Of a stretch of DNA of 64,000 nucleotides, positions 1 through 64,000 are shown piece after piece. Within the stretch, counting starts at the first letter, position 1. Each line of letters starts with the position of its first letter. This DNA is from Asparagopsis taxiformis (lineage: Eukaryota; Rhodophyta; Florideophyceae; Bonnemaisoniales; Bonnemaisoniaceae): positions 124,001 through 188,000 of the forward strand of contig JALQPE010001687.1 of the NCBI GenBank assembly GCA_030407315.1. Reading direction: 5' to 3'. Under the pieces are notes generated by a model, which did not search any database, was not told where the DNA came from, and saw only the letters and a program-made list of their open reading frames with translations. The translations under genes and the position numbers were made by a program.

Positions 1-640
1 CATACCAGAAACACCTCACAGCTTCATTCCCCATCTTCCTACATCCCTTCTTCACTCTCCTTCAGTCCTGCCGTTCCTGCTTCACCACTCCTGCATCACA
101 TACACAACATCAGAATCAACCACAACAGTCAGACTAATTTTCTTTTCTGCCTGTGAGTACATATCTCAATTTGGGATGCAATGGTATTTGTTAAGGTACG
201 TTAGTCTCCTAATCACCATCAATTTCCCTCTCCAATTCAACGTCACTAACTTGTTTCCTTTCTATACATCATTTTTTCTTCTTCTCTTCATTTCCTAGCT
301 TATTCATGCAGCTCAATCAGTTGATAGATTTCTAGACTTTTCTAGTAGTTTTAGTTTTACTCGTCGGAATAGTGTTAGTTGTAGTAGCATTTTTAACATA
401 GGGATTGTTTATTCTCAATGTAGCCTGCGCAAATAAACAAATCCAGAGTGAAGCTTCCCATATCGCACCCTCTTAGATTGCTACCTATCCTACCGCGTAT
501 ACCTCTCGCTAGCTCATAGTCACTACGAAATAAAAATTCCTAGCCGTACTATTCTGTCCATTCCCATATGAATACCGTCCATGCCCCATCCTCATAGCGC
601 TAGAACTGCCTTCCTCTACCCCAGAAAGATGCCCACGACA
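1..640. other. Non-coding, no gene recognised
   Basis: No convincing coding region. The first 150 bases are pyrimidine-rich with many CTTC/TTCC runs; the rest is AT-rich with no repeat that I recognise. It could be the outer part of the repeat-bearing element that ends near 1439. Confidence 0.4.
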
Positions 641-705
641 GCGTGACGCTCCATCTCATCCACCACTCCCAGACACCGAATTTTACTATATCAGGACACT
701 ACTTT

Positions 706-1090
706 TACTGTCTCCAGGTGCTGCCCAGGGCAGCACGAAATACTGTCTCCAGGTGCTGCCCAGGACAGCACAAAGTACTATCTCCAGGTGCTGCCCAGGG
801 CAGCACAAAGTACTGTCTACAGGTGCTGCCCAGGGCAGCACAAAGTACTGTCTACAGGTGCTGCCCAGGGCAGCACGAAATACTGTCTACAGGTACTGCC
901 CAGGGCAGCACAAAGTACTGTCTACAGGTACTGCCCAGGACAGTGAAAATCACTGTCTCCAGGTATTGCCCAGGACAGTGAAAATCACTGTCTCCAGGTA
1001 CTGCCCAGGACAGTGAAAATCACTGTCTCCAGGTATTGCCCAGGACAGTGAAAATCACTGTCTCCAGGTACTGCCCAGGACAGTGCACCG
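706..1090. repeat. 35-bp minisatellite, about 11 copies
   Basis: A 35-bp unit repeats head to tail about eleven times. It starts TACTGTCTCCAGGTGCTGCC and contains the short palindrome CTGCCCAGGGCAG. Later copies drift to an AGGTATTGCCCAGGACAGTG version. Because 35 is not a multiple of three, the open frames across it are artefacts of repetition. Confidence 0.9.
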
Positions 1091-1439
1091 TGTTGGTTCC
1101 ATCTATTGTCCCAGGCAGCGTATTTCACTATCCGGCCATGTTGCCTTGGCCAATACAAAACACTATCCGCCAACACTGCCCAGTACAGTAAATTACATCA
1201 TATCCAACTATTGAATAAATCATTAATTTTACTGTCTCCATTCACTGCCTCAGACAGTACTGTGAGACAGTGTTTTTTTACTGTCTGCAGACAGTGTTCC
1301 GTACTGTCTGCCAGACAGTGCAAATCACTGTCTCCAAGTGTGGCATTAATTTTCATTTGCCGCATAGTGATTTTTACTGTCTCAGACAGTAAAAATCACT
1401 GTCTCGCAGTACTGTCTGAGGCCCCCTTTTCAACACCGT
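1091..1439. repeat. ACTGTC/GACAGT-rich inverted repeat region, end of an inserted element
   Basis: The minisatellite continues as irregular ACTGTCT and AGACAGT words in both orientations, forming short potential hairpins, for example around 1258-1320 and 1376-1412. It stops abruptly at about 1439, where an integrase reading frame begins in mid-domain. Such dense subterminal words are typical of ends of CACTA-like DNA transposons, so this may be the right end of one. That assignment is inference. Confidence 0.55.
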
Positions 1440-2206
1440 AGTGGGATGGACAAACAGAGATACTTAATCGAAAGATTGAGGAAATGATTAGAGCCTTCGC
1501 TAACTACAACAAAACCAACTGGGACGAATACTTAGTCCACTTTGAAGTAGCTTACAACTCTTCAATACATGCTGCCACTAGTTTCACACCCTTCTTCCTC
1601 ACATATGGGCAACACCCTAGGACCCTTCCCATAGAAACCTTAGAAACAGAAAACTCGACTGCAGAAAAATTCATATCCACCATAGGAAAAGCTACCAAAC
1701 AAGCCATCGAAAACATAAAGAAAGCAAATGAATCAATGGCAAAGCAAGCCAATAGGAAGCGTTTACCGACTCCATTCAAGGTCAATGACAAGGTTATGCT
1801 GTCCACAGCAAACCTAACCCTTGAAGATGGATCGTGTACAAGAAAGCTTCACCCAAAGTTTTGTGGACCATTTGAAATCACTGAGAAGATCAATGAAGTT
1901 ACTTTTCGATTGAACCTTCCCCAACTAATGATCGATCGCAAAATCCACAATGCATTTCACTCTAGCCTCCTCAAACCTTACGTAGAGGACACATTCGAGC
2001 GAAAACCAGTACCACCGCCACCGATCAAACTTTCGACAAACTCTGACGAATATGAAGTTGAGAGAATTCTTCACCACAGAAAAAGACACAGGAAACTCCA
2101 ATATCTCGTGAAATGGAAAGGTTATCCAGATCACGAAAATTCCTGGCTTTCCATAGAAAACCTTAAAAATTGTCAGGAACTTCTTGACAAATATCATCAG
2201 AATTAG
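1440..2206 (+). pseudogene. Truncated Ty3/gypsy chromovirus Pol: integrase C-terminus plus chromodomain
   Basis: This is the 3' end of an LTR-retrotransposon pol gene. The frame opens at 1442 inside the integrase core with W-D-G-Q-T-E-I-L-N-R, the conserved stretch around the catalytic glutamate, although the first ATG is only at 1484. It continues through the integrase tail (F-A-N-Y-N-K, then V-N-D-K-V-M-L and K-L-H-P-K-F-C-G-P-F) and ends in a chromodomain (residues ~195-240 counted from 1484: Y-E-V-E-R-I-L, then L-V-K-W-K-G-Y and N-S-W). Chromodomain-bearing Ty3/gypsy elements are chromoviruses; the domain directs integration to marked chromatin. Reverse transcriptase, RNase H and the N-terminal integrase are missing. 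The cut coincides with the edge of the repeat-rich DNA at 1439, so the gene was probably interrupted by that element. Confidence 0.85.
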
Positions 2207-2295
2207 ACTCCCGGTCTCCCTTTCAGCTCTATAAATTCCTTTCAGTCCACAACCTCGTTTGGACATCCCCTTCCCATCCATATCCCCTCTCCACC

Positions 2296-2754
2296 ATGGC
2301 CACCTCTTCTGAGTTTTACCTCCAGCTTGTTATCGCTGGCGAGACATTGACTACATGGTTACAAGACGTTACCCCAGAATCTTATGCACGAAGTGTACTT
2401 TGCTGGGCCCTAATCCACTCATGCTATGGATACTATCATGCCTTTGGCCCCTTCTGTGTAACAGCGGAAGATTTCGACCTACTGTCTGTGATCATAGATC
2501 GAATTGAACTCTCGCCGAACGTCGAAAATTTACCGGCTCCTCTCTCCGAAGCCATAGGATACAACTTTATCTGTTATCTGTACCACTGGGTAGTTGGTGC
2601 CTATGGGCACCTCTCCCCCGACCAGTCCTATGCGGATGAGATCCGCAATATCGTCACAGCTTTGGCTGAAGAAGAACAAATGGACGTATCACTCATCCTA
2701 ATCCCTAGGCCGACACACACCGTGTTCCCCTTCCCAACAGTCTTCAACGGTTAG
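2296..2754 (+). CDS. Extra ORF of the chromovirus between pol and LTR (152 aa, unknown)
   Basis: The ORF starts with ATG 90 bases after the pol stop and ends 55 bases before the LTR, so it occupies the place of an additional 3' gene of the retrotransposon. The protein is 152 residues, acidic and rich in aromatic residues (S-C-Y-G-Y-Y-H-A-F, then Y-H-W-V-V-G-A-Y-G-H), with no motif I recognise. Some Ty3/gypsy elements carry a third ORF here with varied functions. The intact frame and typical codon use suggest real coding sequence, but no role can be given. It might instead be a captured host fragment. Confidence 0.5.
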   Translation: MATSSEFYLQLVIAGETLTTWLQDVTPESYARSVLCWALIHSCYGYYHAFGPFCVTAEDFDLLSVIIDRIELSPNVENLPAPLSEAIGYNFICYLYHWVVGAYGHLSPDQSYADEIRNIVTALAEEEQMDVSLILIPRPTHTVFPFPTVFNG

Positions 2755-2795
2755 TATCCTCCCCTTCAGTCTCGAGTCGAGCACGACTCTTATTC

Positions 2796-2809
2796 AGAGG
2801 AAGGAGTGA
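2796..2809 (+). promoter_or_regulatory. Polypurine tract before the 3' LTR
   Basis: AGAGGAAGGAGTGA is almost entirely purine and directly precedes TGTCAGGG, the expected start of an LTR. This is where plus-strand DNA synthesis of a Ty3/gypsy element would be primed. Confidence 0.6.
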
Positions 2810-3682
2810 TGTCAGGGATCAGTCCTCAAGACCTCATGGTAAACACTAGATTCCTGTTCTTATAACACCATACCCCGACCAACCAATAAGATAGTAACAT
2901 TCCACAGAGACCAAAGCTCCCAACTACAAGGGAAGCTTACAGTAACCACTCCTACGAGGCTACTTACAGCTTTCCACATACCTTACACCACCTAGGAGAC
3001 ACTTGAGCAGGCTACTTACATGTTATGATACACTTACAACACCTGTCACGTGACTGACACGGTTACTTACAAGATTACATGGCTTTTTCAGCCACTTTCG
3101 CCCCACTTACAGGGTTACTTACACATATACGCCCGTATGACAGGTAACTTACAACTGTAACTGACGGAAACCTCGTTTTTCAATGAAATTTCAACTGTAA
3201 GCTTACATGTAAGAAATGCAAGCTTACACTGTAAGCCGCCCTGCGGGGCCCGGTCGCGCCCGGCTCCAGGTTTCCACGTGTCAGGGGTTCCTGCCGACCT
3301 CTTACATGTGTGACATTGCTGGACTCTTACACGTGGCCCTCCCTGTCACACTCTCCTTATGACCGTTTCCAGATCCGCCACAACCAACAATATCTCCCAT
3401 TCTCCTCTCCTATTGGTTGATCTCCCGATGCCTACTCCTCGTAGCTCCTCGTAGTTACCCTTCATTTTACCCCTCCTAGAGCTACCTCCTAGTCTATATA
3501 AACTACCCTCCGCTCCCCACCTCAGGGATTCGGAGGTACCTTCGACCGGAACACCTTCTCCCAAGTTGTGCCTTAACCCCCACACTACTGGCTATTCCAG
3601 TGGCCGTTTTATACTAAGTCTACTGTAAGCTAGGGTTAGTGGTTAGGAATAAATATCCAGTTAGTGACCAATCAGAACCCAA
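2810..3682 (+). repeat. Long terminal repeat of the truncated chromovirus
   Basis: Begins TGTCAGGGATCAG immediately after the polypurine tract. It contains at least a dozen CTTACA words between 2932 and 3335, a TATATAAA box at 3495-3502 and a pyrimidine-rich likely transcription start region after it. The right edge is uncertain: 3682 is proposed because the sequence after it (TGGCGCTCGCC) resembles a primer-binding site. No partner LTR is seen in the window. Confidence 0.55.
3495..3502 (+). promoter_or_regulatory. TATA box in LTR
   Basis: TATATAAA lies within the LTR, followed 30-60 bases later by a C-rich segment that would suit the transcription start of the retrotransposon RNA. Confidence 0.5.
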
Positions 3683-5200
3683 TTACTGGCGCTCGCCTAC
3701 CCGCGAGGTCATTGCCAATAGGCTTACATTGTAATGTATGGCTGATCAGCCTAAGTTAAAATTTGCCCCTTGTGGGGTCTTGGCCGGGGCCGATAGGCCC
3801 GGGTGGGGTTATTTGTCAGCCTTAGCTTGTCCTAAGTATAGGAAACACGCCAGTTGGCTGGTGCCTTCTGATTGGCACATCCCGTAAGTGGGTACCCAAT
3901 AGGGAAGCGACACGGCTCGATCAGCGAGGACCGCCAGGCGGTACGACAGAACGCTTCTAGGTCGAGAGACCAAATGTAGGACCTTAGCCCTTGTAGATAG
4001 ATTGTACCTCCGAGGAGGATTAGAGGATAGGGATAAGGCTTCGAACTCACGAGTGAGAGCGCCGATTCCACGAGGCTGGTGCCTGGTGCGATCCTAGTAG
4101 CCCGAGGGCGGTGTCGGGTGGATCGATCCCTCGGAGCCCGGACACCTGTCTCCCAACCCGGTAGCGGGTGGTAGAGCGGGGTCCGGGAGGGCTGGATCTA
4201 ACCTGCCGGAGGGATCTATCGGCCGTGGCCGTCCTCAACCCACTTAAGGGTTAACTAGGCACTTAGCGCGATGGATCCCCGCGGGGAGTTGTGGTCGCCT
4301 CCACGCGTGGCTGCCCACACGACGGATTCCGCAACTGTGATACCACCGGCGGTACGGTCGAGACCGATTCAGAAGCCCACGGGCGTTAGCTCGGTTGACC
4401 GGCTGGGAGTGCCGAACCGACAGCGCTCCCAGTCGGTAGCCTTGTCCCGGTGGGCGGAAGGCCATTCCCGGTCGCCTGACGGCGTTAAAAGAAGCGGGAA
4501 GGTGTTCCACTACTGCGGAGACGAAATGCCCTAGGGCAATCCACGTGCACTCCCACCGGAGGAGGCTCGCGGCGGGCAATTGGGGAAATGTGCGAGCGAT
4601 CCCCAATCGGAGATCGAAACGGAGCAGCGGGTATCCGGTAAGGGAACTGCCGCCGCCGTTTAGTTGTAAGTTAAACGACCACGGTCGAAAGATTTGGAAC
4701 CGAGACGATCTGCCTTTATTGTAGCTTAGTGGTCAATCCGTTGACCTTAAATGGTCAACGAGACTGCCGGGACCGGACCAGGACCAATGGTCCCGGTCCG
4801 GCGTCCAATGGACCTTGTGGGGTGTTTATGTGGCCCAGGGGCCTTACAGAGTAAGCTGCTACGTTGCTACGGGTAAACTAATAGAAACGGCTAGCCGTAA
4901 CGTACACATGCACAACTGTAACGGGAGAATCCTCCCGCTCGCACACGTGTGTGACTAATCGCGCCTATATCGCTACACGTTGCACGCTCACCGAAGGGTC
5001 CCGCGCAAGCAATGTGGCCCGGTGCCAATGCAAGGCGGCACGCGCCCATTCGCCCTTGGGCGACAGTTGCCTTGCCACGTCACCGAGGCCATTGATTCCC
5101 AACGCGGCTCTTCGCGGCTGGTTCCCTATCGAGCACCCACTCACGCTCTCGAGCATACCGCTTAAGCGACCCCTCCTGGCGCCCATTCCAGACGCCTGGA
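3683..5200. other. No gene recognised; GC-rich probable retroelement debris
   Basis: GC-rich with many short inverted words (for example CCGGGACCGGACC near 4768 and GGTCCCGGTCCGG near 4790) and a few CTTACA-like words similar to the neighbouring LTR. Small open frames on both strands show no recognisable domains. Most likely leader or terminal-repeat sequence of old LTR elements; nothing firmer can be said. Confidence 0.35.
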
Positions 5201-5201
5201 A

Positions 5202-6453
5202 TTATCCCTCCCGTGACCGCTCGCAGCGCAATACAGGACGAGTCCCACAATTGTGTAACACAGAAGCGATGCCATTGGCACAGGCAAGTGAGTGAAGCTC
5301 GAAGAGCTTCGGAAGTGGCTGGACAACAATATTTCCATGACGTTTCGTCGATACCTTGACCCAGGCTTGAGACTGTGCCGGTACGGTGAGTGTTTCGGCA
5401 GCCTTGATATTCGGCGAGACTCTTCCACTTGTGTCGGGGTCTCGCATATCTTTTGGGAGAGGGGGACCGCTGCGTCTTGATGCGTTACGCAGTGGACGTC
5501 GAACGATCGGGACCGATGAACCATCGTCTAGCTCCACGATCTTTTGACTTGGGCGTATAGCGGAAACAAAACGGTCACAGAAATGAGCACCTAGTATTGC
5601 TGGTGCAGCAAGGGTCTTGTAGACAATGAATTCGATTCGAGAAGAAAAATTTCCAAGCCGTACCGGCAATTTTATCGTACCCAGCAACTGAAGAGGCTTA
5701 TTGTTGACATCGCATATATCTGGTAAGGGACCTTGACGGATGACCGCTTCGATACCATTCAGCTCGTCGCTGCGGATGAAGTTAGGGCCTGCACCAGTGT
5801 CCAATATGGAAAGAATACGACGAATCGTCGAAGTGCTTGACCCAATGTCCGTGTATACCTTATAGTTGCGACGGGTCAGGACAAAGATCCGATCTGGGTT
5901 CTTCGGGGACTTGACTCGATTCCATGGTCTTGTGAGGGAGTTGAAGGAAGGGCCATCATTATTCTTTCTACTATTGATCTTCGGTACGAAGGGGGTGGAG
6001 TGGGAGGCGGCAGTGATTGTATCACTGTCCTTTGATGAGACCTCCCTCATTAGTTTCCCGAATCGGGGGTGGCATTGGCAGTTGAATCCTGCCGGCTGTT
6101 ATCCTTAGGATGTGAGCAGCTCATTACCGAAGGTGCTTTGGAAGGGTTACCCTTATCCTCTTGTGCCTGCTGATCCAGATTCAGGGCGGAGCGTACTTGG
6201 TGATACGATGTAGCCGGTACAGAGAGCTTCAAAGACGGAGAGAGGCCCTCGTAGTTGACCAGAACCTGGCGAATCTCGCGGAGTGGCAACACACATTGCG
6301 GGGATATGTGCCCTGGCTTGTAGCACTCGTGGCATATAATGTGCTGTGACCTCTGATCCAGAGAAGGGTTACCATTCCGGTTAACCGTAGGGGACTGACG
6401 ATCAACCCATCCTGGGCGACTGCGGATCACTACTGTGTCTGAAATCGGGCCTG
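5202..6453 (-). pseudogene. Ty3/gypsy Gag-protease fragment (two overlapping frames)
   Basis: Reading on the minus strand, the upstream frame (about 6453-6050) is the Gag C-terminus with a CCHC zinc knuckle, C-H-E-C-Y-K-P-G-H-I-S-P-Q-C. The downstream frame (6050-5202) is a retroviral-type aspartic protease with the active-site motif L-D-T-G-A-G at about 5795-5812 and a following L-G-A-H-F flap/core region. The two frames touch at 6050, consistent with the frameshift often used between gag and pol. The protease frame ends soon after the T-V-P-A-Q-S-Q segment that in related elements joins protease to reverse transcriptase. No reverse transcriptase follows, so the copy is truncated on its 3' side. 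Its 5' side is cut near 6453 by repeat-rich DNA. Confidence 0.8.
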
Positions 6454-7620
6454 GGGCAGTACTGTACGGCAGTAAAATTTAGTACTGTAAAAATATAAAT
6501 TAATGCCCTACTTGCCGGCAGTACAGTGCACTGCCCGGAGGCAGTGGCCATGTGCTGCCGACGGCAGTAGAAAGTACTGCCTGGATGTATGAGGTGAGGC
6601 AGTGGTGGGAGGCAGTGATAGTTGCTGGATTTAGATTGTCTTTCTAGCAGTGATTTGTGCTACATTGGCCTGTAAAATAAAGTAGTATATTGTGCTGACT
6701 TGGGCAGCACGGGGAGGGAGTAAAATATGCTGTCCAGGAATATGGCCCACGGCAGTACTATTTGGTGGCGTGGGATGCACCGTGTGGCAGTAGAAGCTAG
6801 TGTTTCCGGCAGCGTTCTGTGCTGGCTGCGGGCCCGAATGACGGCAGCACATTTTGCTATATTTAGGTAGTGCCCCGATGTACTGTATGATACTGCCTGC
6901 AGGTCATGGCAGAGGCAGAGAAATGTACTGTATTCTATTATTGGACAAAGCAGTAATTTCTGCTGCTGTGTGGTGCTGCTTTTTTTGTACTTACAGGTAG
7001 TGACAAGTCTATGTTCTGGCAGTAGAGTAATGCAGTGGAATATGATGACAGCAGACATGCTTCGAGGCTGTGTATTCTACTGCCTGTGGAAGCGAGTGGG
7101 GACAGTAAATTATGATGTCTGACGAAATGTGTGAAAGCAATGAAATGAGGTGCTGATAGTCTCTGGGAAAAGCTGCCTGATAGTACTGCTTTATGATACG
7201 AAAAGTGCTACCGTACCGTGCTACTTGCCGTGGTGGAAAGTGCTGCCGTGCTCTACTACTTGCGTATGTGTAAATCACTGCCACGCTGTACTGCTCCAGG
7301 ATATGTGAATTGCTGCCCCACAGCACTACAAAAAGTAGTAGATTTGGATGTATTATAGAGCTGTCCAGATCAGCGTAAAGTACTGTCTGATAGTGTTGTA
7401 CTCGACAGGGGCATAGGACAGTACCAGTTACTGCCTGTGGCAGTGCAGTGTACTACCTGGAAGTGCTACCTGTGGCAGTACATTTCACTACCTGGAACTA
7501 GTGCTTGAGACAGTACAATTTACTGCCGGGAAGTCTATACTGAACCAGTAAATTGTAGTGCCTGGCGGTACTGACTCGGACAGAACGGGAAAGTAGTAGA
7601 ATATGATGCCTAGGGTAATA
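6450..7620. repeat. CAGTAC/GGCAGT-rich non-coding element
   Basis: About 1.17 kb packed with CAGTAC, GGCAGTA, TACTGCC and CAGTACAATTTACTGCC-like words in both orientations at irregular spacing. The same vocabulary occurs in 640-1439. It abuts the Gag fragment and ends near 7620. Open frames here are fragmentary. It is probably subterminal or internal repeat DNA of a non-autonomous DNA transposon. Confidence 0.55.
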
Positions 7621-9012
7621 CTTTCTAGTGCCTACAATTGATGTTCAGGACGATAGAATGAGGTGGAAATGCCATTCCAGCCGCATGTTCAGGCATCTGG
7701 CTACGAAATGTCGGGCAGAATGGAGTATCTCTCTCGGTGGTCTTCATAGAAGTGTATAGGGATAACCAAGTGTGATCTAAAAGGATGTCAGAATTTTTAT
7801 GTAGCAAGGACAACGATGCCTGAAGGATTGTTTCAGTTCTATCATTAGACTAGACTACTCATAAAATCGAACTATCGTATCTAAAATCTTACTATCTCTA
7901 CAACCAGGACTATTGTGCAAGCAAATCGAGTTCCTTGCTGTTTCAAAACTACATGTGATGTTCAGACAGGAGGGAAATAAACACCATTACAGATGATTTG
8001 CAACAGGTTAGCAATCGGATATAGAAAAGTATTGTAAAGGATGAGAAGAACATGAGTATGAATGGAATGAACAAACTTACCATCATTGAACTATTTTTGC
8101 GTGCAAAGGTATTGGTTGTAGGTTGGAATGACGAAAGCTTGCAAGCTTTCGTCATTCCAACCTATAACCAATACCTATGCCAGAATCATTTGCAATCAAT
8201 AGACTAGAATAAGATCAGCGAAGAACGATATTTATGGTTAGTGCACTATCTTTCATGGAAAGCATGTGGAAAGAAATGAGAGAGGGAAAGATACCTACTC
8301 GACAACGTACCAGCCTTACCTGTCATCTTCATGATAACCGGATGATGAAATGGTCCTATACGTCGCGCATCAACAGCCTTAAATAGACAGCTCATCCACT
8401 CATAATGACCTCGTCGTAACTGGAAGGCAGATGATTTGGCAGACGATGATGTGGCAGATGATTTGGCAGCGGATGATCTGTCAAATTTTCTGGACGTGAT
8501 AAATTAGCAGAAATAGAAATCATGCCCCTACGCAATGTCAAACCAACCTAAAAGTCTTGGTATTGATGTTTAGCTGCATACTGAAGGAGAAACATCGAAT
8601 AAATGCTGTAAATTAGAGTAGTAGACAATCCGAAAGAGAATTGCAACCGTGTTCTCATCTATATATAGTTTATTACCATAACAAGATTACTATTGAGGCC
8701 TATTATACCATGTACTGAAGCTAAATTGTAAATGATTCGTGTATTTCATTCAGAAAAGGAAGCAGGAATCGTTGGAGGCATTAAAGATCGCTGAAGAACC
8801 CAACATGGGAAATCAAGTCACCTGTTCCTTGAGTTAGGTAGGACACTAGTCAGTGTGAAGTTTTCGATAAGATGTAACGGTAAGAAAATATAGGTACCAT
8901 AAACTATTACAGTGGCCTGGTTAAAAAGAGACGGATACCATCTTATTAGTTGCCTACTAGTTGACATTAATCCACAATTTGTGCAAGGTTCTCTCGAATC
9001 CAAAGAGAAGAG
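7621..9012. other. AT-rich upstream region of the transposase gene, no gene recognised
   Basis: AT-rich, no credible coding sequence. It holds the long palindrome at 8107-8176 and a short run of GATGATTTGGCAG-like repeats at 8425-8480. TATATATAG at 8660-8668 is a possible promoter element for the gene at 9013. Confidence 0.4.
8107..8176. repeat. 70-bp near-perfect palindrome
   Basis: Two 35-base arms with no spacer, centred on AAGCTTGCAAGCTT, with a single mismatch near the outer part of the arms. It would extrude as a spacer-less hairpin. It lies 0.84 kb before the transposase gene start and may be a fused terminal repeat pair or excision product. Confidence 0.9.
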
Positions 9013-12000
9013 ATGAAACGAACAGCTGTTCGGAAGAAAGGTACACCTCGAAGAACCCGGAGAAGGTTTGAATCATTGCCAATCCCATACGAAAGTGGGA
9101 CAAGGCACGAAAATGGGGAAACCCCGCTAGTTTCGAACGAAACATTCGAGGTTCACGCCGATATACCGGACGAAAACGTCGGAAAAGCATCTGCTGAAGA
9201 CGAGAATATTTCTAGTGGCAATGGAGAAGAGCACATTGCATTTTTTGAGGCTGGAAAAGTTACGAGAGAAGAAGAAACGATAGGCTCTGAGGAAAGCTCG
9301 GCCGAGAGCTGTGATGACCACGACGGAGAAGAGGCAGCGGAAGATGACCGCGGACTTGTGGATAAACTGCTGACCTGGCCAGTATTCTCTGCAATAATAT
9401 TGCTTAGTGGAACGCTACGGATGAAACGCAAGGACTATGAAGGTATGCGTGAGATGTCTAATTTCAAGCGGGACATTTCGGATCAAGCACCCAGCGACTC
9501 GTACATGAGGAAAGTCATTTTACCGTTCATTCTGAAAACATGTTTCCCACAAAGCATGGATACAACGTGTGAAATAGATGTAACAAAAAGCGGCTCTAGG
9601 CTTGGAAAGATGTCTCCAGGACTGTCTAGTAGCCGTAGAGCTCATTGTACTACATCGGTACGAGTCGTGCTACCGAGCACATGGGCGGAAAGGGATATAC
9701 AGACCGGACCCATTCTGGACTGCATAAAGTCTAGTAAAAGGGATAGTAGTGATGAAAGAGAAGATGAAGCATATCAAATTGCTTCAGAAAGTATTGAAAA
9801 CTCTTTCATTGTCAAATGCCGTTCAGCTGTTCTGAATGACCCATTCCATCGCATTTCGGTAAGTGCATCAGATCATGACGGTCACAAGATGCACAGAAAG
9901 GTATACGCCCGACATGGAGACGAGTTGAGGATCATATGTATGCCGACGACAAATCAAGAGGCCCTGGTGGCTAAGCTGGGAGGAGCCAGAACGAAACAGG
10001 GAAAGAACATCGAAACTGGAAAGAATTCTAGGAGCAGAAGAAGTTTTACAGCAAGGAGTGACTGGAGAATTGAAGCTATCATCATTGCAAGTTATCTTGC
10101 AACCGGAGAAGAACAACAAGAATCAAATATGGAAGATGTGATAGACCCGCAAATCGATGCAATGGAAGAAACTGAGAAAAGAAATGCGAGGCGTGTCGTC
10201 TCCACCACAACGCTCGACGGAGAACATTGCAACAATGATATTCGGGCAGGTGACGCTATCACTCTGTTTCGGCCAAAAAGTAAGTCTGATGGGAGCACAT
10301 TTGAAGAGTTACTACTCGTGAACAGACATCTAAAAAAGGGACGCTCTGAACATGCGACTTTTCTCATTTGCTCCACAAGGGGAGCAACTGGGCAGCTACA
10401 TCGCGAACAAATTCGGGTGAAAGACGTCCAGCTCATAGGAGCTCCAGACAAGAGGTCTAGATGGCACCCCGGCTCTAAACGTATGGATGCCTGCAGTGAG
10501 GGGAATCTTTCAGATGGCAGGAAATATATCGTATACCGATTTCTGCTATATGCTGATGACTTCCAGCCGTTCACAAGCCGGAAAGGAAGTTTTGGTGGCT
10601 GCTATATGCTTCCATTAGGCATACAGCCAAGCAAGAGAGCAAGCTTCCACGCAGTCCGCGTTCTTGGATTCGTTCCCCCGGGAGTTTCAACAAATGTTGT
10701 AATTGAGAGAGTTGTACCCGACATTGTGAAGGGAAGTACAGACGGTTTTCCAGCGAAAGATGCAAATGGAGAAGATGTGGTCATATTCCTGGATCCTGTT
10801 GGATTTATCGGAGATTACCCAGCTGTTTCGCATACTCTGGATGTCCGTGGTCACACCAGTAATACACCATGCCATAGCTGCATTTTCGAAAAGCAAGATA
10901 TGCGCAGCAGTGGAGGTTCACGAAATGCATACACAGCATTGCTAAACAGTCAGATGAGTACGCATGCCCGAGGAATGCACCGAAACAAGCTTGTGAGGGA
11001 AGTCGCATCGCAAGATCAGCTCAAAGTTCTTGGACTAAGCCTAGATCCGATTGAGAATAAGGCACTCCATAATTTGAGTGAATCCCTTAATCGTGTGCGG
11101 AGAGGAGTTCCTACAAACGAAGAAGGAGTTCCAGTTGTTCCTTGTCAATTCGATCCATATCGCTCTGCTGTAGTTGCCCCAGACCATCTGCTCTCCGAAC
11201 TGGCTCAAGATGTGATGAATGCCACAATCACCGCAGCAACACCTGTACTTCGAAATGTTGCGGAAACAGTTCTACTGAATACCCTCCGAATGTTCTGTTT
11301 GAGTAGTCAGAGTCAGGTATTCGGGCAGAACTACCTATTATCGATGAACATGAGCGATATATTCGCTGTTCTCGTTGTAGCTCCCCAAGCATTTTATTCG
11401 GCATTTCGTATCGTCATCGGGAACTCTTGGGACGGGTATGAAAAACTTGAACGTATTCTTCGTTTGCTGAAAAAGTTTCAAATGGTTGTTGCCAGCATTC
11501 GATTCATCCCAACATGGTGGATAGATGGACTTGAGTCAACCAGGAGGTTCGAGGCCGAGAATGGCGGACGTCATGACCACATTCTAGCTCTTGTTTCAGA
11601 CTATATGAAAGAACTGCATGAGGTATGCAAGAAGGATCCTATTGCAATGAAACATCTGGACAAACCGAACTTGCATCGGTTGATAGAATTTTGCGTACAT
11701 ACATTACCAGCTTTTGGAGCTGCGAAACATGTGGAAGAGCTTTTATTCGAGAGAATGCACCAGCCTCTTAAAAGAGGGGTTCGAAACTCGAACCATAAGA
11801 ATGAACATCTGTCATCAATGGAGCTCATCATGGCCGATGACTGGCTCGCACGAATAGCCATCACGCTGGGTGCGGTAGGTCACAATACAAAACAATGGAC
11901 GTCTGCCGATTGCAGACGCGTGTATTTTGCACTAGGAAAAGGAATTTCGGAGAGTCCACATGCGACAGAAGAGGCAGCAAAAAGATGCTTCTTAAGTCCT

Positions 12001-12714
12001 GTATTCCATCTCATATCAGAGAGGAGCAGTACTATGGTGAGCACCCACTGTCCAATCACGCGGTGGCGAGGGGAATCTGTTGAAGACGCGAAAAATGTTC
12101 CGGCAGAAGAAACCGTCATGATGGCAAGGATACGTAAAGCTTCTGAAACTTTTCTCAGAACCAGACAGGTAAACGGGTCTCAACATGGTGAACGACTATG
12201 GTGGCTCACTGCTGCACAAAGAGTGCGCACTAGTCATGAGGGATCTGAGAGCGAATCGAGGTTAGGGCGTGCTGAACCTGGAAGCATCATTCAAGCAGTG
12301 TGCAAAGATGGATGGTATGATGCTGGTATAGTAGTACCCGCCCATAGCAGGACGAGCATGGAGGAATTCACATGTTCCAGACGTGTCCTTTTCGTCACAT
12401 TGTCCTTTTTTATTGTGGTAGGGCAAGGAGAGGAGAAGAAGGCAAAGAAATGGAAGCAGAAAACTCCATATGCTGTCTGCATTCCCTTGACATGCACTGG
12501 AGACGGTATGTACCGGAAAGGTGGGAATGATACTATAGTTCACGTTGAAATGAACGACGGGGTCCGAGAAGTTTTGCACGTACATAACTGCGAGTCAGGA
12601 GTTTGTTCATACGATAGACAAAGTGGCATTGTAGAGCACAATAGTGATATTCTTTCTGGTGGTGAAGTGAGCGTCTTAACTAGAGAAGATGGATACCCAC
12701 CACGTTCAGCATAG
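9013..12714 (+). CDS. Plavaka/Tnp2-like DNA transposase (CACTA superfamily)
   Basis: 1233 residues from an ATG, one uninterrupted frame. The N-terminal ~120 residues are charged and probably disordered. The core shows the plan of Plavaka/Tnp2 transposases with an RNase H-like fold: L-Y-A-D-D-F (D515/D516), then a strand-rich segment and F-I-G-D-Y-P-A-V-S-H (D601), G-H-T-S-N-T-P-C-H-S-C with a C-x2-C zinc ligand pair, a long helical insert, and L-P-A-F-G-A-A-K-H-V-E-E followed by F-E-R-M-H-Q-P-L-K-R (E908, E909, E913 as candidates for the last catalytic acid). A C-terminal extension of ~170 residues is unassigned. The protein would cut and join the ends of its own element and perhaps of related units nearby. 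The assignment rests on motif order, not on a search. Intactness suggests recent activity. Confidence 0.75.
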   Translation: MKRTAVRKKGTPRRTRRRFESLPIPYESGTRHENGETPLVSNETFEVHADIPDENVGKASAEDENISSGNGEEHIAFFEAGKVTREEETIGSEESSAESCDDHDGEEAAEDDRGLVDKLLTWPVFSAIILLSGTLRMKRKDYEGMREMSNFKRDISDQAPSDSYMRKVILPFILKTCFPQSMDTTCEIDVTKSGSRLGKMSPGLSSSRRAHCTTSVRVVLPSTWAERDIQTGPILDCIKSSKRDSSDEREDEAYQIASESIENSFIVKCRSAVLNDPFHRISVSASDHDGHKMHRKVYARHGDELRIICMPTTNQEALVAKLGGARTKQGKNIETGKNSRSRRSFTARSDWRIEAIIIASYLATGEEQQESNMEDVIDPQIDAMEETEKRNARRVVSTTTLDGEHCNNDIRAGDAITLFRPKSKSDGSTFEELLLVNRHLKKGRSEHATFLICSTRGATGQLHREQIRVKDVQLIGAPDKRSRWHPGSKRMDACSEGNLSDGRKYIVYRFLLYADDFQPFTSRKGSFGGCYMLPLGIQPSKRASFHAVRVLGFVPPGVSTNVVIERVVPDIVKGSTDGFPAKDANGEDVVIFLDPVGFIGDYPAVSHTLDVRGHTSNTPCHSCIFEKQDMRSSGGSRNAYTALLNSQMSTHARGMHRNKLVREVASQDQLKVLGLSLDPIENKALHNLSESLNRVRRGVPTNEEGVPVVPCQFDPYRSAVVAPDHLLSELAQDVMNATITAATPVLRNVAETVLLNTLRMFCLSSQSQVFGQNYLLSMNMSDIFAVLVVAPQAFYSAFRIVIGNSWDGYEKLERILRLLKKFQMVVASIRFIPTWWIDGLESTRRFEAENGGRHDHILALVSDYMKELHEVCKKDPIAMKHLDKPNLHRLIEFCVHTLPAFGAAKHVEELLFERMHQPLKRGVRNSNHKNEHLSSMELIMADDWLARIAITLGAVGHNTKQWTSADCRRVYFALGKGISESPHATEEAAKRCFLSPVFHLISERSSTMVSTHCPITRWRGESVEDAKNVPAEETVMMARIRKASETFLRTRQVNGSQHGERLWWLTAAQRVRTSHEGSESESRLGRAEPGSIIQAVCKDGWYDAGIVVPAHSRTSMEEFTCSRRVLFVTLSFFIVVGQGEEKKAKKWKQKTPYAVCIPLTCTGDGMYRKGGNDTIVHVEMNDGVREVLHVHNCESGVCSYDRQSGIVEHNSDILSGGEVSVLTREDGYPPRSA

Positions 12715-12977
12715 AGTGTTCCAGCACAGTGTTTAATACATCAGTAAACTTTCGTAATTCATTTAGCAGCAGTCCTGATCAAGTCTTCCAACAAATGCTA
12801 TACAAAATTTGTACATGTCGTTTGAAGAATAGAGTGGGATTTTGTTCCATGCGCACAAATAAAGTGTGTTTTGCGAAGAGCGTACGCACTTACGTACGTA
12901 TGACGCCATTGGTACTAGAGATGGAGCCGCGAGTTGCAGGACTCCTAGTTCCACAAAGTTGAGTTCGCATAATCCAA

Positions 12978-13268
12978 TGGAGAGCTGGCATCTGGCCAAT
13001 GAAGTGGAAAATAATACCCGGTATAATTTTCTGGCTCCAGTGACAAGTGGAGTATTGTGACTGATGGCTGTCTGCTGGCCAATGGGGAGCCGGCACCTGG
13101 CCAATGCAGTGGAAAATAATACCCGGTATAGTTTTCTGGCTCCAGTGACAAGTGGAGTATTGTGACTGATGGCTGTCTGCTGGCCAATGGGGAGCCGGCA
13201 CCTGGCCAATGCAGTGGAAAATAATACCCGGTATAGTTTTCTGGCTCCAGTGACAAGTGGAGTACTAT
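12978..13268. repeat. 105-bp tandem repeat, ~2.8 copies, left flank of the ParB-oxygenase gene
   Basis: Each 105-bp unit contains CTGGCCAATGCAGTGG, then AAAATAATACCCGGTAT and TTTCTGGCTCCAGTGACAAG. The AATAATACCCGGTAT word recurs in inverted orientation on the other side of the gene, at 17463-17605. The unit length is a multiple of three, which creates long minus-strand open frames (12763-13782) that are artefacts. Confidence 0.9.
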
Positions 13269-13526
13269 GATTCATGGCAATGGGATGGTTTTGGGAACGA
13301 AGGAATTGTGTGTGGGAAGTCCTTCGTCGAGGAATGACAGATGGCCGAATACAATTGGAGCGCGTGGAAGGTGAATCAATAACTGATATTTCACGTTTAA
13401 ACGTGTAGGGAGATCGTTTCCCGCCAAATACCACCTTGAAAGAGGAATATCTCTTGATCGTGTAGTCGGAGAGAAAAGTTGTCTTTGTCATCCTGAACGG
13501 CTTCTCTACGCGTCCAAATCTTTGCA

Positions 13527-16500
13527 ATGGCCGGAAGCGACACTGAGCGCGCTGCGGAACCAAAGGATACCGTCGAAAGCGTTGCAGAGAGACTTGCAAC
13601 GACGGTAGGCGGTGATAAAACACCCTCCGGAGGTTCTGGTGATGGAGGGACTCCGTCTGCAGCGGGAAGGGAGACGGCAGATAGCCAGACACCCATTCAG
13701 GGAGCAGACGCTGCCATGATAGAGGCAGCAAAAACCCTTGGTGATATATCACCATCTGGGAAAAACACTCTACGCTTTCCATCTACTCCTGGGACTGTGA
13801 AATCGAAAAACAGGGAGAGGTCTAACGTCCGTGAAGGCGAGGGGAGTCCTGCTGGCATGGAAGCATCAGAAGAGTCTGTGATGGGGATTGACATCAACAT
13901 TGTCGAATGCAGGACTGAACCTAAAATGATCAATCCGCTAGATGTTGCCAAACCGGAATCAACTTCTCGTCTTGTGCAGGAGGCCAGAGTGCGCGATCTG
14001 GTCAGCAAAATATCTACCGAGGGGTTTCTGGAAACTGGCACCCGAATGACCATCTGTGAAACAATGGGGTCAGACGGACGGAAGAAACTTGATGGAGGTC
14101 ATCGTATCAGCGCTTTGCAGTCGATTGTGGAAAACAAACCGACAGTTGCTGATCGATGGAGACTGAGGAGCATTAGCGTTGACTTCATCCGACCACCTGG
14201 AACCCGTGAAATGTTTCATCCTCTTGAAGTGATGCGAATATCGCAGAAGCTGAACGAAAAGACTCATGACGTGATAGAAGTTTCTATTGCTGACCACGTC
14301 TGTACGGTCATGAAGTTCATGATGATGAAGGGCTTGATGAAGGCGAAGGTAAATGTGTGCACAAAAGTTGTAGTCGAGAACAAGGTCATTCCAGGTTGTC
14401 AGGAAGGAATCATGATGAAGTACGTTTCGATTGCGCAGGGCTTCGGAGACGTAAATAACCCGGCGTTCGAACATTGGTCAGCTATCCCAAGTCGATTTGC
14501 AACTGAAACTAGTCCGCCAGACTCGAAGAATATGCAGGGATGCACTGTGGACGTCCTATTCGCTTCTGCGTTTCGAAAAGCTTCGGTGGACACCAAACTT
14601 GTCATTCTAGAGCTCACTGCAATGTGGACGATGTGGAAACGTAGGAAAGGAGATGGTGGTATAAGTCTAAAGACATGCGCGCAAAAGTGGTGCTACAGCA
14701 TGTGTGAAATATATGACATACTTGAGAAAGCTGTACGGAAAGAAAACTCCTGGCATTCCTCACCTCATCCATGTTTCAGGAAGTTACATGAAGTACCGGA
14801 GCCAGGTGGACGAACACGAAAAACCATACGATATCGCATTTTGACTGTCCTCAAAGATTTCTATCCTTCCGACGCACCAACTGGGAGAGGTATACGTGCA
14901 GCATTGACGCGGTCTATGATGAAAGAAATCCGTTATGTGGTTTTCAACGGCCCAATTCTATCGGATGACTCTCTCGACCATTCCGTCGCGCCTGAAATAG
15001 GTGTGCAGGAAAGGCGGACTAGGCGAAAATCCTTGGAAGGGAATACTGCACCTCAACCACGACAACAATCCGCATCGTATGGTGATACTTCAAATGCTGC
15101 CATTGATCGCTCGGACGTGGTACAGAGTCCAAATGTACTTACCCAACAGCAGACACAGGGCAGTCTGGAAATATCGGATCGTGTTAACGCTGAGGTCGGT
15201 GCTGCAACACAGGTTGGTGAAGAGGCGACAGGGAAAGCGGCAGATTCCGAAAGCGCAAAGCAGGTTACAACGGACCGCGCAGTGCCTACTGCGCCTACCG
15301 AGAACAATTCTTCGAAACCTGGAGATTGTGAAGTTGGGGATGTGTTGCAGAAGAACGTAGGAACTCCAGAGCTTGAACCAACTGGTGCAAATCGAGGAAG
15401 AAATGACCACGGTAATGAAAATGACCTGCAACAATCACCTAGCCCAGTGGCAGCCGGAAGTGCCACGCTCAGACCAGAGCAGGGTGGAAAGTCGCCGGCG
15501 AATATGTCAGTTGGTCATCCAAGAACTGGTCGAGATGGTGAAGGAGGTCCTGAATCTAGGAAGAGCGATGGGTCTGGAACGAAAGATGTCCGCGAAGAAT
15601 GTCCCGAACATTCTTCTGGAAGGACAACGGAGGACCCGATGAAAGGTGTACGAAATCAGGGTGATGGCACTGGAGACGCTATGTTATCTACAGCGGATGT
15701 CGGCCTACCTGTTTTACCTGAGCTGGAGGACACGGAAACACCTGTTACCAGTTCTACGCCTAGGAAGTTGATGACAGCCAAGCACAGCAGTGGTTTCGTG
15801 CCCTTAAAGGCAAAGCCGAGGAATACGGAGACGCCGCCAATGATTCTACGATCCAAACGGAAATTGGTGGATGTCACCCCTCAAGAGGTTATTGACCTGG
15901 TGGGAGAGGATACCAGCAGGCCGCGGCAGAAGAAGAAGCAAAAGATGCGTGAAGACGCAAATTTGCAATCCGGCAAAGACGCTGCAGTCCACGCGGTTCA
16001 AGGAGGTCAGTATTCGGACAGGCAACAAAATGATGTCCCTGACAAAGATGTGGAGGAAGGTATAGAAGCGAAACTGCCTGTTATCATTCATCCCGACAGT
16101 CGAATGAAATACTATGTGAATGGGAAACTGGTCGATACGCTTCGAGCCGAGGTCGCTGAAGCAGCAGCGAGTGCCTATTCGGCACAAAATGTTTCCGCTG
16201 AGTTTCTCTCGAGGGCTTATTTCCGAGAGAAACGAAATGAAATAGACTTGGTTGGGTTTACAATTCTGGACGGAATATTCAAGTCTTCTACTACTGCAGA
16301 TGCGATCCACGAACTGCTCCTTCATTTTTCTGCGTTGTTTGAGGAACGTCTCGAGGATGCCAAGAAGAACTCTGAATCCGGTGACACCCGCAGAGATCCG
16401 GACTGGACACCGTGGTGCATGGCTATGATGGATGGGAAAAACTCTGATGAAGAAGGTGAGAAGGGCAGAGGAATCTTTATAACAAAGCGGAAGAGCTTAT

Positions 16501-17042
16501 GTGATGACCTCGAGGATAACAATAATAATCTCTATCGGAAGAAGATGATTGTTGAGCTCGGTCTAGGTATTTGTGCGGAAGGTTTGGAATTGAGGACTAG
16601 TGGGAAGGACCCGATGGCCTTCCCCAGCACTGGAACTACTTTAGTGCTAACTGGAGAGCGGACTAAACCTCGTGCTGGACATACAGACTATGAAGTGGGA
16701 ATCGATGAAGTTAACAGTCCCCCTTCTCCGCCATCCTACTTCATGATGTCAAGCGGCGCAGATGGATTCGGCCTCGTGCTTGCACCCTACAGTCATGTCT
16801 GTTTATCCCATCCCAACAGAGAGTTATACAGAGTTCCAATGAAGAGGTGTGAAGTACCACCATATTCTGTTCTTGTCTGCCGAGGGGATGTTTATCACCA
16901 CGAGGAAGGATTTGAGAGCAATAAGGGTCTTCAATACAAGTTCCCGATCCGATCTCACATATTCCTCAAAACTGAGGAGCATCAAAGTGAAGAAGGAGAA
17001 TATGTCGTTGGACATTGGGAGGGCAATTCGAAATTGAAGTGA
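13527..17042 (+). CDS. ParB/Srx-like domain fused to a putative 2OG-Fe(II) oxygenase (1171 aa)
   Basis: Single frame from ATG. Residues 1-135 are low complexity. Residues ~150-400 hold a ParB/sulfiredoxin-like domain with its signature D189-G-G-H-R193, followed by a helical segment also present in the genes at 18.1 and 23.6 kb. A disordered linker (~480-850) is rich in S, T, P, E and K. The C-terminal ~300 residues look like a double-stranded beta-helix oxygenase: G-H-T-D (H1052, D1054), then V-Y-H-H-E-E-G (H1124/H1125) and P-I-R-S-H-I-F (R1142), giving the HxD...H...R pattern that binds Fe(II) and 2-oxoglutarate. Known relatives hydroxylate proteins, nucleic acids or small molecules; with a ParB-like DNA/nucleotide-binding domain, a DNA or chromatin substrate is plausible but inferred. 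Flanking inverted arrays suggest it is cargo of a mobile unit. Confidence 0.7.
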   Translation: MAGSDTERAAEPKDTVESVAERLATTVGGDKTPSGGSGDGGTPSAAGRETADSQTPIQGADAAMIEAAKTLGDISPSGKNTLRFPSTPGTVKSKNRERSNVREGEGSPAGMEASEESVMGIDINIVECRTEPKMINPLDVAKPESTSRLVQEARVRDLVSKISTEGFLETGTRMTICETMGSDGRKKLDGGHRISALQSIVENKPTVADRWRLRSISVDFIRPPGTREMFHPLEVMRISQKLNEKTHDVIEVSIADHVCTVMKFMMMKGLMKAKVNVCTKVVVENKVIPGCQEGIMMKYVSIAQGFGDVNNPAFEHWSAIPSRFATETSPPDSKNMQGCTVDVLFASAFRKASVDTKLVILELTAMWTMWKRRKGDGGISLKTCAQKWCYSMCEIYDILEKAVRKENSWHSSPHPCFRKLHEVPEPGGRTRKTIRYRILTVLKDFYPSDAPTGRGIRAALTRSMMKEIRYVVFNGPILSDDSLDHSVAPEIGVQERRTRRKSLEGNTAPQPRQQSASYGDTSNAAIDRSDVVQSPNVLTQQQTQGSLEISDRVNAEVGAATQVGEEATGKAADSESAKQVTTDRAVPTAPTENNSSKPGDCEVGDVLQKNVGTPELEPTGANRGRNDHGNENDLQQSPSPVAAGSATLRPEQGGKSPANMSVGHPRTGRDGEGGPESRKSDGSGTKDVREECPEHSSGRTTEDPMKGVRNQGDGTGDAMLSTADVGLPVLPELEDTETPVTSSTPRKLMTAKHSSGFVPLKAKPRNTETPPMILRSKRKLVDVTPQEVIDLVGEDTSRPRQKKKQKMREDANLQSGKDAAVHAVQGGQYSDRQQNDVPDKDVEEGIEAKLPVIIHPDSRMKYYVNGKLVDTLRAEVAEAAASAYSAQNVSAEFLSRAYFREKRNEIDLVGFTILDGIFKSSTTADAIHELLLHFSALFEERLEDAKKNSESGDTRRDPDWTPWCMAMMDGKNSDEEGEKGRGIFITKRKSLCDDLEDNNNNLYRKKMIVELGLGICAEGLELRTSGKDPMAFPSTGTTLVLTGERTKPRAGHTDYEVGIDEVNSPPSPPSYFMMSSGADGFGLVLAPYSHVCLSHPNRELYRVPMKRCEVPPYSVLVCRGDVYHHEEGFESNKGLQYKFPIRSHIFLKTEEHQSEEGEYVVGHWEGNSKLK

Positions 17043-17344
17043 TGAAGGGCATCTGTTCAGCCCTGTTGAAGCCTTAGTTGGGTATGAATCCGTAGAGTAA
17101 TAAACACAATTCCAATAGAACATGATAAAAGAGATACTGCATGGATTCTTTATATAGTCAGGTCAACTTCACAAATGTAACAAACACCACATGCAGAAAG
17201 CTATTCTCCACAGAAAGCTCTACCTACAGGAGCTGCAAATTCTAAACCTCTTCAGTAGATGCAAGAAACGATAGCAGATAGTAAAACCTGGTATTATATT
17301 ACATCGTTCACTATCCCCGGTAAAATTTTCAGTTCCTGAGAACA
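17043..17344. other. No gene; 3' flank of the ParB-oxygenase gene
   Basis: AT-rich with an AATAAA word at 17099-17104 shortly after the stop, a possible polyadenylation signal. Nothing else is recognised. Confidence 0.3.
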
Positions 17345-17610
17345 GGAGTCTGGCCGGGTATAAAGTTGGGTGGGTGTAGACCAAGTGCACCAACCCCATT
17401 GCCTGGGGGTACTCCGGATAACCTCAGCCAATGGCGTTGGTGCACCTGGCGTTTGGGAGGCCAAAATAATACCGGGTATTATTTTGGGTCGGTATAGACC
17501 AAGTGCACCAAGCCCATTGGCCGAGGTTGTCCAAACTACCACCGGCCAATGGCGTTGGTGCACCTGGCGTTTGGGAGGCCAAAATAATACCGGGTATTAT
17601 TCCTAGTTTC
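17345..17610. repeat. 118-bp tandem repeat, ~2.3 copies, right flank of the ParB-oxygenase gene
   Basis: Units contain GGTGCACCTGGCGTTTGGGA, then AATAATACCGGGTATTATT, and TAGACCAAGTGCACCAA. The AATAATACCGGGTATTATT word is a near-palindrome and matches the left array (12978-13268) in reverse complement. The paired arrays probably mark the subterminal regions of one unit of about 4.6 kb. Confidence 0.85.
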
Positions 17611-18068
17611 TCAAGCCAGGTGCAGTGCACTCATTGGCCGAAGCCCACTTATTCGTGGTTCATGTTGAATACAGACGCATTTGGTATGTACGCATCAGCT
17701 CCACGAGTTGGTGCAAAATGCTGGGAAGTATGTGACTTCAGCATTATGTAGTTATTACTTGAGTGGTTTTGGGGTAATCACCATGACCAACTCGTACCTG
17801 TTTAGCCACTTTGAGTGTGAACTCGTCGTATAGCGATTGTATTTGGCCGCAGAAATTAACTGAATTTCGAGTATTACTCTTGATCTGAGTCAAGTGGTCT
17901 AGAAATAAACAAAAAATTGAAATCAGAGTTGAAACGGATTGTTCACGTTTGATCCTTTATCAGACTGCAGTAGCGAAATAAATCTATCTTAATCGTCTCT
18001 GTATCGTCGTTATCGGGGTCGTACACTCAATCAAGCTGCTCTCAATTCCTGCTTTCCCTCATCCTTCA
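17611..18068. other. No gene recognised; spacer and promoter region
   Basis: AT-rich spacer between the right array and the next ParB-like gene. No repeat or RNA gene is seen. Confidence 0.3.
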
Positions 18069-19747
18069 ATGGCTCCTCGCACTCGCTCCAAACCCTCTGC
18101 CCGCGCCCTTGCTCGCGCTTCGACTCGCGGTCGGGCCTCCGCTCGCTCTCGCGCCCCTTCTCGCAGCCCTGGTCACGATAACTCTGTCACAGCCGAGGTT
18201 CAGTTGTCAGACTGTCCCAAAGCTGACCACAGGCTGTCTCCCTTGGATTTGCACAGACCCCCCCTATTCTCTCGTCATATTAGGGAAGGGAGAGTGCTTG
18301 AGCTGAAGGAGAAGTTCCTGAGGGAAGGATTCACCTCCTCAATCTCCCGAATCCTTGCCTGCAAAATGCTCCTTCCCAGTGAAGGCAGCACAACCCCACC
18401 CTTCAAACGTTCTACATCGATGGTGGCCATCGCGTTGCGGCTCTCCAGAAGTGCATTCGTGAAGACCCGGAAGGGCAACATCCGTATGCTGCTTCATTCA
18501 GGAACATCGATGTGGCTTTGATCAGGCGCCCAGGGACAGAAGAAGTTTCCGATGAGTACTTCACACCTTTTGAAGTACTCGGGCTGTCCATTCAAGCAAA
18601 CACACTCACGCATGATGTTGCCCTTGTTTCTTTGGCAGACCGAGTGTGTTCTGTGGTCCAACTGCTCACGACCAAGGACATGCTTGGTGAACCGAATCGG
18701 AAGTGCATTCAGGTCATCATGGACAGCCAGTTGTCGATATCGAAACTGGGCTACCAAGCCATCAACAAGCACGTGACTGCTGCGAAAGGCTTCCGGACTG
18801 TGAACAACAAAGCGCTTGAGTTCTGGAGTTCCGTACCGAGCATGTTCACCAAGGAAATTCTCGCTGCGGAACAGGAAAGGGCCGTTAAAGAAGGCCGTGA
18901 CATCAACGACGATGTCTTCAAGCAGTCCGTAGACATGTATGGCTGCAACATGGATCTCGTTTTCATGGCAGACTTCCGTCGCGGCTCGGAGTATCAGCAA
19001 ATGTTCATCTTGCTCATAACAGCTCTCTGGACACGCATGCGAGATCTGCGTCAGTTGAGTAGGACGACAAGAGGATTTGGTAATCCTTTCGTTCGTGTTT
19101 TGATTGAAGTGTTCAAGATGTCCGAGCCGGTTGCTGCTCACAAAATGATGGAGCCTCCGCTCGAGCATTTCTACTCCGAGCTCAAGAACACTGGGTCAGG
19201 AAAGGAGACTGTTATTGCGAACAGTATCGCGGAGACCCTCCTGCACTTCAATACCGACGATAACAGCGGTACGAAGCATGCTCTCGTCTCCGACGAAATG
19301 TATGAGCAGCTTCGCTTTTCCACGGGCGTTGTGGACATGGAAGAAGACCAAAGGGTCATTGTTCACAATGAACAGCCATCTGAAGATGCGCCGAAGCCAT
19401 CTACGCCCCAATCAGATGAGCCTTCTACCCCTTCTATTCGTTCTGGTCCTACTCCTCCTGCCCCTTCTACCCCTCCTGCTCCTTCTACCCCTCCTGCTCC
19501 TCGTGCTCATTCTACCCCTTCTACCCCTTCTACTCCTTCTACCCCTTCTACCCCTTCTACTGCTTCTACTCCTTCTACTCCTGCTCCTACTACCCCTCCT
19601 CCTCCTGCCACTTCCGTTCCCGCCCCTTCCACCCCTCCTGCTACCCCTCCTCCTGCCGCTTCCGTTCCCGCCCCTTCCACCCCTCCTGCTACCCCTCCTG
19701 CTCCTGCCACTTCCGTTCCTGCAGTTGAGCAGGCTCAAGGATGTTGA
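18069..19747 (+). pseudogene. ParB/Srx-like paralogue lacking the oxygenase domain, with an apparent -1 frameshift
   Basis: The first frame starts at ATG 18069 with a basic, R/A/S-rich N-terminus and runs through R-E-G-R-V-L-E-L-K-E-K-F-L-R-E-G-F, aligned with the same part of the 13.5-kb protein. Near 18410 the homologous frame changes: the ParB signature Y-I-D-G-G-H-R-V-A-A-L (18413-18445) is in the -1 frame, which then stays open to 19747. The following ~230 residues match the 13.5-kb protein (R-R-P-G-T-E-E, L-A-D-R-V-C-S-V, D-L-V-F-M-A-D-F-R). Instead of an oxygenase domain the protein ends in ~100 residues of S-T-P and A-P-S-T-P repeats. It could be a pseudogene, a gene with a sequencing error, or a programmed frameshift. 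The long intact second frame argues against old decay. Confidence 0.65.
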
Positions 19748-20220
19748 ATCACTGCGAATAGGCCTCGAAGGCCTAATTCCGTGAGAAAACTTTGACTCTC
19801 GATTTCTCTATGAAGGAGTGCTCTGAGCGCTCCGAAACCTATCTCATTGTATTCAGCGTCACCGAATTAGTCGGGTAGCAACTTCTCCGGGGCTCTTACG
19901 ACACTCCATTACGGAGTAACTAGCCTCAGAAGTTTTAATTTGTTTGTCATAATTCAAATTAGTAATTAGAAATGCTAGGACGAGTTGAGGTCCTGGCACT
20001 GGGAAAAATGTTATGATATATGTACACGTGGCGATGGCATGATAGAAATCACACGTGTACCAGATTGGCAGGTGGTGATGGCAACGACAGACTGTCTGGA
20101 CAAACCAAGAACAGGCTGTCCGACTCACCGTTGGCGCATCTCGCCAGTAGTAGAAATAATCTGGTGAGCTCGCAATTTTTAGTAAACACTGGTAAGCGAC
20201 CATTTTGATTATCACAGGTT
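19748..20220. other. No gene recognised
   Basis: Short spacer after the ParB-like paralogue. It contains GGCCTCGAAGGCC at 19760-19772 and an AT-rich stretch but no coding or structural feature I can support. Confidence 0.3.
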
Positions 20221-20535
20221 ATGGGCCCAGCACGCTTTCGTCTGTGTTCTCGGAAATGGACGCGGACGTCCACAACCTCTAGTACACCTAGTATTACTAG
20301 GCGGACGTCCATGTTGTCCAGTATTTTTGGATGTCCGCCTAGAACCGGACGTCCATGCGGTCTAGTACGTCTAGTATTACTAGGACGACATTCATTGTTT
20401 CTAGTACCACGGATGTCCTCCTCGGGATGGACTTCCACCATGTCTATGTCCGCCTAGGACGGGCGCCGGTTCAGAAATTCAAAAATTTCGACCCCAGAAA
20501 TTTCTGCCGCCGTGCTCGACATGGATGTCCGCATC
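20221..20535. repeat. GGACGTCC / CTAGTATTACTAG repeat cluster
   Basis: Irregular copies of CGGACGTCCA and its variants (GGATGTCCGC, TGTCCGCCTAGGAC) alternate with CTAGTATTACTAG palindromes. The CCGGACGTCCATTTC word is also part of the repeat module at 22-34 kb, so this is probably related or decayed element end DNA. Confidence 0.6.
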
Positions 20536-20559
20536 CATCACGGCGACCACTCTAATTTT

Positions 20560-21560
20560 CCTTGTCGGTCGACTCCAATTTCGTCTTTAATTTTTTCATC
20601 CTCTCGCTCACACCCCCTTCCTGTTGGTGCTCACCTCCCCCGTACTGTACCTCAAACACCCCCAATACCACTCTAGCGCGCATTTTCAGCTACCTGTCCC
20701 CGCTTCCACGGTGCACACCTCCATTCCATACCTACTTTTCGGCTTTACCGTACAGATTTCGTATAACCAGTCCTCATACTACCTCAGAATAAGGAAAAAC
20801 ACCCCTAACTCCTCGACCATGCTCTCCCCCATCACCTTTGCAACGTATTGTTCTTCAATACCTCTCTCCTCTACCTTCAACCCCTCTCCTTCGCCCTCTC
20901 CACAAACTTCCCCTGCAGCTTACTCTTCGAAAACCTCTCACTCCCCATCCCGTGCCCGACCTGCTCCATCCCCTCCCTCCCTCAGCTGCTCCATGCCCCC
21001 CACGCCATCCGCATCTTCGATACCGTATACAGCACCACCACCGGCCCACACTCCCGCTCCCCCGCCGTCTCCTCAGAAACATCCTCTCTCTGAGCCACAT
21101 ATCAACTTGATAAGGGTTGAACCCCCCACTTCGCACCCTTCCTCCCACTCCCCTCCCTCCCCAAATACAATAACCCCCTTCTTCTCCATCACATCCCCAC
21201 TTACCACAGCCAGAACAGACGCCACCCCCCTCCCCCTCTTTCTCCTCACTTTCCTAAAACCCCCTCCTCTCGGCGCCTTCAACCACAGCCTCCTACGGTC
21301 CCACCTAAACACCTCCTCCGCCCTCACTACCCCCAACACCCCGCAGCGTCTCTCTAATCCCCATAATATGCTCGTCAGCACTCCTCTCCGAATCACATTC
21401 CAGTCTAAACCCGCACTCCGTACATTTCCACCTCCCCCTGTACCATCCCAAGATTCCATCCAACCCCCCCTACAGAACACATCCTCATACCAAAGAAGAA
21501 TTTTCTTCCTCCCATACATCATCCTTAAAACCTCCATCAGCTCCATGTAAATTTCGATGT
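20560..21560. other. 1-kb segment with extreme pyrimidine skew
   Basis: The + strand is overwhelmingly C and T with very little G (CTCCC, CACCCC, CCTCC runs). This leaves a 308-codon P/S-rich open frame on the + strand (20624-21550) and G/R-rich frames on the - strand. Neither shows domains or normal codon use. I treat it as a compositionally skewed non-coding stretch or decayed low-complexity coding DNA. Confidence 0.5.
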
Positions 21561-21745
21561 AAATATTTTCTCCACTATGCAATCTCAAACATGTATGAGC
21601 GTATGCCTTTCCGCTTTGTCAACCCTGAATATTTGTATTCATGTATTCATAAAATAGGGCCACCCACATCCCTATCCCGTTCTGCAAGCTTTACAAACCA
21701 CCAGACGCATACTCCACAACTATACAACAAACACTACTCGCTATT

Positions 21746-21804
21746 TCAGACGACGCGGTACACAAGTAGCATAGGCTATGCTACTTGTGTACCGCGTTGT
21801 CTGA
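21746..21804. repeat. 59-bp palindrome, 29-base arms with one central base
   Basis: Arms of 29 bases differ at one position and flank a single G within GCATAGGCTATGC. It lies about 120 bases before the repeat arrays of the next element cluster. Confidence 0.9.
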
Positions 21805-21924
21805 GACTGAGTCTCAACCTTCCGTGACGCCTTCCCTGATGCGTACAAGTGCGAAACACGTCTAGACGTATATCAGAAGTGAGTGCGGGAATTTTCGGCA
21901 CAGGAGATGCTGGGCCACCAAATT

Positions 21925-23350
21925 GATTTTTCGGAAATTTTAGAATTTCTGGGCTGGCCAGCAACGCAATCGAGCTGGACATCCACCGGACGTCCATTTC
22001 AGGTTGGTCGTGAGAGAGTGGGGCGGGACCATGATGAAACAAGGACTAAGACCTTTCCCTGACGTATTGAGCCTGAAATCGACCCTTCGTGAGACGCCAT
22101 TTTGGCTTACAGTTGGTGCTTATAGAAGCCAGTGATAGCCCCGATCGGGGCGGTGGCCGGTTCCGGCTTACAGTTGGTGCTTACAGACGCCAGTGATAGC
22201 CCCCGATCGGGGCCGGCGGTCGGTTCCTGGGGCCGTTGTGGCCAAATTAGACACCCTGATTTGAATTAAAATTTGGGCTATTCTCAAAAACATGCACATG
22301 TGAACATGTTTTTGAGATGGGGGTGTGCCGTACGGCACAATCGACCGCCCAAATCGTTGATTTTTGCAAGATTTTTTGTGCCCGAAATTGTAGAATTTCT
22401 GGGCTGGCCAGCAATGCATCTGAGCTGGACATCCACCGGACGTCCATTTCAGGTTGATCGTGTGCTGCCTACATCCACGCATTGCAGTAACTAAGCAGGC
22501 GGGATCACTACTAATATAAAGTGCACGGAATATGAGTAACGTGATTGGTGAGTAGTGTTTGTGTTGAGGGAGTAAGGCGGGACCATTATGAAACACGGAA
22601 GAAGATGCGTACCTAGCATAACTTAGGCTTGAAGCCTGGAATCGACCCATCTTTCGGCGCCATTTAGCCTCACAGTTAGTGCTTACAGAAGCCAGTGATG
22701 ACCCCGCTCGGGGCGGCGGCTCCGGTTCCTGGGGCCGTTGTAGCCAAATTAGACACCCTGATTTGAATTAAAATTTGGGCTATTCTCAAAAACATGCACA
22801 TGTGAACATGTTTTTGAGATGGGGGTGTGCCGTACGGCACAATCGACCCGCCCAAATCGTTGATTTTTGCAAGATTTTTTGTGCCCGAAATTTTAGAATT
22901 TCTGGGCTGGCCAGCAATGCATCTGAGCTCGACATCCACCGGACGTCCATTTCAGGTTGGTCGTGAGACAGTGAGGCGGGACCATGATGGAACAAGGACC
23001 AAGACCTGTCCCTGGCGTATTGAGCCTGAAATCGACCCGTCGTGAGACGCCATTTAGCCTTACAGTTAGTGCTTACAGAAGCCAGTGACAACCCCACTCG
23101 GGGCGGCGGCCGGTTCCTGGGGCCGTTCTGGCCAAATTAGACACCCTGATTTGAATTAAAATTTGGGCTATTCTCAAAAACATGCACATGTGAACATGTT
23201 TTTGAGATGGGGGTGTGCCGTACGGCACAATCCACCCGCTGAAATCGATGTTTTTTGCAATATTTTTTTGTGCCCGAAATTGTAGAATTTCTGGGCTGGC
23301 CAGCAATGCATCTGAGCTGGACATCCACCGGACGTCCATTTCAGGTTGAT
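21925..23350 (+). repeat. Left array of the hairpin module (three full copies plus a partial)
   Basis: Three direct copies of a ~180-bp module begin at 22255, 22757 and 23155; a half module lies at 21925-22015. Each starts CCTGATTTGAATTAAAATTT and carries a 34-base hairpin with arms CTCAAAAACATG and CATGTTTTTGAG. The palindrome GTGCCGTACGGCAC follows, and each ends near GAGCTGGACATCCACCGGAC. Spacer DNA between copies is also repeated. The order and spacing (502, then 398 bases) match the array at 27927-28985 (502, then 387). Open frames across these copies are repeat artefacts. Confidence 0.9.
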
Positions 23351-23370
23351 CGTGTATCGTGCACGGCCAC

Positions 23371-23622
23371 ACATTACCGGAAGCAAGTAGGCGATGAAGC
23401 ACGTACATACCCAATTGTTCTGCTATTTCTAGCATAGACCATCGAGTCTAGAGATGTGATGGAATCGTCCTGGAAATCATGCTCCAACCCACGAGGGAAT
23501 GGACAATCTAGTTTGAAAGCATGGAACGGAAGTACATTATACTAGGTTCATAGATTGGAAGTGATAAAGGAGATGATTATATTCTCGATAATTGTTTACC
23601 AAAGTAGTAGTTGTTAAGCTAT
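23371..23622. other. 3' flank of the second ParB-oxygenase gene
   Basis: AT-rich, no coding sequence. It would hold the 3' untranslated region and polyadenylation site of the minus-strand gene ending at 23623. Confidence 0.3.
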
Positions 23623-26600
23623 CTAGCCGTCGGAAAATTCTTCTTCGTCTTCGTCCTCACTATATTCAGGATCTCCCGGCAGAATAGGCGTTATCGGCAA
23701 CTGTGGAGTTGATCTGCTCAAGATGAATTCTTCACCCGGTGTGAGGGTTCTCTTCTTGGGAGCTTCTGTCGTCTTCATCCGCATGATTCCGAGCTGCCCT
23801 GTCTTCGGCCTACGATCTTTCTTGACCGGGATGGGAACAACTGTCTTGTGGCGAACATTGACAGGTCCCGGTTGACTTTGCCTGGCAGACCGGCGCGGAG
23901 CATTGGGGATTACTTCTTCTTCGAATCCCAACCGCCTGATGAAACCAAACGAAACATTGTCGGGAATCGGATACGACGCATTCCTGAAATACGTGTGATA
24001 CCTCGTTGTCGTGTGTGACACAACTCTGTCGACATGCCCTGCCCCGGCATGTTGTACATAGCCGTGACCGATGAAGACTGAACGTGGCGGAACGATTACC
24101 TTGTTCAGCTTCATCGTCTTGGCGTACATATCTAATTCCAGCGCTTTGGAAAAGACGTACTTGTGGGACCCTGGACACACCCAGATAGGGAATGGGTCAT
24201 CTCCGTTGGCAATAACAAAGTAACCCGGAAGTTGATCTTTGCGGTCGCGAGGAGGAACAGGGAAATCATTGTGTGGGACCTGCCGAGGACACCCCTTTCC
24301 CGTTATCAAAAACCGTCCCCCAGATGCCGGCATGACAAGTTTTTCTCCCGGTAAACCGCACTCCTCCAGCCCTATCAGCCGGACAAGGATTCCCAACCAC
24401 ACATCCAGCAGGGCTCGCCGCGTCACAAACTTGAACCGGTCGATATGCGTCTCATCGTTCTCGGCATAGTCAACCAGGCAGTGGCGCGTAGACGTGAAGC
24501 GAGCCCTCCCGTCATTCCGGTTCTTCTCATCTGTTTCATCGTCCCCCGTATTGACAATGGGACTCCACAGCTGCCGGTTCCCAGGGTCCTTGTGCACCTC
24601 CTCCCCCTCCCACGTTCCCAAAAAGTACCGAAACAATTCCTGGATAGGAATTTCTTCCATGAGACCCAAGTCAAATGGGAACTTGTCCGACGCATCGAGG
24701 TAGCTTACATCCGCGAAATTGTGCATCACCGTATACCCTCGCTCGTTGATTTCCGTTCGGCAATTGTGGAAGTACGCCATACCAGTGCCGGCCTCATACG
24801 AATCCTTCCAGCTTGTAGACATTCGCGCAACCTGGGCGAAGTCCAGCCTCGAGGGTAGAAACGTCGATGTAGGCTCACACATCGCCTTGGCAGCCATCTT
24901 CCACGCTGCGAAAAACATCGGATAGATGGTGTCGATCTCGAAAACAAGATGACGAGCCCGATGTTGTTCCGGAATATGCAGCCCCTCAAACACAGGGTCC
25001 ATCGCCACTTGCTTCAAATACCTCACCTCTCTGCCCTCCTCATCGATTTCCACACTCTCCAATAACAACCTGAGCTCAATCGGGGGCAGACAACCAACCC
25101 TCACCGATGCGATGACGTCCGCGGGACGCTGCGCCAGATGATGCCCTTCAGCTCGGTCTTTGACTTCGAAATCGTCGGGAAGAGATGGCATCCGGTCGTC
25201 GAACAGGAGGTCGTGTTCAGAAGGAGAGTCACGAACGATGTAACCGTCTTCATCGACTTCCACTCCTTCCGGAACAGTGAATGTAATTGTCACTTCGCGG
25301 ACCCCCTTGCTTTCGACTTGGCCCACGTCTGCACCCTGTTTGTCTTCCTCGTCCGAAGCGGTATGGACAGATTCTTGGTTGGAGGGAGTCGCACCAGCAC
25401 GTTGGTTATCTTGGGGGACAATCTCAACGGCAGAATCGGGGGAACGGGCGGAGTCTTCGTCAACCTCATCACCGGAAGCAGTGGCTTGTTGTTGATCGGT
25501 GGGTTTATCAACAACGGCCTGCTCTTCTTCCCCGGCGGATTGTTGTACCACAACCGGCTCTTCTTCCTCGAGGCGTGTGCTCCCCGTCGAGCGAAGTCGC
25601 TGTGAACGGCGGCGGATGCCATGCGAAGCAGGCTCATGTTCGACATTCCGCTGCTTCTTGTGAGTGAGTCTCACATTGGCAGCAGAAGGGCGGCGTTTGC
25701 GTCGAGCCTTAGTCTTCTTCTTCAATGTCGGATTGAAAAACTCTTTCAAGTTCGTTTCCAAATCCTGTAAACGCGTGGTTCTCCGTCGCATTCGAACCTC
25801 ACTGCTCCGGTCGTCCCCTCTATACATTGCAATGGCATTGGTGAGATGCCATTGCAACTCCTTCGGCTGCTTAACCGACCCAATTGCCATCTCTGTGCTC
25901 AGAAATGACTTGCGCATAATACTCTTTGGGCGCCCAAACGCAGCGTACAGAGAATTTGCTATTGCAGTCACGCGACGGACGTATGTATAGAAGTCGTTCA
26001 CGTCAAAGCGTCCATCCGGACGTCCACCATGAGCAGGGTTCAAGTACTCCGAAAGACCACGCAAGACGAAGACAAAGTTTTCTTCCAGCAACTCGCGCAC
26101 TATCTTGTGGTCCAGGTGCGTTATCCCAATCTCGTTGCGGCGCTCGGAATTGTTCAGCTCACGCAACACTTCGTCGAGAACAGGATGCTTCAGCGTTGCT
26201 ATAGCCAAACGCGTCCACCGCCGGGCCGTGTTCGTTGAATTCATCATCCCCATGAACTGCGCCTCGAACAATGTTCGGATGACATCAGACTCACGCAAGT
26301 CGCCAGCGTTTTCCACGTTATTTGCAACAGCAATCGTACGGATGAACTGCTGGATGGACGACAAGATTCGAACCAGGGAGCGCTCCGTCAGTTGCGTCCC
26401 AGTCGTATGGTTCGACTCTGCACTCTTGTGGATGATCTCATGAGGCTGAAGATCACTGTTGTCCTTGCGGCGAAGGTAGTACACATCCAGAGGCTGAGTA
26501 ACCCAGCGCAAGCGGTTTGCGTCCTGTGGCAGCTTGGTTCTGTGCATACGGGTGAGGCGCGTGAAGTCATCGGCAATGCTATGCATAGCATTGAGACGAT

Positions 26601-27579
26601 GCAGTCCGTCGATCACGGTCACGTTCGCATTGGCATGGAATTTGCCATTCTGGAACAGACGCGTGTCGGCGGGCAGATGCGTGTTCTGCGACCTCAGCAC
26701 CGTCACAGTGATACGCGAAGAGCTCACATACCCCACAGCCAACATATTGTTGCGCAGGTCCTCCACGTGGTCTTCTTTCACATCCCGAAGGGTCACGGCC
26801 GGTTCCACTAGCTGCCTCACCAGCACAGTCGCTCCTTCTCCGACGTAATCCGACGTCACAAACTTGGGCACCGTAATTTGCGTCCCCTGCTGCTCACGAA
26901 TGCTTTCCGCCACCTCCGGTTCGTCGTCCACCTCGGTTACGTCCTGCGTAGTAGCTTCGGTGACGTTGGAGCGAGCAGGGTGCTTCGTGCCTCCACTGGA
27001 GGGTCTTGCAGAGCGAGCAGGGCGCTTCGTGCCTCCCGAAACCGGGACGGAGCGTGCTGGATGCTTCGTACCCCCCGAACCAGTGATTTCGCCTGCCGGA
27101 CCGGTACTGGGCATCCGTCCCGAGCTGGCCTGGTTCGTCGCTGCGTTGAAGTTTGACGCTGCAGCAGGGGTACGAATGTCGCTAGGGCCATCCTCCGCAG
27201 CGGGGCGCATCATCCGAGTATCCCAAGGGTAAAACGCCGCGGCGTATGCTCCACCCATCGTCTCCGGCGGTCCCTCGGCGCCATCAAACATGTACGGGAA
27301 CGGGAGGTCCTTGAACTTGTCCTTAGTCGCAATGTTGCGCACGACGATATAGTCCGCCTCGTCGGTTTCCGGCAGCTGGTGGTTGTGCAGCGTGCGCGGA
27401 AGGCCAACATCGCCACCAGCAGTGCTCACCGAAGCCGTCCCAATATGCACAGCCGCACCGTCCACGTCCGCAAACAAATTGACATCGACGCCGCGCTTGA
27501 GTCCGCGCGACTCCGCTGACGCGCTCACTTGATCGCCGCAAACCGTTGAAAACAAACTGCTGAAATGCGTATCCGCCAT
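23623..27579 (-). CDS. Second, diverged ParB/Srx-like plus 2OG-Fe(II) oxygenase protein (1318 aa)
   Basis: Numbering is from the ATG at 27579 (M-A-D-T-H-F); the open frame extends to 27699 without another ATG. A region with three G-G-T-K-[HR]-P-A-R-S repeats precedes the ParB/Srx-like domain, whose signature is D324-G-L-H-R328. A helical middle follows, then a lysine-rich basic patch (K-K-K-T-K-A-R-R-K-R-R, nuclear localisation-like) and a long acidic linker. The C-terminal oxygenase domain shows P-H-N-D (H1103, D1105), W-V-C-P-G-S-H-K, G-H-G-Y-V-Q-H (H1172/H1177) and T-R-Y-H-T-Y-F (R1193). HxD, distal H and R-x-H occur in the same order and spacing as in the 13.5-kb protein although overall similarity is low. 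The gene lies between two copies of the hairpin-module array, so it is probably cargo. Substrate unknown; a DNA or chromatin target is inferred. Confidence 0.75.
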   Translation of the reverse strand: MADTHFSSLFSTVCGDQVSASAESRGLKRGVDVNLFADVDGAAVHIGTASVSTAGGDVGLPRTLHNHQLPETDEADYIVVRNIATKDKFKDLPFPYMFDGAEGPPETMGGAYAAAFYPWDTRMMRPAAEDGPSDIRTPAAASNFNAATNQASSGRMPSTGPAGEITGSGGTKHPARSVPVSGGTKRPARSARPSSGGTKHPARSNVTEATTQDVTEVDDEPEVAESIREQQGTQITVPKFVTSDYVGEGATVLVRQLVEPAVTLRDVKEDHVEDLRNNMLAVGYVSSSRITVTVLRSQNTHLPADTRLFQNGKFHANANVTVIDGLHRLNAMHSIADDFTRLTRMHRTKLPQDANRLRWVTQPLDVYYLRRKDNSDLQPHEIIHKSAESNHTTGTQLTERSLVRILSSIQQFIRTIAVANNVENAGDLRESDVIRTLFEAQFMGMMNSTNTARRWTRLAIATLKHPVLDEVLRELNNSERRNEIGITHLDHKIVRELLEENFVFVLRGLSEYLNPAHGGRPDGRFDVNDFYTYVRRVTAIANSLYAAFGRPKSIMRKSFLSTEMAIGSVKQPKELQWHLTNAIAMYRGDDRSSEVRMRRRTTRLQDLETNLKEFFNPTLKKKTKARRKRRPSAANVRLTHKKQRNVEHEPASHGIRRRSQRLRSTGSTRLEEEEPVVVQQSAGEEEQAVVDKPTDQQQATASGDEVDEDSARSPDSAVEIVPQDNQRAGATPSNQESVHTASDEEDKQGADVGQVESKGVREVTITFTVPEGVEVDEDGYIVRDSPSEHDLLFDDRMPSLPDDFEVKDRAEGHHLAQRPADVIASVRVGCLPPIELRLLLESVEIDEEGREVRYLKQVAMDPVFEGLHIPEQHRARHLVFEIDTIYPMFFAAWKMAAKAMCEPTSTFLPSRLDFAQVARMSTSWKDSYEAGTGMAYFHNCRTEINERGYTVMHNFADVSYLDASDKFPFDLGLMEEIPIQELFRYFLGTWEGEEVHKDPGNRQLWSPIVNTGDDETDEKNRNDGRARFTSTRHCLVDYAENDETHIDRFKFVTRRALLDVWLGILVRLIGLEECGLPGEKLVMPASGGRFLITGKGCPRQVPHNDFPVPPRDRKDQLPGYFVIANGDDPFPIWVCPGSHKYVFSKALELDMYAKTMKLNKVIVPPRSVFIGHGYVQHAGAGHVDRVVSHTTTRYHTYFRNASYPIPDNVSFGFIRRLGFEEEVIPNAPRRSARQSQPGPVNVRHKTVVPIPVKKDRRPKTGQLGIMRMKTTEAPKKRTLTPGEEFILSRSTPQLPITPILPGDPEYSEDEDEEEFSDG

Positions 27580-27926
27580 GATTGTTGAGTTGGAAAGTAA
27601 AAGAGATGGTTGACGTTGACGTATTCGAGTGATGTGGATGGTAGGTTTCACGTTGCTTGAAGAATGGTCGTGAACGCCAATCGCTGGAAATAATAACACA
27701 ATACAACCGAAATTTTGTTAGGTACACACCTATCGTGACCGCTGGAATGCAAGACAGGCAATCGAGATGTGAGTGTCCGTTCGGAACGGGCCCGAGTCGG
27801 GCTCTCGAAACCTGACGAGGTGGCGTGAAGCAGGCAGTGTCCTTGATGTGTAATGTGTTAAAATTACAGCTGTCAAGCTAGGCGGCTTTTGGGGCGGCTG
27901 CGAGCACCCCTTTATCCGGGGAACAC

Positions 27927-28985
27927 CCTGATTTGAGTTAAAATTTGGGCTATTCTCAAAAACATGCACATGTGAACATGTTTTTGAGATGGGGGTGTGC
28001 CGTACGGCACAATCGACCGCCCAAATCGTTGATTTTTGCAAGATTTTTTGTGCCCGAAATTTTAGAATTTCTGGGCTGGCCAGCAGTGCATCTGAGCTGG
28101 ACATCCACCGGACGTCCATTTCAGGTTGATCGTGTGCTGCCTACATCCACGCATTGCAGCAACTAAACAGGCGGGTTCACTACTAATATAAAGTGCACGG
28201 AATATGAGTAACGTGATGGGTGAGTAGTGTTTGTGTTGAGGGAGTAAGGCGGGACCATTATGAAACACGGAAGAAGATGCGTACCTAGCATAACTTAGGC
28301 TTGAAGCCTGGAATCGACCCATCTTTCGGCGCCATTTAGCCTCACAGTTAGTGCTTACAGAAGCCAGTGATGACCCCGCTCGGGGCGGCGGCTCCGGTTC
28401 CTGGGGCCGTTGTGGCCAAATTAGACACCCTGATTTGAATTAAAATTTGGGCTATTCTCAAAAACATGCACATGTGAACATGTTTTTGAGATGGGGGTGT
28501 GCCGTACGGCACAATCGACCCGCCCAAATCGTTGATTTTTGCAAGATTTTTGTGCCCGAAATTTTAGAATTTCTGGGCTGGCCAGCAGTGCAATCGAGCT
28601 GGACATCCACCGGACGTCCATTTCAGGTTGGTCGTGAGAGAGTGAGGCGGGACCATGATGGAACAAGGACCAAGACCTGTCCCTGGCGTATTGAGCCTGA
28701 AATTGACCCTTCGTCAGACGCCATTTAGCCTTACAGTTAGTGCCTACAGAAGCCAGTGACAACCCCACTCGGGGCGGCGGCCGGTGCCTGGGGCCGTTCT
28801 GGCCAAATTAGACACCTTGATTTGAATTAAAATTTGGGCTATTCTCAAAAACATGCACATGTGAACATGTTTTTGAGATGGGGGTGTGCCGTACGGCACT
28901 TTCGACCGCCTAAATCGATAAAATTTTGCAATTTTTTTCCTGCCCGAAATTCTACAAGTTCTGGGCTGGCCAGTAATGCATTAGC
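27927..28985 (+). repeat. Right-hand copy of the hairpin-module array
   Basis: Three direct module copies (27927, 28429, 28816) with the same intervening sequence as in 22255-23350. Blocks such as GCGGGACCATTATGAAACAC are near identical. The two arrays form direct repeats of about 1.06 kb around the gene at 23623-27579. Confidence 0.9.
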
Positions 28986-29469
28986 TATCTCCTCTAAACC
29001 GATTCTAACAAGCAGAAAGAATCCTCTCCTTCATGACGATGCTCTCCATCGTCTTTTCGAAGCCATTTCCGTACGAAAAATAATCGAAAAACATATTTGA
29101 CTTTAACCTAACAGCTATCGCGAGCACCGTACTCAGCTATATTTCCTCTGTAATTTCCTTCCTCCAACCAATCAATAGCCGCTTGGTCACAGGCTTAAAA
29201 GCCTTCCACTATCTGTCCTATCCATCGAAGACCCTCGGAGGGTTCGATCCAGGCCTTGATCACCCATGATGGGTGTGCAACCCGAGAAAATGAAAATGGA
29301 ACATATTGCGACAGGGACGAGATATCATTCCATGAAAGAGAACTTCTCTTTCGTTTACTTTTTTCTAACAAGATTCTAAACGTCTACAAACCCTATGTCG
29401 TCCGTCCGTTTTCATCCCGGAGAGATGTGGATGTGAGGTAAGACGCAGTGGTGATGTTGTGTTGATTCC
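28986..29469. other. No gene recognised
   Basis: Spacer inside the element. A GGGTTCGATCC word near 29239 resembles a tRNA T-loop but no tRNA fold can be built around it. Nothing else was supported. Confidence 0.3.
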
Positions 29470-29740
29470 CACAGACGGAGGTGGAGGAGGTGGCTACGGA
29501 GGAAGCCTGGAGAACTTGTCCGGTACTGACATCTCACATGTTGCCATTAACGGAGGTGGTGGAGGAGGCTATGGTGCAAGCCTGGAGAACATGTGACTCA
29601 CATCTCGCAGATGTCAGTACCCATGGATGAGAAGAAAAGCATGTTGAGTGCGGTTCGGATATCGGTTCGGATATTCGAGATCCATTGAGACGGAGGTGGT
29701 GGAGGAGGCTATGGTGGAAGCCTGGAGAAGAATAGAGTAG
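29470..29740. repeat. Three-copy GGAGGTGGTGGAGGAGGCTA repeat
   Basis: Copies near 29475, 29550 and 29693 read GGAGGTGG-GGAGGAGGCTATGG-GC/GAAGCCTGGAGAA. In one frame they would encode glycine-rich G-G-G-G-G-Y-G segments, but stops interrupt it. It may be a remnant of a glycine-rich coding region. Confidence 0.6.
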
Positions 29741-30024
29741 TCCTATACCCATGGATCACAAGAAGACGTTGTTGGGCTCCTTTTCGAAGCCCATTCGTCT
29801 CTTGAATAAATTTAGCACCCAAATCATATACGATTGCCGAGTTGACACCCCGTATGTCTCGTTGGTAGAAATAGCAGGGGTTCCACCACTCAGCTGGCGG
29901 GAAGTAGTTACTGATTATATGAGATATGGCTTAGCTCCCGCCAAAACCGATAGCTCTGGGCTCAGGTTCTCCAAATGTGGTTATACGAATGTGTTCTGAC
30001 AATGCTAGAAGACGAATATCTGCA

Positions 30025-30206
30025 TCCTGATTTGAATTAAAATTTGGGCTATTCTCAAAAACATGCACATGTGAACATGTTTTTGAGATGGGGGTGTGCC
30101 GTACGGCACAATCGACCGCCCAAATCGATGTTTTTTTGCAATATTTTTGCTGCCCGAAATTGTAGAATTTCTGGTCTGGCCAGCAATGCATCTGAGCTGG
30201 ACATCC
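30025..30206 (+). repeat. Hairpin module, plus orientation, before the methyltransferase-SET gene
   Basis: A 182-base copy of the module, complete from TCCTGATTTG to GAGCTGGACATCC with the 12-base hairpin arms and GTGCCGTACGGCAC. It mirrors the copy at 34005-34186, so the gene is bracketed closely by an inverted pair. Confidence 0.9.
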
Positions 30207-30556
30207 CCATGTCCAGTGGCCGTCCGGATGTCGCTCACCTGGTAAGCGTGATGCACCTGTGACAACCTATGTGACTGCAGTCACAGCCGCCATGGCGGCC
30301 GTGCAGTACAACCCTCAAAGACAGGGAATCACAATCTTTTTAAAATTTTTGTCTACCACGTATCCGTCACAACTTATTACCTACACCGGTTACGGGTTTC
30401 AAGACCTTTCCAGTGCTGTGTACCCGTATACTCTGTTCCGTTCGATATCAACCAGTGTTCCTCACGAAAGAGTGCAAACGTCACGAGATACGTCGTCAAA
30501 TTTGACTGTCTCGCCGAGCGGTCGCCATCCTGTACCGAATTTCCACTCATTCCATT

Positions 30557-30934
30557 ATGACGAATAAGCGCAGGCGCAACAGCAATCCGATCGTTGACGA
30601 CGCAACCGTGCCAATTCTGCGCGAACCCGCTAGCCCTTGGGAGGATTCTAGTGACATGGGTACACGTCGAAACGTAGGTCGCGCCGCCCGCGAAACTACT
30701 CTCGCTGGCAAAGACTTCCTCCGCCTCTTGCTGGATTTGTTCGCCCACTCAAGTTTCGCAGACTTGACGGACAAGCCGGGAGGTTTCACATACGCGGACC
30801 TTGGCGCTTGGGTTGCGCAGGGCACGGAAGAACAATTTCGGCGCTGCAAGGTCGACTCAGCATGGCCTTCAGCGGTCGTTCGAAGAATGCTGGAGTCGAG
30901 GCGGATGTTGCCGAAATCGTCATGGCAGAGATGA
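30557..30934 (+). CDS. Probable N-terminal part of the methyltransferase-SET protein in another frame
   Basis: 125 codons from ATG with protein-like composition: a basic start (M-T-N-K-R-R-R-N), then hydrophobic helices (F-L-R-L-L-L-D-L-F-A-H). It overlaps the next frame by 73 bases from the ATG at 30862. Around 30880 the text V-V-R-R-M-L-E-S in this frame joins smoothly to E-A-D-V-A-E-I-V in the next if one base is allowed for. I infer either a single-base frameshift in one original gene or, less likely, two overlapping genes. Confidence 0.5.
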   Translation: MTNKRRRNSNPIVDDATVPILREPASPWEDSSDMGTRRNVGRAARETTLAGKDFLRLLLDLFAHSSFADLTDKPGGFTYADLGAWVAQGTEEQFRRCKVDSAWPSAVVRRMLESRRMLPKSSWQR

Positions 30935-33759
30935 ACGTTGAGCGAGCCAAGCAGATTGTTCGTCTGGCATTACCGATTGCCGAGTTTTCAAGACAGGATG
31001 AGCGTATCGGGCAATGGGTTGAGCACTGCATCCTTTCTGGGATCGTGCCGCAGACCTTCCTTATTGGATGTAACATGCTTCCTTCGCCACTACAGGCGCC
31101 GCAGCGCGGGGAACCAAGCGCCTTCGTTCTTGCTCCACCGGAAACGTTCGAGGTATTGATGTATTTCCAAGCGTTGTCTATCATCCGAAATCACAACAAG
31201 AACCTGCCGCGTCGCCGAATAGGCGACGCGGCCGAGGAGGGGAACGAAGCCGCACGCGTCCCAGCCCATCGGAAAAGCACTAATCGAGCTTGTTACGTGG
31301 TTCAAGTTTTATACCATGCTTGGACCGATGTGGCCTTCGCCGCAAAGTTTTCCAGCTTCGAAGAGTTGATGGCGCCGTACATCATTTTCGACAGCAGTGA
31401 GCATTGGTTTGACGTGCTCGATGAAGGTCTATTCGCACCGATAGAGCAGAAGCTAGATCTCTACCACGACAAAGCTCCCCTATCTCATCCTGATGGATAT
31501 GGTGGAAAAGTAGAGACAAGAACCAGTGCGCAGCACAGTGTATTTAGGGACCTTGTGAGGAAGTTCTTCGACCGGTTGCAGTTTCTTATCGTCAACCCGG
31601 ACCTGTACACCTGGCCGGAGTCCGACCGCTGGGGGGCGCTGGAAATATACTTGTCAAGCGGAAATCCGGACAAGCTGCCAGCGTACTTTGACACCCTCGA
31701 CGAAGACGTTATGGCTGTCCTCCGCCCGGCACCACAAGCCGCGGACGCAGAAAAGGTCCCCAAGCCGGTTGATGACACTCCCACTCGTCGCAACACAGGA
31801 GGGAGAGGTTTGGTTCCGTCGACAAGACACACAACCAGGCTTCAACTTGGACCTGGGAGGACCAGTCTTACTGCCCAAGGGCCGTCTCCCCCGTCACCGT
31901 CACCCCATGCGACAGAAGAGCAGGAAAGTGAAGGGCAGGCTCTCGCAAAGGACTTTCTTTCGAAAATGAGTCAGTATTGCCGGGTGTATGACGTCCCTTT
32001 CGAAGATTTGGTCAGTGCCGACGAGAGCCGAGAACACGTGCCCATCACGGGCAACGTTCAGCTCATTCTGACAGATCCGCCCTACAATGTTCGTCGTAAG
32101 AGGAACGATTCCAACTCTTCGTACGACAGGCTAACTGCAGAAGATATGCAGGCTAGCATCGAAGTGTTTGACGAGCTGTTGCGCCCCGGTGGCCACGGCA
32201 TCGTGTTCTGCTCCGTTTTGCAGTTCTACGAATGGTTCCATTACTTGGAAACGTACAAAGGACCGCAGTCAGAAGGCCCAACCGATGCTGCTGCCAGTGA
32301 TGACGGGTCGGATGAAGAAGAGGTTACGTCCATGAATTCGGACTCCGAAGCATCGCAGCACAGTGGCGAAGAAAGTGCGGATGAGGAGGAGGAGGAGGAC
32401 GAGGAGGAGGAGGACGTCGTTCGGAATTCAGTTTTCTTCGTTGACGAGGTACCTCTGTTGTTTGTCCGACTACCTGGGCACCTCTATCAAATGCCGGGGC
32501 GGAAGAGGTACCAACGCATGAACATGGCAGAGGTCGCTATCCACTTCTGGAAGCGAGGTGTTCCGTTCAAGACTGGAAGCGAGATGGTGGCCTATAGGAA
32601 CCACGGATACATGGACGGCACGTACCCGGCGTGGTGCAACGTCACCATCAATATGCCCGCCATCGATTCGAATGAGATGGTGTGGCGAACAAGGAGCACA
32701 ACCGGTGCTACGGTCAGAGTTCGTGCAGAGCAGAAGAGCGTCGCTCTCATGATGGAGTTGATCAGCCAGCATTCACAGCCTGGTGATATTGTTGTCGATC
32801 CATTCTCTGGCACTTTCGCAACGGGAAAAGCAGCTATGAGCTTGCCTGAGCACCGTGTTTTCGTCGGCAGTGACATGGACAAATTGTGTGTGGCACGATC
32901 GCTTCCAAAGCTGTGTGCAGTCATGTCACGTGTAATTCTTTCAAACAACACTGACATGAGGGTCACGACAGAAGCGAAACAGAGTGCTGAGAAGTTCTTG
33001 GCGTCCCCCTCTGTCACGATGCGTACGCAGAGGGAACGCAGGATCATCGAACCCCCACCTGGCCTTCCCCTGTACCAGAGGTTCCCGAAATATATTCGGC
33101 AGTACCTCTGGCAGCTGTGCCCAGAGTCGATTGCGTCGCACGAGCACATGGAAAAACCGGTACATTATTGGCCACCTTCCCTGCGCCGCTGGTTGCAAAC
33201 TGAAAACCCTCGCGTGATGCGGGCACACGATTGTGTTGCGAAAAAATTGAGCGTTCGACCATCGCTGATTAAGCATCCAAATGCAGGAAGAGGGCTCTTC
33301 GCTGAACAGACATTTAATGTTGGCGACGAAGTATGTGCATACTACGGAACTGTTGTGTACTCTGATATGAGCAAGGAGTCGATGAGGTTCGCGTACGGAG
33401 AGGGTCACATGGCGATAACGAAGGAAACATTCTTGATGTATGCCATCAAGCTGTATGCAACAGCGGAGGACGACGAAAACATCGAGCATCCAATTTGGAT
33501 TGTTCCGGCTCCGTTCTGTTCGGCGCAGTTCATCAACGACCCGCGGTATTTGCGAGGTGAGGACACTCCGGCGGAAGACACCAGGCGGATGGCCAACGTC
33601 GAGTTTGTCGAGAACTACAGCAGCGGTTCGACGGGGAAGAAGCTCAAGGCGAAGGACCTAGAAAATCCGAAGATCATTGTAGTACGTGCAATCCGCGATA
33701 TCCGTCCGGGGCAGGAGCTCTACGTTCATTATGGGACAGCGTTTAGAGCATGGAATTAG
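30862..33759 (+). CDS. Bacterial-type DNA amino-methyltransferase fused to a SET domain
   Basis: Positions count from 30808, where the frame is already open; the first ATG is 30862. Residues ~1-400 are unassigned. The methyltransferase has motif IV D423-P-P-Y-N before the S-adenosylmethionine motif I D664-P-F-S-G-T-F-A-T-G, the permuted order of beta-class N6-adenine/N4-cytosine enzymes; D-P-P-Y rather than S-P-P-Y favours N6-adenine. A long acidic insert (~495-535) splits the domain. From ~816 to the end lies a SET domain: G-R-G-L-F-A, Q-F-I-N-D-P-R, N-V-E-F-V, and R-P-G-Q-E-L-Y-V-H-Y-G with the catalytic tyrosine, which in relatives methylates histone lysines. No MT-A70 (D-P-P-W) motif is present. 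One protein could thus modify both DNA and histones. It sits inside inverted repeats without a transposase. Confidence 0.8.
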   Translation: MAFSGRSKNAGVEADVAEIVMAEMNVERAKQIVRLALPIAEFSRQDERIGQWVEHCILSGIVPQTFLIGCNMLPSPLQAPQRGEPSAFVLAPPETFEVLMYFQALSIIRNHNKNLPRRRIGDAAEEGNEAARVPAHRKSTNRACYVVQVLYHAWTDVAFAAKFSSFEELMAPYIIFDSSEHWFDVLDEGLFAPIEQKLDLYHDKAPLSHPDGYGGKVETRTSAQHSVFRDLVRKFFDRLQFLIVNPDLYTWPESDRWGALEIYLSSGNPDKLPAYFDTLDEDVMAVLRPAPQAADAEKVPKPVDDTPTRRNTGGRGLVPSTRHTTRLQLGPGRTSLTAQGPSPPSPSPHATEEQESEGQALAKDFLSKMSQYCRVYDVPFEDLVSADESREHVPITGNVQLILTDPPYNVRRKRNDSNSSYDRLTAEDMQASIEVFDELLRPGGHGIVFCSVLQFYEWFHYLETYKGPQSEGPTDAAASDDGSDEEEVTSMNSDSEASQHSGEESADEEEEEDEEEEDVVRNSVFFVDEVPLLFVRLPGHLYQMPGRKRYQRMNMAEVAIHFWKRGVPFKTGSEMVAYRNHGYMDGTYPAWCNVTINMPAIDSNEMVWRTRSTTGATVRVRAEQKSVALMMELISQHSQPGDIVVDPFSGTFATGKAAMSLPEHRVFVGSDMDKLCVARSLPKLCAVMSRVILSNNTDMRVTTEAKQSAEKFLASPSVTMRTQRERRIIEPPPGLPLYQRFPKYIRQYLWQLCPESIASHEHMEKPVHYWPPSLRRWLQTENPRVMRAHDCVAKKLSVRPSLIKHPNAGRGLFAEQTFNVGDEVCAYYGTVVYSDMSKESMRFAYGEGHMAITKETFLMYAIKLYATAEDDENIEHPIWIVPAPFCSAQFINDPRYLRGEDTPAEDTRRMANVEFVENYSSGSTGKKLKAKDLENPKIIVVRAIRDIRPGQELYVHYGTAFRAWN

Positions 33760-34004
33760 GGTCACGAAAGATGTTTTCATTTCGACTACAAATAAAGCTA
33801 CGTTCCAGAGTTGAAGTATATCATATAATGCAGCATGTCCAGCCACCATTACTCCAGGGTGAAACCTATTGAGCAGTACTCGCCTGTCAAAAACCAATCG
33901 TTCACACTCTAGATGCACTTCGTCCGAGCAGTGAACCTGACTGCTTGGATGCTGTTATGCGTGCAGATGCAAAATACACGACCAAGTTGAAATGGACGCC
34001 CGGT
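33760..34004. other. 3' flank of the methyltransferase-SET gene
   Basis: AATAAA at 33790-33795 follows the stop by 30 bases and is a likely polyadenylation signal. No other feature. Confidence 0.35.
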
Positions 34005-34186
34005 GGATGTCCAGCTCAGTTGCATTGCTGTCCGGCCCAGAAATTCTACAATTCAGGGCAGAAAAAAATATTGCAAAAAACATCGATTTGGGCGGTCGAT
34101 TGTGCCGTACGGCACACCCCCATCTCAAAAACATGTTCACATGTGCATGTTTTTGAGAATAGCCCAAATTTTAATTCAAATCAGGA
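34005..34186 (-). repeat. Hairpin module, minus orientation
   Basis: Reverse-complement copy of the 182-base module, forming an inverted pair with 30025-30206 and with 27927. Outside it, 34187-34235 continues as the terminal sequence shared with 27862-27926. Confidence 0.9.
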
Positions 34187-34418
34187 CGTCTTCCGGACAT
34201 AGGGGTGCTCGCGGCCTAGCTCTACAGCTGTAATTGTACCTCATTAAATACTGTTGATGACTGCCTACCGTATACAATCTGGGCTGTTGGCGTATTATCC
34301 GGTACTTGACCTGACCTGAACGTTCATCGCAGACCGTTGTGGTTACCGACACTATACAGCAATCTTTTTTGTATCTCGTGCAACTCAATCGTTCCATCGC
34401 TTCCGGGAAAGCTTCATT

Positions 34419-36128
34419 ATGCCGCCGCGTATTGCGAAGAAAGCTCCAAAGCCTCCGGGCCTCCAGAAAACCCGGTCAGCAGCTGCTGTATCGAGTGCCC
34501 GACAATCCCGTGCGAAGAAGCGGTCTGGGCCTACCGGCAGCATTGAACCGCGGTCCGGTAGTCGCAAGACGGACCGGCGCAGAACTGGGGATCCGCAGCG
34601 AGAAAGTGAGGAAGGAGGAACGGCGCGGAGAGAGATGGGGCTTGACCGAGGCAAGCGTGCTCGCAGGGACAGTGAACATCATGATGATGACATGATAGTG
34701 GCTCAAAACATGTTGGAATTGCGGCAGAGTGCTATGGCAAAGGTAGTTCCTCCCGGGTTGGCAGATGCGGAGGTGCTGCAGACGGAGTCCCAGCCGGGGG
34801 TTCCCGAGACACTGGAGGCTGTGACCCCCACTGCGCCAACTATGCCGAGTACATCAGCCCCAGCAGGTAATGCAGTCAGGGACCCGAGGATAGCGGCAAG
34901 GGATGTTGTTTCTGAGCAACGTTCACAGGATGCCAACTATCATCGGCGGTCAGGTGGTACTGAGGGGAGAGAGCAGCCGGAGTGCGGGCCTCGTCACAAC
35001 AGACTGTCATTGGTGCCAAATATGCGCGTAACGCCCCCGCGACGTCAGGCTATTGGCGATGGAGGACATCATAATCCCGATAGCGTGCGAGATGGGGGGA
35101 CGGTGAGGGCAGAGAGGTTGCATCCGCCGGAATCCATCGATTTAATGGCGAGTCGCATCAATGCGCAGAAGAAGAAGATCGCGGAGCTGGAAAAAAAAGT
35201 GTTTAGCCAGGACATAGCAAACAAGGCGCTCACCACGGAGATAGTTGCGTTGGAGGCTAAGGTGAAGACTCTGCAGGCGGAAAATGCCAGCCTTACTGCA
35301 ATTGCGAGAACAGGTAGAATCAGTGATCACGGTGGCGGTAAGTCGAAAATACAGAAAGCCATTCCTGTGAAATACCTTGGAGTTCTTAGGGCGGTTGAGG
35401 AAAACCTGACAAAGTGGTGCAAGAACGAGACTATGGAGCTGGACCCTATAGCGGAACAAACGCAGAGACGTTGGACTGGACGTACCATCGAGGTAGAGCC
35501 GGTAGAAGGGGCACTTTGGAGCGAAAACGGTGTAGGATATATTGCTACCCCTCCGGGCTATATCATCAAGAATCTGCAGTGGTATACACCTTCGTACAGA
35601 GACGAGAGTGATCTGCTGAATGACTTGGTGCGACACGTACTGCGTCAAAGTCCGTGGTGTGATGTGTTTTCCGATGAGGAGCAGCGTGTGTGCTGTCAAG
35701 AGGCTGTGGCGGGGAGCAAGGAATTGAAAGTGAAGGTGACGCAGAAACTGTCCGACGTGATGAGTGCACGGAAGCGTAATGCGAGGGACAGATTGTTCGG
35801 TTCGCTGGGGTACACGAAATTAATGTCTAGATGCACGATGCTGACGACGCGAGCTGAGATGGACGAGCGAGAGGATCAAAAGCGCGAAGCGTCTGAGAAG
35901 CTTTTGAAACGGGAAAGCAACGGTGATTTGGATATGGGGAGGTGGCGAACGGCACCGTTCTCAGAGCTGCGATACAGCAAAGGCATGGTTCCTGACAGCT
36001 TCGAAATGGAAGTGAATGGTGATGCATGGTTTAACAACCGAGTAGCTGCAAGGAACAAACGGACGTTGTCGAGAGCGAACAGCGGACTAGTGCACAGTCA
36101 CGGCATGTGTTTGCAAGCCGTACTGTGA
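34419..36128 (+). CDS. Coiled-coil protein of unknown function paired with a transposase
   Basis: 569 residues from ATG. A basic, proline-rich disordered N-terminus (K-K-A-P-K-P-P-G, K-K-R-S-G) is followed by low-complexity sequence to ~240. A coiled coil (~243-293; L-E-K-K-V, A-L-T-T-E-I-V-A-L-E-A-K-V-K-T-L) precedes a folded C-terminal region (~305-530) rich in W, C and charged residues. I do not recognise the fold. It converges with the transposase gene at 36526, the two stops being 397 bases apart. CACTA-type elements often carry a second gene whose product binds the element ends, so this may be a TnpA-like accessory protein. That is inference from position and from the coiled coil. Confidence 0.6.
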   Translation: MPPRIAKKAPKPPGLQKTRSAAAVSSARQSRAKKRSGPTGSIEPRSGSRKTDRRRTGDPQRESEEGGTARREMGLDRGKRARRDSEHHDDDMIVAQNMLELRQSAMAKVVPPGLADAEVLQTESQPGVPETLEAVTPTAPTMPSTSAPAGNAVRDPRIAARDVVSEQRSQDANYHRRSGGTEGREQPECGPRHNRLSLVPNMRVTPPRRQAIGDGGHHNPDSVRDGGTVRAERLHPPESIDLMASRINAQKKKIAELEKKVFSQDIANKALTTEIVALEAKVKTLQAENASLTAIARTGRISDHGGGKSKIQKAIPVKYLGVLRAVEENLTKWCKNETMELDPIAEQTQRRWTGRTIEVEPVEGALWSENGVGYIATPPGYIIKNLQWYTPSYRDESDLLNDLVRHVLRQSPWCDVFSDEEQRVCCQEAVAGSKELKVKVTQKLSDVMSARKRNARDRLFGSLGYTKLMSRCTMLTTRAEMDEREDQKREASEKLLKRESNGDLDMGRWRTAPFSELRYSKGMVPDSFEMEVNGDAWFNNRVAARNKRTLSRANSGLVHSHGMCLQAVL

Positions 36129-36448
36129 CGAGAGAGGCTGTTGAAGTGTGGCAAAGCGGAGAGGGGTCTGGAATTGTTCATGTCGTTGATGATGTAAACC
36201 GCTGCTCATCACTTGTTCTAGTGTCCGAGGATTGGATTCAATCGCATATTACGTCAAACCTCGGTGCTGTAATGGATTGTGTGATTGCGCAAGGACTAAT
36301 TGGCGCAGAACTTTTCGTCGTTGACCCATATGCTGGACACCTGAGTGCAAACCTGAATGTCGAAATCAATGCCCCACAGTATGGGGGCATGGAGCGGCGC
36401 CATGCAGCCACTGCTGATAACGGTTTTGGCGTAATGGAGGATGGTTGA
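36107..36448 (+). CDS. Small ORF overlapping the 3' end of the coiled-coil gene
   Basis: 113 codons in a different frame, overlapping the preceding stop by 22 bases. The predicted protein (E-A-V-E-V-W-Q-S-G, V-L-V-S-E-D-W-I-Q-S-H) has normal composition. It may be the true C-terminus of the coiled-coil protein reached by a frameshift, or chance. Confidence 0.25.
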   Translation: MFASRTVTREAVEVWQSGEGSGIVHVVDDVNRCSSLVLVSEDWIQSHITSNLGAVMDCVIAQGLIGAELFVVDPYAGHLSANLNVEINAPQYGGMERRHAATADNGFGVMEDG

Positions 36449-36525
36449 AATTAGTGCAGTAAATGTGACGTTGACTAGAAGGTTTATCATGTAGTACATT
36501 ATCAATAGAGTGCTGCGATTTAGAT

Positions 36526-39500
36526 TTATTCTTCTTCATTATCATCTGTGAATTGGTAATCAGTGTTGGTGTAGAAGCGGTTGAGATAGAAACGGTGGTC
36601 CGACCAGTGCATTTGTTTCGTAAATGGCTTGACTGGAAAGTTACTTCGTACGATGTGCACGGTGCCAGATATAGTAGATGCAGGAATGAGGTCAAACCAA
36701 GGACCACCTGCACTGTGGGATGCAGTGTCATTGCTGTCAACGGATCCGTTGTCCGGGTCCCATGTGGACCACTTTAAACAAATGCACCCAAGTGATTTTT
36801 CCACAGCGGTTTTTGGGGCAAAGCAGGTCATATACTGAACGAAAGCGAGTTCTACAGGTTGAAACAGGTTTGGAGACTGCAGGCGTACCAGTGCCAGGAC
36901 GCGCCCTACCCATATGGTTCTGTAGTCATCGGCAGTTCCGGAGATGACGACAAAGGAGTACTGCGATCTCTTTGCGGGGCCGAACGATGAAGTTGCAAAG
37001 ACGCGCTGCTGCTTGTGCCTCGACACGTTTGTGGGGCGAAGCATGCCACTGTGCGGGTCAAAGTCGTCGGCATCTGGGACGTACCCTCCCATGACGTAGG
37101 CGGACTTTACCACGGTGACGGAAATGTCCATGTCATGTATTGGAGGGCCTTCTGCCGTGGCGCGCAGTCTAGCGAGGGTGAGGAACGCTTGTGCAGCTGT
37201 GTCACCGAGTTGCTGGAATAGCGTTATGGTGCCAGACGGGAACGAGGAGTTGTGCAGAGGCAAAAGAGTGGCAGGATCGGGCTGTCCGTCGATATCTGCA
37301 ACGAGGAGGGTTGCATCGGGCAGCAGGGAGGCAAAGTCGTGCAGTGCAACGGTGAATCCGTCGCGAACGAGTACTGCACCGTCTGTGGGCGATATCATGC
37401 GTGGGTTTCCCAATGTGTTGGATGGGGTGTGACCAGTTGGAGTGGCCAAGGAGAATTCCATGTGGCGAATAGTCTCTTCCATGGCTGTGGAGCGCCTTCG
37501 AGAGGTTTTCCTATAACTCTGTTTGAACAGAAGATGCGAGTGTTCGTAGGGGCCTGCATCAATGTGTTCCAGGGCGCCATATCTCTGCAAGTCACCGGGA
37601 AGATGGTCTAGAAGATGGAACTTGAAAGTTTTGAGACCTGTGGTGTGGAATGGGCCGAGGGTGGAGAGCATTGATTGTTTGAAATAGGAAATGGAGTTCT
37701 GGAGGCTTTCTAGTTCGGCGGCAGTCCAGTGCTTGATGCGACCGCGTTTCATGACCCATGCGACGAGGTCAGAGTATTGCGTGCAGATGGAAGTGAGGGG
37801 GGCTGTATCTACTTCGTCACAGCATGTGTCAATGAATGCTGCGATGAAAGGGAACACCATGTCGACATGGTGATAGTCTTTGGCTGCGAGCATGCCGCGT
37901 ATGCCGTCCTCCGTGAAGAGGCCGTTCAAATTGGTGCCCTTCTCACCCTTGGAGAAGTCGACATGAAGACCGGTGATGTAGTAGTCGCGTTCGATAGCGG
38001 ACAGAATGCTGTTTGAGCCGGCGAGGATGGATTTTTTCACCTTCTTGAAGGTGCGAGGTGTCCCGGAATGGGAGGCAGTGGTGGTGGTGAGGTCTGGGGA
38101 GCTGAGGCGGTGGACAATGCACTGTTTGATGAGCTTTGAGATGCCGAGGTGGAGATTGTGCAGAGGCTCGAAGGAGAAAATGTTGTAGGGGTCTAGGGGA
38201 CTGTTGGTGGGTAAAAGAGCGGTCGATTCGAGGACAGAGTGTTGTTCGAGGAGGGAGAGAGCTTCGAGCGGAGCAGTTGTATGCTCCTGAGCGCTCTCTT
38301 GGCGTGCAGAGCGTGTATCATCGAGGGAGCGGGGCTGGTGTGGCGCGGTGGATTCAAGTTGAGTGGCGGGGATGTAGCAGCGGTGGCAGGGATGTGTGGT
38401 GGTAGTGCTGTTGCGAGTGCATGACAGCTCTTTGGCCTCTGGAAAGTCGCAGCAATAATTGGCTAGGATGGGAAAGCATTGGCGGGCAGTTGCAGTGGAG
38501 TCTGTGCAGGGGAACCCGGAAGAGAACGCGGTGGATAGGGACGAAAACACTTTTTCGAGTGCTTTATGAAGAATATCAATTTTGCGAGCGCGACTAGCAG
38601 AACTAGAGGTTGTCGGCATTTCATCACCGAACAAGGCGTTGGACGAAGGGTTAACAATGTACGGAAGATACCCGACGATGGTGAGGCCGGTACGGATGCA
38701 GTGGCGACGGAGGGGGGCGGAGAAGTTGAGCAGTGTGACGTGTATGGGGTATGCGACGATTGCGGAGCTCTTGAGGCTTGTGCTGCTCTTGTCGGAGTAC
38801 ACTTGGAGGAGGCCGGCAAAGGAGGAAGCGGTGGGATCATTTTCCTCTGCCCATACGACCTGTGGATCTTCCGAGAGCTGCACGCGCTGTCTAGTAACCT
38901 GGTGCAGCGTTTTCGCGAATTCTGTGTGTAGGGGATGAGAAAATATTGCGGTGCCGTCTGGGGCGGTCTGTGGGGAGGGGTGGAAGAGAGTATTTTGGTC
39001 GTTAGCCAGTGCTAACTGCCTGCGGAGCATGTCGACTGGGTCGCGGAGGTACAGCTGTGCCGAGTACTTACCGGTTTTGTCTGGAATGATGTGGCTCTTG
39101 TAACCTTCGGTGCGGAAATGTGTTTCGACCATGGAAGCGGTAACGTGGCGACATTCTTCTACGGTGCGAACGGCGCTGTTGAACTTTTCTAGGGAGAATG
39201 CGGGGTCTTGTAGGATGGTGATGACTTCGCTCACGCGGCCAGCGCCGGCCTTGTACTCGAGGGTTGTGAGACTGGCGGCGAGGGATTGCACGAGGAGGTC
39301 TGCGCGGGAGGGGGTTGAGGTTGGTGGCAGTGGAGCGTCACAGGGTGAGTCGCTGGAGGAAGCACGACCAGATTCTGGGTCTGGGGAGCTGGGTTGCGGG
39401 GAATCATGGTCGCCGTTTCGAGCAGGCTCATGGGTGACGGCAGGGACACGAGCGTTGTTGAAATGTTGGGGAGAGGGGTTGAAACGGTAGCGACACATTC

Positions 39501-39567
39501 GCTCATGCAGCGCGAGCGCATAAGCATCTACGCAGTAGTAGAAGCATCCTTCATACTTGCATTCCAT
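36526..39567 (-). CDS. Plavaka-like DNA transposase (CACTA superfamily), with N-terminal zinc finger
   Basis: 1013 residues on the minus strand in one frame. The N-terminus holds a C2HC zinc finger (C3, C8, H21, C25), as often seen in Plavaka transposases. Downstream are Y-P-I-H-V-T-L-L-N-F-S with the R-R-H-C...G-Y-L-P segment, a C-x2-C pair (H-P-C-H-R-C-Y), F-E-P-L-H-N-L-H-L-G-I, and H-L-L-D-H-L-P-G-D-L-Q-R-Y-G-A-L-E (E667) followed by Y-E-H-S-H. This last run is the characteristic helix bearing the final acidic residue. It is related to the 9.0-kb transposase but clearly diverged. It faces the coiled-coil gene tail to tail, so the two probably form one autonomous element between about 34.24 and 40.4 kb. 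I could not find matching terminal repeats. Assignment is by motif recognition only. Confidence 0.8.
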   Translation of the reverse strand: MECKYEGCFYYCVDAYALALHERMCRYRFNPSPQHFNNARVPAVTHEPARNGDHDSPQPSSPDPESGRASSSDSPCDAPLPPTSTPSRADLLVQSLAASLTTLEYKAGAGRVSEVITILQDPAFSLEKFNSAVRTVEECRHVTASMVETHFRTEGYKSHIIPDKTGKYSAQLYLRDPVDMLRRQLALANDQNTLFHPSPQTAPDGTAIFSHPLHTEFAKTLHQVTRQRVQLSEDPQVVWAEENDPTASSFAGLLQVYSDKSSTSLKSSAIVAYPIHVTLLNFSAPLRRHCIRTGLTIVGYLPYIVNPSSNALFGDEMPTTSSSASRARKIDILHKALEKVFSSLSTAFSSGFPCTDSTATARQCFPILANYCCDFPEAKELSCTRNSTTTTHPCHRCYIPATQLESTAPHQPRSLDDTRSARQESAQEHTTAPLEALSLLEQHSVLESTALLPTNSPLDPYNIFSFEPLHNLHLGISKLIKQCIVHRLSSPDLTTTTASHSGTPRTFKKVKKSILAGSNSILSAIERDYYITGLHVDFSKGEKGTNLNGLFTEDGIRGMLAAKDYHHVDMVFPFIAAFIDTCCDEVDTAPLTSICTQYSDLVAWVMKRGRIKHWTAAELESLQNSISYFKQSMLSTLGPFHTTGLKTFKFHLLDHLPGDLQRYGALEHIDAGPYEHSHLLFKQSYRKTSRRRSTAMEETIRHMEFSLATPTGHTPSNTLGNPRMISPTDGAVLVRDGFTVALHDFASLLPDATLLVADIDGQPDPATLLPLHNSSFPSGTITLFQQLGDTAAQAFLTLARLRATAEGPPIHDMDISVTVVKSAYVMGGYVPDADDFDPHSGMLRPTNVSRHKQQRVFATSSFGPAKRSQYSFVVISGTADDYRTIWVGRVLALVRLQSPNLFQPVELAFVQYMTCFAPKTAVEKSLGCICLKWSTWDPDNGSVDSNDTASHSAGGPWFDLIPASTISGTVHIVRSNFPVKPFTKQMHWSDHRFYLNRFYTNTDYQFTDDNEEE

Positions 39568-40167
39568 GTCGAGTTTTGACGCAAAAGGGAGGATTGCGAG
39601 CTGAACAGGGGAGACTGTGCCGTCCAGATGCGACCAATTTTATTTTTGTGGTGCTTTCGAGACTTGGAATGTAACGTGTTCGTTCGTAGTTTTGTGGGTA
39701 GTAGTTTTGTGCTCACTCCAGCTGGCATCCCAACGGTGGAATTTAACCGAGAGTTCAATCATTTCCAACTGTTACATCACATTGCGTGCTGGCAATGTGT
39801 GCATGGAAGGACGAACGACCACCCTGGGAGATGAATTTTCAATTAATTCATTTGTAATAATAAACTTTTTTATTTCCGAACTTCGTGGAATCTGAATGTG
39901 CTTTACAGCGGATATGCCACGGATCATGTAAGGAAAGCAAATGGATTCTCATATATATGATTATATGTTTATATTTGTTGTTCTCGATCCGGATCTCATT
40001 GTTCGGGAATCAGAGACCATGGCTTGGGCCATACTCAATCTCACTGCCGGCGATGATTTCGAGTATGCACAGCAAGACTTAAGCGGACGCTGAAAGCTGT
40101 CCGGTCGACGCCGCAGGCTCCACTCCGCCCTCATCACCGACTGATATTCTTTGACCGACTTTGCTTT
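39568..40167. other. 5' flank of the transposase gene, no gene recognised
   Basis: AT-rich with no supported coding region. It should contain the promoter of the minus-strand transposase. Confidence 0.3.
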
Positions 40168-40205
40168 GTACGTGCGCGAATCTTGATCAAGATTCGCGCA
40201 CGTAC
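40168..40205. repeat. 38-bp perfect palindrome
   Basis: Two 19-base arms with no spacer centred on CTTGATCAAG; outer bases GTACGTGCGCG. It is perfect in this sequence and lies 271 bases before the chromovirus 5' LTR. Confidence 0.95.
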
Positions 40206-40476
40206 CTTCGTTCCATCCTCTACCCTCGAGGGTATGCGTTGAGGGGAGCGTGGGTTTTGAGTCTGACTATTTCCGTTGATGCGATATTTTTCATGGGAAG
40301 CCTGTTGACTGATGGTGTGTATTGAGCGGAGGATAGAAGAGAGGTACGTGAAGTTTTGAAAGTATGCTGTGAGGGAAGGTTGATTTTGAGTCTGACTGTT
40401 GTGGTTGATTCCGATGTTGTGTAGATGATGCAGGAATGTTGATGACGGAAGGTAAGTTTCACTGAGCACCAAGATG

Positions 40477-41139
40477 TGTGTAGTATACGTGGCAATTCCG
40501 AAATTGCAAATATTTACGTTTTCCGCGGAATTCGAATTTCGGCGGATACGACCGGCGACAGCAATGAACGAACATTGCTGGCGCATGCGCGCGCACAACC
40601 TGCACACGTGTGCAACGAACGTATTGGCAACGGCCAACGGACCAACGGGTCCCTACGTGTGACCCACAAGGTCCTTTCCCATTCGGGGACGTTACGAGCA
40701 GTGTTTACACTGTAAAGCGATGCCATCGTGGCCATATAGGTATTGGCATCGTGCCGGGAGGGAAAGGGGACAAGACAACGATCGAGCAACGGCTCTAGTC
40801 TACGACTGACTTCTACGTTTACGTTTACGTTCTGCCTAACGAGGCTTCGTCTCCGTCGAGCTGCGTACTCCCTACCCATCGCCGCACGTAAGGCTGATTG
40901 CGTGTAGTGCCTCCGGGCTTGGTTGAGAGCGCCTCCGGTGACGTACCACCTCGTTTGCTAACGTAATCCTCGCGTGGATTGTTGCGTCGTGACGCTCGTG
41001 TCTACTCGCTAACCACTCTACCTTCTACCGTTCTAACAATACAGTCAAACACCAGCGGGTGGACTGCTCGTTTCGTTTCGTTAAGGACAGCGTGTCCGTG
41101 GCTCGTACCAGCTACTTCTAGAACTAACGTGGTTCCACA
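40477..41139 (+). repeat. 5' LTR
   Basis: Starts TGTGTAGTATACGTGGCAAT and ends GTTCCACA. It is 663 bases long and matches 50682-51344 almost throughout, with small differences clustered near the end (40990-41035). Confidence 0.9.
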
Positions 41140-41140
41140 C

Positions 41141-41158
41141 TGGTCTTCCGACCTAGAA
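41141..41158 (+). promoter_or_regulatory. Possible primer-binding site
   Basis: TGGTCTTCCGACCTAGAA begins two bases after the LTR end, the expected place and TGG start for a tRNA primer-binding site. I cannot name the tRNA. Confidence 0.35.
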
Positions 41159-41243
41159 GTTGCTACGAGCATAACGACAACCAACGAGGTTGAGCTCTTT
41201 TACGTTAACGAGAAGCTACGTGCTACGCTACAGACGACGGTCT

Positions 41244-41987
41244 ATGAATTACGCTGTGTCGAATTCCAGCGCGTCGCCCAGGCAACCGTTGCCAACGTCA
41301 GCGGACGCCGAAGCCGACGTGGCCTTGTCAGCAGAAGCGATCTTCGCGACTGATCGATCTATCCCGCCGGATATCGAGGCGATCGGCCAGCTACCACGTA
41401 CGGTAAGCCCGTTTGAGTCCGTGAGTATGGACCCCGCAACGCGCGGTCAGCTCAACGAAGGGAACGTGACTCCCACGGCACTACGTGTAGTGTACGAAGA
41501 CCTTCGAGGTCACATCGAAAGGGCGAGCGACGCGGCCGTCGACGAAGCCGTAAGGCAGAGACTCGGAGTCTCGGAGCGCGAAGCTCGTGCGTTACGTGAA
41601 CGCTCAGCGACCCTCGAACGGGAAAACGAAGACTTACGAAACCGCCTCTCCGCCGTGGAGGGAAGACTCGACTCGTTTGTCGTAGTATCCAACGAAATCG
41701 TCGCCGGACGTTCCGCTCCGCCGAGCGGAAGCGATCCGAATTACGAAGGCTCGCGCGCCTATAACTCGCCGCAATCCTCCCCGGCCGTTCCGGGAGGATA
41801 CCCACCAACACCCGGTCCGACGACCCCGACAACGTACGGAAGGGGGGCGACAGTGCAACGAGCCATCGCCAACCCCAACGAGACGCCACGAAGGCAATTA
41901 CGTTTTAAACGATACGCCAGACCACGCGCGGTCGGCGGACGCAGCACGAGCTGCGCAATTCGATACGAGAGCTCCCCCGCCACGTGA
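41244..41987 (+). CDS. Chromovirus Gag, N-terminal frame
   Basis: From the first ATG in frame (M-N-Y-A-V-S-N; the frame is open from 41190). It has a coiled-coil stretch (S-E-R-E-A-R-A-L-R-E-R-S, then L-E-R-E-N-E-D-L-R-N-R-L) and a proline-rich segment ending near P-N-E-T-P-R-R-Q-L. After about 41900 this frame loses protein character, while the +1 frame reads N-D-T-P-D-H-A-R-S-A-D-A-A-R and continues into the Gag core. The true Gag is therefore probably 41244 to 43524 with one frameshift near 41.9 kb. Confidence 0.65.
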   Translation: MNYAVSNSSASPRQPLPTSADAEADVALSAEAIFATDRSIPPDIEAIGQLPRTVSPFESVSMDPATRGQLNEGNVTPTALRVVYEDLRGHIERASDAAVDEAVRQRLGVSEREARALRERSATLERENEDLRNRLSAVEGRLDSFVVVSNEIVAGRSAPPSGSDPNYEGSRAYNSPQSSPAVPGGYPPTPGPTTPTTYGRGATVQRAIANPNETPRRQLRFKRYARPRAVGGRSTSCAIRYESSPAT

Positions 41988-43524
41988 AACGTACATTCCG
42001 TGGCTGGGTACGTTCGGCACGACGGACACGCGAGTCCACGAAAACGAACGTGCCGACGCGGTACGCTTACCAGGGAACGCCCTCGGACCCGTTTGCCACG
42101 CGTTGGCAGAGCACACGACAATGCTCGACGCATTTGCGAACGTGGTGTCGTACCGTATGTACCGACTTAACGATGTACGTGAACATCTCTACGTGAACGA
42201 GAGTCAAAGCGTACATAAGCTCAAACGTGAGCTGGAGGGACTTTTCCCTACGTTAAAGCCGTTCTCCGGCCGGAATCCGATTACGTTACTCGGATTCCTC
42301 GCCCAAATACGTGATGGGTTCAGCACACTCGGAGTGTGCGAGGGAGTGGCAGTACGTGCGCTGCACTTCTTCCTCGAAGGGGACGCCCGACGGTTCTACG
42401 ATTCCCAGTGTACGACTGGTGTGATCACGACTGATCCGACGAAGAGGTTCTCGTGGCCTCACGTGATCAACGCGTTGATCAAACGATACCTGCAAGACGA
42501 CGTGCTGCAGGAGGCCTACGAAAAGGTCACGATGATCACGCAGAGTCCTAACGAGGACGAGAATCAGTACGCTGATAGACTCGACACCGCCACGCGGGCG
42601 TGTAACTACGTGTTTACGGATCGACTCCTCGTTCACCACTACGTACGTGGGTTGCTGCCCTCGACGCGGGCAGCAGTGACGGAACGACTCCGGTCACTCC
42701 CCGAACGAGAGAGGAACGACCTCACCGTTGTGAGACGATTGGCGACGGCCGAAGGAACGACCTTCCGTGCACGTACGGCAGCTGTCGCGTCAGCCGCGAA
42801 ACCGAAAGTGCGGTTTCCGGTGAAGCCTACGTTGGCTATTTCCGACCACGAGTCGAGGAAGTTCGCGGACTACGATGAGTCCGCGTACTTACGTAATGAA
42901 CGGGCTAACGAGCCCAGTTACCACGATGGTAACCCGAACATCCCCGCGAGGGACGACGACGACGTGTCGCTCGCTGCGGTTCACGTTGCCGAGAATTTGG
43001 AGGCGATCCTCTTCACGAACGGGCCGCCGCCCAACGATACGAAAACGGCAAACGAAAAGCCGGACGAGCTCGAAGCTCGATTGAACCGTCCATGCGAGGA
43101 CGTGCCGAAGCTCACGAGCGAGCAGACGCAATTGGCGCACTCCGTAATCCCGAATGATTACTGGACGCTGTCGTGTTGGTCATGCCGCGAAGATGGCCAC
43201 TCGACGTTTACGTGTCCGCGTCTGACGCCAGATCAACGGATCTTTTTCGCGTACAAGTACTACCTCTTCCACGTGAAGAGCAACCCACGTCAGGCTGAGT
43301 ACTTCCGCCAACGAATGGCCAAGCGTCACCAGGAACGACCTGATGAGCGAGGGAACGTGACCCCGCGGAGGTACGGCACGCCGCCTACGATACTCCGAAA
43401 CCCCAATCGTGACGGGGGAAGGCCCTTCGACAGGCGCCGCGGCGACTTTCGTAATGACCGACGTGACCCCCGCCCGTGGGCGAACGAACGAAATAGCGTA
43501 ATGGCCGCAGCGGAGTCTACGTGA
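41906..43524 (+). CDS. Chromovirus Gag, capsid and nucleocapsid frame
   Basis: The frame has no ATG at its start; the coding character runs from about 41906 through W-L-G-T-F-G-T-T-D, the Ty3-type capsid (L-K-P-F-S-G-R-N-P, F-L-E-G-D-A-R-R-F-Y) and a CCHC zinc knuckle C-W-S-C-R-E-D-G-H-S-T-F-T-C near 43170-43215. Gag coats the RNA in the cytoplasmic particle. It follows the coiled-coil frame with one shift and is followed by pol, which is in yet another frame starting 62 bases after the Gag stop. Confidence 0.8.
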
Positions 43525-43585
43525 CGACCTCCGCTGACGAAACACCACTCGAGGTGGAAACGAGTCACGATGACGAACGAGCTTC

Positions 43586-46500
43586 GTGGGCTCACGACGA
43601 CAACGTGTCGAACGGCCCCGCGCCGGGAAACGACCAGGCGATGTAGGTCACGAGCCACCCACATCGCCTGAACCCTTACGTAAAAGGGGGACGACCGACG
43701 TCGATGATTGGTCCTCCGCAGGCTCACCGATGAACGAGAGTTACGTAAAGCTCACGGCCGCGAAGGCCAACTCGAGTCACACGACACCCGACGTGGGGGA
43801 AGAAACGAAGTCCGACGGGACGAACGAACCTCACACGAAGAGGAAGCCTCGCAGACGAGCGAGACGCGCTACCCGGAAGCACGACGCTTCCGAGCGCGAG
43901 AAAGCCAAACACGCGGCTTATACGAAGCGTGTCGACGCAAAAGAAGCCATACGGGCTCACACGATGAAGCGACGAACCGCTAGCGAAGACGTAGACCGCG
44001 CGCCGGTCAGGACCGAACCGTTGGTCCTCGACGGGCATACGTGCCTACTTGCGTCGAAGCATTATATCGTGTCCGGAACGATCGGACTAGACCTCAACGT
44101 GATGAGGGCGATTACCATCGCGATGGATACGTGCAGCGGCTACAACTTGATACGAACAAGTTTACTACCCTACGACTGGGTCGACCGCTGTCTACGTGAC
44201 GAAGAGCTACCGAAGCTCGGAGACGCCAACGGGCGACGTTTGCCTATCGAAGGCGCCATCCTGCTTCGTGTCAGGCTGGGGAACTCGCTGTTCCGCGTAA
44301 AATTCTTCGTAGCCAACACGCTGGCTGTTCCCGTTATAATGGGCACGTCGTTCATGTCGAAGCATGTCGATGCTATACGCTGTCGAGCGCAGACAATCGA
44401 CCTCCATCGGGGGGATACGATACCCATTATCGCGGAGGGCGATACGACGACTCCGTACGAGGAGGGGGAAGAGACGAATCCAAACGTGGAACCCCCGAAA
44501 CGCCGCGAGCGTAACGCGGCCTCGAATAGGCCGAGCCGAACGTTCTCGGTTCGCCTGACGAAGTACACGCGTGTACCGGCGATGTCGCAACGGACCGTCA
44601 ACGTGACGACGGATGCGACCGGACTCGTGTTCCTCGAACCGAAAGCGTCGGTGCAATTCCGGCATGGGCTGCGCATAGCCAACGGAGTGGTCGACGTAGG
44701 ACCGAGAGAGACGTTCTCTATTATCGTGTCGAACTTCACGAAGAAGGACCGCGAATTGCCGAAAGGCGCAACGATTGCGTACGCGGTACGCTCCCCGTTG
44801 GGAATCGTCCCACTCAAGCGTGAGGGCGGCGAAGCCCTCGCGAAGGTTTTGAACCTACCGCTAGTCGACGCGACGACGCGGACAAATACGAACGGGTTGG
44901 GCGACGAAACGCCAGACCCGTTGGTCAACGAAAAGGGGAACGACCCCGCCACGGATTGGCAGTCGACAATCGATTTGTCGCACCTCGACGACGAGGATTT
45001 ACGAAAGCGCATCAACGAGATGCTAGCTACACATTCGTCAATGTGGACGAGCGGACGCCTCGGCGAAATCAATGCTACGGAGCATCGAATCGAACTCGAA
45101 CCGGGCACGCGGCCCATACGTTCAATGCCCTATCGTCAGGGTCCGGCTTTACGTACGATAGCCGAGGAGCAGATCACGAAGATGCTCAACGAAGGGGTTA
45201 TCGAACCCGCGTCCAGCGAATGGGCGTCACCAATCGTGTTGGTGCCGAAGAAGGACGGATCCTTACGTTTCTGTGTCGATTACAGGCGTTTGAACGCGAA
45301 AACGATCGCTGATTCGTACCCGCTTCCTCGTATGGAAGACTGCCTCGATTCGTTGGGCGACGCCGCCATCTTCACGACACTCGATTGTAACGCCGGTTAC
45401 TGGCAAGTGCCCGTCTCCGCCGAGGACCGTGATAAGACAACGTTTACGTCTTTCATGGGAACGTATCGCTACGTGCGAATGCCATTCGGGCTACGAAATG
45501 CCCCCGCTACGTTTCAGCGGACGTTGGACATCATCCTCTCCGGAGTACGTTGGCAATCGTGCCTGGTCTACTTAGACGACGTAATCGTCTTTTCGAAAGA
45601 CCTCGAGTCTCACCTGGGTCACGTTGACCAGGTGCTTTCCCTGCTACGCGCAGCGGGAGTAACGTTAAAGCTCACGAAGTGCTCGTTCTTTCAACCACGA
45701 GTTGACTACCTGGGGCACGTGATTACCCCAGGGAAGCTGCACGTCGCAGCTCGGAACAAGGAAGCCTTTCGTACGGCTACGTTCCCACGCGACAAGACGC
45801 AATGTCGATCGTTTTTGGGCGCGGCCAACGTTTACCGCCGTTTCGTAAAGGCGTATGCCGAGATCGCTCGGCCACTCAACACGATGTTGAAGAAGGACGC
45901 TTCCCCCGATTGGACGAACCCAACGGACGCGCAAACGAATGCGTTCGAAACGTTGAAGACAATACTGGTGTCGCCACCAGTATTGCACCTTCCGAAGGCG
46001 GGACGTCCGTTCATGATCGATACCGACGCGTCGGCGTATCAGCTGGGAGCTACGTTGCTCCAACAGCAGAACGAAGATAAACCCAACGAATGGGTGCCGA
46101 TTGGGTACTGGTCGAAGACCCTCAACGAAACCGAACGCGGTTACTCGGCAACGGAGCGCGAGTGTTACTCCGTCGTTTGGGCGATAACGTCGCTCCGACC
46201 CTACGTAGAGGGTCAACGATTTACCGTACGTACGGATCACGAAGCCTTACGTTGGCTGATGACGTTGACGGACGCGTCCGGACGACTACTACGATGGAGG
46301 CTACGCGTTGCCGAATTCGATTTCGAAGTCACGTACAGGCCTGGGCGCGTGCACCAGGTACCTGACGCTTTATCACGTGTGATATCTACGTATGACGACG
46401 GTCGACCCGTCGACGATGACGTACCATCGTACGGGGACGCGGTCCTCGTGACGACTCGCAGTCGGCGACAACCCACACGAAATGGGCAAGGACGAACGAC

Positions 46501-48016
46501 GTCCGTACGTAAAAAGGCAACGAATGCCAGGGGTCACGACGACCCGTCGAACGAGACTCGTGATGAACGAACATCAGCCACGACGGCTGGCCACGATGGC
46601 CTCGAGTTCAACCGCGACGCGTCGCTCGATGACGTTCTCGACGAGGAACCGGATTTCCTCGACGAACAGCGCGCTGCTGAAGACGATTCGGCACGCGTGC
46701 CACCAGCTGACGTTCAGCTTCCCATTACGAGGGACGAGCTTATCGAAGCTCAACGCGAGGACGCGTTCTGTCAAACGATACTGACACGACAGTCCGAGAC
46801 GCAGGACGCTGCATTCTTCGAAGGCCACGATGGCCTACTCCGACGCCGGAACCCTCACGATGAGGAACGTACACAAATCGTTGTGCCGGCTTCGTTACGG
46901 CCGCGGCTGCTGGAGTTAACGCACCACCACGTCCTCGCTGGACATCCCGGGCAAACGCGTATGTACTATACCCTACGGAGGACGTACTACTGGCCCGCGA
47001 TGGCCGCCGACATCCACGCAACGGTACGAAACTGCGTTGGATGTGCGAAGAACCGCGTGAAGCTTCGCAAACGGACGAACCCGTTACGTTTATTTCCGGC
47101 TACGGAGCCGCTGCGAGACCTATGTATCGACATACTAGGTCCGCTTACGAAGACCACGCGTGGTAACCGATTTATCCTCGTGATAACGGACCGCTTCACG
47201 AAGCTGACTAGAGTCGTACCTCTACGAAATATCGATTCCGCCAACGTGGCGAGCGCGTTCGTCAACGCGTGGGTCTTCTCGTATGGACCCCCACGGACGC
47301 TCATAAGCGATAACGGAAAGCAGTTCGCTGCTAAGTTTTTCCAGCGCGTCTGCAACGAAATCGGCGTGACGAACGTCTTTACGTCGACGTACCACCCCCA
47401 AACGAACGGGCAGGTGGAGCGCTACAACAGGACGATCCTGGCGATGCTGCGCAATTACGTGAACGAAAACCAGAACGACTGGGATCGATACGCATCGGCG
47501 TTAACGTTTGCGTACAACACGCATGTGCATTCGAGCACGGGCACGACGCCCTTCGATTTGATTCTCACGAATCCACCGCCACCGTTGGCGCTACACACGT
47601 CGGTAACGAACCGCGAACTACCCGACGGGGGAGGGCGAGCCACTTACGTTCGTGAGCTCGCCACAACGATGGATAACGCGTATCGAACGCTGAAGGCCGC
47701 GCAGGCACGTTATAAACGAAATTTCGACAAACGAGTCCGTGTCTCGAATCGAAACATCCGCGCGGGAGAATACGTATTCATCGACCCGACGGACGGGACC
47801 ACGAAGGGCACGAAGCTCGGCAACCACGCGTTGGGACCGTTCCGCGTACTACGTAACGACGTACGAACGTTCGTCATCCAACGAGGAGACGTAGTTGAAC
47901 GTGTCAACTCGGACCGCGTTGCGTACGCGCCAACGCCGGCGAACGCGCCCCCGCCGGAGCCATACGATGCCACCGAGGCAGACCTCGACAAGAACCGCGA
48001 CGGTCCGCGTATGTAG
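43586..48016 (+). CDS. Chromovirus Pol: protease, reverse transcriptase, RNase H, integrase
   Basis: 1476 codons, no ATG at the frame start, so it is probably translated by frameshift or reinitiation after Gag. Protease: A-M-D181-T-C-S-G, an unusual C in place of the G of D-[TS]-G. Reverse transcriptase: W-A-S-P-I-V-L-V-P-K-K-D-G, F-T-T-L-D-C-N-A-G-Y-W-Q and Y662-L-D-D665. RNase H: I-D-T-D-A-S, S-A-T-E-R-E and R-T-D-H-E-A. Integrase: an HHCC zinc domain (H-H-H-V-L-A-G-H, C-V-G-C), then D1182, D1242 and E1278, a D,D35E spacing typical of retroviral-type integrases. All catalytic acids except the protease variation look normal. Pol makes cDNA from the element RNA and integrates it. Confidence 0.92.
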   Translation: MGSRRQRVERPRAGKRPGDVGHEPPTSPEPLRKRGTTDVDDWSSAGSPMNESYVKLTAAKANSSHTTPDVGEETKSDGTNEPHTKRKPRRRARRATRKHDASEREKAKHAAYTKRVDAKEAIRAHTMKRRTASEDVDRAPVRTEPLVLDGHTCLLASKHYIVSGTIGLDLNVMRAITIAMDTCSGYNLIRTSLLPYDWVDRCLRDEELPKLGDANGRRLPIEGAILLRVRLGNSLFRVKFFVANTLAVPVIMGTSFMSKHVDAIRCRAQTIDLHRGDTIPIIAEGDTTTPYEEGEETNPNVEPPKRRERNAASNRPSRTFSVRLTKYTRVPAMSQRTVNVTTDATGLVFLEPKASVQFRHGLRIANGVVDVGPRETFSIIVSNFTKKDRELPKGATIAYAVRSPLGIVPLKREGGEALAKVLNLPLVDATTRTNTNGLGDETPDPLVNEKGNDPATDWQSTIDLSHLDDEDLRKRINEMLATHSSMWTSGRLGEINATEHRIELEPGTRPIRSMPYRQGPALRTIAEEQITKMLNEGVIEPASSEWASPIVLVPKKDGSLRFCVDYRRLNAKTIADSYPLPRMEDCLDSLGDAAIFTTLDCNAGYWQVPVSAEDRDKTTFTSFMGTYRYVRMPFGLRNAPATFQRTLDIILSGVRWQSCLVYLDDVIVFSKDLESHLGHVDQVLSLLRAAGVTLKLTKCSFFQPRVDYLGHVITPGKLHVAARNKEAFRTATFPRDKTQCRSFLGAANVYRRFVKAYAEIARPLNTMLKKDASPDWTNPTDAQTNAFETLKTILVSPPVLHLPKAGRPFMIDTDASAYQLGATLLQQQNEDKPNEWVPIGYWSKTLNETERGYSATERECYSVVWAITSLRPYVEGQRFTVRTDHEALRWLMTLTDASGRLLRWRLRVAEFDFEVTYRPGRVHQVPDALSRVISTYDDGRPVDDDVPSYGDAVLVTTRSRRQPTRNGQGRTTSVRKKATNARGHDDPSNETRDERTSATTAGHDGLEFNRDASLDDVLDEEPDFLDEQRAAEDDSARVPPADVQLPITRDELIEAQREDAFCQTILTRQSETQDAAFFEGHDGLLRRRNPHDEERTQIVVPASLRPRLLELTHHHVLAGHPGQTRMYYTLRRTYYWPAMAADIHATVRNCVGCAKNRVKLRKRTNPLRLFPATEPLRDLCIDILGPLTKTTRGNRFILVITDRFTKLTRVVPLRNIDSANVASAFVNAWVFSYGPPRTLISDNGKQFAAKFFQRVCNEIGVTNVFTSTYHPQTNGQVERYNRTILAMLRNYVNENQNDWDRYASALTFAYNTHVHSSTGTTPFDLILTNPPPPLALHTSVTNRELPDGGGRATYVRELATTMDNAYRTLKAAQARYKRNFDKRVRVSNRNIRAGEYVFIDPTDGTTKGTKLGNHALGPFRVLRNDVRTFVIQRGDVVERVNSDRVAYAPTPANAPPPEPYDATEADLDKNRDGPRM

Positions 48017-48174
48017 TAGACGACCTACTCAACCACCGCGTGAACGAGGACGGAACGTTAGACTTCCTCGTGAAGTGGGTCGGGTATCGTAACCCTACGT
48101 GGGAACCCCGCCGGAACGTATCTGAAGAGAGCGTCTCTCGATACTTCGCACGCGTGCGACGAGCAACAACGTGA
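48001..48174 (+). CDS. Chromodomain in the -1 frame after pol
   Basis: About 57 residues: S-A-Y-V-V-D-D-L-L-N-H-R, then L-D-F-L-V-K-W-V-G-Y-R and T-W-E-P. This is the C-terminal chromodomain that in chromoviruses is fused to integrase and binds methylated histone tails. The pol frame stops at 48016, so the domain is reached only by a -1 shift in the overlap 48001-48016. It may be a mutation, a sequencing error or programmed. Confidence 0.8.
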   Translation, partial: RSAYVVDDLLNHRVNEDGTLDFLVKWVGYRNPTWEPRRNVSEESVSRYFARVRRATT

Positions 48175-50681
48175 AAGGCCACGACGGCCCCCGAAAACGC
48201 ACACGAGCGTCGGGTTAAGCGCACGCGTGCGCGACGTTGCACGATGCAACAAACGAAGGCGACGAGCCGCACGAACGAGAAGCGAAGGCACAACGAGTGG
48301 CCGGGACGTCCACCCTTGCGTTGGGGGGGCGCGATGCGTGCTAGAGCCGTCGCTCTTTTCGTTTTCGACACCATACGTTGGTGGAGGCACGAGCGCCAAC
48401 GAAAGATTGGACGACGAGTCCACGCGCGGACGATTCACACGATGTGAAGAGCCACGACTGGCTCGACAGTGTTGACCGTCCCACGGGCAAAGGTGACGAC
48501 ACCACGGGCCACGGACGGACAACACGTCAGATTTTTCGCGCGAAAAATTATACTTGGGCCAGCGGGCCATGGACGCACGGTACGAAAAATCGGGCCGATT
48601 ACAGTGCGCTAATCCGGCCAAATCTCGGGACACGCGTGCCCCGAAAATTTCGTAATTTTGGCATGTCACGTGAGCCATCGTACGTCCCCGTGGACAGCCG
48701 CTGACAACGAGTCGCATCGACCAACGAGGTCAACGCCAAACAGCTCGCGAGCTAACGGCAACGTGACGCCGGTAGGCGGAGAAACGACGTAGGACGGACG
48801 CGTCCCCAGCGAAGATGGCAACGGCCTCATTACGAAACTCCCCGCACGAAGCGGAACGAAGCTATACGTTAGCCGACGAATTAGACCAACGGGTCTCAGC
48901 GCACGAAGCGCGCGAGTAAAGCGTGCGAAAGACGAGCCAACGAGGCCGCGACGACGGACGGCGAACCGTATCGCCATCGTGAGGCACGACGCCGAACGCG
49001 GTAGCCACGTACGGCAACCACGGAACGACACAACGGTGTCCTGCCACGCGGGCATAACGAACGACGCGCGAAAGCGAAAAGCCCGCCGGCCAGTCGAACG
49101 CACGTAACGAAACACGAATACGCAACGGCGTCCAAGCGGTAGCCAACGTAAACGGCACAGCTGAAGGCAACGTCTGCCGACGAACTTGGCTCACGAGGCA
49201 GCCTCAAACGCCCGCGGGCATGCGAAACGACCCCGTCAATCGCGTCCCCGTCGGGTTCGCAAGGCGAATAAACGAAATTACGCAACGGCGTAGAGGGCGA
49301 GCATTACGTATGCCCAGGTGCACGTCGCACCACATAACGAATGAGCTAACGAAACGCTCCTCGGACGCCGCAGCGAACGTCGCCACCACGCGAAGTGGAC
49401 TAGCGCAACGATTGCGCCACCGGCTAACGTGAAGCCGCGGGAACGCGAAGCGCGACGGCGCTAATAACGTTAACGGCTATACGAAAAGCCAAGCCCGCCG
49501 GCAAAAACGTTGTCTAGGAACCACGACGCACTGCCGCGTACACGCAACGGCGTGAAACGTCAAGCCAACTCACGCGCGAGTCGGCCTGACGCTTAGCGAA
49601 TTTTTCGTCCGGCTCACCGGAGCGAATTAAATTGGCACCGACGTGCTACGTGCCAGAGAGCTCGAATGCTCAACGGAATTCGACACCCGACGGGGTTATC
49701 CGCACGAGGGACGACGGCGGAAACGAACTCCGAGATAGTTACAAAATGATATCGCCACTGGCCAACGTGAAGCCGCGGCAACGCGAAGCGCGACGGCGCT
49801 AATGACGTCAACGGCTATACGAAAAGCCAAGCCCGCCGGCCACCACGTTGTCAACGAAACCGCAACGTACTGCGACGAATTACTGCGTACACGCCACGGC
49901 GTAGAACGTCAAACCGACTCACGTGCGAGTCGGTCTGACGTTCGATGAAATTTTCACCTAGCTCATCGGAGCAAATTAAAATTAGCACCGACGTGCTACG
50001 CGCTAAAGAGCTCGAATGCTCAACGGAATTCGACACCCGACGGGGTCATTCGAACGAGAAGCGACGGCGGAAACGATTTCCGAGTTAGTTACTAAATGAT
50101 ACGCACGCCAACGGGCTAAACGATCGAGGTTAACGTACCACTCGCAGTGAAAAGCCGCCGCTACGCGCCGCCGCTTAGCCGAATAGTTACGATTTGTACG
50201 AACCTGCCAACGGGCACACGCCGCTGCGAACGCGGAGACGGGCTACGTAAGCCTTACGACACCCGACGGGGTAGACGCCACAACAAAAAAAATTGTGGGG
50301 AGGGGCTTAACGCTAACCCCTCCCCCGCTGCAGACGACCTGCCAACACGTATTACGAAGCTCAACGGAGCCATGCGATTACGCAAAGAAACAAACGAAGG
50401 TTTACGAAGCAGCTCGATGCTAAAAGCCTACGAGGCCTACGACTAACCACGGAACGATGCCAACGGGCGGGCCGCGATGATTACGAAAGAGCCGGAGCGC
50501 ACGCGCGCGCTCCGGCGCCGTGGCGATTCGATCAGCCAACCGGGCCGCGTACGTTTAAACGAGATTTTTCGGGACAACTGCCACGTCCGCAGTTGTACCC
50601 GAAAAGGCGCCACGGCCCCGTGTCTCAGGCGCGTCCTGACGGGCCTCGCGTGGCCGGGACGTCCACGTGTGGGGGTGGGGC
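48175..50681. other. 2.5-kb non-coding tract of the chromovirus with a 339-bp tandem repeat
   Basis: No credible coding frame. A 339-base unit (49415-49753) is repeated at 49754-50100 with modest divergence; both contain AACGTGAAGCCGCG and GAATGCTCAACGGAATTCGA. AACG and ACG words are very frequent. The tract ends in a G-rich polypurine-like run (GTGTGGGGGTGGGG, 50667-50680) just before the 3' LTR. Confidence 0.6.
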
Positions 50682-51344
50682 TGTGTAGTATACGTGGCAA
50701 TTCCGAAATTGCAAATATTTACGTTTTCCGCGGAATTCGAATTTCGCCGGATACGACCGGCGACAGCAATGAACGAACATTGCTGGCGCATGCGCGCGCG
50801 CAACCTGCACACGTGTGCAACGAACGTATTGGCAACGGCCAACGGACCAACGGGTCCCTACGTGTGACCCACAAGGTCCCTTCCCATTCGGGGACGTTAC
50901 GAGCAGTGTTTACACTGTAAAGCGATGCCATCGTGGCCATATAGGTATTGGCATCGTGCCGGGAGGGAAAGGGGACAAGACAACGAACGAGCAACGGCTC
51001 TAGTCTACGACTGACTTCTACGTTTTACGTTTACGTTTTGCCTAGCGAGGCTTGGTCTCCGTCGAGCTGCGTACTCCCTACCCATCGCCGCACGTAAGGC
51101 TGATTGCGTGTAGTGCCTCCGGGCTTGGTTGAGAGCGCCTCCGGTGACGTACCACCTCGTTTGCTAACGTAATCCTCGCGTGGATAGTTGCGTCGTGACG
51201 CTCGTGTCTACTCGCTAACCACTCTACTGTTCTACCTAACATACAGTCAAAACACCAGCGGGTGGACTGCTCGTTTCGTTTCGTAAGGACAGCGTGTCCA
51301 CTGGCTCGTACCAGCTACTACGTCTAACGAACTATCGTTCCACA
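50682..51344 (+). repeat. 3' LTR
   Basis: Matches the 5' LTR over its length of 663 bases, starting TGTGTAGTATACGTGG and ending GTTCCACA. It is followed at once by the cut Gag-pol of another element on the minus strand. Confidence 0.9.
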
Positions 51345-51474
51345 AAGACCTTTCCATGGAAGGTAGGCGAGGTATTTTGCTCGTTTGGGGTTTCAATATC
51401 ACACCAGATTTTCTGGAGAGCAGTGTCGTCTGTGCGCCGTTTGTGGCGAAAACGAAGGTGAGTACTGTCTCCAC

Positions 51475-52956
51475 TTAAAAATCCTCAAAGTCAACAGAAT
51501 CTGGCTCGAAATTGTAGAAGTTTGTCTGCTCATCATTATTCGACTCTTCTTCGCTGGTTGATTCGTTGTTCTCTGTAGCGAAGAAGGCGTTAAATCTCTC
51601 ATCGTCCTGATTTCTAAACAAAGCTTCTTCTGTTTGGATTGAGAGCTCAAAGAGAATCTGTTTTGTGCGGTTTGGGTTCTTCGAGATCATCCCGGCGACG
51701 TTTTGTACGATGTTTGGTCGTTGATCGCAGTCTTTGATGAAGTGATCCTTACTGCCGCAGTTGTGACAGGTTCGAGGGTTCCCGAAACGATCAATACCAT
51801 TTCTTCCAGCAGAATTGTTCATCCCAGAAGTATTTAGGGGCTTATTTGGAATAGAGGACTTAGATCTAGGCTTTCGAGGTCTGCCATATGTTCCTTGTCC
51901 TTGGTAGTGTATCCCAGAAGTTTGTTCTCGGAATTGGCTGTGGTTGTCACGGCGTCGAGCTTCCGTTTCTTCCTGTTCTTGTAACCAAGCTGCATCCAGT
52001 GCTGTATAGAGTTGTTGAAAGTCCCAAGGGGGGTTTGATGATTGGGAGGATGCTAGAGCATTTCGTGCCCAGCTGGCACCGACGACGGCTTTATACAGAT
52101 AGTCGACTTTGTCTTCTTCTGACCTGTGTGTCATTGGTCCTTGAGGAGAGTACCGTGTGATAGTTTCGCGGAGTTCTTCCAAGCCTTCGGCTATGGAGCA
52201 GTTTCGGCTCTTGATGATGCTGTTGAGTCGCAAACTCTGCAGGTATTTTCGTACCCTGTTTTGCCTAGTGATGTTATTAAACTCTTCTTGCATCATCTGA
52301 CAAGCGGATGCGAAGTCGTCGACAATGACGAGTACCTTGGTTCGGTAGAACCTTTTTGCTTCCCCATCGAAGATGTGGTGGAAGAATAGGAACTTCTCAC
52401 CGTGGTCTAAACCGTACTCGTTGGCTACTTCGAGATAGTTGTTTATGTGCTCGGTGATACTTTCACCTAACTTCCCGCTGAATTTTTCGGTGCTCTTAAA
52501 TCGAATAGCCATGTTGTGGGCTAGGTTTCGAGAGGGACCGTCCGCAATGTAACTATTTTGGGTCTCGTTTCCTTGCGAGCTCTGCGAGGGGGGTCGATGG
52601 TGAAGACTCTCGATGTTAGCAAGAGCACTCTCTTGATCTTGTCTTTGGTCGTATAGAGTGGCTGGTAGACCGTATACGACTCTATTGCTTTTAGGATGCT
52701 GTCGGTATTGAAATCCCATCGAGACCAAGTAGTCACGCAAGATGCGATGGAGTGTGTGGGGACCACTTAACGCTTCATGGCTGTACAGGACTTCAGGTGG
52801 TAAGTCCTGTCGTAAGTCCTGGATAGCGTCCTCGCTTGAGGGTTGTGGTTGAGCTAGAATGACGACACTCATGGATGACTTAATGGCATTATGGGCTGAC
52901 GAGATGGGGTTGTAGTCTATCAGGGTAGACTTGATCTTGTCTTGTGACGGAGCCAT
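51475..52956 (-). CDS. Gag of a second LTR retrotransposon, its pol missing
   Basis: 493 codons from ATG on the minus strand. A Ty3-like capsid (F-S-G-K-L-G-E-S, F-D-G-E-A-K-R-F-Y) leads to a CCHC knuckle, C-H-N-C-G-S-K-D-H-F-I-K-D-C, and an acidic tail. A second frame (51650-51399) overlaps the end, as expected for the start of pol. Pol would run on toward lower coordinates, but the chromovirus 3' LTR ends at 51344, and no pol continuation is found on the far side of that element (below 40476). So the element lost its pol through insertion plus deletion, or rearrangement. The Gag frame itself is intact. Confidence 0.8.
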   Translation of the reverse strand: MAPSQDKIKSTLIDYNPISSAHNAIKSSMSVVILAQPQPSSEDAIQDLRQDLPPEVLYSHEALSGPHTLHRILRDYLVSMGFQYRQHPKSNRVVYGLPATLYDQRQDQESALANIESLHHRPPSQSSQGNETQNSYIADGPSRNLAHNMAIRFKSTEKFSGKLGESITEHINNYLEVANEYGLDHGEKFLFFHHIFDGEAKRFYRTKVLVIVDDFASACQMMQEEFNNITRQNRVRKYLQSLRLNSIIKSRNCSIAEGLEELRETITRYSPQGPMTHRSEEDKVDYLYKAVVGASWARNALASSQSSNPPWDFQQLYTALDAAWLQEQEETEARRRDNHSQFREQTSGIHYQGQGTYGRPRKPRSKSSIPNKPLNTSGMNNSAGRNGIDRFGNPRTCHNCGSKDHFIKDCDQRPNIVQNVAGMISKNPNRTKQILFELSIQTEEALFRNQDDERFNAFFATENNESTSEEESNNDEQTNFYNFEPDSVDFEDF

Positions 52957-53053
52957 GATAGTGTATCACTACAGTGTAACAGTACTTCAAGTTTGTTGAA
53001 CCAATGTTTGGGGAGATAATCTAGAATTAGTGGCTTTCTAGAGAGATCAAATT

Positions 53054-53635
53054 TTATTGGTCCAACTTCTCTAGGTACTTGGCGTTACGAGATTCGCGTT
53101 CCTTCTGCTGATGTCCACGCGAAAATTTGTGCGTTTCTGCGTCGTTGAGGCTCTTGAACTGTAAGTTGCACAGTGAGCAGGGGTAGTAATTGTTTTTCTT
53201 GGCTTCAATTGCTGCAATTACTCGTTTATGCTTGGCACCGTTTTGGTGGATACGTAGTTGGTAAGCTGAGGACAGCTGTATCTCACACGTAGCACAGATG
53301 TGTTGCGCTTTTGGTTTCTGTTTTTTTGTGATTTTTGAAGTTGCTACGCGGAGTGTATTTACAGAGGCAGCCAGTGGCATCAACTGTAATTCGCGTCGGT
53401 TTGGATGCTTAGTAGGGGGCTTTGTTCGGGCTATGGGGTCCGAATTTGGCGGGTGGTCCGCGAGGTGGGCCCAGTCCTGCGATAGAACGGGCGTTGATGG
53501 CCTTGCCCGCTCGGGGGCCGGCTGGTCCTGTTCCGCGGTCCGAAGGGCCGCGTAATGCCGTTGCACGGCTTCCTCTCTTTCCTGTACGACGCGCGGGTCG
53601 TTCGAAGTCCGTTTCGCTCTTGCCACTGATTGCAA
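53054..53635 (-). CDS. Two U1/matrin-type C2H2 zinc fingers, unknown function
   Basis: 193 residues. The C-terminal half has C-A-T-C...H-Q-N-G-A-K-H and C-S-L-C...H-K-F-S-R-G-H, both C-x2-C-x12-H-x5-H, the spacing of U1-like fingers that usually bind double-stranded or structured RNA. The N-terminus is charged and proline-rich. It ends 98 bases upstream of the Gag ORF in the same direction, so it is either an extra 5' gene of that retrotransposon or a host gene into which the element inserted. Its intact frame suggests it is real. Confidence 0.6.
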   Translation of the reverse strand: MQSVARAKRTSNDPRVVQEREEAVQRHYAALRTAEQDQPAPERARPSTPVLSQDWAHLADHPPNSDPIARTKPPTKHPNRRELQLMPLAASVNTLRVATSKITKKQKPKAQHICATCEIQLSSAYQLRIHQNGAKHKRVIAAIEAKKNNYYPCSLCNLQFKSLNDAETHKFSRGHQQKERESRNAKYLEKLDQ

Positions 53636-53639
53636 AGTC

Positions 53640-54262
53640 AGTTTCTGAATAATCGGTCAAATTTCCAAATAACAAGTGTTCACTTACTATTTGGTGAACT
53701 GTAATATTGGTTATCCAATCAGATCAGAGATCCGCAGAGTATTTCACACAAATGTAAACGAGAAAGTCGTAGTACACTTATCGTGGAATGCTACTGATTA
53801 CGGTACCACCAAAGAGGAGTAGGTTGTATTTTCCAGAGGTCAGTTGAGTGATGCGGATTCCAGAGTCAACAAGACCACGCTTAGTCTAGACTGTCGTGAG
53901 CCTTAGTGTTTTCCGAAATTATTTGAAAGTTCCAATGATTGTTGATAGATTTCGTTCTGGTGTTGCAATGTTAATTCCAGAGTGGGCGAGTATGGTTGAG
54001 AGAGGTCGGGCAATTTGGTGTTTCTTGGGTGAAACAAATGATAACCGGTCAGAGCCTCGCGTTCGCGAATATGTCTGATCGAGGCAAACGCGGTCGCGTG
54101 TGATTTGCCAGTAGAATTGAGCTTGTGCTCCTTTTATTGTGTTGCTGGGTGTGCTTGTTGTGTCTTTTCTATCTCCGAGTTGGCTCTACCTGGAGTTCTT
54201 TATATGCTCTATCTGCCTTCACTCTACACCACAAACCTCCACCTTTGCCGACACTTAGACGT
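53640..54262. other. No gene recognised
   Basis: AT-rich spacer; small frames on both strands lack recognisable domains. Confidence 0.3.
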
Positions 54263-54650
54263 TTAGAAATGATCTCTGCCATGAAGTCTGAGCAATTTGT
54301 TGTAGCGAGTATTAGTCCAGAAAATTTCATTACAGTAGCTTGTACTGTTTACAGTGGCTTGAAGATTTCTGACATCAATGCAACCTTGGCCATCATATGT
54401 AGCGATGCTACGCATCCGTGACAAGGACTCGATATCCAACACGTGCTCCCAAAGCGCATACCACGCTTCGCGACCACGCGACATGAGCTGGAAGATGAAG
54501 TGATGCATTCTTCTCAGAAACCACTGTATTTCTTCGAGATCTTTGCGGAGTCGCTGCTCGTTGGGTAGGACAGGGGAGGCATTGGGGGATGAGTTGTGTG
54601 GTCGCTGTGTGAGTGAGTGGCAGGCACACGGGTTGGGTGAAAGTGTAACC
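54263..54650 (-). CDS. Possible small protein, unknown
   Basis: An open minus-strand frame with protein-like sequence: L-R-K-D-L-E-E-I-Q-W-F-L-R-R-M, then F-Q-L-M-S-R-G-R-E-A-W-Y-A-L-W-E. The only ATG is inside (54508), and the frame extends upstream without one to about 54650, so it may be a downstream exon. No family recognised; the call is tentative. Confidence 0.25.
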
Positions 54651-55284
54651 TTCGTTCAATGGAATGTAGCGCGGTTGATTGTATGGGTGAATGTGTGAGG
54701 AGGACTTGCAATATTGTTATATTCACAGTGTGGAAGCATAGAAGAGAGGGAGAGAGAGGGTGGGGAGCGATAGAAAACACAATTGTGTTATATTGTATTG
54801 TAGATTAGTAAACGGATGAGATGAAGAAATGTCGAGATGAAATTGGTATGGGTACCCTCAGGGTAGCAGAGTTGGCTGTAAAGTTTGGAAAAAAAAGGGG
54901 CTGCCAGTCAAAGCAACGGTGGTGGATTTGCATGTGAATTTTGTTGTACGTCGAAATCTCAATTTCAAGCGGTGGCCACTTAATGTCAGCTGTCACCGCA
55001 TTCCCGTATTCCAAAGGCATTTTAGAGCTCCTCGCATCAATGCCTCCCGCAATCGAGCATGTGCCACTCCGTCGACCGTCCAACATGCATCACTTTCAGT
55101 CAACCTCTCATATCAACAACGCGGCTCTTTCTCCTTCCCCCCATGCACATCCTGCACTCTCCACTCCTCTAGCTTTGCATCCACACTCGCGACTATCTAT
55201 ACCTGTCTCCAACGACATGCTTGCCCAATCCGACCTGCGCAATATAGCGCTACCACAACTGCTGCACGCCATCAACCCGCCCTC
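54651..55284. other. Upstream region of the bZIP gene
   Basis: AT-rich then C-rich. The bZIP frame is open back to 54919 without a good ATG start there. I see no other gene; it probably holds the bZIP promoter and 5' untranslated region. Confidence 0.35.
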
Positions 55285-56349
55285 ATGGACCACTTCAGTC
55301 TCGATGCTCCGCAAATCCTCTCCGCACTTCTCAAGCAGGAGGTCAGACCCAAGCCGTGTTTGCCACATGACCCCAACCCCGTCCCGCCATCCCATGCGAA
55401 CAACCTCGACGCCATCCTCGATGAAGTTGTTAGCGGAGCTTCAAGCTTCGTATCCACCACTTCTCACACCCTCCCAACCGTGCAACCACCCACATCACTT
55501 CAATCCCTCCAACAACCTCCCCCATCCGTGCAGCCCGTACAAACACAACCTCCCGTCGTGCCTGTCCTTGCTCCAAATACACACCGTACACAATTGCAAT
55601 CCATACCGTCGCAAACTACAAATCCGTCATCTACGCGCGTTGCAATGGCCGCAGCTGCCGCCGCTGCTGCTGCCGCCGCCGCGGGCGTTGCCGCTCCCCT
55701 CAAGTCATCTTCGCCGCTTCCCGGCCATACCAAAGTGAGCGAGAAGCGCTCAAGGTCGCGATTCATGGATACACAACAACAACAACAACCGGTTGCACAT
55801 CCCGCTCCAGCTGGTCAGTATAAACAGATGCAGTTGCCGACTATGCCCGTCACAAGTGCAAATGAGAGCTCGCTCAACTCGGTTGTCAAGATGGAGAATA
55901 TTACGCCTGTAAAGATAGAAGCCTCCGCACAGGAAGATGCAGATACCGACATGGTTGGTTTCGACGGCGCAGAGCAAGATCCTGATGTCAAAAAGGCAAT
56001 GCGCGCGGAGCGGAACAGGCAAAGCGCAGCTGCAAGTCGCGAACGGAAAAAACATCAGATCAAAGAACTGGAACGTCGTGTCACGATGTTGTCACAGGAA
56101 AACGCGCAGTTGCAGGTAGGACAATTGCAAGCCATCAGGGCCCGACTGGACAAGGAGCGAAACCTTCTACAGGAAAACAAAGAACTGAAGCGTAAGGTAG
56201 CGTTCCGAGATAAGGAAATTGAGACATTATCAAGAGCACTTGAATCGCAGCGCTTGAAAAATGGTACATCGTCTGATACAGGTCTGAAACGACCAAGTAC
56301 GTGGGATGCTGTGGATTGGAAAACTAGAAATGTTGTGACATCTGGCTAA
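55285..56349 (+). CDS. bZIP transcription factor
   Basis: 355 residues from the ATG at 55285 (M-D-H-F-S-L-D-A-P-Q). I prefer this start because earlier sequence in frame has no suitable ATG near a protein-like N-terminus. The N-terminal half is rich in P, S, T and Q, with an alanine run (~residues 121-133) and a glutamine run, typical of activation regions. The bZIP lies at ~235-300: basic region N-R-Q-S-A-A-A-S-R-E-R-K-K-H, fitting N-x7-R, followed by leucine heptads (L-E-R-R-V-T-M-L, Q-E-N-A-Q-L). It would bind DNA as a dimer in the nucleus. No introns are evident. It is the first host gene after the mobile-element region. Confidence 0.85.
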   Translation: MDHFSLDAPQILSALLKQEVRPKPCLPHDPNPVPPSHANNLDAILDEVVSGASSFVSTTSHTLPTVQPPTSLQSLQQPPPSVQPVQTQPPVVPVLAPNTHRTQLQSIPSQTTNPSSTRVAMAAAAAAAAAAAAGVAAPLKSSSPLPGHTKVSEKRSRSRFMDTQQQQQPVAHPAPAGQYKQMQLPTMPVTSANESSLNSVVKMENITPVKIEASAQEDADTDMVGFDGAEQDPDVKKAMRAERNRQSAAASRERKKHQIKELERRVTMLSQENAQLQVGQLQAIRARLDKERNLLQENKELKRKVAFRDKEIETLSRALESQRLKNGTSSDTGLKRPSTWDAVDWKTRNVVTSG

Positions 56350-58785
56350 TGTGCAGAGTGCAAGTGACTGTAGTTACTTCAGTGCAAGTTTGTACTCTGA
56401 AGTGTTAGCTGAGGCGCGCAATCTAGAGCTATTGCCGTGTCCTTGCCTATCTAAGCGCATGATCGTTGTGTAAATAAATTGTTATAAACGCTTCTTCAAA
56501 GTTGGGTCCTCTTTTCTTCTCGAGCTCACCTTCCAAGATATCTTCCCTTTAGCTTCAGTTTTTCCTATCAATCAGCTGAAATAGGTTGGCTTTGAATATC
56601 TGTCAGTCCCTTTCTACTTCCCCCTCCCCCGCTGAGCTTGAGGGGGTGCTACTAACGAGCCCAAGTGCAAACAGGACACAGAGTTCAAATAGACGCCTTC
56701 AACATACCAGCAAAACCGAATAAAAACCTTTTCAACGTAGCCCTTCTCGCAATACGAAATTACAGTGTAAATCGGGTGCCGGACTCTTTGGAACTGCCGA
56801 ATTATTTTGTCCTGCGGGGGAGGGGGGCCTAGTTTCCCATTTTGTCAGTTTCACTAAAGTCGCCGCACATTCCTTTTCCATTGGCAAAGTTCTCCGTTAT
56901 TTGACCCCCGGACAATGTTATCCCATCTAAGGGGTCAGCTTCAGCTTATTATAGGGATGAATTCAAAATAGTATCAGATACTTACCATACATGACTTTAT
57001 CGAAGGTGTTCTTTTAGAACAGAGACCTTCGACACAATTTCTTCATACAAGTTTGGCCCCTAACTCCTCTTACTTTCTCCAAAACGCCATCAACAGACTT
57101 GTAGCCTTCCCAGTCTCATACGAATTTTCAGTGCTACCAAATCCCATTCTGTCTCCACATTCACTAAACGTAGTAGCAATTGGTATCCCGTATATCCAAG
57201 CTCCATAGTCGAACTAAATGCTTCCTCCAGTTTACTTTAACGATTCCTCGCGTCGAAGCATTTTGAATTCCAGGCGGTTTGCCTTGTGTTTTCCTGAAAC
57301 GTAGTTGCCTCTCCTTTGCAAACTTTAGAGGACTTCAGTCGCTCTTAACCAGGAATAGCGATCAACTTCGTAAGGCATCACAAGCTGTCATGTTCCATTA
57401 CCTTGTGATCTGCTTGAATGAATTTGCGCCTATAAGAGCCAAATGCCTCCTGTTGCCTCCTTTCCATGCCCGTCTCCATAGCTTCTCTGATCCAGGAGCT
57501 GATGGTAACAGGGCACTCTCCGCTTCTTCTTTATCGATACGCAAGATCCCAGTGATAGATACATCATTGAGCGCTTGGCATTTGAAAGCCTCTTGCTTTC
57601 CGAATCAATATCTACGGCTGAATTTCTGAAAGCGGTATGTTGTTATTCCTCCTAAACAAAGATTACCTCTTACTATCGTAGGCTCGTCAAAATGAATTTG
57701 ATTAGCTCTAATTGAACTTGTACTTTCCGCAGTTCCAGCAATCGATGTCTTCAATTCCTTCAAGAATCTAGAGTGCTATCTTTAGATTGAGATGTATCGT
57801 GCTTCACTGCAGGCCGCAGACAGCGGTTCTCCGCAATTGCATTTTGGCTGAGGACTAATTTGCAGGTACATAATCATTGGTTGATTGTGCTCGAGTAGGT
57901 CTGCTCCGATGGCATTCACTCATCACTGCTGAGAACAGAGTGGGTGTGCACGAAATGTGACTGTTCTATATCTATCTTTTCGCATTGATTGGGATTCGTC
58001 TTTTCCTGTGACACGCAGCTGCGATCCCGACAGTTCGGTTACTGCCGCGTTCAGCACCTATTGACTGCGTTTCAAATATGTAGAGCATAGTCAATTTTGA
58101 CCTGCTCGTTTTGCTTATGGTATGTGCAGTTCACTTCCCGTAGTACCAGCTTGTGTGTGAATTCACCCCCATAGATATCTCCTCGAATAGTGCAGCTATT
58201 GTGAGATACGTGTTGCTTGAGGTCGTTACATATTTCACTCTCCCACCAGTACTCCACCTCGTCGCGTGCATACGATTGGAAGTAGTCAGCTGAATACGGT
58301 AAACACAATGAATTCAAAACGCACCAAATTCGATATGAGAGACTTTTCTTGATCACAACCACTTCATACCATCCGTATCAGATATCCCGTCCCGGCTTCC
58401 CGTTCCAAGCTTATCCTGCCCCAAAATACTAGCGACCACGATCGGTCTCGAAATATTTCATTTCCAGAAGCTCAAGCCAAAATTCAAGTGGACAATCGCA
58501 TCAGGCGGGAAGGAGGTTTGGGATATGGCGTGTTTATACGGATTGTTCAAAGTGGCGATAACGCAGCAGACACAGTCATCTATCGATTTGAAGCATATTT
58601 TGCAGTTGAAAAAAGTCTACGAGATTTAATCCCAAACTTTTAGGTCGCCGGAGATTGATCAATTTCTGTGCAGGTGCTACATCTTCCAACCTTATGCTTC
58701 CTACTCTTCAATCGAATCCCTCCAAACCAGGAAACTCTTTCCCTGAAAAAAACGTTGGAAGCGCAGTTCATCTAAAGTCACAAAC
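56350..58785. other. 2.4 kb without a supported gene
   Basis: Small frames (57279-57629 plus, 58072-58362 minus) show no recognisable domains. The bZIP transcript may end near AATAAA at 56475-56480... the AATAAATTG word there follows the stop by ~125 bases. Otherwise AT-rich intergenic DNA, perhaps including decayed elements. Confidence 0.35.
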
Positions 58786-58931
58786 ATGACGGCTAGAGTA
58801 TCTTGCTTTCAAATCCCAAGCATTGCGACCCTATCAAAAGAGCCCATCGCGCAATTAACAGCAAACCTCCCGCCTATGCACTGCCGAGCCGAACCATCAA
58901 ATTTGCACAGCCCCGACGGCTTGTGAAATCC

Positions 58932-59852
58932 ATGCAGGTAGCGGACAAGCCATCTACGCCAGATGATCGCAAACGTGGAATGCGGCCCAAGCAAAGTCTG
59001 GGGCAGAATTTTCTGCGAGACCACAACATTATCAACAAAATTGTGAACGAATTCGGCGCCAGTAAGGAGCTCTTATGCGCGGACGCACGCGTCGTTGAAG
59101 TCGGACCTGGTCTGGGAGCGTTGACGGATCGGTTATTAGAGAGACATCCCGACATGTTTGCCATAGAAATTGACCAACGCGCAGTCGCACACCTCAGAGA
59201 TAAGTATCCACATCTGGAGGTCTGTCACGCAGATGTACTTGACACTGATTGGAGTGGTTTGTCGAGAGCTAACGCTGCGCCATTGGCCGTTATCGGCAAT
59301 CTGCCCTACAACATTGTGTCGCAAATTTTGTTCTCAATGCTCGAGGCGCCTGCGGGTGCAATTGGCGTTGCAGTCGTCATGATGCAGAAAGAGGTTGCAG
59401 AGAGGATTGTTGCTCGAACGCGCACAAAAGCATATGGAATTCTGTCCGTCGTGGGACAATTGTATTCTAAACCGAAGATTTTGTTCTCAGTACCGAATAC
59501 TGCGTTTTATCCAAAGCCGGATGTAACGTCTGCAATGGTCAGGTTCGAATTTCGGCCAGATCCGTGCTTGGACGTTCGCAATACTACACTTACTGCTTCG
59601 TTGAGGAGGGTTGTTCGTACTGCGTTTAATCAGAGGAGAAAGGTACTGCGTAATTCACTTAGAATTCTCTGTGAAGAGGTTGACCTGCAATTACCCGAAC
59701 ACTGGGCTATGAAACGAGCGGAAGAACTCCCACCAGCAGATTTTGTGAAAATAACAGAGTACTTGTTCCAGAAGGAACTGGCCGAAGCTGACATTGTTGC
59801 AGCTGGAGAGAATCCTGTGACAGTTTGGAGAAAGCTTGCACCGTTAAAATGA
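58932..59852 (+). CDS. KsgA/Dim1-type 16S-like rRNA dimethyladenosine transferase, probably organellar
   Basis: Dimethylates two adjacent adenines near the 3' end of small-subunit rRNA using S-adenosylmethionine. Motifs: S-L-G-Q-N-F-L-R-D at the start of the catalytic domain, V-E-V-G-P-G-L-G-A-L-T (motif I), E-I-D-Q-R-A-V, D-V-L, G-N-L-P-Y-N-I (motif IV with the NLPY signature) and F-N-Q-R-R-K-V-L-R-N-S-L at the C-terminus. The first in-frame ATG is 58932, leaving only a short pre-domain. The frame is open from 58797, and an ATG at 58786 in another frame encodes a transit peptide-like stretch, so a spliced or longer start is possible. Bacterial-type sequence suggests a plastid (PFC1-like) or mitochondrial enzyme. 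It is followed 208 bases later by mnmG on the same strand. Confidence 0.88.
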   Translation: MQVADKPSTPDDRKRGMRPKQSLGQNFLRDHNIINKIVNEFGASKELLCADARVVEVGPGLGALTDRLLERHPDMFAIEIDQRAVAHLRDKYPHLEVCHADVLDTDWSGLSRANAAPLAVIGNLPYNIVSQILFSMLEAPAGAIGVAVVMMQKEVAERIVARTRTKAYGILSVVGQLYSKPKILFSVPNTAFYPKPDVTSAMVRFEFRPDPCLDVRNTTLTASLRRVVRTAFNQRRKVLRNSLRILCEEVDLQLPEHWAMKRAEELPPADFVKITEYLFQKELAEADIVAAGENPVTVWRKLAPLK

Positions 59853-60060
59853 CCAACGATATGTGTATATCCACCGGTAGTAATGAGACTTGATATGCTC
59901 AATTTCACCATGAGTACCACGTTACCGAGGGTAGTTCTTGGCTTATTTTATTGAAATTCAACATATTCGATTTGTTTCCGGGATCTCCGCCTATTTCCAT
60001 CTCCCATCTCTTCAGGCTCCGCATCCTCAGGTATTGTCTAGACTAGTTCAACCACTAACC

Positions 60061-62211
60061 ATGGCGTCATTCATAGCTTCTTTGGTGCTGGGCACTAAGA
60101 AATGGAACACAGGGGCGTCTGAAAGAGTTCAACCTTCGCAATCTCAGCGCAGCGCTCAGAAGAGAACACGAGCCTTTTCACCCAAATCACATCCACTCCC
60201 ACATGGAGCACGCTCCCCTCCCTCCATGGTCAGACTTGCAGATTCGCGAGGAAGCATCACATGGGATGAAACAGAATACGATGTTATCGTAGTAGGAGCA
60301 GGTCATGCGGGCTGCGAGGCAGCCCTGGCTTCCTCTTTCCGTGGAGCTCGCACCCTCCTCATCACTCTGAATTTGGATCGAATCGCATGGCAGCCTTGCA
60401 ATCCTGCAGTTGGAGGCCCAGCAAAGTCGACATTAGTGCACGAAGTAGATGCAATGGGCGGTTGGATTGGTAAGGTTGCTGACCGAACATATCTGCAGCG
60501 TCGCATTCTCAATAGGTCGAAAGGGCCTGCTGTTTGGGCTCTACGCGCACAGACGGATAAGCGAGAGTATTCAGAGGTGATGACGCGTATTTTGAATGAG
60601 AGAAGTGACAGTCCTGAGGGGAACTTGGACATCAGGGAAGGAATGGTGCATGACCTCGTTCTGGGTGAGAACGATGATATTGTTGGCGTCACGACATACT
60701 TTGGTTCCGCCTTTCGCACAAAGACGGTAATTCTGACAACTGGAACTTTTCTTGGAGGCACAATTTGGGTGGGCGCCAAATCAATGCCTGCGGGGCGTTC
60801 AGGTGAAATGCCGTCTTTCGGTCTCACTGAAACTCTGCAAGGTCTCGGGTTTGAGACAGGGCGTTTGAAAACAGGCACTCCATCTCGCGTCGATTCCAGA
60901 AGTGTGGATTATTCCAAAATGCAGCCTCAAGGTTCTGACGAAGATGATCACTGGTTCAGCTTTGATCCAGCAGAGTGGGTCCCACGCGATACAATGAGTT
61001 GCTACCTCACGAGAACAACGGAAGCGACACATAAATTGATTCGCGATAACCTGCATCGAACGCCAAAATATGGAGGCTTCCTGGAGTCTAAAGGTCCACG
61101 TTACTGTCCGAGCATAGAAGACAAGATTGTGCGTTTTGCAGATCGTGGGTCGCATCAAATATTTATAGAGCCAGAGGGCAGAACAATTCCAGAACTATAC
61201 ATTCAGGGATGCAGCACGGGATTACCAGAGGATGTCCAGGTCGCTTTGTTACGAACGATTCCAGGATTGGAACAGGCTAAAATGGTGCGCCCTGCGTATT
61301 CAGTAGATTACGATTACATTCCTGCCACGCAACTATCAACTACAATGATGAGTAAGAGGTGTGATGGCCTTTTCCTCGCTGGTCAGGTTTGCGGCACAAC
61401 TGGATATGAAGAAGCTTCTGCGCAAGGGCTTCTCGCCGGCATCAATGCCTCCCGCAGGGCACAGGGTGAAAACATGGTTTCTCTCACTAGGGAAAGTTCA
61501 TTCATTGGAACTATGGTGGATGATCTCTGCACCAAGGAATTATTAGAGCCGTACCGAGTCCTTACTTCACGCTCTGAATATAGGTTGCTTTTGAGAGCTG
61601 ATAACGCTGATGAGCGCATGACTCCTTTGGCAAGATCTTTGGGTATGATTGATGATTATCGATGGGAGCTGTTTAATTCAAAATCAATGCGTCTTCGAGA
61701 AGAGTTATCCCGACTTGAAAGCTCTCGAATCGTGGGGACAAGTGATATTGCAAACCAACTTCGGCATATTTCCGTAGCGACCATCCATCAGAGCTCTACT
61801 CTCTCGGAAGTGCTACGCCAACCCGGTGTGCACTATAATCATTTGGAAAGTATTGGATTAGGTGGCAAATTAAGAGACCCTTACGAGCGTGATCGTGTTG
61901 AAACTGAGGTTAAGTATGAAGGTTATATTAGACGCCAAATGGATGAGATTGAGAAAGCGAAGAAAGCTTCTTCAAAGCCGATCGGTGCAAATCTGGACTA
62001 TTCGACAATCAAGGGTTTACGGCGTGAGGCACAAGAAAAGCTCTCGAAAATTCGTCCTGAAACTCTTGGTCAGGCAGCAAGAATTGGTGGTGTCAATCCA
62101 GCAGATGTTGCAGTCCTGACTGTTCACATTGAGAAATTGAAGAGCTTGGAGAAACGTGAACCGATTACACCAGTTTTGCGCGGCACGGAAAAAGAAGCGA
62201 CTGTGAGATGA
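60061..62211 (+). CDS. mnmG: MnmG/GidA tRNA uridine carboxymethylaminomethyl-modification enzyme, organellar
   Basis: 716 residues from ATG 60061. With MnmE it forms the cmnm5 group on wobble U34 of certain tRNAs, using FAD. The N-terminal ~60 residues are basic and S-rich, fitting an organelle-targeting peptide. The FAD-binding motif [12 protein letters not shown] follows, then the family signature [13 protein letters not shown] and [10 protein letters not shown]. Later come G-T-F-L-G-G-T-I and [17 protein letters not shown], and the C-terminal helical domain ends with [10 protein letters not shown]. Length and motif order are complete compared with the bacterial ~630 residues plus a transit peptide. 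It lies in tandem with the KsgA gene. Confidence 0.93.
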
Positions 62212-62560
62212 ACCTTACGTGAAAATGGCTAGATTGTTCTTCGATTTGACTACAGACCAGCGTGGAAGATTGAGCACTAGCAACGCGAACTGTGGTTTCG
62301 GCTGATGTCACGACATAAATGAGTTCATGGATATATAGGGAAACAAAATTGTACAGCTACTTGCGACTGAATCATCACCAACGGTTTCTGGCCTCAGAAC
62401 AAGAGGGATCCATATATTTAACATGACCGGCGCTCAAAAATGATGCTGCTAGGCAACCTATAGACTGATGTACTGTTACAATAGGCCGGAAAGCCTCGTA
62501 GTTAACTGGGTAGTACTGGGGATATTCACAGGAAGAATAATAGAACTGAAGACAAGAGCA
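62212..62560. other. Convergent intergenic region
   Basis: Lies between the tail-to-tail mnmG and DPM1 genes. No feature is recognised; it should hold both polyadenylation sites. Confidence 0.3.
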
Positions 62561-63730
<1,170 letters not shown>

Positions 63731-64000
63731 TCATTCTCCTCCCTCGTCGTCAAAGAACTCAACCTCAAGTTCAACACCCTCCAAGGCAACCGCATCACCA
63801 TGTCGTAACTTGCGCCCGCGACGCATATCAACCTCCCCATTTACAGCAACAGCGCCAGAAGCAATAAGCATCTTTGCCTGGCCGCCGGTATCACAGAAGC
63901 CCTGCAGCTTGATGAAAGATTCCAACCGAATAAATTCGACACCATCCTTATCTCGCATTTGGCGCGCATATACGCGGGCGCCGCGTCGCGATCTGCCAGA
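63731..64000 (-). CDS. S4-domain RNA-binding protein, partial (N-terminus outside the window)
   Basis: The frame runs from the window edge to a stop at 63731; the first visible ATG is 63958 but upstream codons (S-G-R-S-R-R-G-A-R-V-Y) are open and basic, consistent with a targeting peptide that starts beyond 64000. The 75-residue core matches small bacterial YaaA/RlbA-type S4 proteins: F-I-R-L-E-S-F-I-K-L-Q-G, G-Q-A-K-M-L-I-A-S-G-A-V-A-V-N-G, R-R-G-R-K-L-R-H-G-D. S4 folds bind structured RNA, often rRNA. An organellar role is likely, in line with its neighbours, but inferred. Confidence 0.75.
   Translation of the reverse strand, partial: SGRSRRGARVYARQMRDKDGVEFIRLESFIKLQGFCDTGGQAKMLIASGAVAVNGEVDMRRGRKLRHGDAVALEGVELEVEFFDDEGGE

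Follow-up and report, generated by a model that had tools for sequence, protein, structure and literature searches.

The window analysed here, a stretch of 64,000 nucleotides from Asparagopsis taxiformis, a seaweed of agricultural interest, carries a transposon gene whose predicted product is a single protein comprising a conserved N-terminal region, a β-class DNA amino-methyltransferase and a C-terminal SET domain. As read from the sequence, the element is a Plavaka DNA transposon of roughly 20-22 kb, with 47-nt terminal inverted repeats (TIRs) and 2-bp target duplications (Table 1), which has been amplified hundreds of times in the genome. Phycobilisome linker genes fit a red-algal host. Both catalytic folds thus belong to one protein of a selfish element, on which selection apparently acted while a recent burst of copies filled much of the genome. 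The original prediction, in which such a protein was proposed to be carried between inverted repeats and possibly to mark the element's own copies, is partly supported as a whole.

Table 1. Features of the transposon and of the MTase-SET gene (positions in the window)
Feature	Position	Strand	Basis
Transposon as present in the window	20239-40476	+	TIR match, collinearity with C350 copy
Left TIR, 5'-CGTCTGTGTT...	20239-20285	+	TIR match
First internal repeat array (182-nt type, containing a 36-nt palindrome), to the left of the accessory ORF	22251-23355		repeat analysis
Accessory ORF, 1318 aa from ATG (1358 aa from GTG)	23623-27579	-	motifs only
Second internal repeat array	27923-28981		96.5% identical to 22251-23311
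Internal repeat preceding the MTase-SET gene	30025-30206	+	repeat analysis
MTase-SET gene, N-terminal part, other frame in window copy	30557-30934	+	ORF list, comparison with other copies
MTase-SET open frame, 983 aa	30808-33759	+	translation without internal stops
β-class DNA amino-methyltransferase domain, residues 417-692	32056-32883	+	Pfam, predicted structure
DPPY of the MTase domain	32074-32085	+	residues 423-426
Motif I (DPFSGTFATG) of the MTase domain	32797-32826	+	residues 664-673
SET domain, residues 827-976	33286-33735	+	motifs AGRG, YYG, FINDPR, ELYVHYG
Internal repeat, inverted relative to 30025-30206	34005-34186	-	93% complementary
Coiled-coil ORF, 569 aa in window copy	34419-36128	+	ORF list, comparison with C350 copy
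Plavaka-family transposase ORF, 1013 aa	36526-39567	-	PF18759, E 1.9e-24, 86.9 bits (cut-off 26.3)

Domains and catalytic motifs of the MTase-SET protein

The original prediction had read a permuted β-class methyltransferase (MTase) and a SET domain near the C-terminus of the same protein, and had proposed profile searches and structure prediction as checks. Both lines of evidence bear it out. In the 983-aa frame, the Pfam families N6_N4_Mtase (residues 417-692, E 2.4e-15, 57.5 bits for a cut-off of 26.7) and SET (residues 827-976, E 8.2e-7, 29.8 bits for a cut-off of 22.4) are matched far above chance. In the predicted structure, the MTase part resembles CcrM-type enzymes and the SET part the SET domain of MLL1 (6u9n; Foldseek E 9.7e-5, prob 1.00, TMt 0.57); these fold searches barely covered the N-terminal region (residues 1-370). 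Translation from 30808 also recovers DPPY at 423-426 and DPFSGTFATG at 664-673, as had been claimed. Motif IV (DPPY) therefore precedes motif I with the target region in between, which is the β-class order, and an acidic insertion modelled with low confidence occupies about residues 488-540. Because motif IV is DPPY, the target is probably the N6 of adenine.

Within the SET domain, GxG (as AGRG) and the catalytic tyrosine (in ELYVHYG) are both present. The canonical SET motif is NHS/NHxCxPN; FINDPR...NVEF stands in its place, with the asparagine retained. From its profile, its fold and the presence of GxG and the tyrosine, the domain is a candidate lysine methyltransferase.

The original prediction also treated 30557 and 30808 as parts of one gene. 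This holds for other copies of the transposon but not for the window copy, where the ATG at 30557 and the TTG at 30808 lie in different frames owing to a frame shift near 30.85 kb. Eighteen of 20 copies encode an unbroken protein of 1064-1079 aa from the ATG equivalent to 30557, MTase and SET being joined in one continuous frame; this fraction is not a rate, since all 20 copies were chosen for a frame of at least 1032 aa.

The carrying transposon, its copies and selection on the protein

The predicted carriage by a transposon was correct, the left end of this Plavaka-family element lying at 20239 and its right end being missing from the window. The inverted repeats said to bound it do exist, but they are internal: those at 30025-30206 and 34005-34186 were rejected as transposon ends, as they belong to an internal repeat family and the true TIRs were found. 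In the window the right ~1.9 kb is absent, the transposon being ended by an LTR element that starts at 40477; the right TIR, known from other copies, matches the left one at 87% over 47 nt. Carriage by a retrotransposon was likewise rejected, the Gypsy-like LTR element (40477-51319) being a separate element that truncates the right end. The coiled-coil ORF is shorter in the window than in the C350 copy (569 versus 761 aa) because 255 bp are missing at 36048.

Target duplications of 2 bp flank 8 of 10 complete copies (3/5 of those of ~20 kb and 5/5 of the ~11-kb derivatives); two more copies of ~14 kb were judged by eye, one being consistent with a 2-bp duplication and the other not. One ~11-kb non-autonomous derivative was read; its retention of both the termini and the 182-nt repeats makes it probable that they act in cis.

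Genome-wide, catalytic-site probes found 970 MTase and 956 SET places, 39-mers found 988 places for the transposase and 899 for the accessory ORF, and a 33-nt stretch of the terminus, with up to 3 mismatches, found 2723 (control, 0); all these DNA-pattern counts include fragments. A rough estimate of ~950 copies of ~20 kb gives about 13% of the 141-Mb genome, an upper figure because many copies are fragments. The genome searches for SET and for MTase each scored 150 candidates. For SET (150 rows listed of 1661 candidates), leaving aside 10 stronger host-like rows and one with four stops, 139 rows were taken as copies of the element SET, and in 65 of them the frame stays open over 1060 aa or more.

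Comparison of the 18 full-length copies, which were selected for long frames, points to purifying selection on the MTase-SET protein, most clearly in the SET domain. This is its most constrained part (2 of 12 changes nonsynonymous, P 0.0002), and AGRG and ELYVHYG are kept in 18/18. The MTase region alone gives no significant result (9/17 nonsynonymous, P 0.068), and motif I is changed in 1/18.

Relatives, origin and comparison with known systems

A second MTase-SET family occupies 430 places in the same genome, and distant proteins with the same fusion were found in a protein search of the 7999 candidates sharing most words; an alignment-based second search returned 6 proteins, none of them new. 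Among nine distinct family proteins, eight have DPPY and one DPPF, and five keep the catalytic tyrosine of SET. GxG and the tyrosine are kept together in the window family, the second family, P0003, P0004 and P0008. In P0006, P0007 and P0009, the SET domain is degenerate and the MTase motifs are retained; SET activity therefore appears dispensable in some relatives. The Cys-rich tails of L161, L162 and L164 match no Pfam finger.

In a tree with long branches, the transposon MTases form one clade. This suggests a single acquisition of a bacterial-type MTase by these transposons and an old SET fusion, made before at least two of the transposon families in this genome diverged. That the element took its SET domain from the host recently is unsupported: of 8 host-type SET loci, 6 give any match to the element SET HMM, the best at 15.3 bits. 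None of 3920 ORFs (at least 80 aa) from 99 viral and bacterial loci, gathered by MTase similarity among the matches listed, matches this HMM at E≤1. No relative was found in genome contigs scanned with a single protein, nor any match in phage records by tblastn.

Transposons carrying a DNA methylase and transposons carrying a SET gene are both known already. LINE, DIRS and Gypsy retrotransposons carry DNMTs, with Dam-like N6A MTases in DIRS, and purifying selection is reported for one (PMC5890265). These too are mobile elements with a DNA methyltransferase of their own; they differ in being retrotransposons with cytosine-5 or Dam-like enzymes, and a SET domain is nowhere mentioned in the text of that source. 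HarbingerS and MuDR transposons of Phytophthora are, like the present element, DNA transposons with a SET histone-methyltransferase gene, but they belong to other superfamilies and are cited, in the part of the source at hand, with no mention of a fused DNA methyltransferase (PMC12730594). The same source describes fungal TET-positive Plavaka transposons, which share with the present element a Plavaka transposase, a DNA-modification enzyme as cargo and short target duplications (2-3 bp). Their cargo is however an eraser, whereas here it is a writer. Moreover, the present termini, CGTCTGTGTT..AACACAGACG, are unlike the TGT..ACA or CATCA..TGATG of fungal PlavakaA and PlavakaB, which places the element outside both sub-lineages. 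For the Plavaka giant repeats of Amoebidium, the cargo named is tyrosine recombinases, with no MTase-SET protein mentioned in the available text (PMC11244446). The bdelloid rotifer N4CMT is a host gene of the SPPY/4mC type with a chromodomain reader (PMC8885841); here DPPY, a SET domain and hundreds of transposon copies are found instead. CcrM, M.HpyAVI, MboIIA and RsrI have the catalytic fold and β-class motif order in common with the present MTase domain but are stand-alone bacterial enzymes (PDB chains of about 230-370 aa). Searches of an open-access PMC library listed no report of a DNA adenine methyltransferase and SET within one transposon protein; the supplements of PMC11244446 and Repbase reports may hold one. 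The A. taxiformis paper lacks "SET domain" and "transposase" in its main text, and a figure legend places "site-specific" and "adenine-specific" DNA methyltransferases on the mbb contig.

Proposed function and alternatives

By combining a DNA-methylating enzyme with a SET domain in one protein, the element may place marks of its own on host chromosomes. We give about an even chance to a dual DNA and protein methyl writer, whose coupled marks would keep transposon copies active, recognisable and out of host silencing. The protein would use SAM at two sites, the MTase domain methylating adenine N6 in DNA, probably that of transposon copies, and the SET domain a lysine on a histone or on another protein at the same place. 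New and resident copies would thereby be held in active, recognisable chromatin, and the transposon would evade host silencing. The minus-strand accessory protein, if an oxygenase, would trim opposing marks. The usual link between DNA and histone marks is made by distinct proteins reading one another. If active, the fusion would offer a natural, testable case of direct coupling, and would show how adenine methylation of the bacterial type can reach a eukaryote through transposons.

It is possible, though rather unlikely, that the DNA methyltransferase is the sole active part and that SET no longer methylates but serves as a docking or dimer module. The modest SET scores, the replaced NHS motif and the decay of SET beside intact MTase motifs in P0006, P0007 and P0009 fit such a loss. 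Nevertheless, the constraint on SET in the full-length copies and the retention of GxG and the tyrosine in both families of this genome and in P0003, P0004 and P0008 argue against it. To a similarly small degree, we consider that the MTase may time or license transposition through methylated or hemimethylated ends rather than act on chromatin, SET modifying the transposase or a partner. Dam regulates IS10 and IS50 transposition in this way; here a β-class N6A-type enzyme shares an element with a transposase, and the ~11-kb derivative keeps the probably cis-acting sequences. Licensing by itself, however, leaves the SET domain unexplained. Less probable still is silencing through repressive marks, as self-restraint or as suppression of competing elements. 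SET enzymes are frequently silencing. The bdelloid analogue is reported to act towards silencing (PMC8885841), but ~950 near-identical places indicate success rather than restraint. An assembly artefact or chance ORF, which the frame shift of the window copy might suggest, is refuted by the continuous frames with both motifs in 18 of the 20 copies (all chosen because their frames were long), by the distant fusion proteins and by the second family.

The dual-writer reading can be extended, more doubtfully, to a self-contained epigenetic kit, in which writers of N6-methyladenine and of a lysine mark in one polypeptide, plus a possible oxygenase eraser, would determine much of how the host's DNA is adenine-methylated and its chromatin marked. 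Were this true, the ~950 and ~430 places would mean that the 6mA system of this eukaryote is transposon-owned. The eraser would be the product of the minus-strand accessory ORF. This ORF matches no family of Pfam, PHROG or NCBIfam; searched as a two-row alignment, its C-terminal part gave nothing in the PDB at E≤10, none of 7094 candidates reached E≤0.001, and its predicted model has a pLDDT of 29.6. The resemblance of the ORF and some relatives to ParB/Srx is confined to a DG(x)HR motif, with no Pfam ParB match, and kinship of the ParB-like part with P0004/P0005 is unsupported (hhalign probability 0.83%). The ORF carries DGLHR towards its N-terminus and HxD...H towards its C-terminus, the HxD and H being invariant in 5 aligned sequences; by these motifs, it is possibly oxygenase-like, a candidate of the 2OG-Fe type.

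MTase and SET in one frame, and variation among copies

The original prediction, in which a DNA amino-methyltransferase (MTase) and a SET domain are joined in one protein, is borne out by a continuous frame in other copies of the gene. Twenty copies were fetched, all of them selected for frames of 1032 aa or more. Of these, 18 encode both parts in one unbroken protein of 1064-1079 aa; one of the other two is without the expected start and one without the exact MTase motif searched for. In the window copy, the ATG at 30557 begins the N-terminus but is out of frame with the remainder of MTase-SET, a frame shift lying near 30.85 kb. Among 139 rows taken to be copies of this SET (the best 150 of 1661 candidates, less ten stronger host-like rows and one with four stops), 65 contain a frame of 1060 aa or longer.

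Searches with 39-mers (at most three mismatches, control 0) located the MTase site at 970 places genome-wide, the SET domain at 956, the transposase at 988 and the accessory ORF at 899, fragments included. These similar counts argue for one co-amplified unit. The median pairwise identity of 18 full-length copies is 99.66%. Every one of the 18 retains intact DPPY and SET motifs, and 17 retain motif I. Their variants comprise 40 synonymous and 38 nonsynonymous changes (pN/pS 0.28), with 10 and 2, respectively, in SET (pN/pS 0.056) and 8 and 9 in the MTase (pN/pS 0.315); counted pairwise over copies, the ratio is 0.25 for the whole protein and 0.21 within the MTase. Under a neutral simulation, 56.2 of 78 variants are expected to be nonsynonymous versus the 38 observed, a value as low being reached in 0 of 5000 runs. 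By part, P was 0.0002 for SET and 0.047 for the N-terminal part; for the MTase alone, purifying selection was not significant (P 0.068). Thus, the counts and the simulation point to a recent lineage under purifying selection, most clearly in SET.

Element architecture, ends and internal repeats

Collinearity of the copies with the window reaches far outside the MTase-SET gene. All three extended copies, none of them complete within the sequence examined, have the order accessory ORF (-), MTase-SET (+), coiled-coil ORF (+) and Plavaka transposase (-). Protein identity to the window is 97-100% in the larger pieces and lower in some: part of the accessory ORF on contig C348 shares 92%, and the coiled-coil ORF shares 84% on contig C20 and 93% on C348.

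The 182-nt inverted repeats (among them 30025-30206 and 34005-34186), originally taken for the element's ends, proved to be internal. The true terminal inverted repeats (TIRs), 47 nt long and 87% identical, were found elsewhere by comparing a copy on contig C350 with the window. The window lacks the right end: the element stops short at an LTR retrotransposon, beyond which transposon sequence does not resume.

Coordinates of the element end, its neighbor, the repeat motif and the short derivative
Feature	Position	Size or sequence	Remarks
Left TIR	window 20239	5'-CGTCTGTGTTCTCGGAAATGGACG	from the C350-window comparison
36-nt near-palindrome inside 182-nt repeats	window 22282-22317 and seven further places up to 34158	TCTCAAAAACATGCACATGTGAACATGTTTTTGAGA	seven exact copies in the window, plus one inverted at 34123-34158
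Ty3/Gypsy-like LTR retrotransposon abutting the element	window 40477-51319	LTRs ~640 bp, 96.9% identical	LTRs 40477-41116 and 50682-51319
~11-kb non-autonomous derivative	G000:C14:6193-17321	11,129 bp	same TIRs; one of five ~11-kb copies read

Genome-wide, a 33-nt terminus occurs at 2723 places (at most three mismatches, control 0) and the exact right terminus at 1219. To obtain complete copies, the 100 places that head the list for each terminus were paired by hand, and the ends of ten such copies were fetched. Eight of the ten have an identical 2-bp flank (chance ~1/16 each), longer in none. Five are 20.0-21.4 kb long, each encloses a SET place, and three of these carry the 2-bp duplication; the remaining five, of ~11 kb, all carry it. 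Two ~14-kb copies, judged from size and alignments, are without the accessory ORF, and the 2-bp flank fits in one of them and not in the other.

The tabulated derivative contains no ORF of at least 150 aa, and nothing in it resembles the element proteins. A large part of it consists of the element's 182-nt repeats, arranged palindromically, so that these repeats are internal and probably cis-acting. Within the stretch 1-15534 of contig C350, the accessory-ORF side occurs twice in opposite orientations, as an inverted duplication of 5.5 kb (99.6%).

Related proteins and proposed function

When the 7999 candidates sharing most words in a collection of 5.8 billion proteins were scored, at least eight matched MTase-SET, one near-identical and the others at 25-33% identity. 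MTase and SET both exceed the Pfam cut-off in three (P0003, P0004, P0008); SET is degenerate in P0006, P0007 and P0009 and truncated in P0005. Further multi-copy MTase families of the genome that carries the element were recovered with PF01555 (best 150 of 2605 candidates), from which six loci, L160-L165, were fetched. L160 and L165 (contigs C97 and C64) represent a second MTase-SET transposon family, present at 430 places genome-wide, with a DPPF site, a match to our own SET HMM (4e-30) and, in L165, a DGAHR motif and a Pfam SET match above cut-off (27.5 bits). The other four are multi-copy beta-class MTase families with no SET match; DG(E/H/M)HR motifs lie close to the N-terminus in L161-L163 and are absent from the shorter L164 frame, and the Cys-rich C-terminal tail of L161, L162 and L164 has no Pfam match.

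Next to the C64 copy lie an accessory-type ORF and a transposase-like fragment, the fragment being 48.9% identical to the transposase-like ORF at window 9013-12714. That window ORF belongs to another element, which also has a pair of accessory-ORF relatives (13527-19747); the ORFs at 9013 and 13527, the two scanned, gave no Pfam match.

A tree built from 110 MTase cores gathers every one of the 15 rows of transposon type, three of which duplicate or nearly duplicate others, into one clade (100/98), divided into SET-bearing proteins together with those whose SET is decayed or truncated (100/97) and proteins without SET (100/99). Placement among bacteria is unsure because branches are long. No SET match was found among 3920 ORFs from 99 viral and bacterial loci.

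DPPY, which has been linked to N6-adenine methylation (PMC8885841), indicates a predicted N6-adenine target for the element MTase. The best reading is that MTase-SET is a putative dual writer, which would act on the chromatin of the element's own copies and keep them expressed and mobile. Alternatively, the MTase alone may act, SET being structural; the protein may time transposition, or it may silence. For the accessory ORF, an HxD and an H invariant in five aligned sequences brought to mind a 2OG-Fe oxygenase; all database tests of it were negative and the predicted model failed (pLDDT 29.6).

Earlier reports describe SET genes carried by Harbinger/MuDR and TET genes by Plavaka transposons (PMC12730594), DNA methyltransferases carried by retrotransposons (PMC5890265), and Plavaka giant repeats with genes matching red algae (PMC11244446). 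The open-access PMC literature searched yielded no transposon protein in which a bacterial-type DNA adenine methyltransferase is joined to SET.

Host genome and surroundings

The genome searched comprises 141.49 Mb in 3156 contigs; the published Asparagopsis taxiformis L6 assembly is close to it, with 142.47 Mb, 3308 contigs and 33.48% DNA transposons (PMC12115072). Phycobilisome linkers matched 13 times, once on contig C340, which also bears an MTase-SET copy, and point to the nucleus of an alga with phycobilisomes. Glaucophytes also possess phycobilisomes; the host is most likely a red alga. Two ORFs at window 58803-62211 look like host genes of KsgA and MnmG/GidA type, which suggests that the element cluster lies close to ordinary genes.
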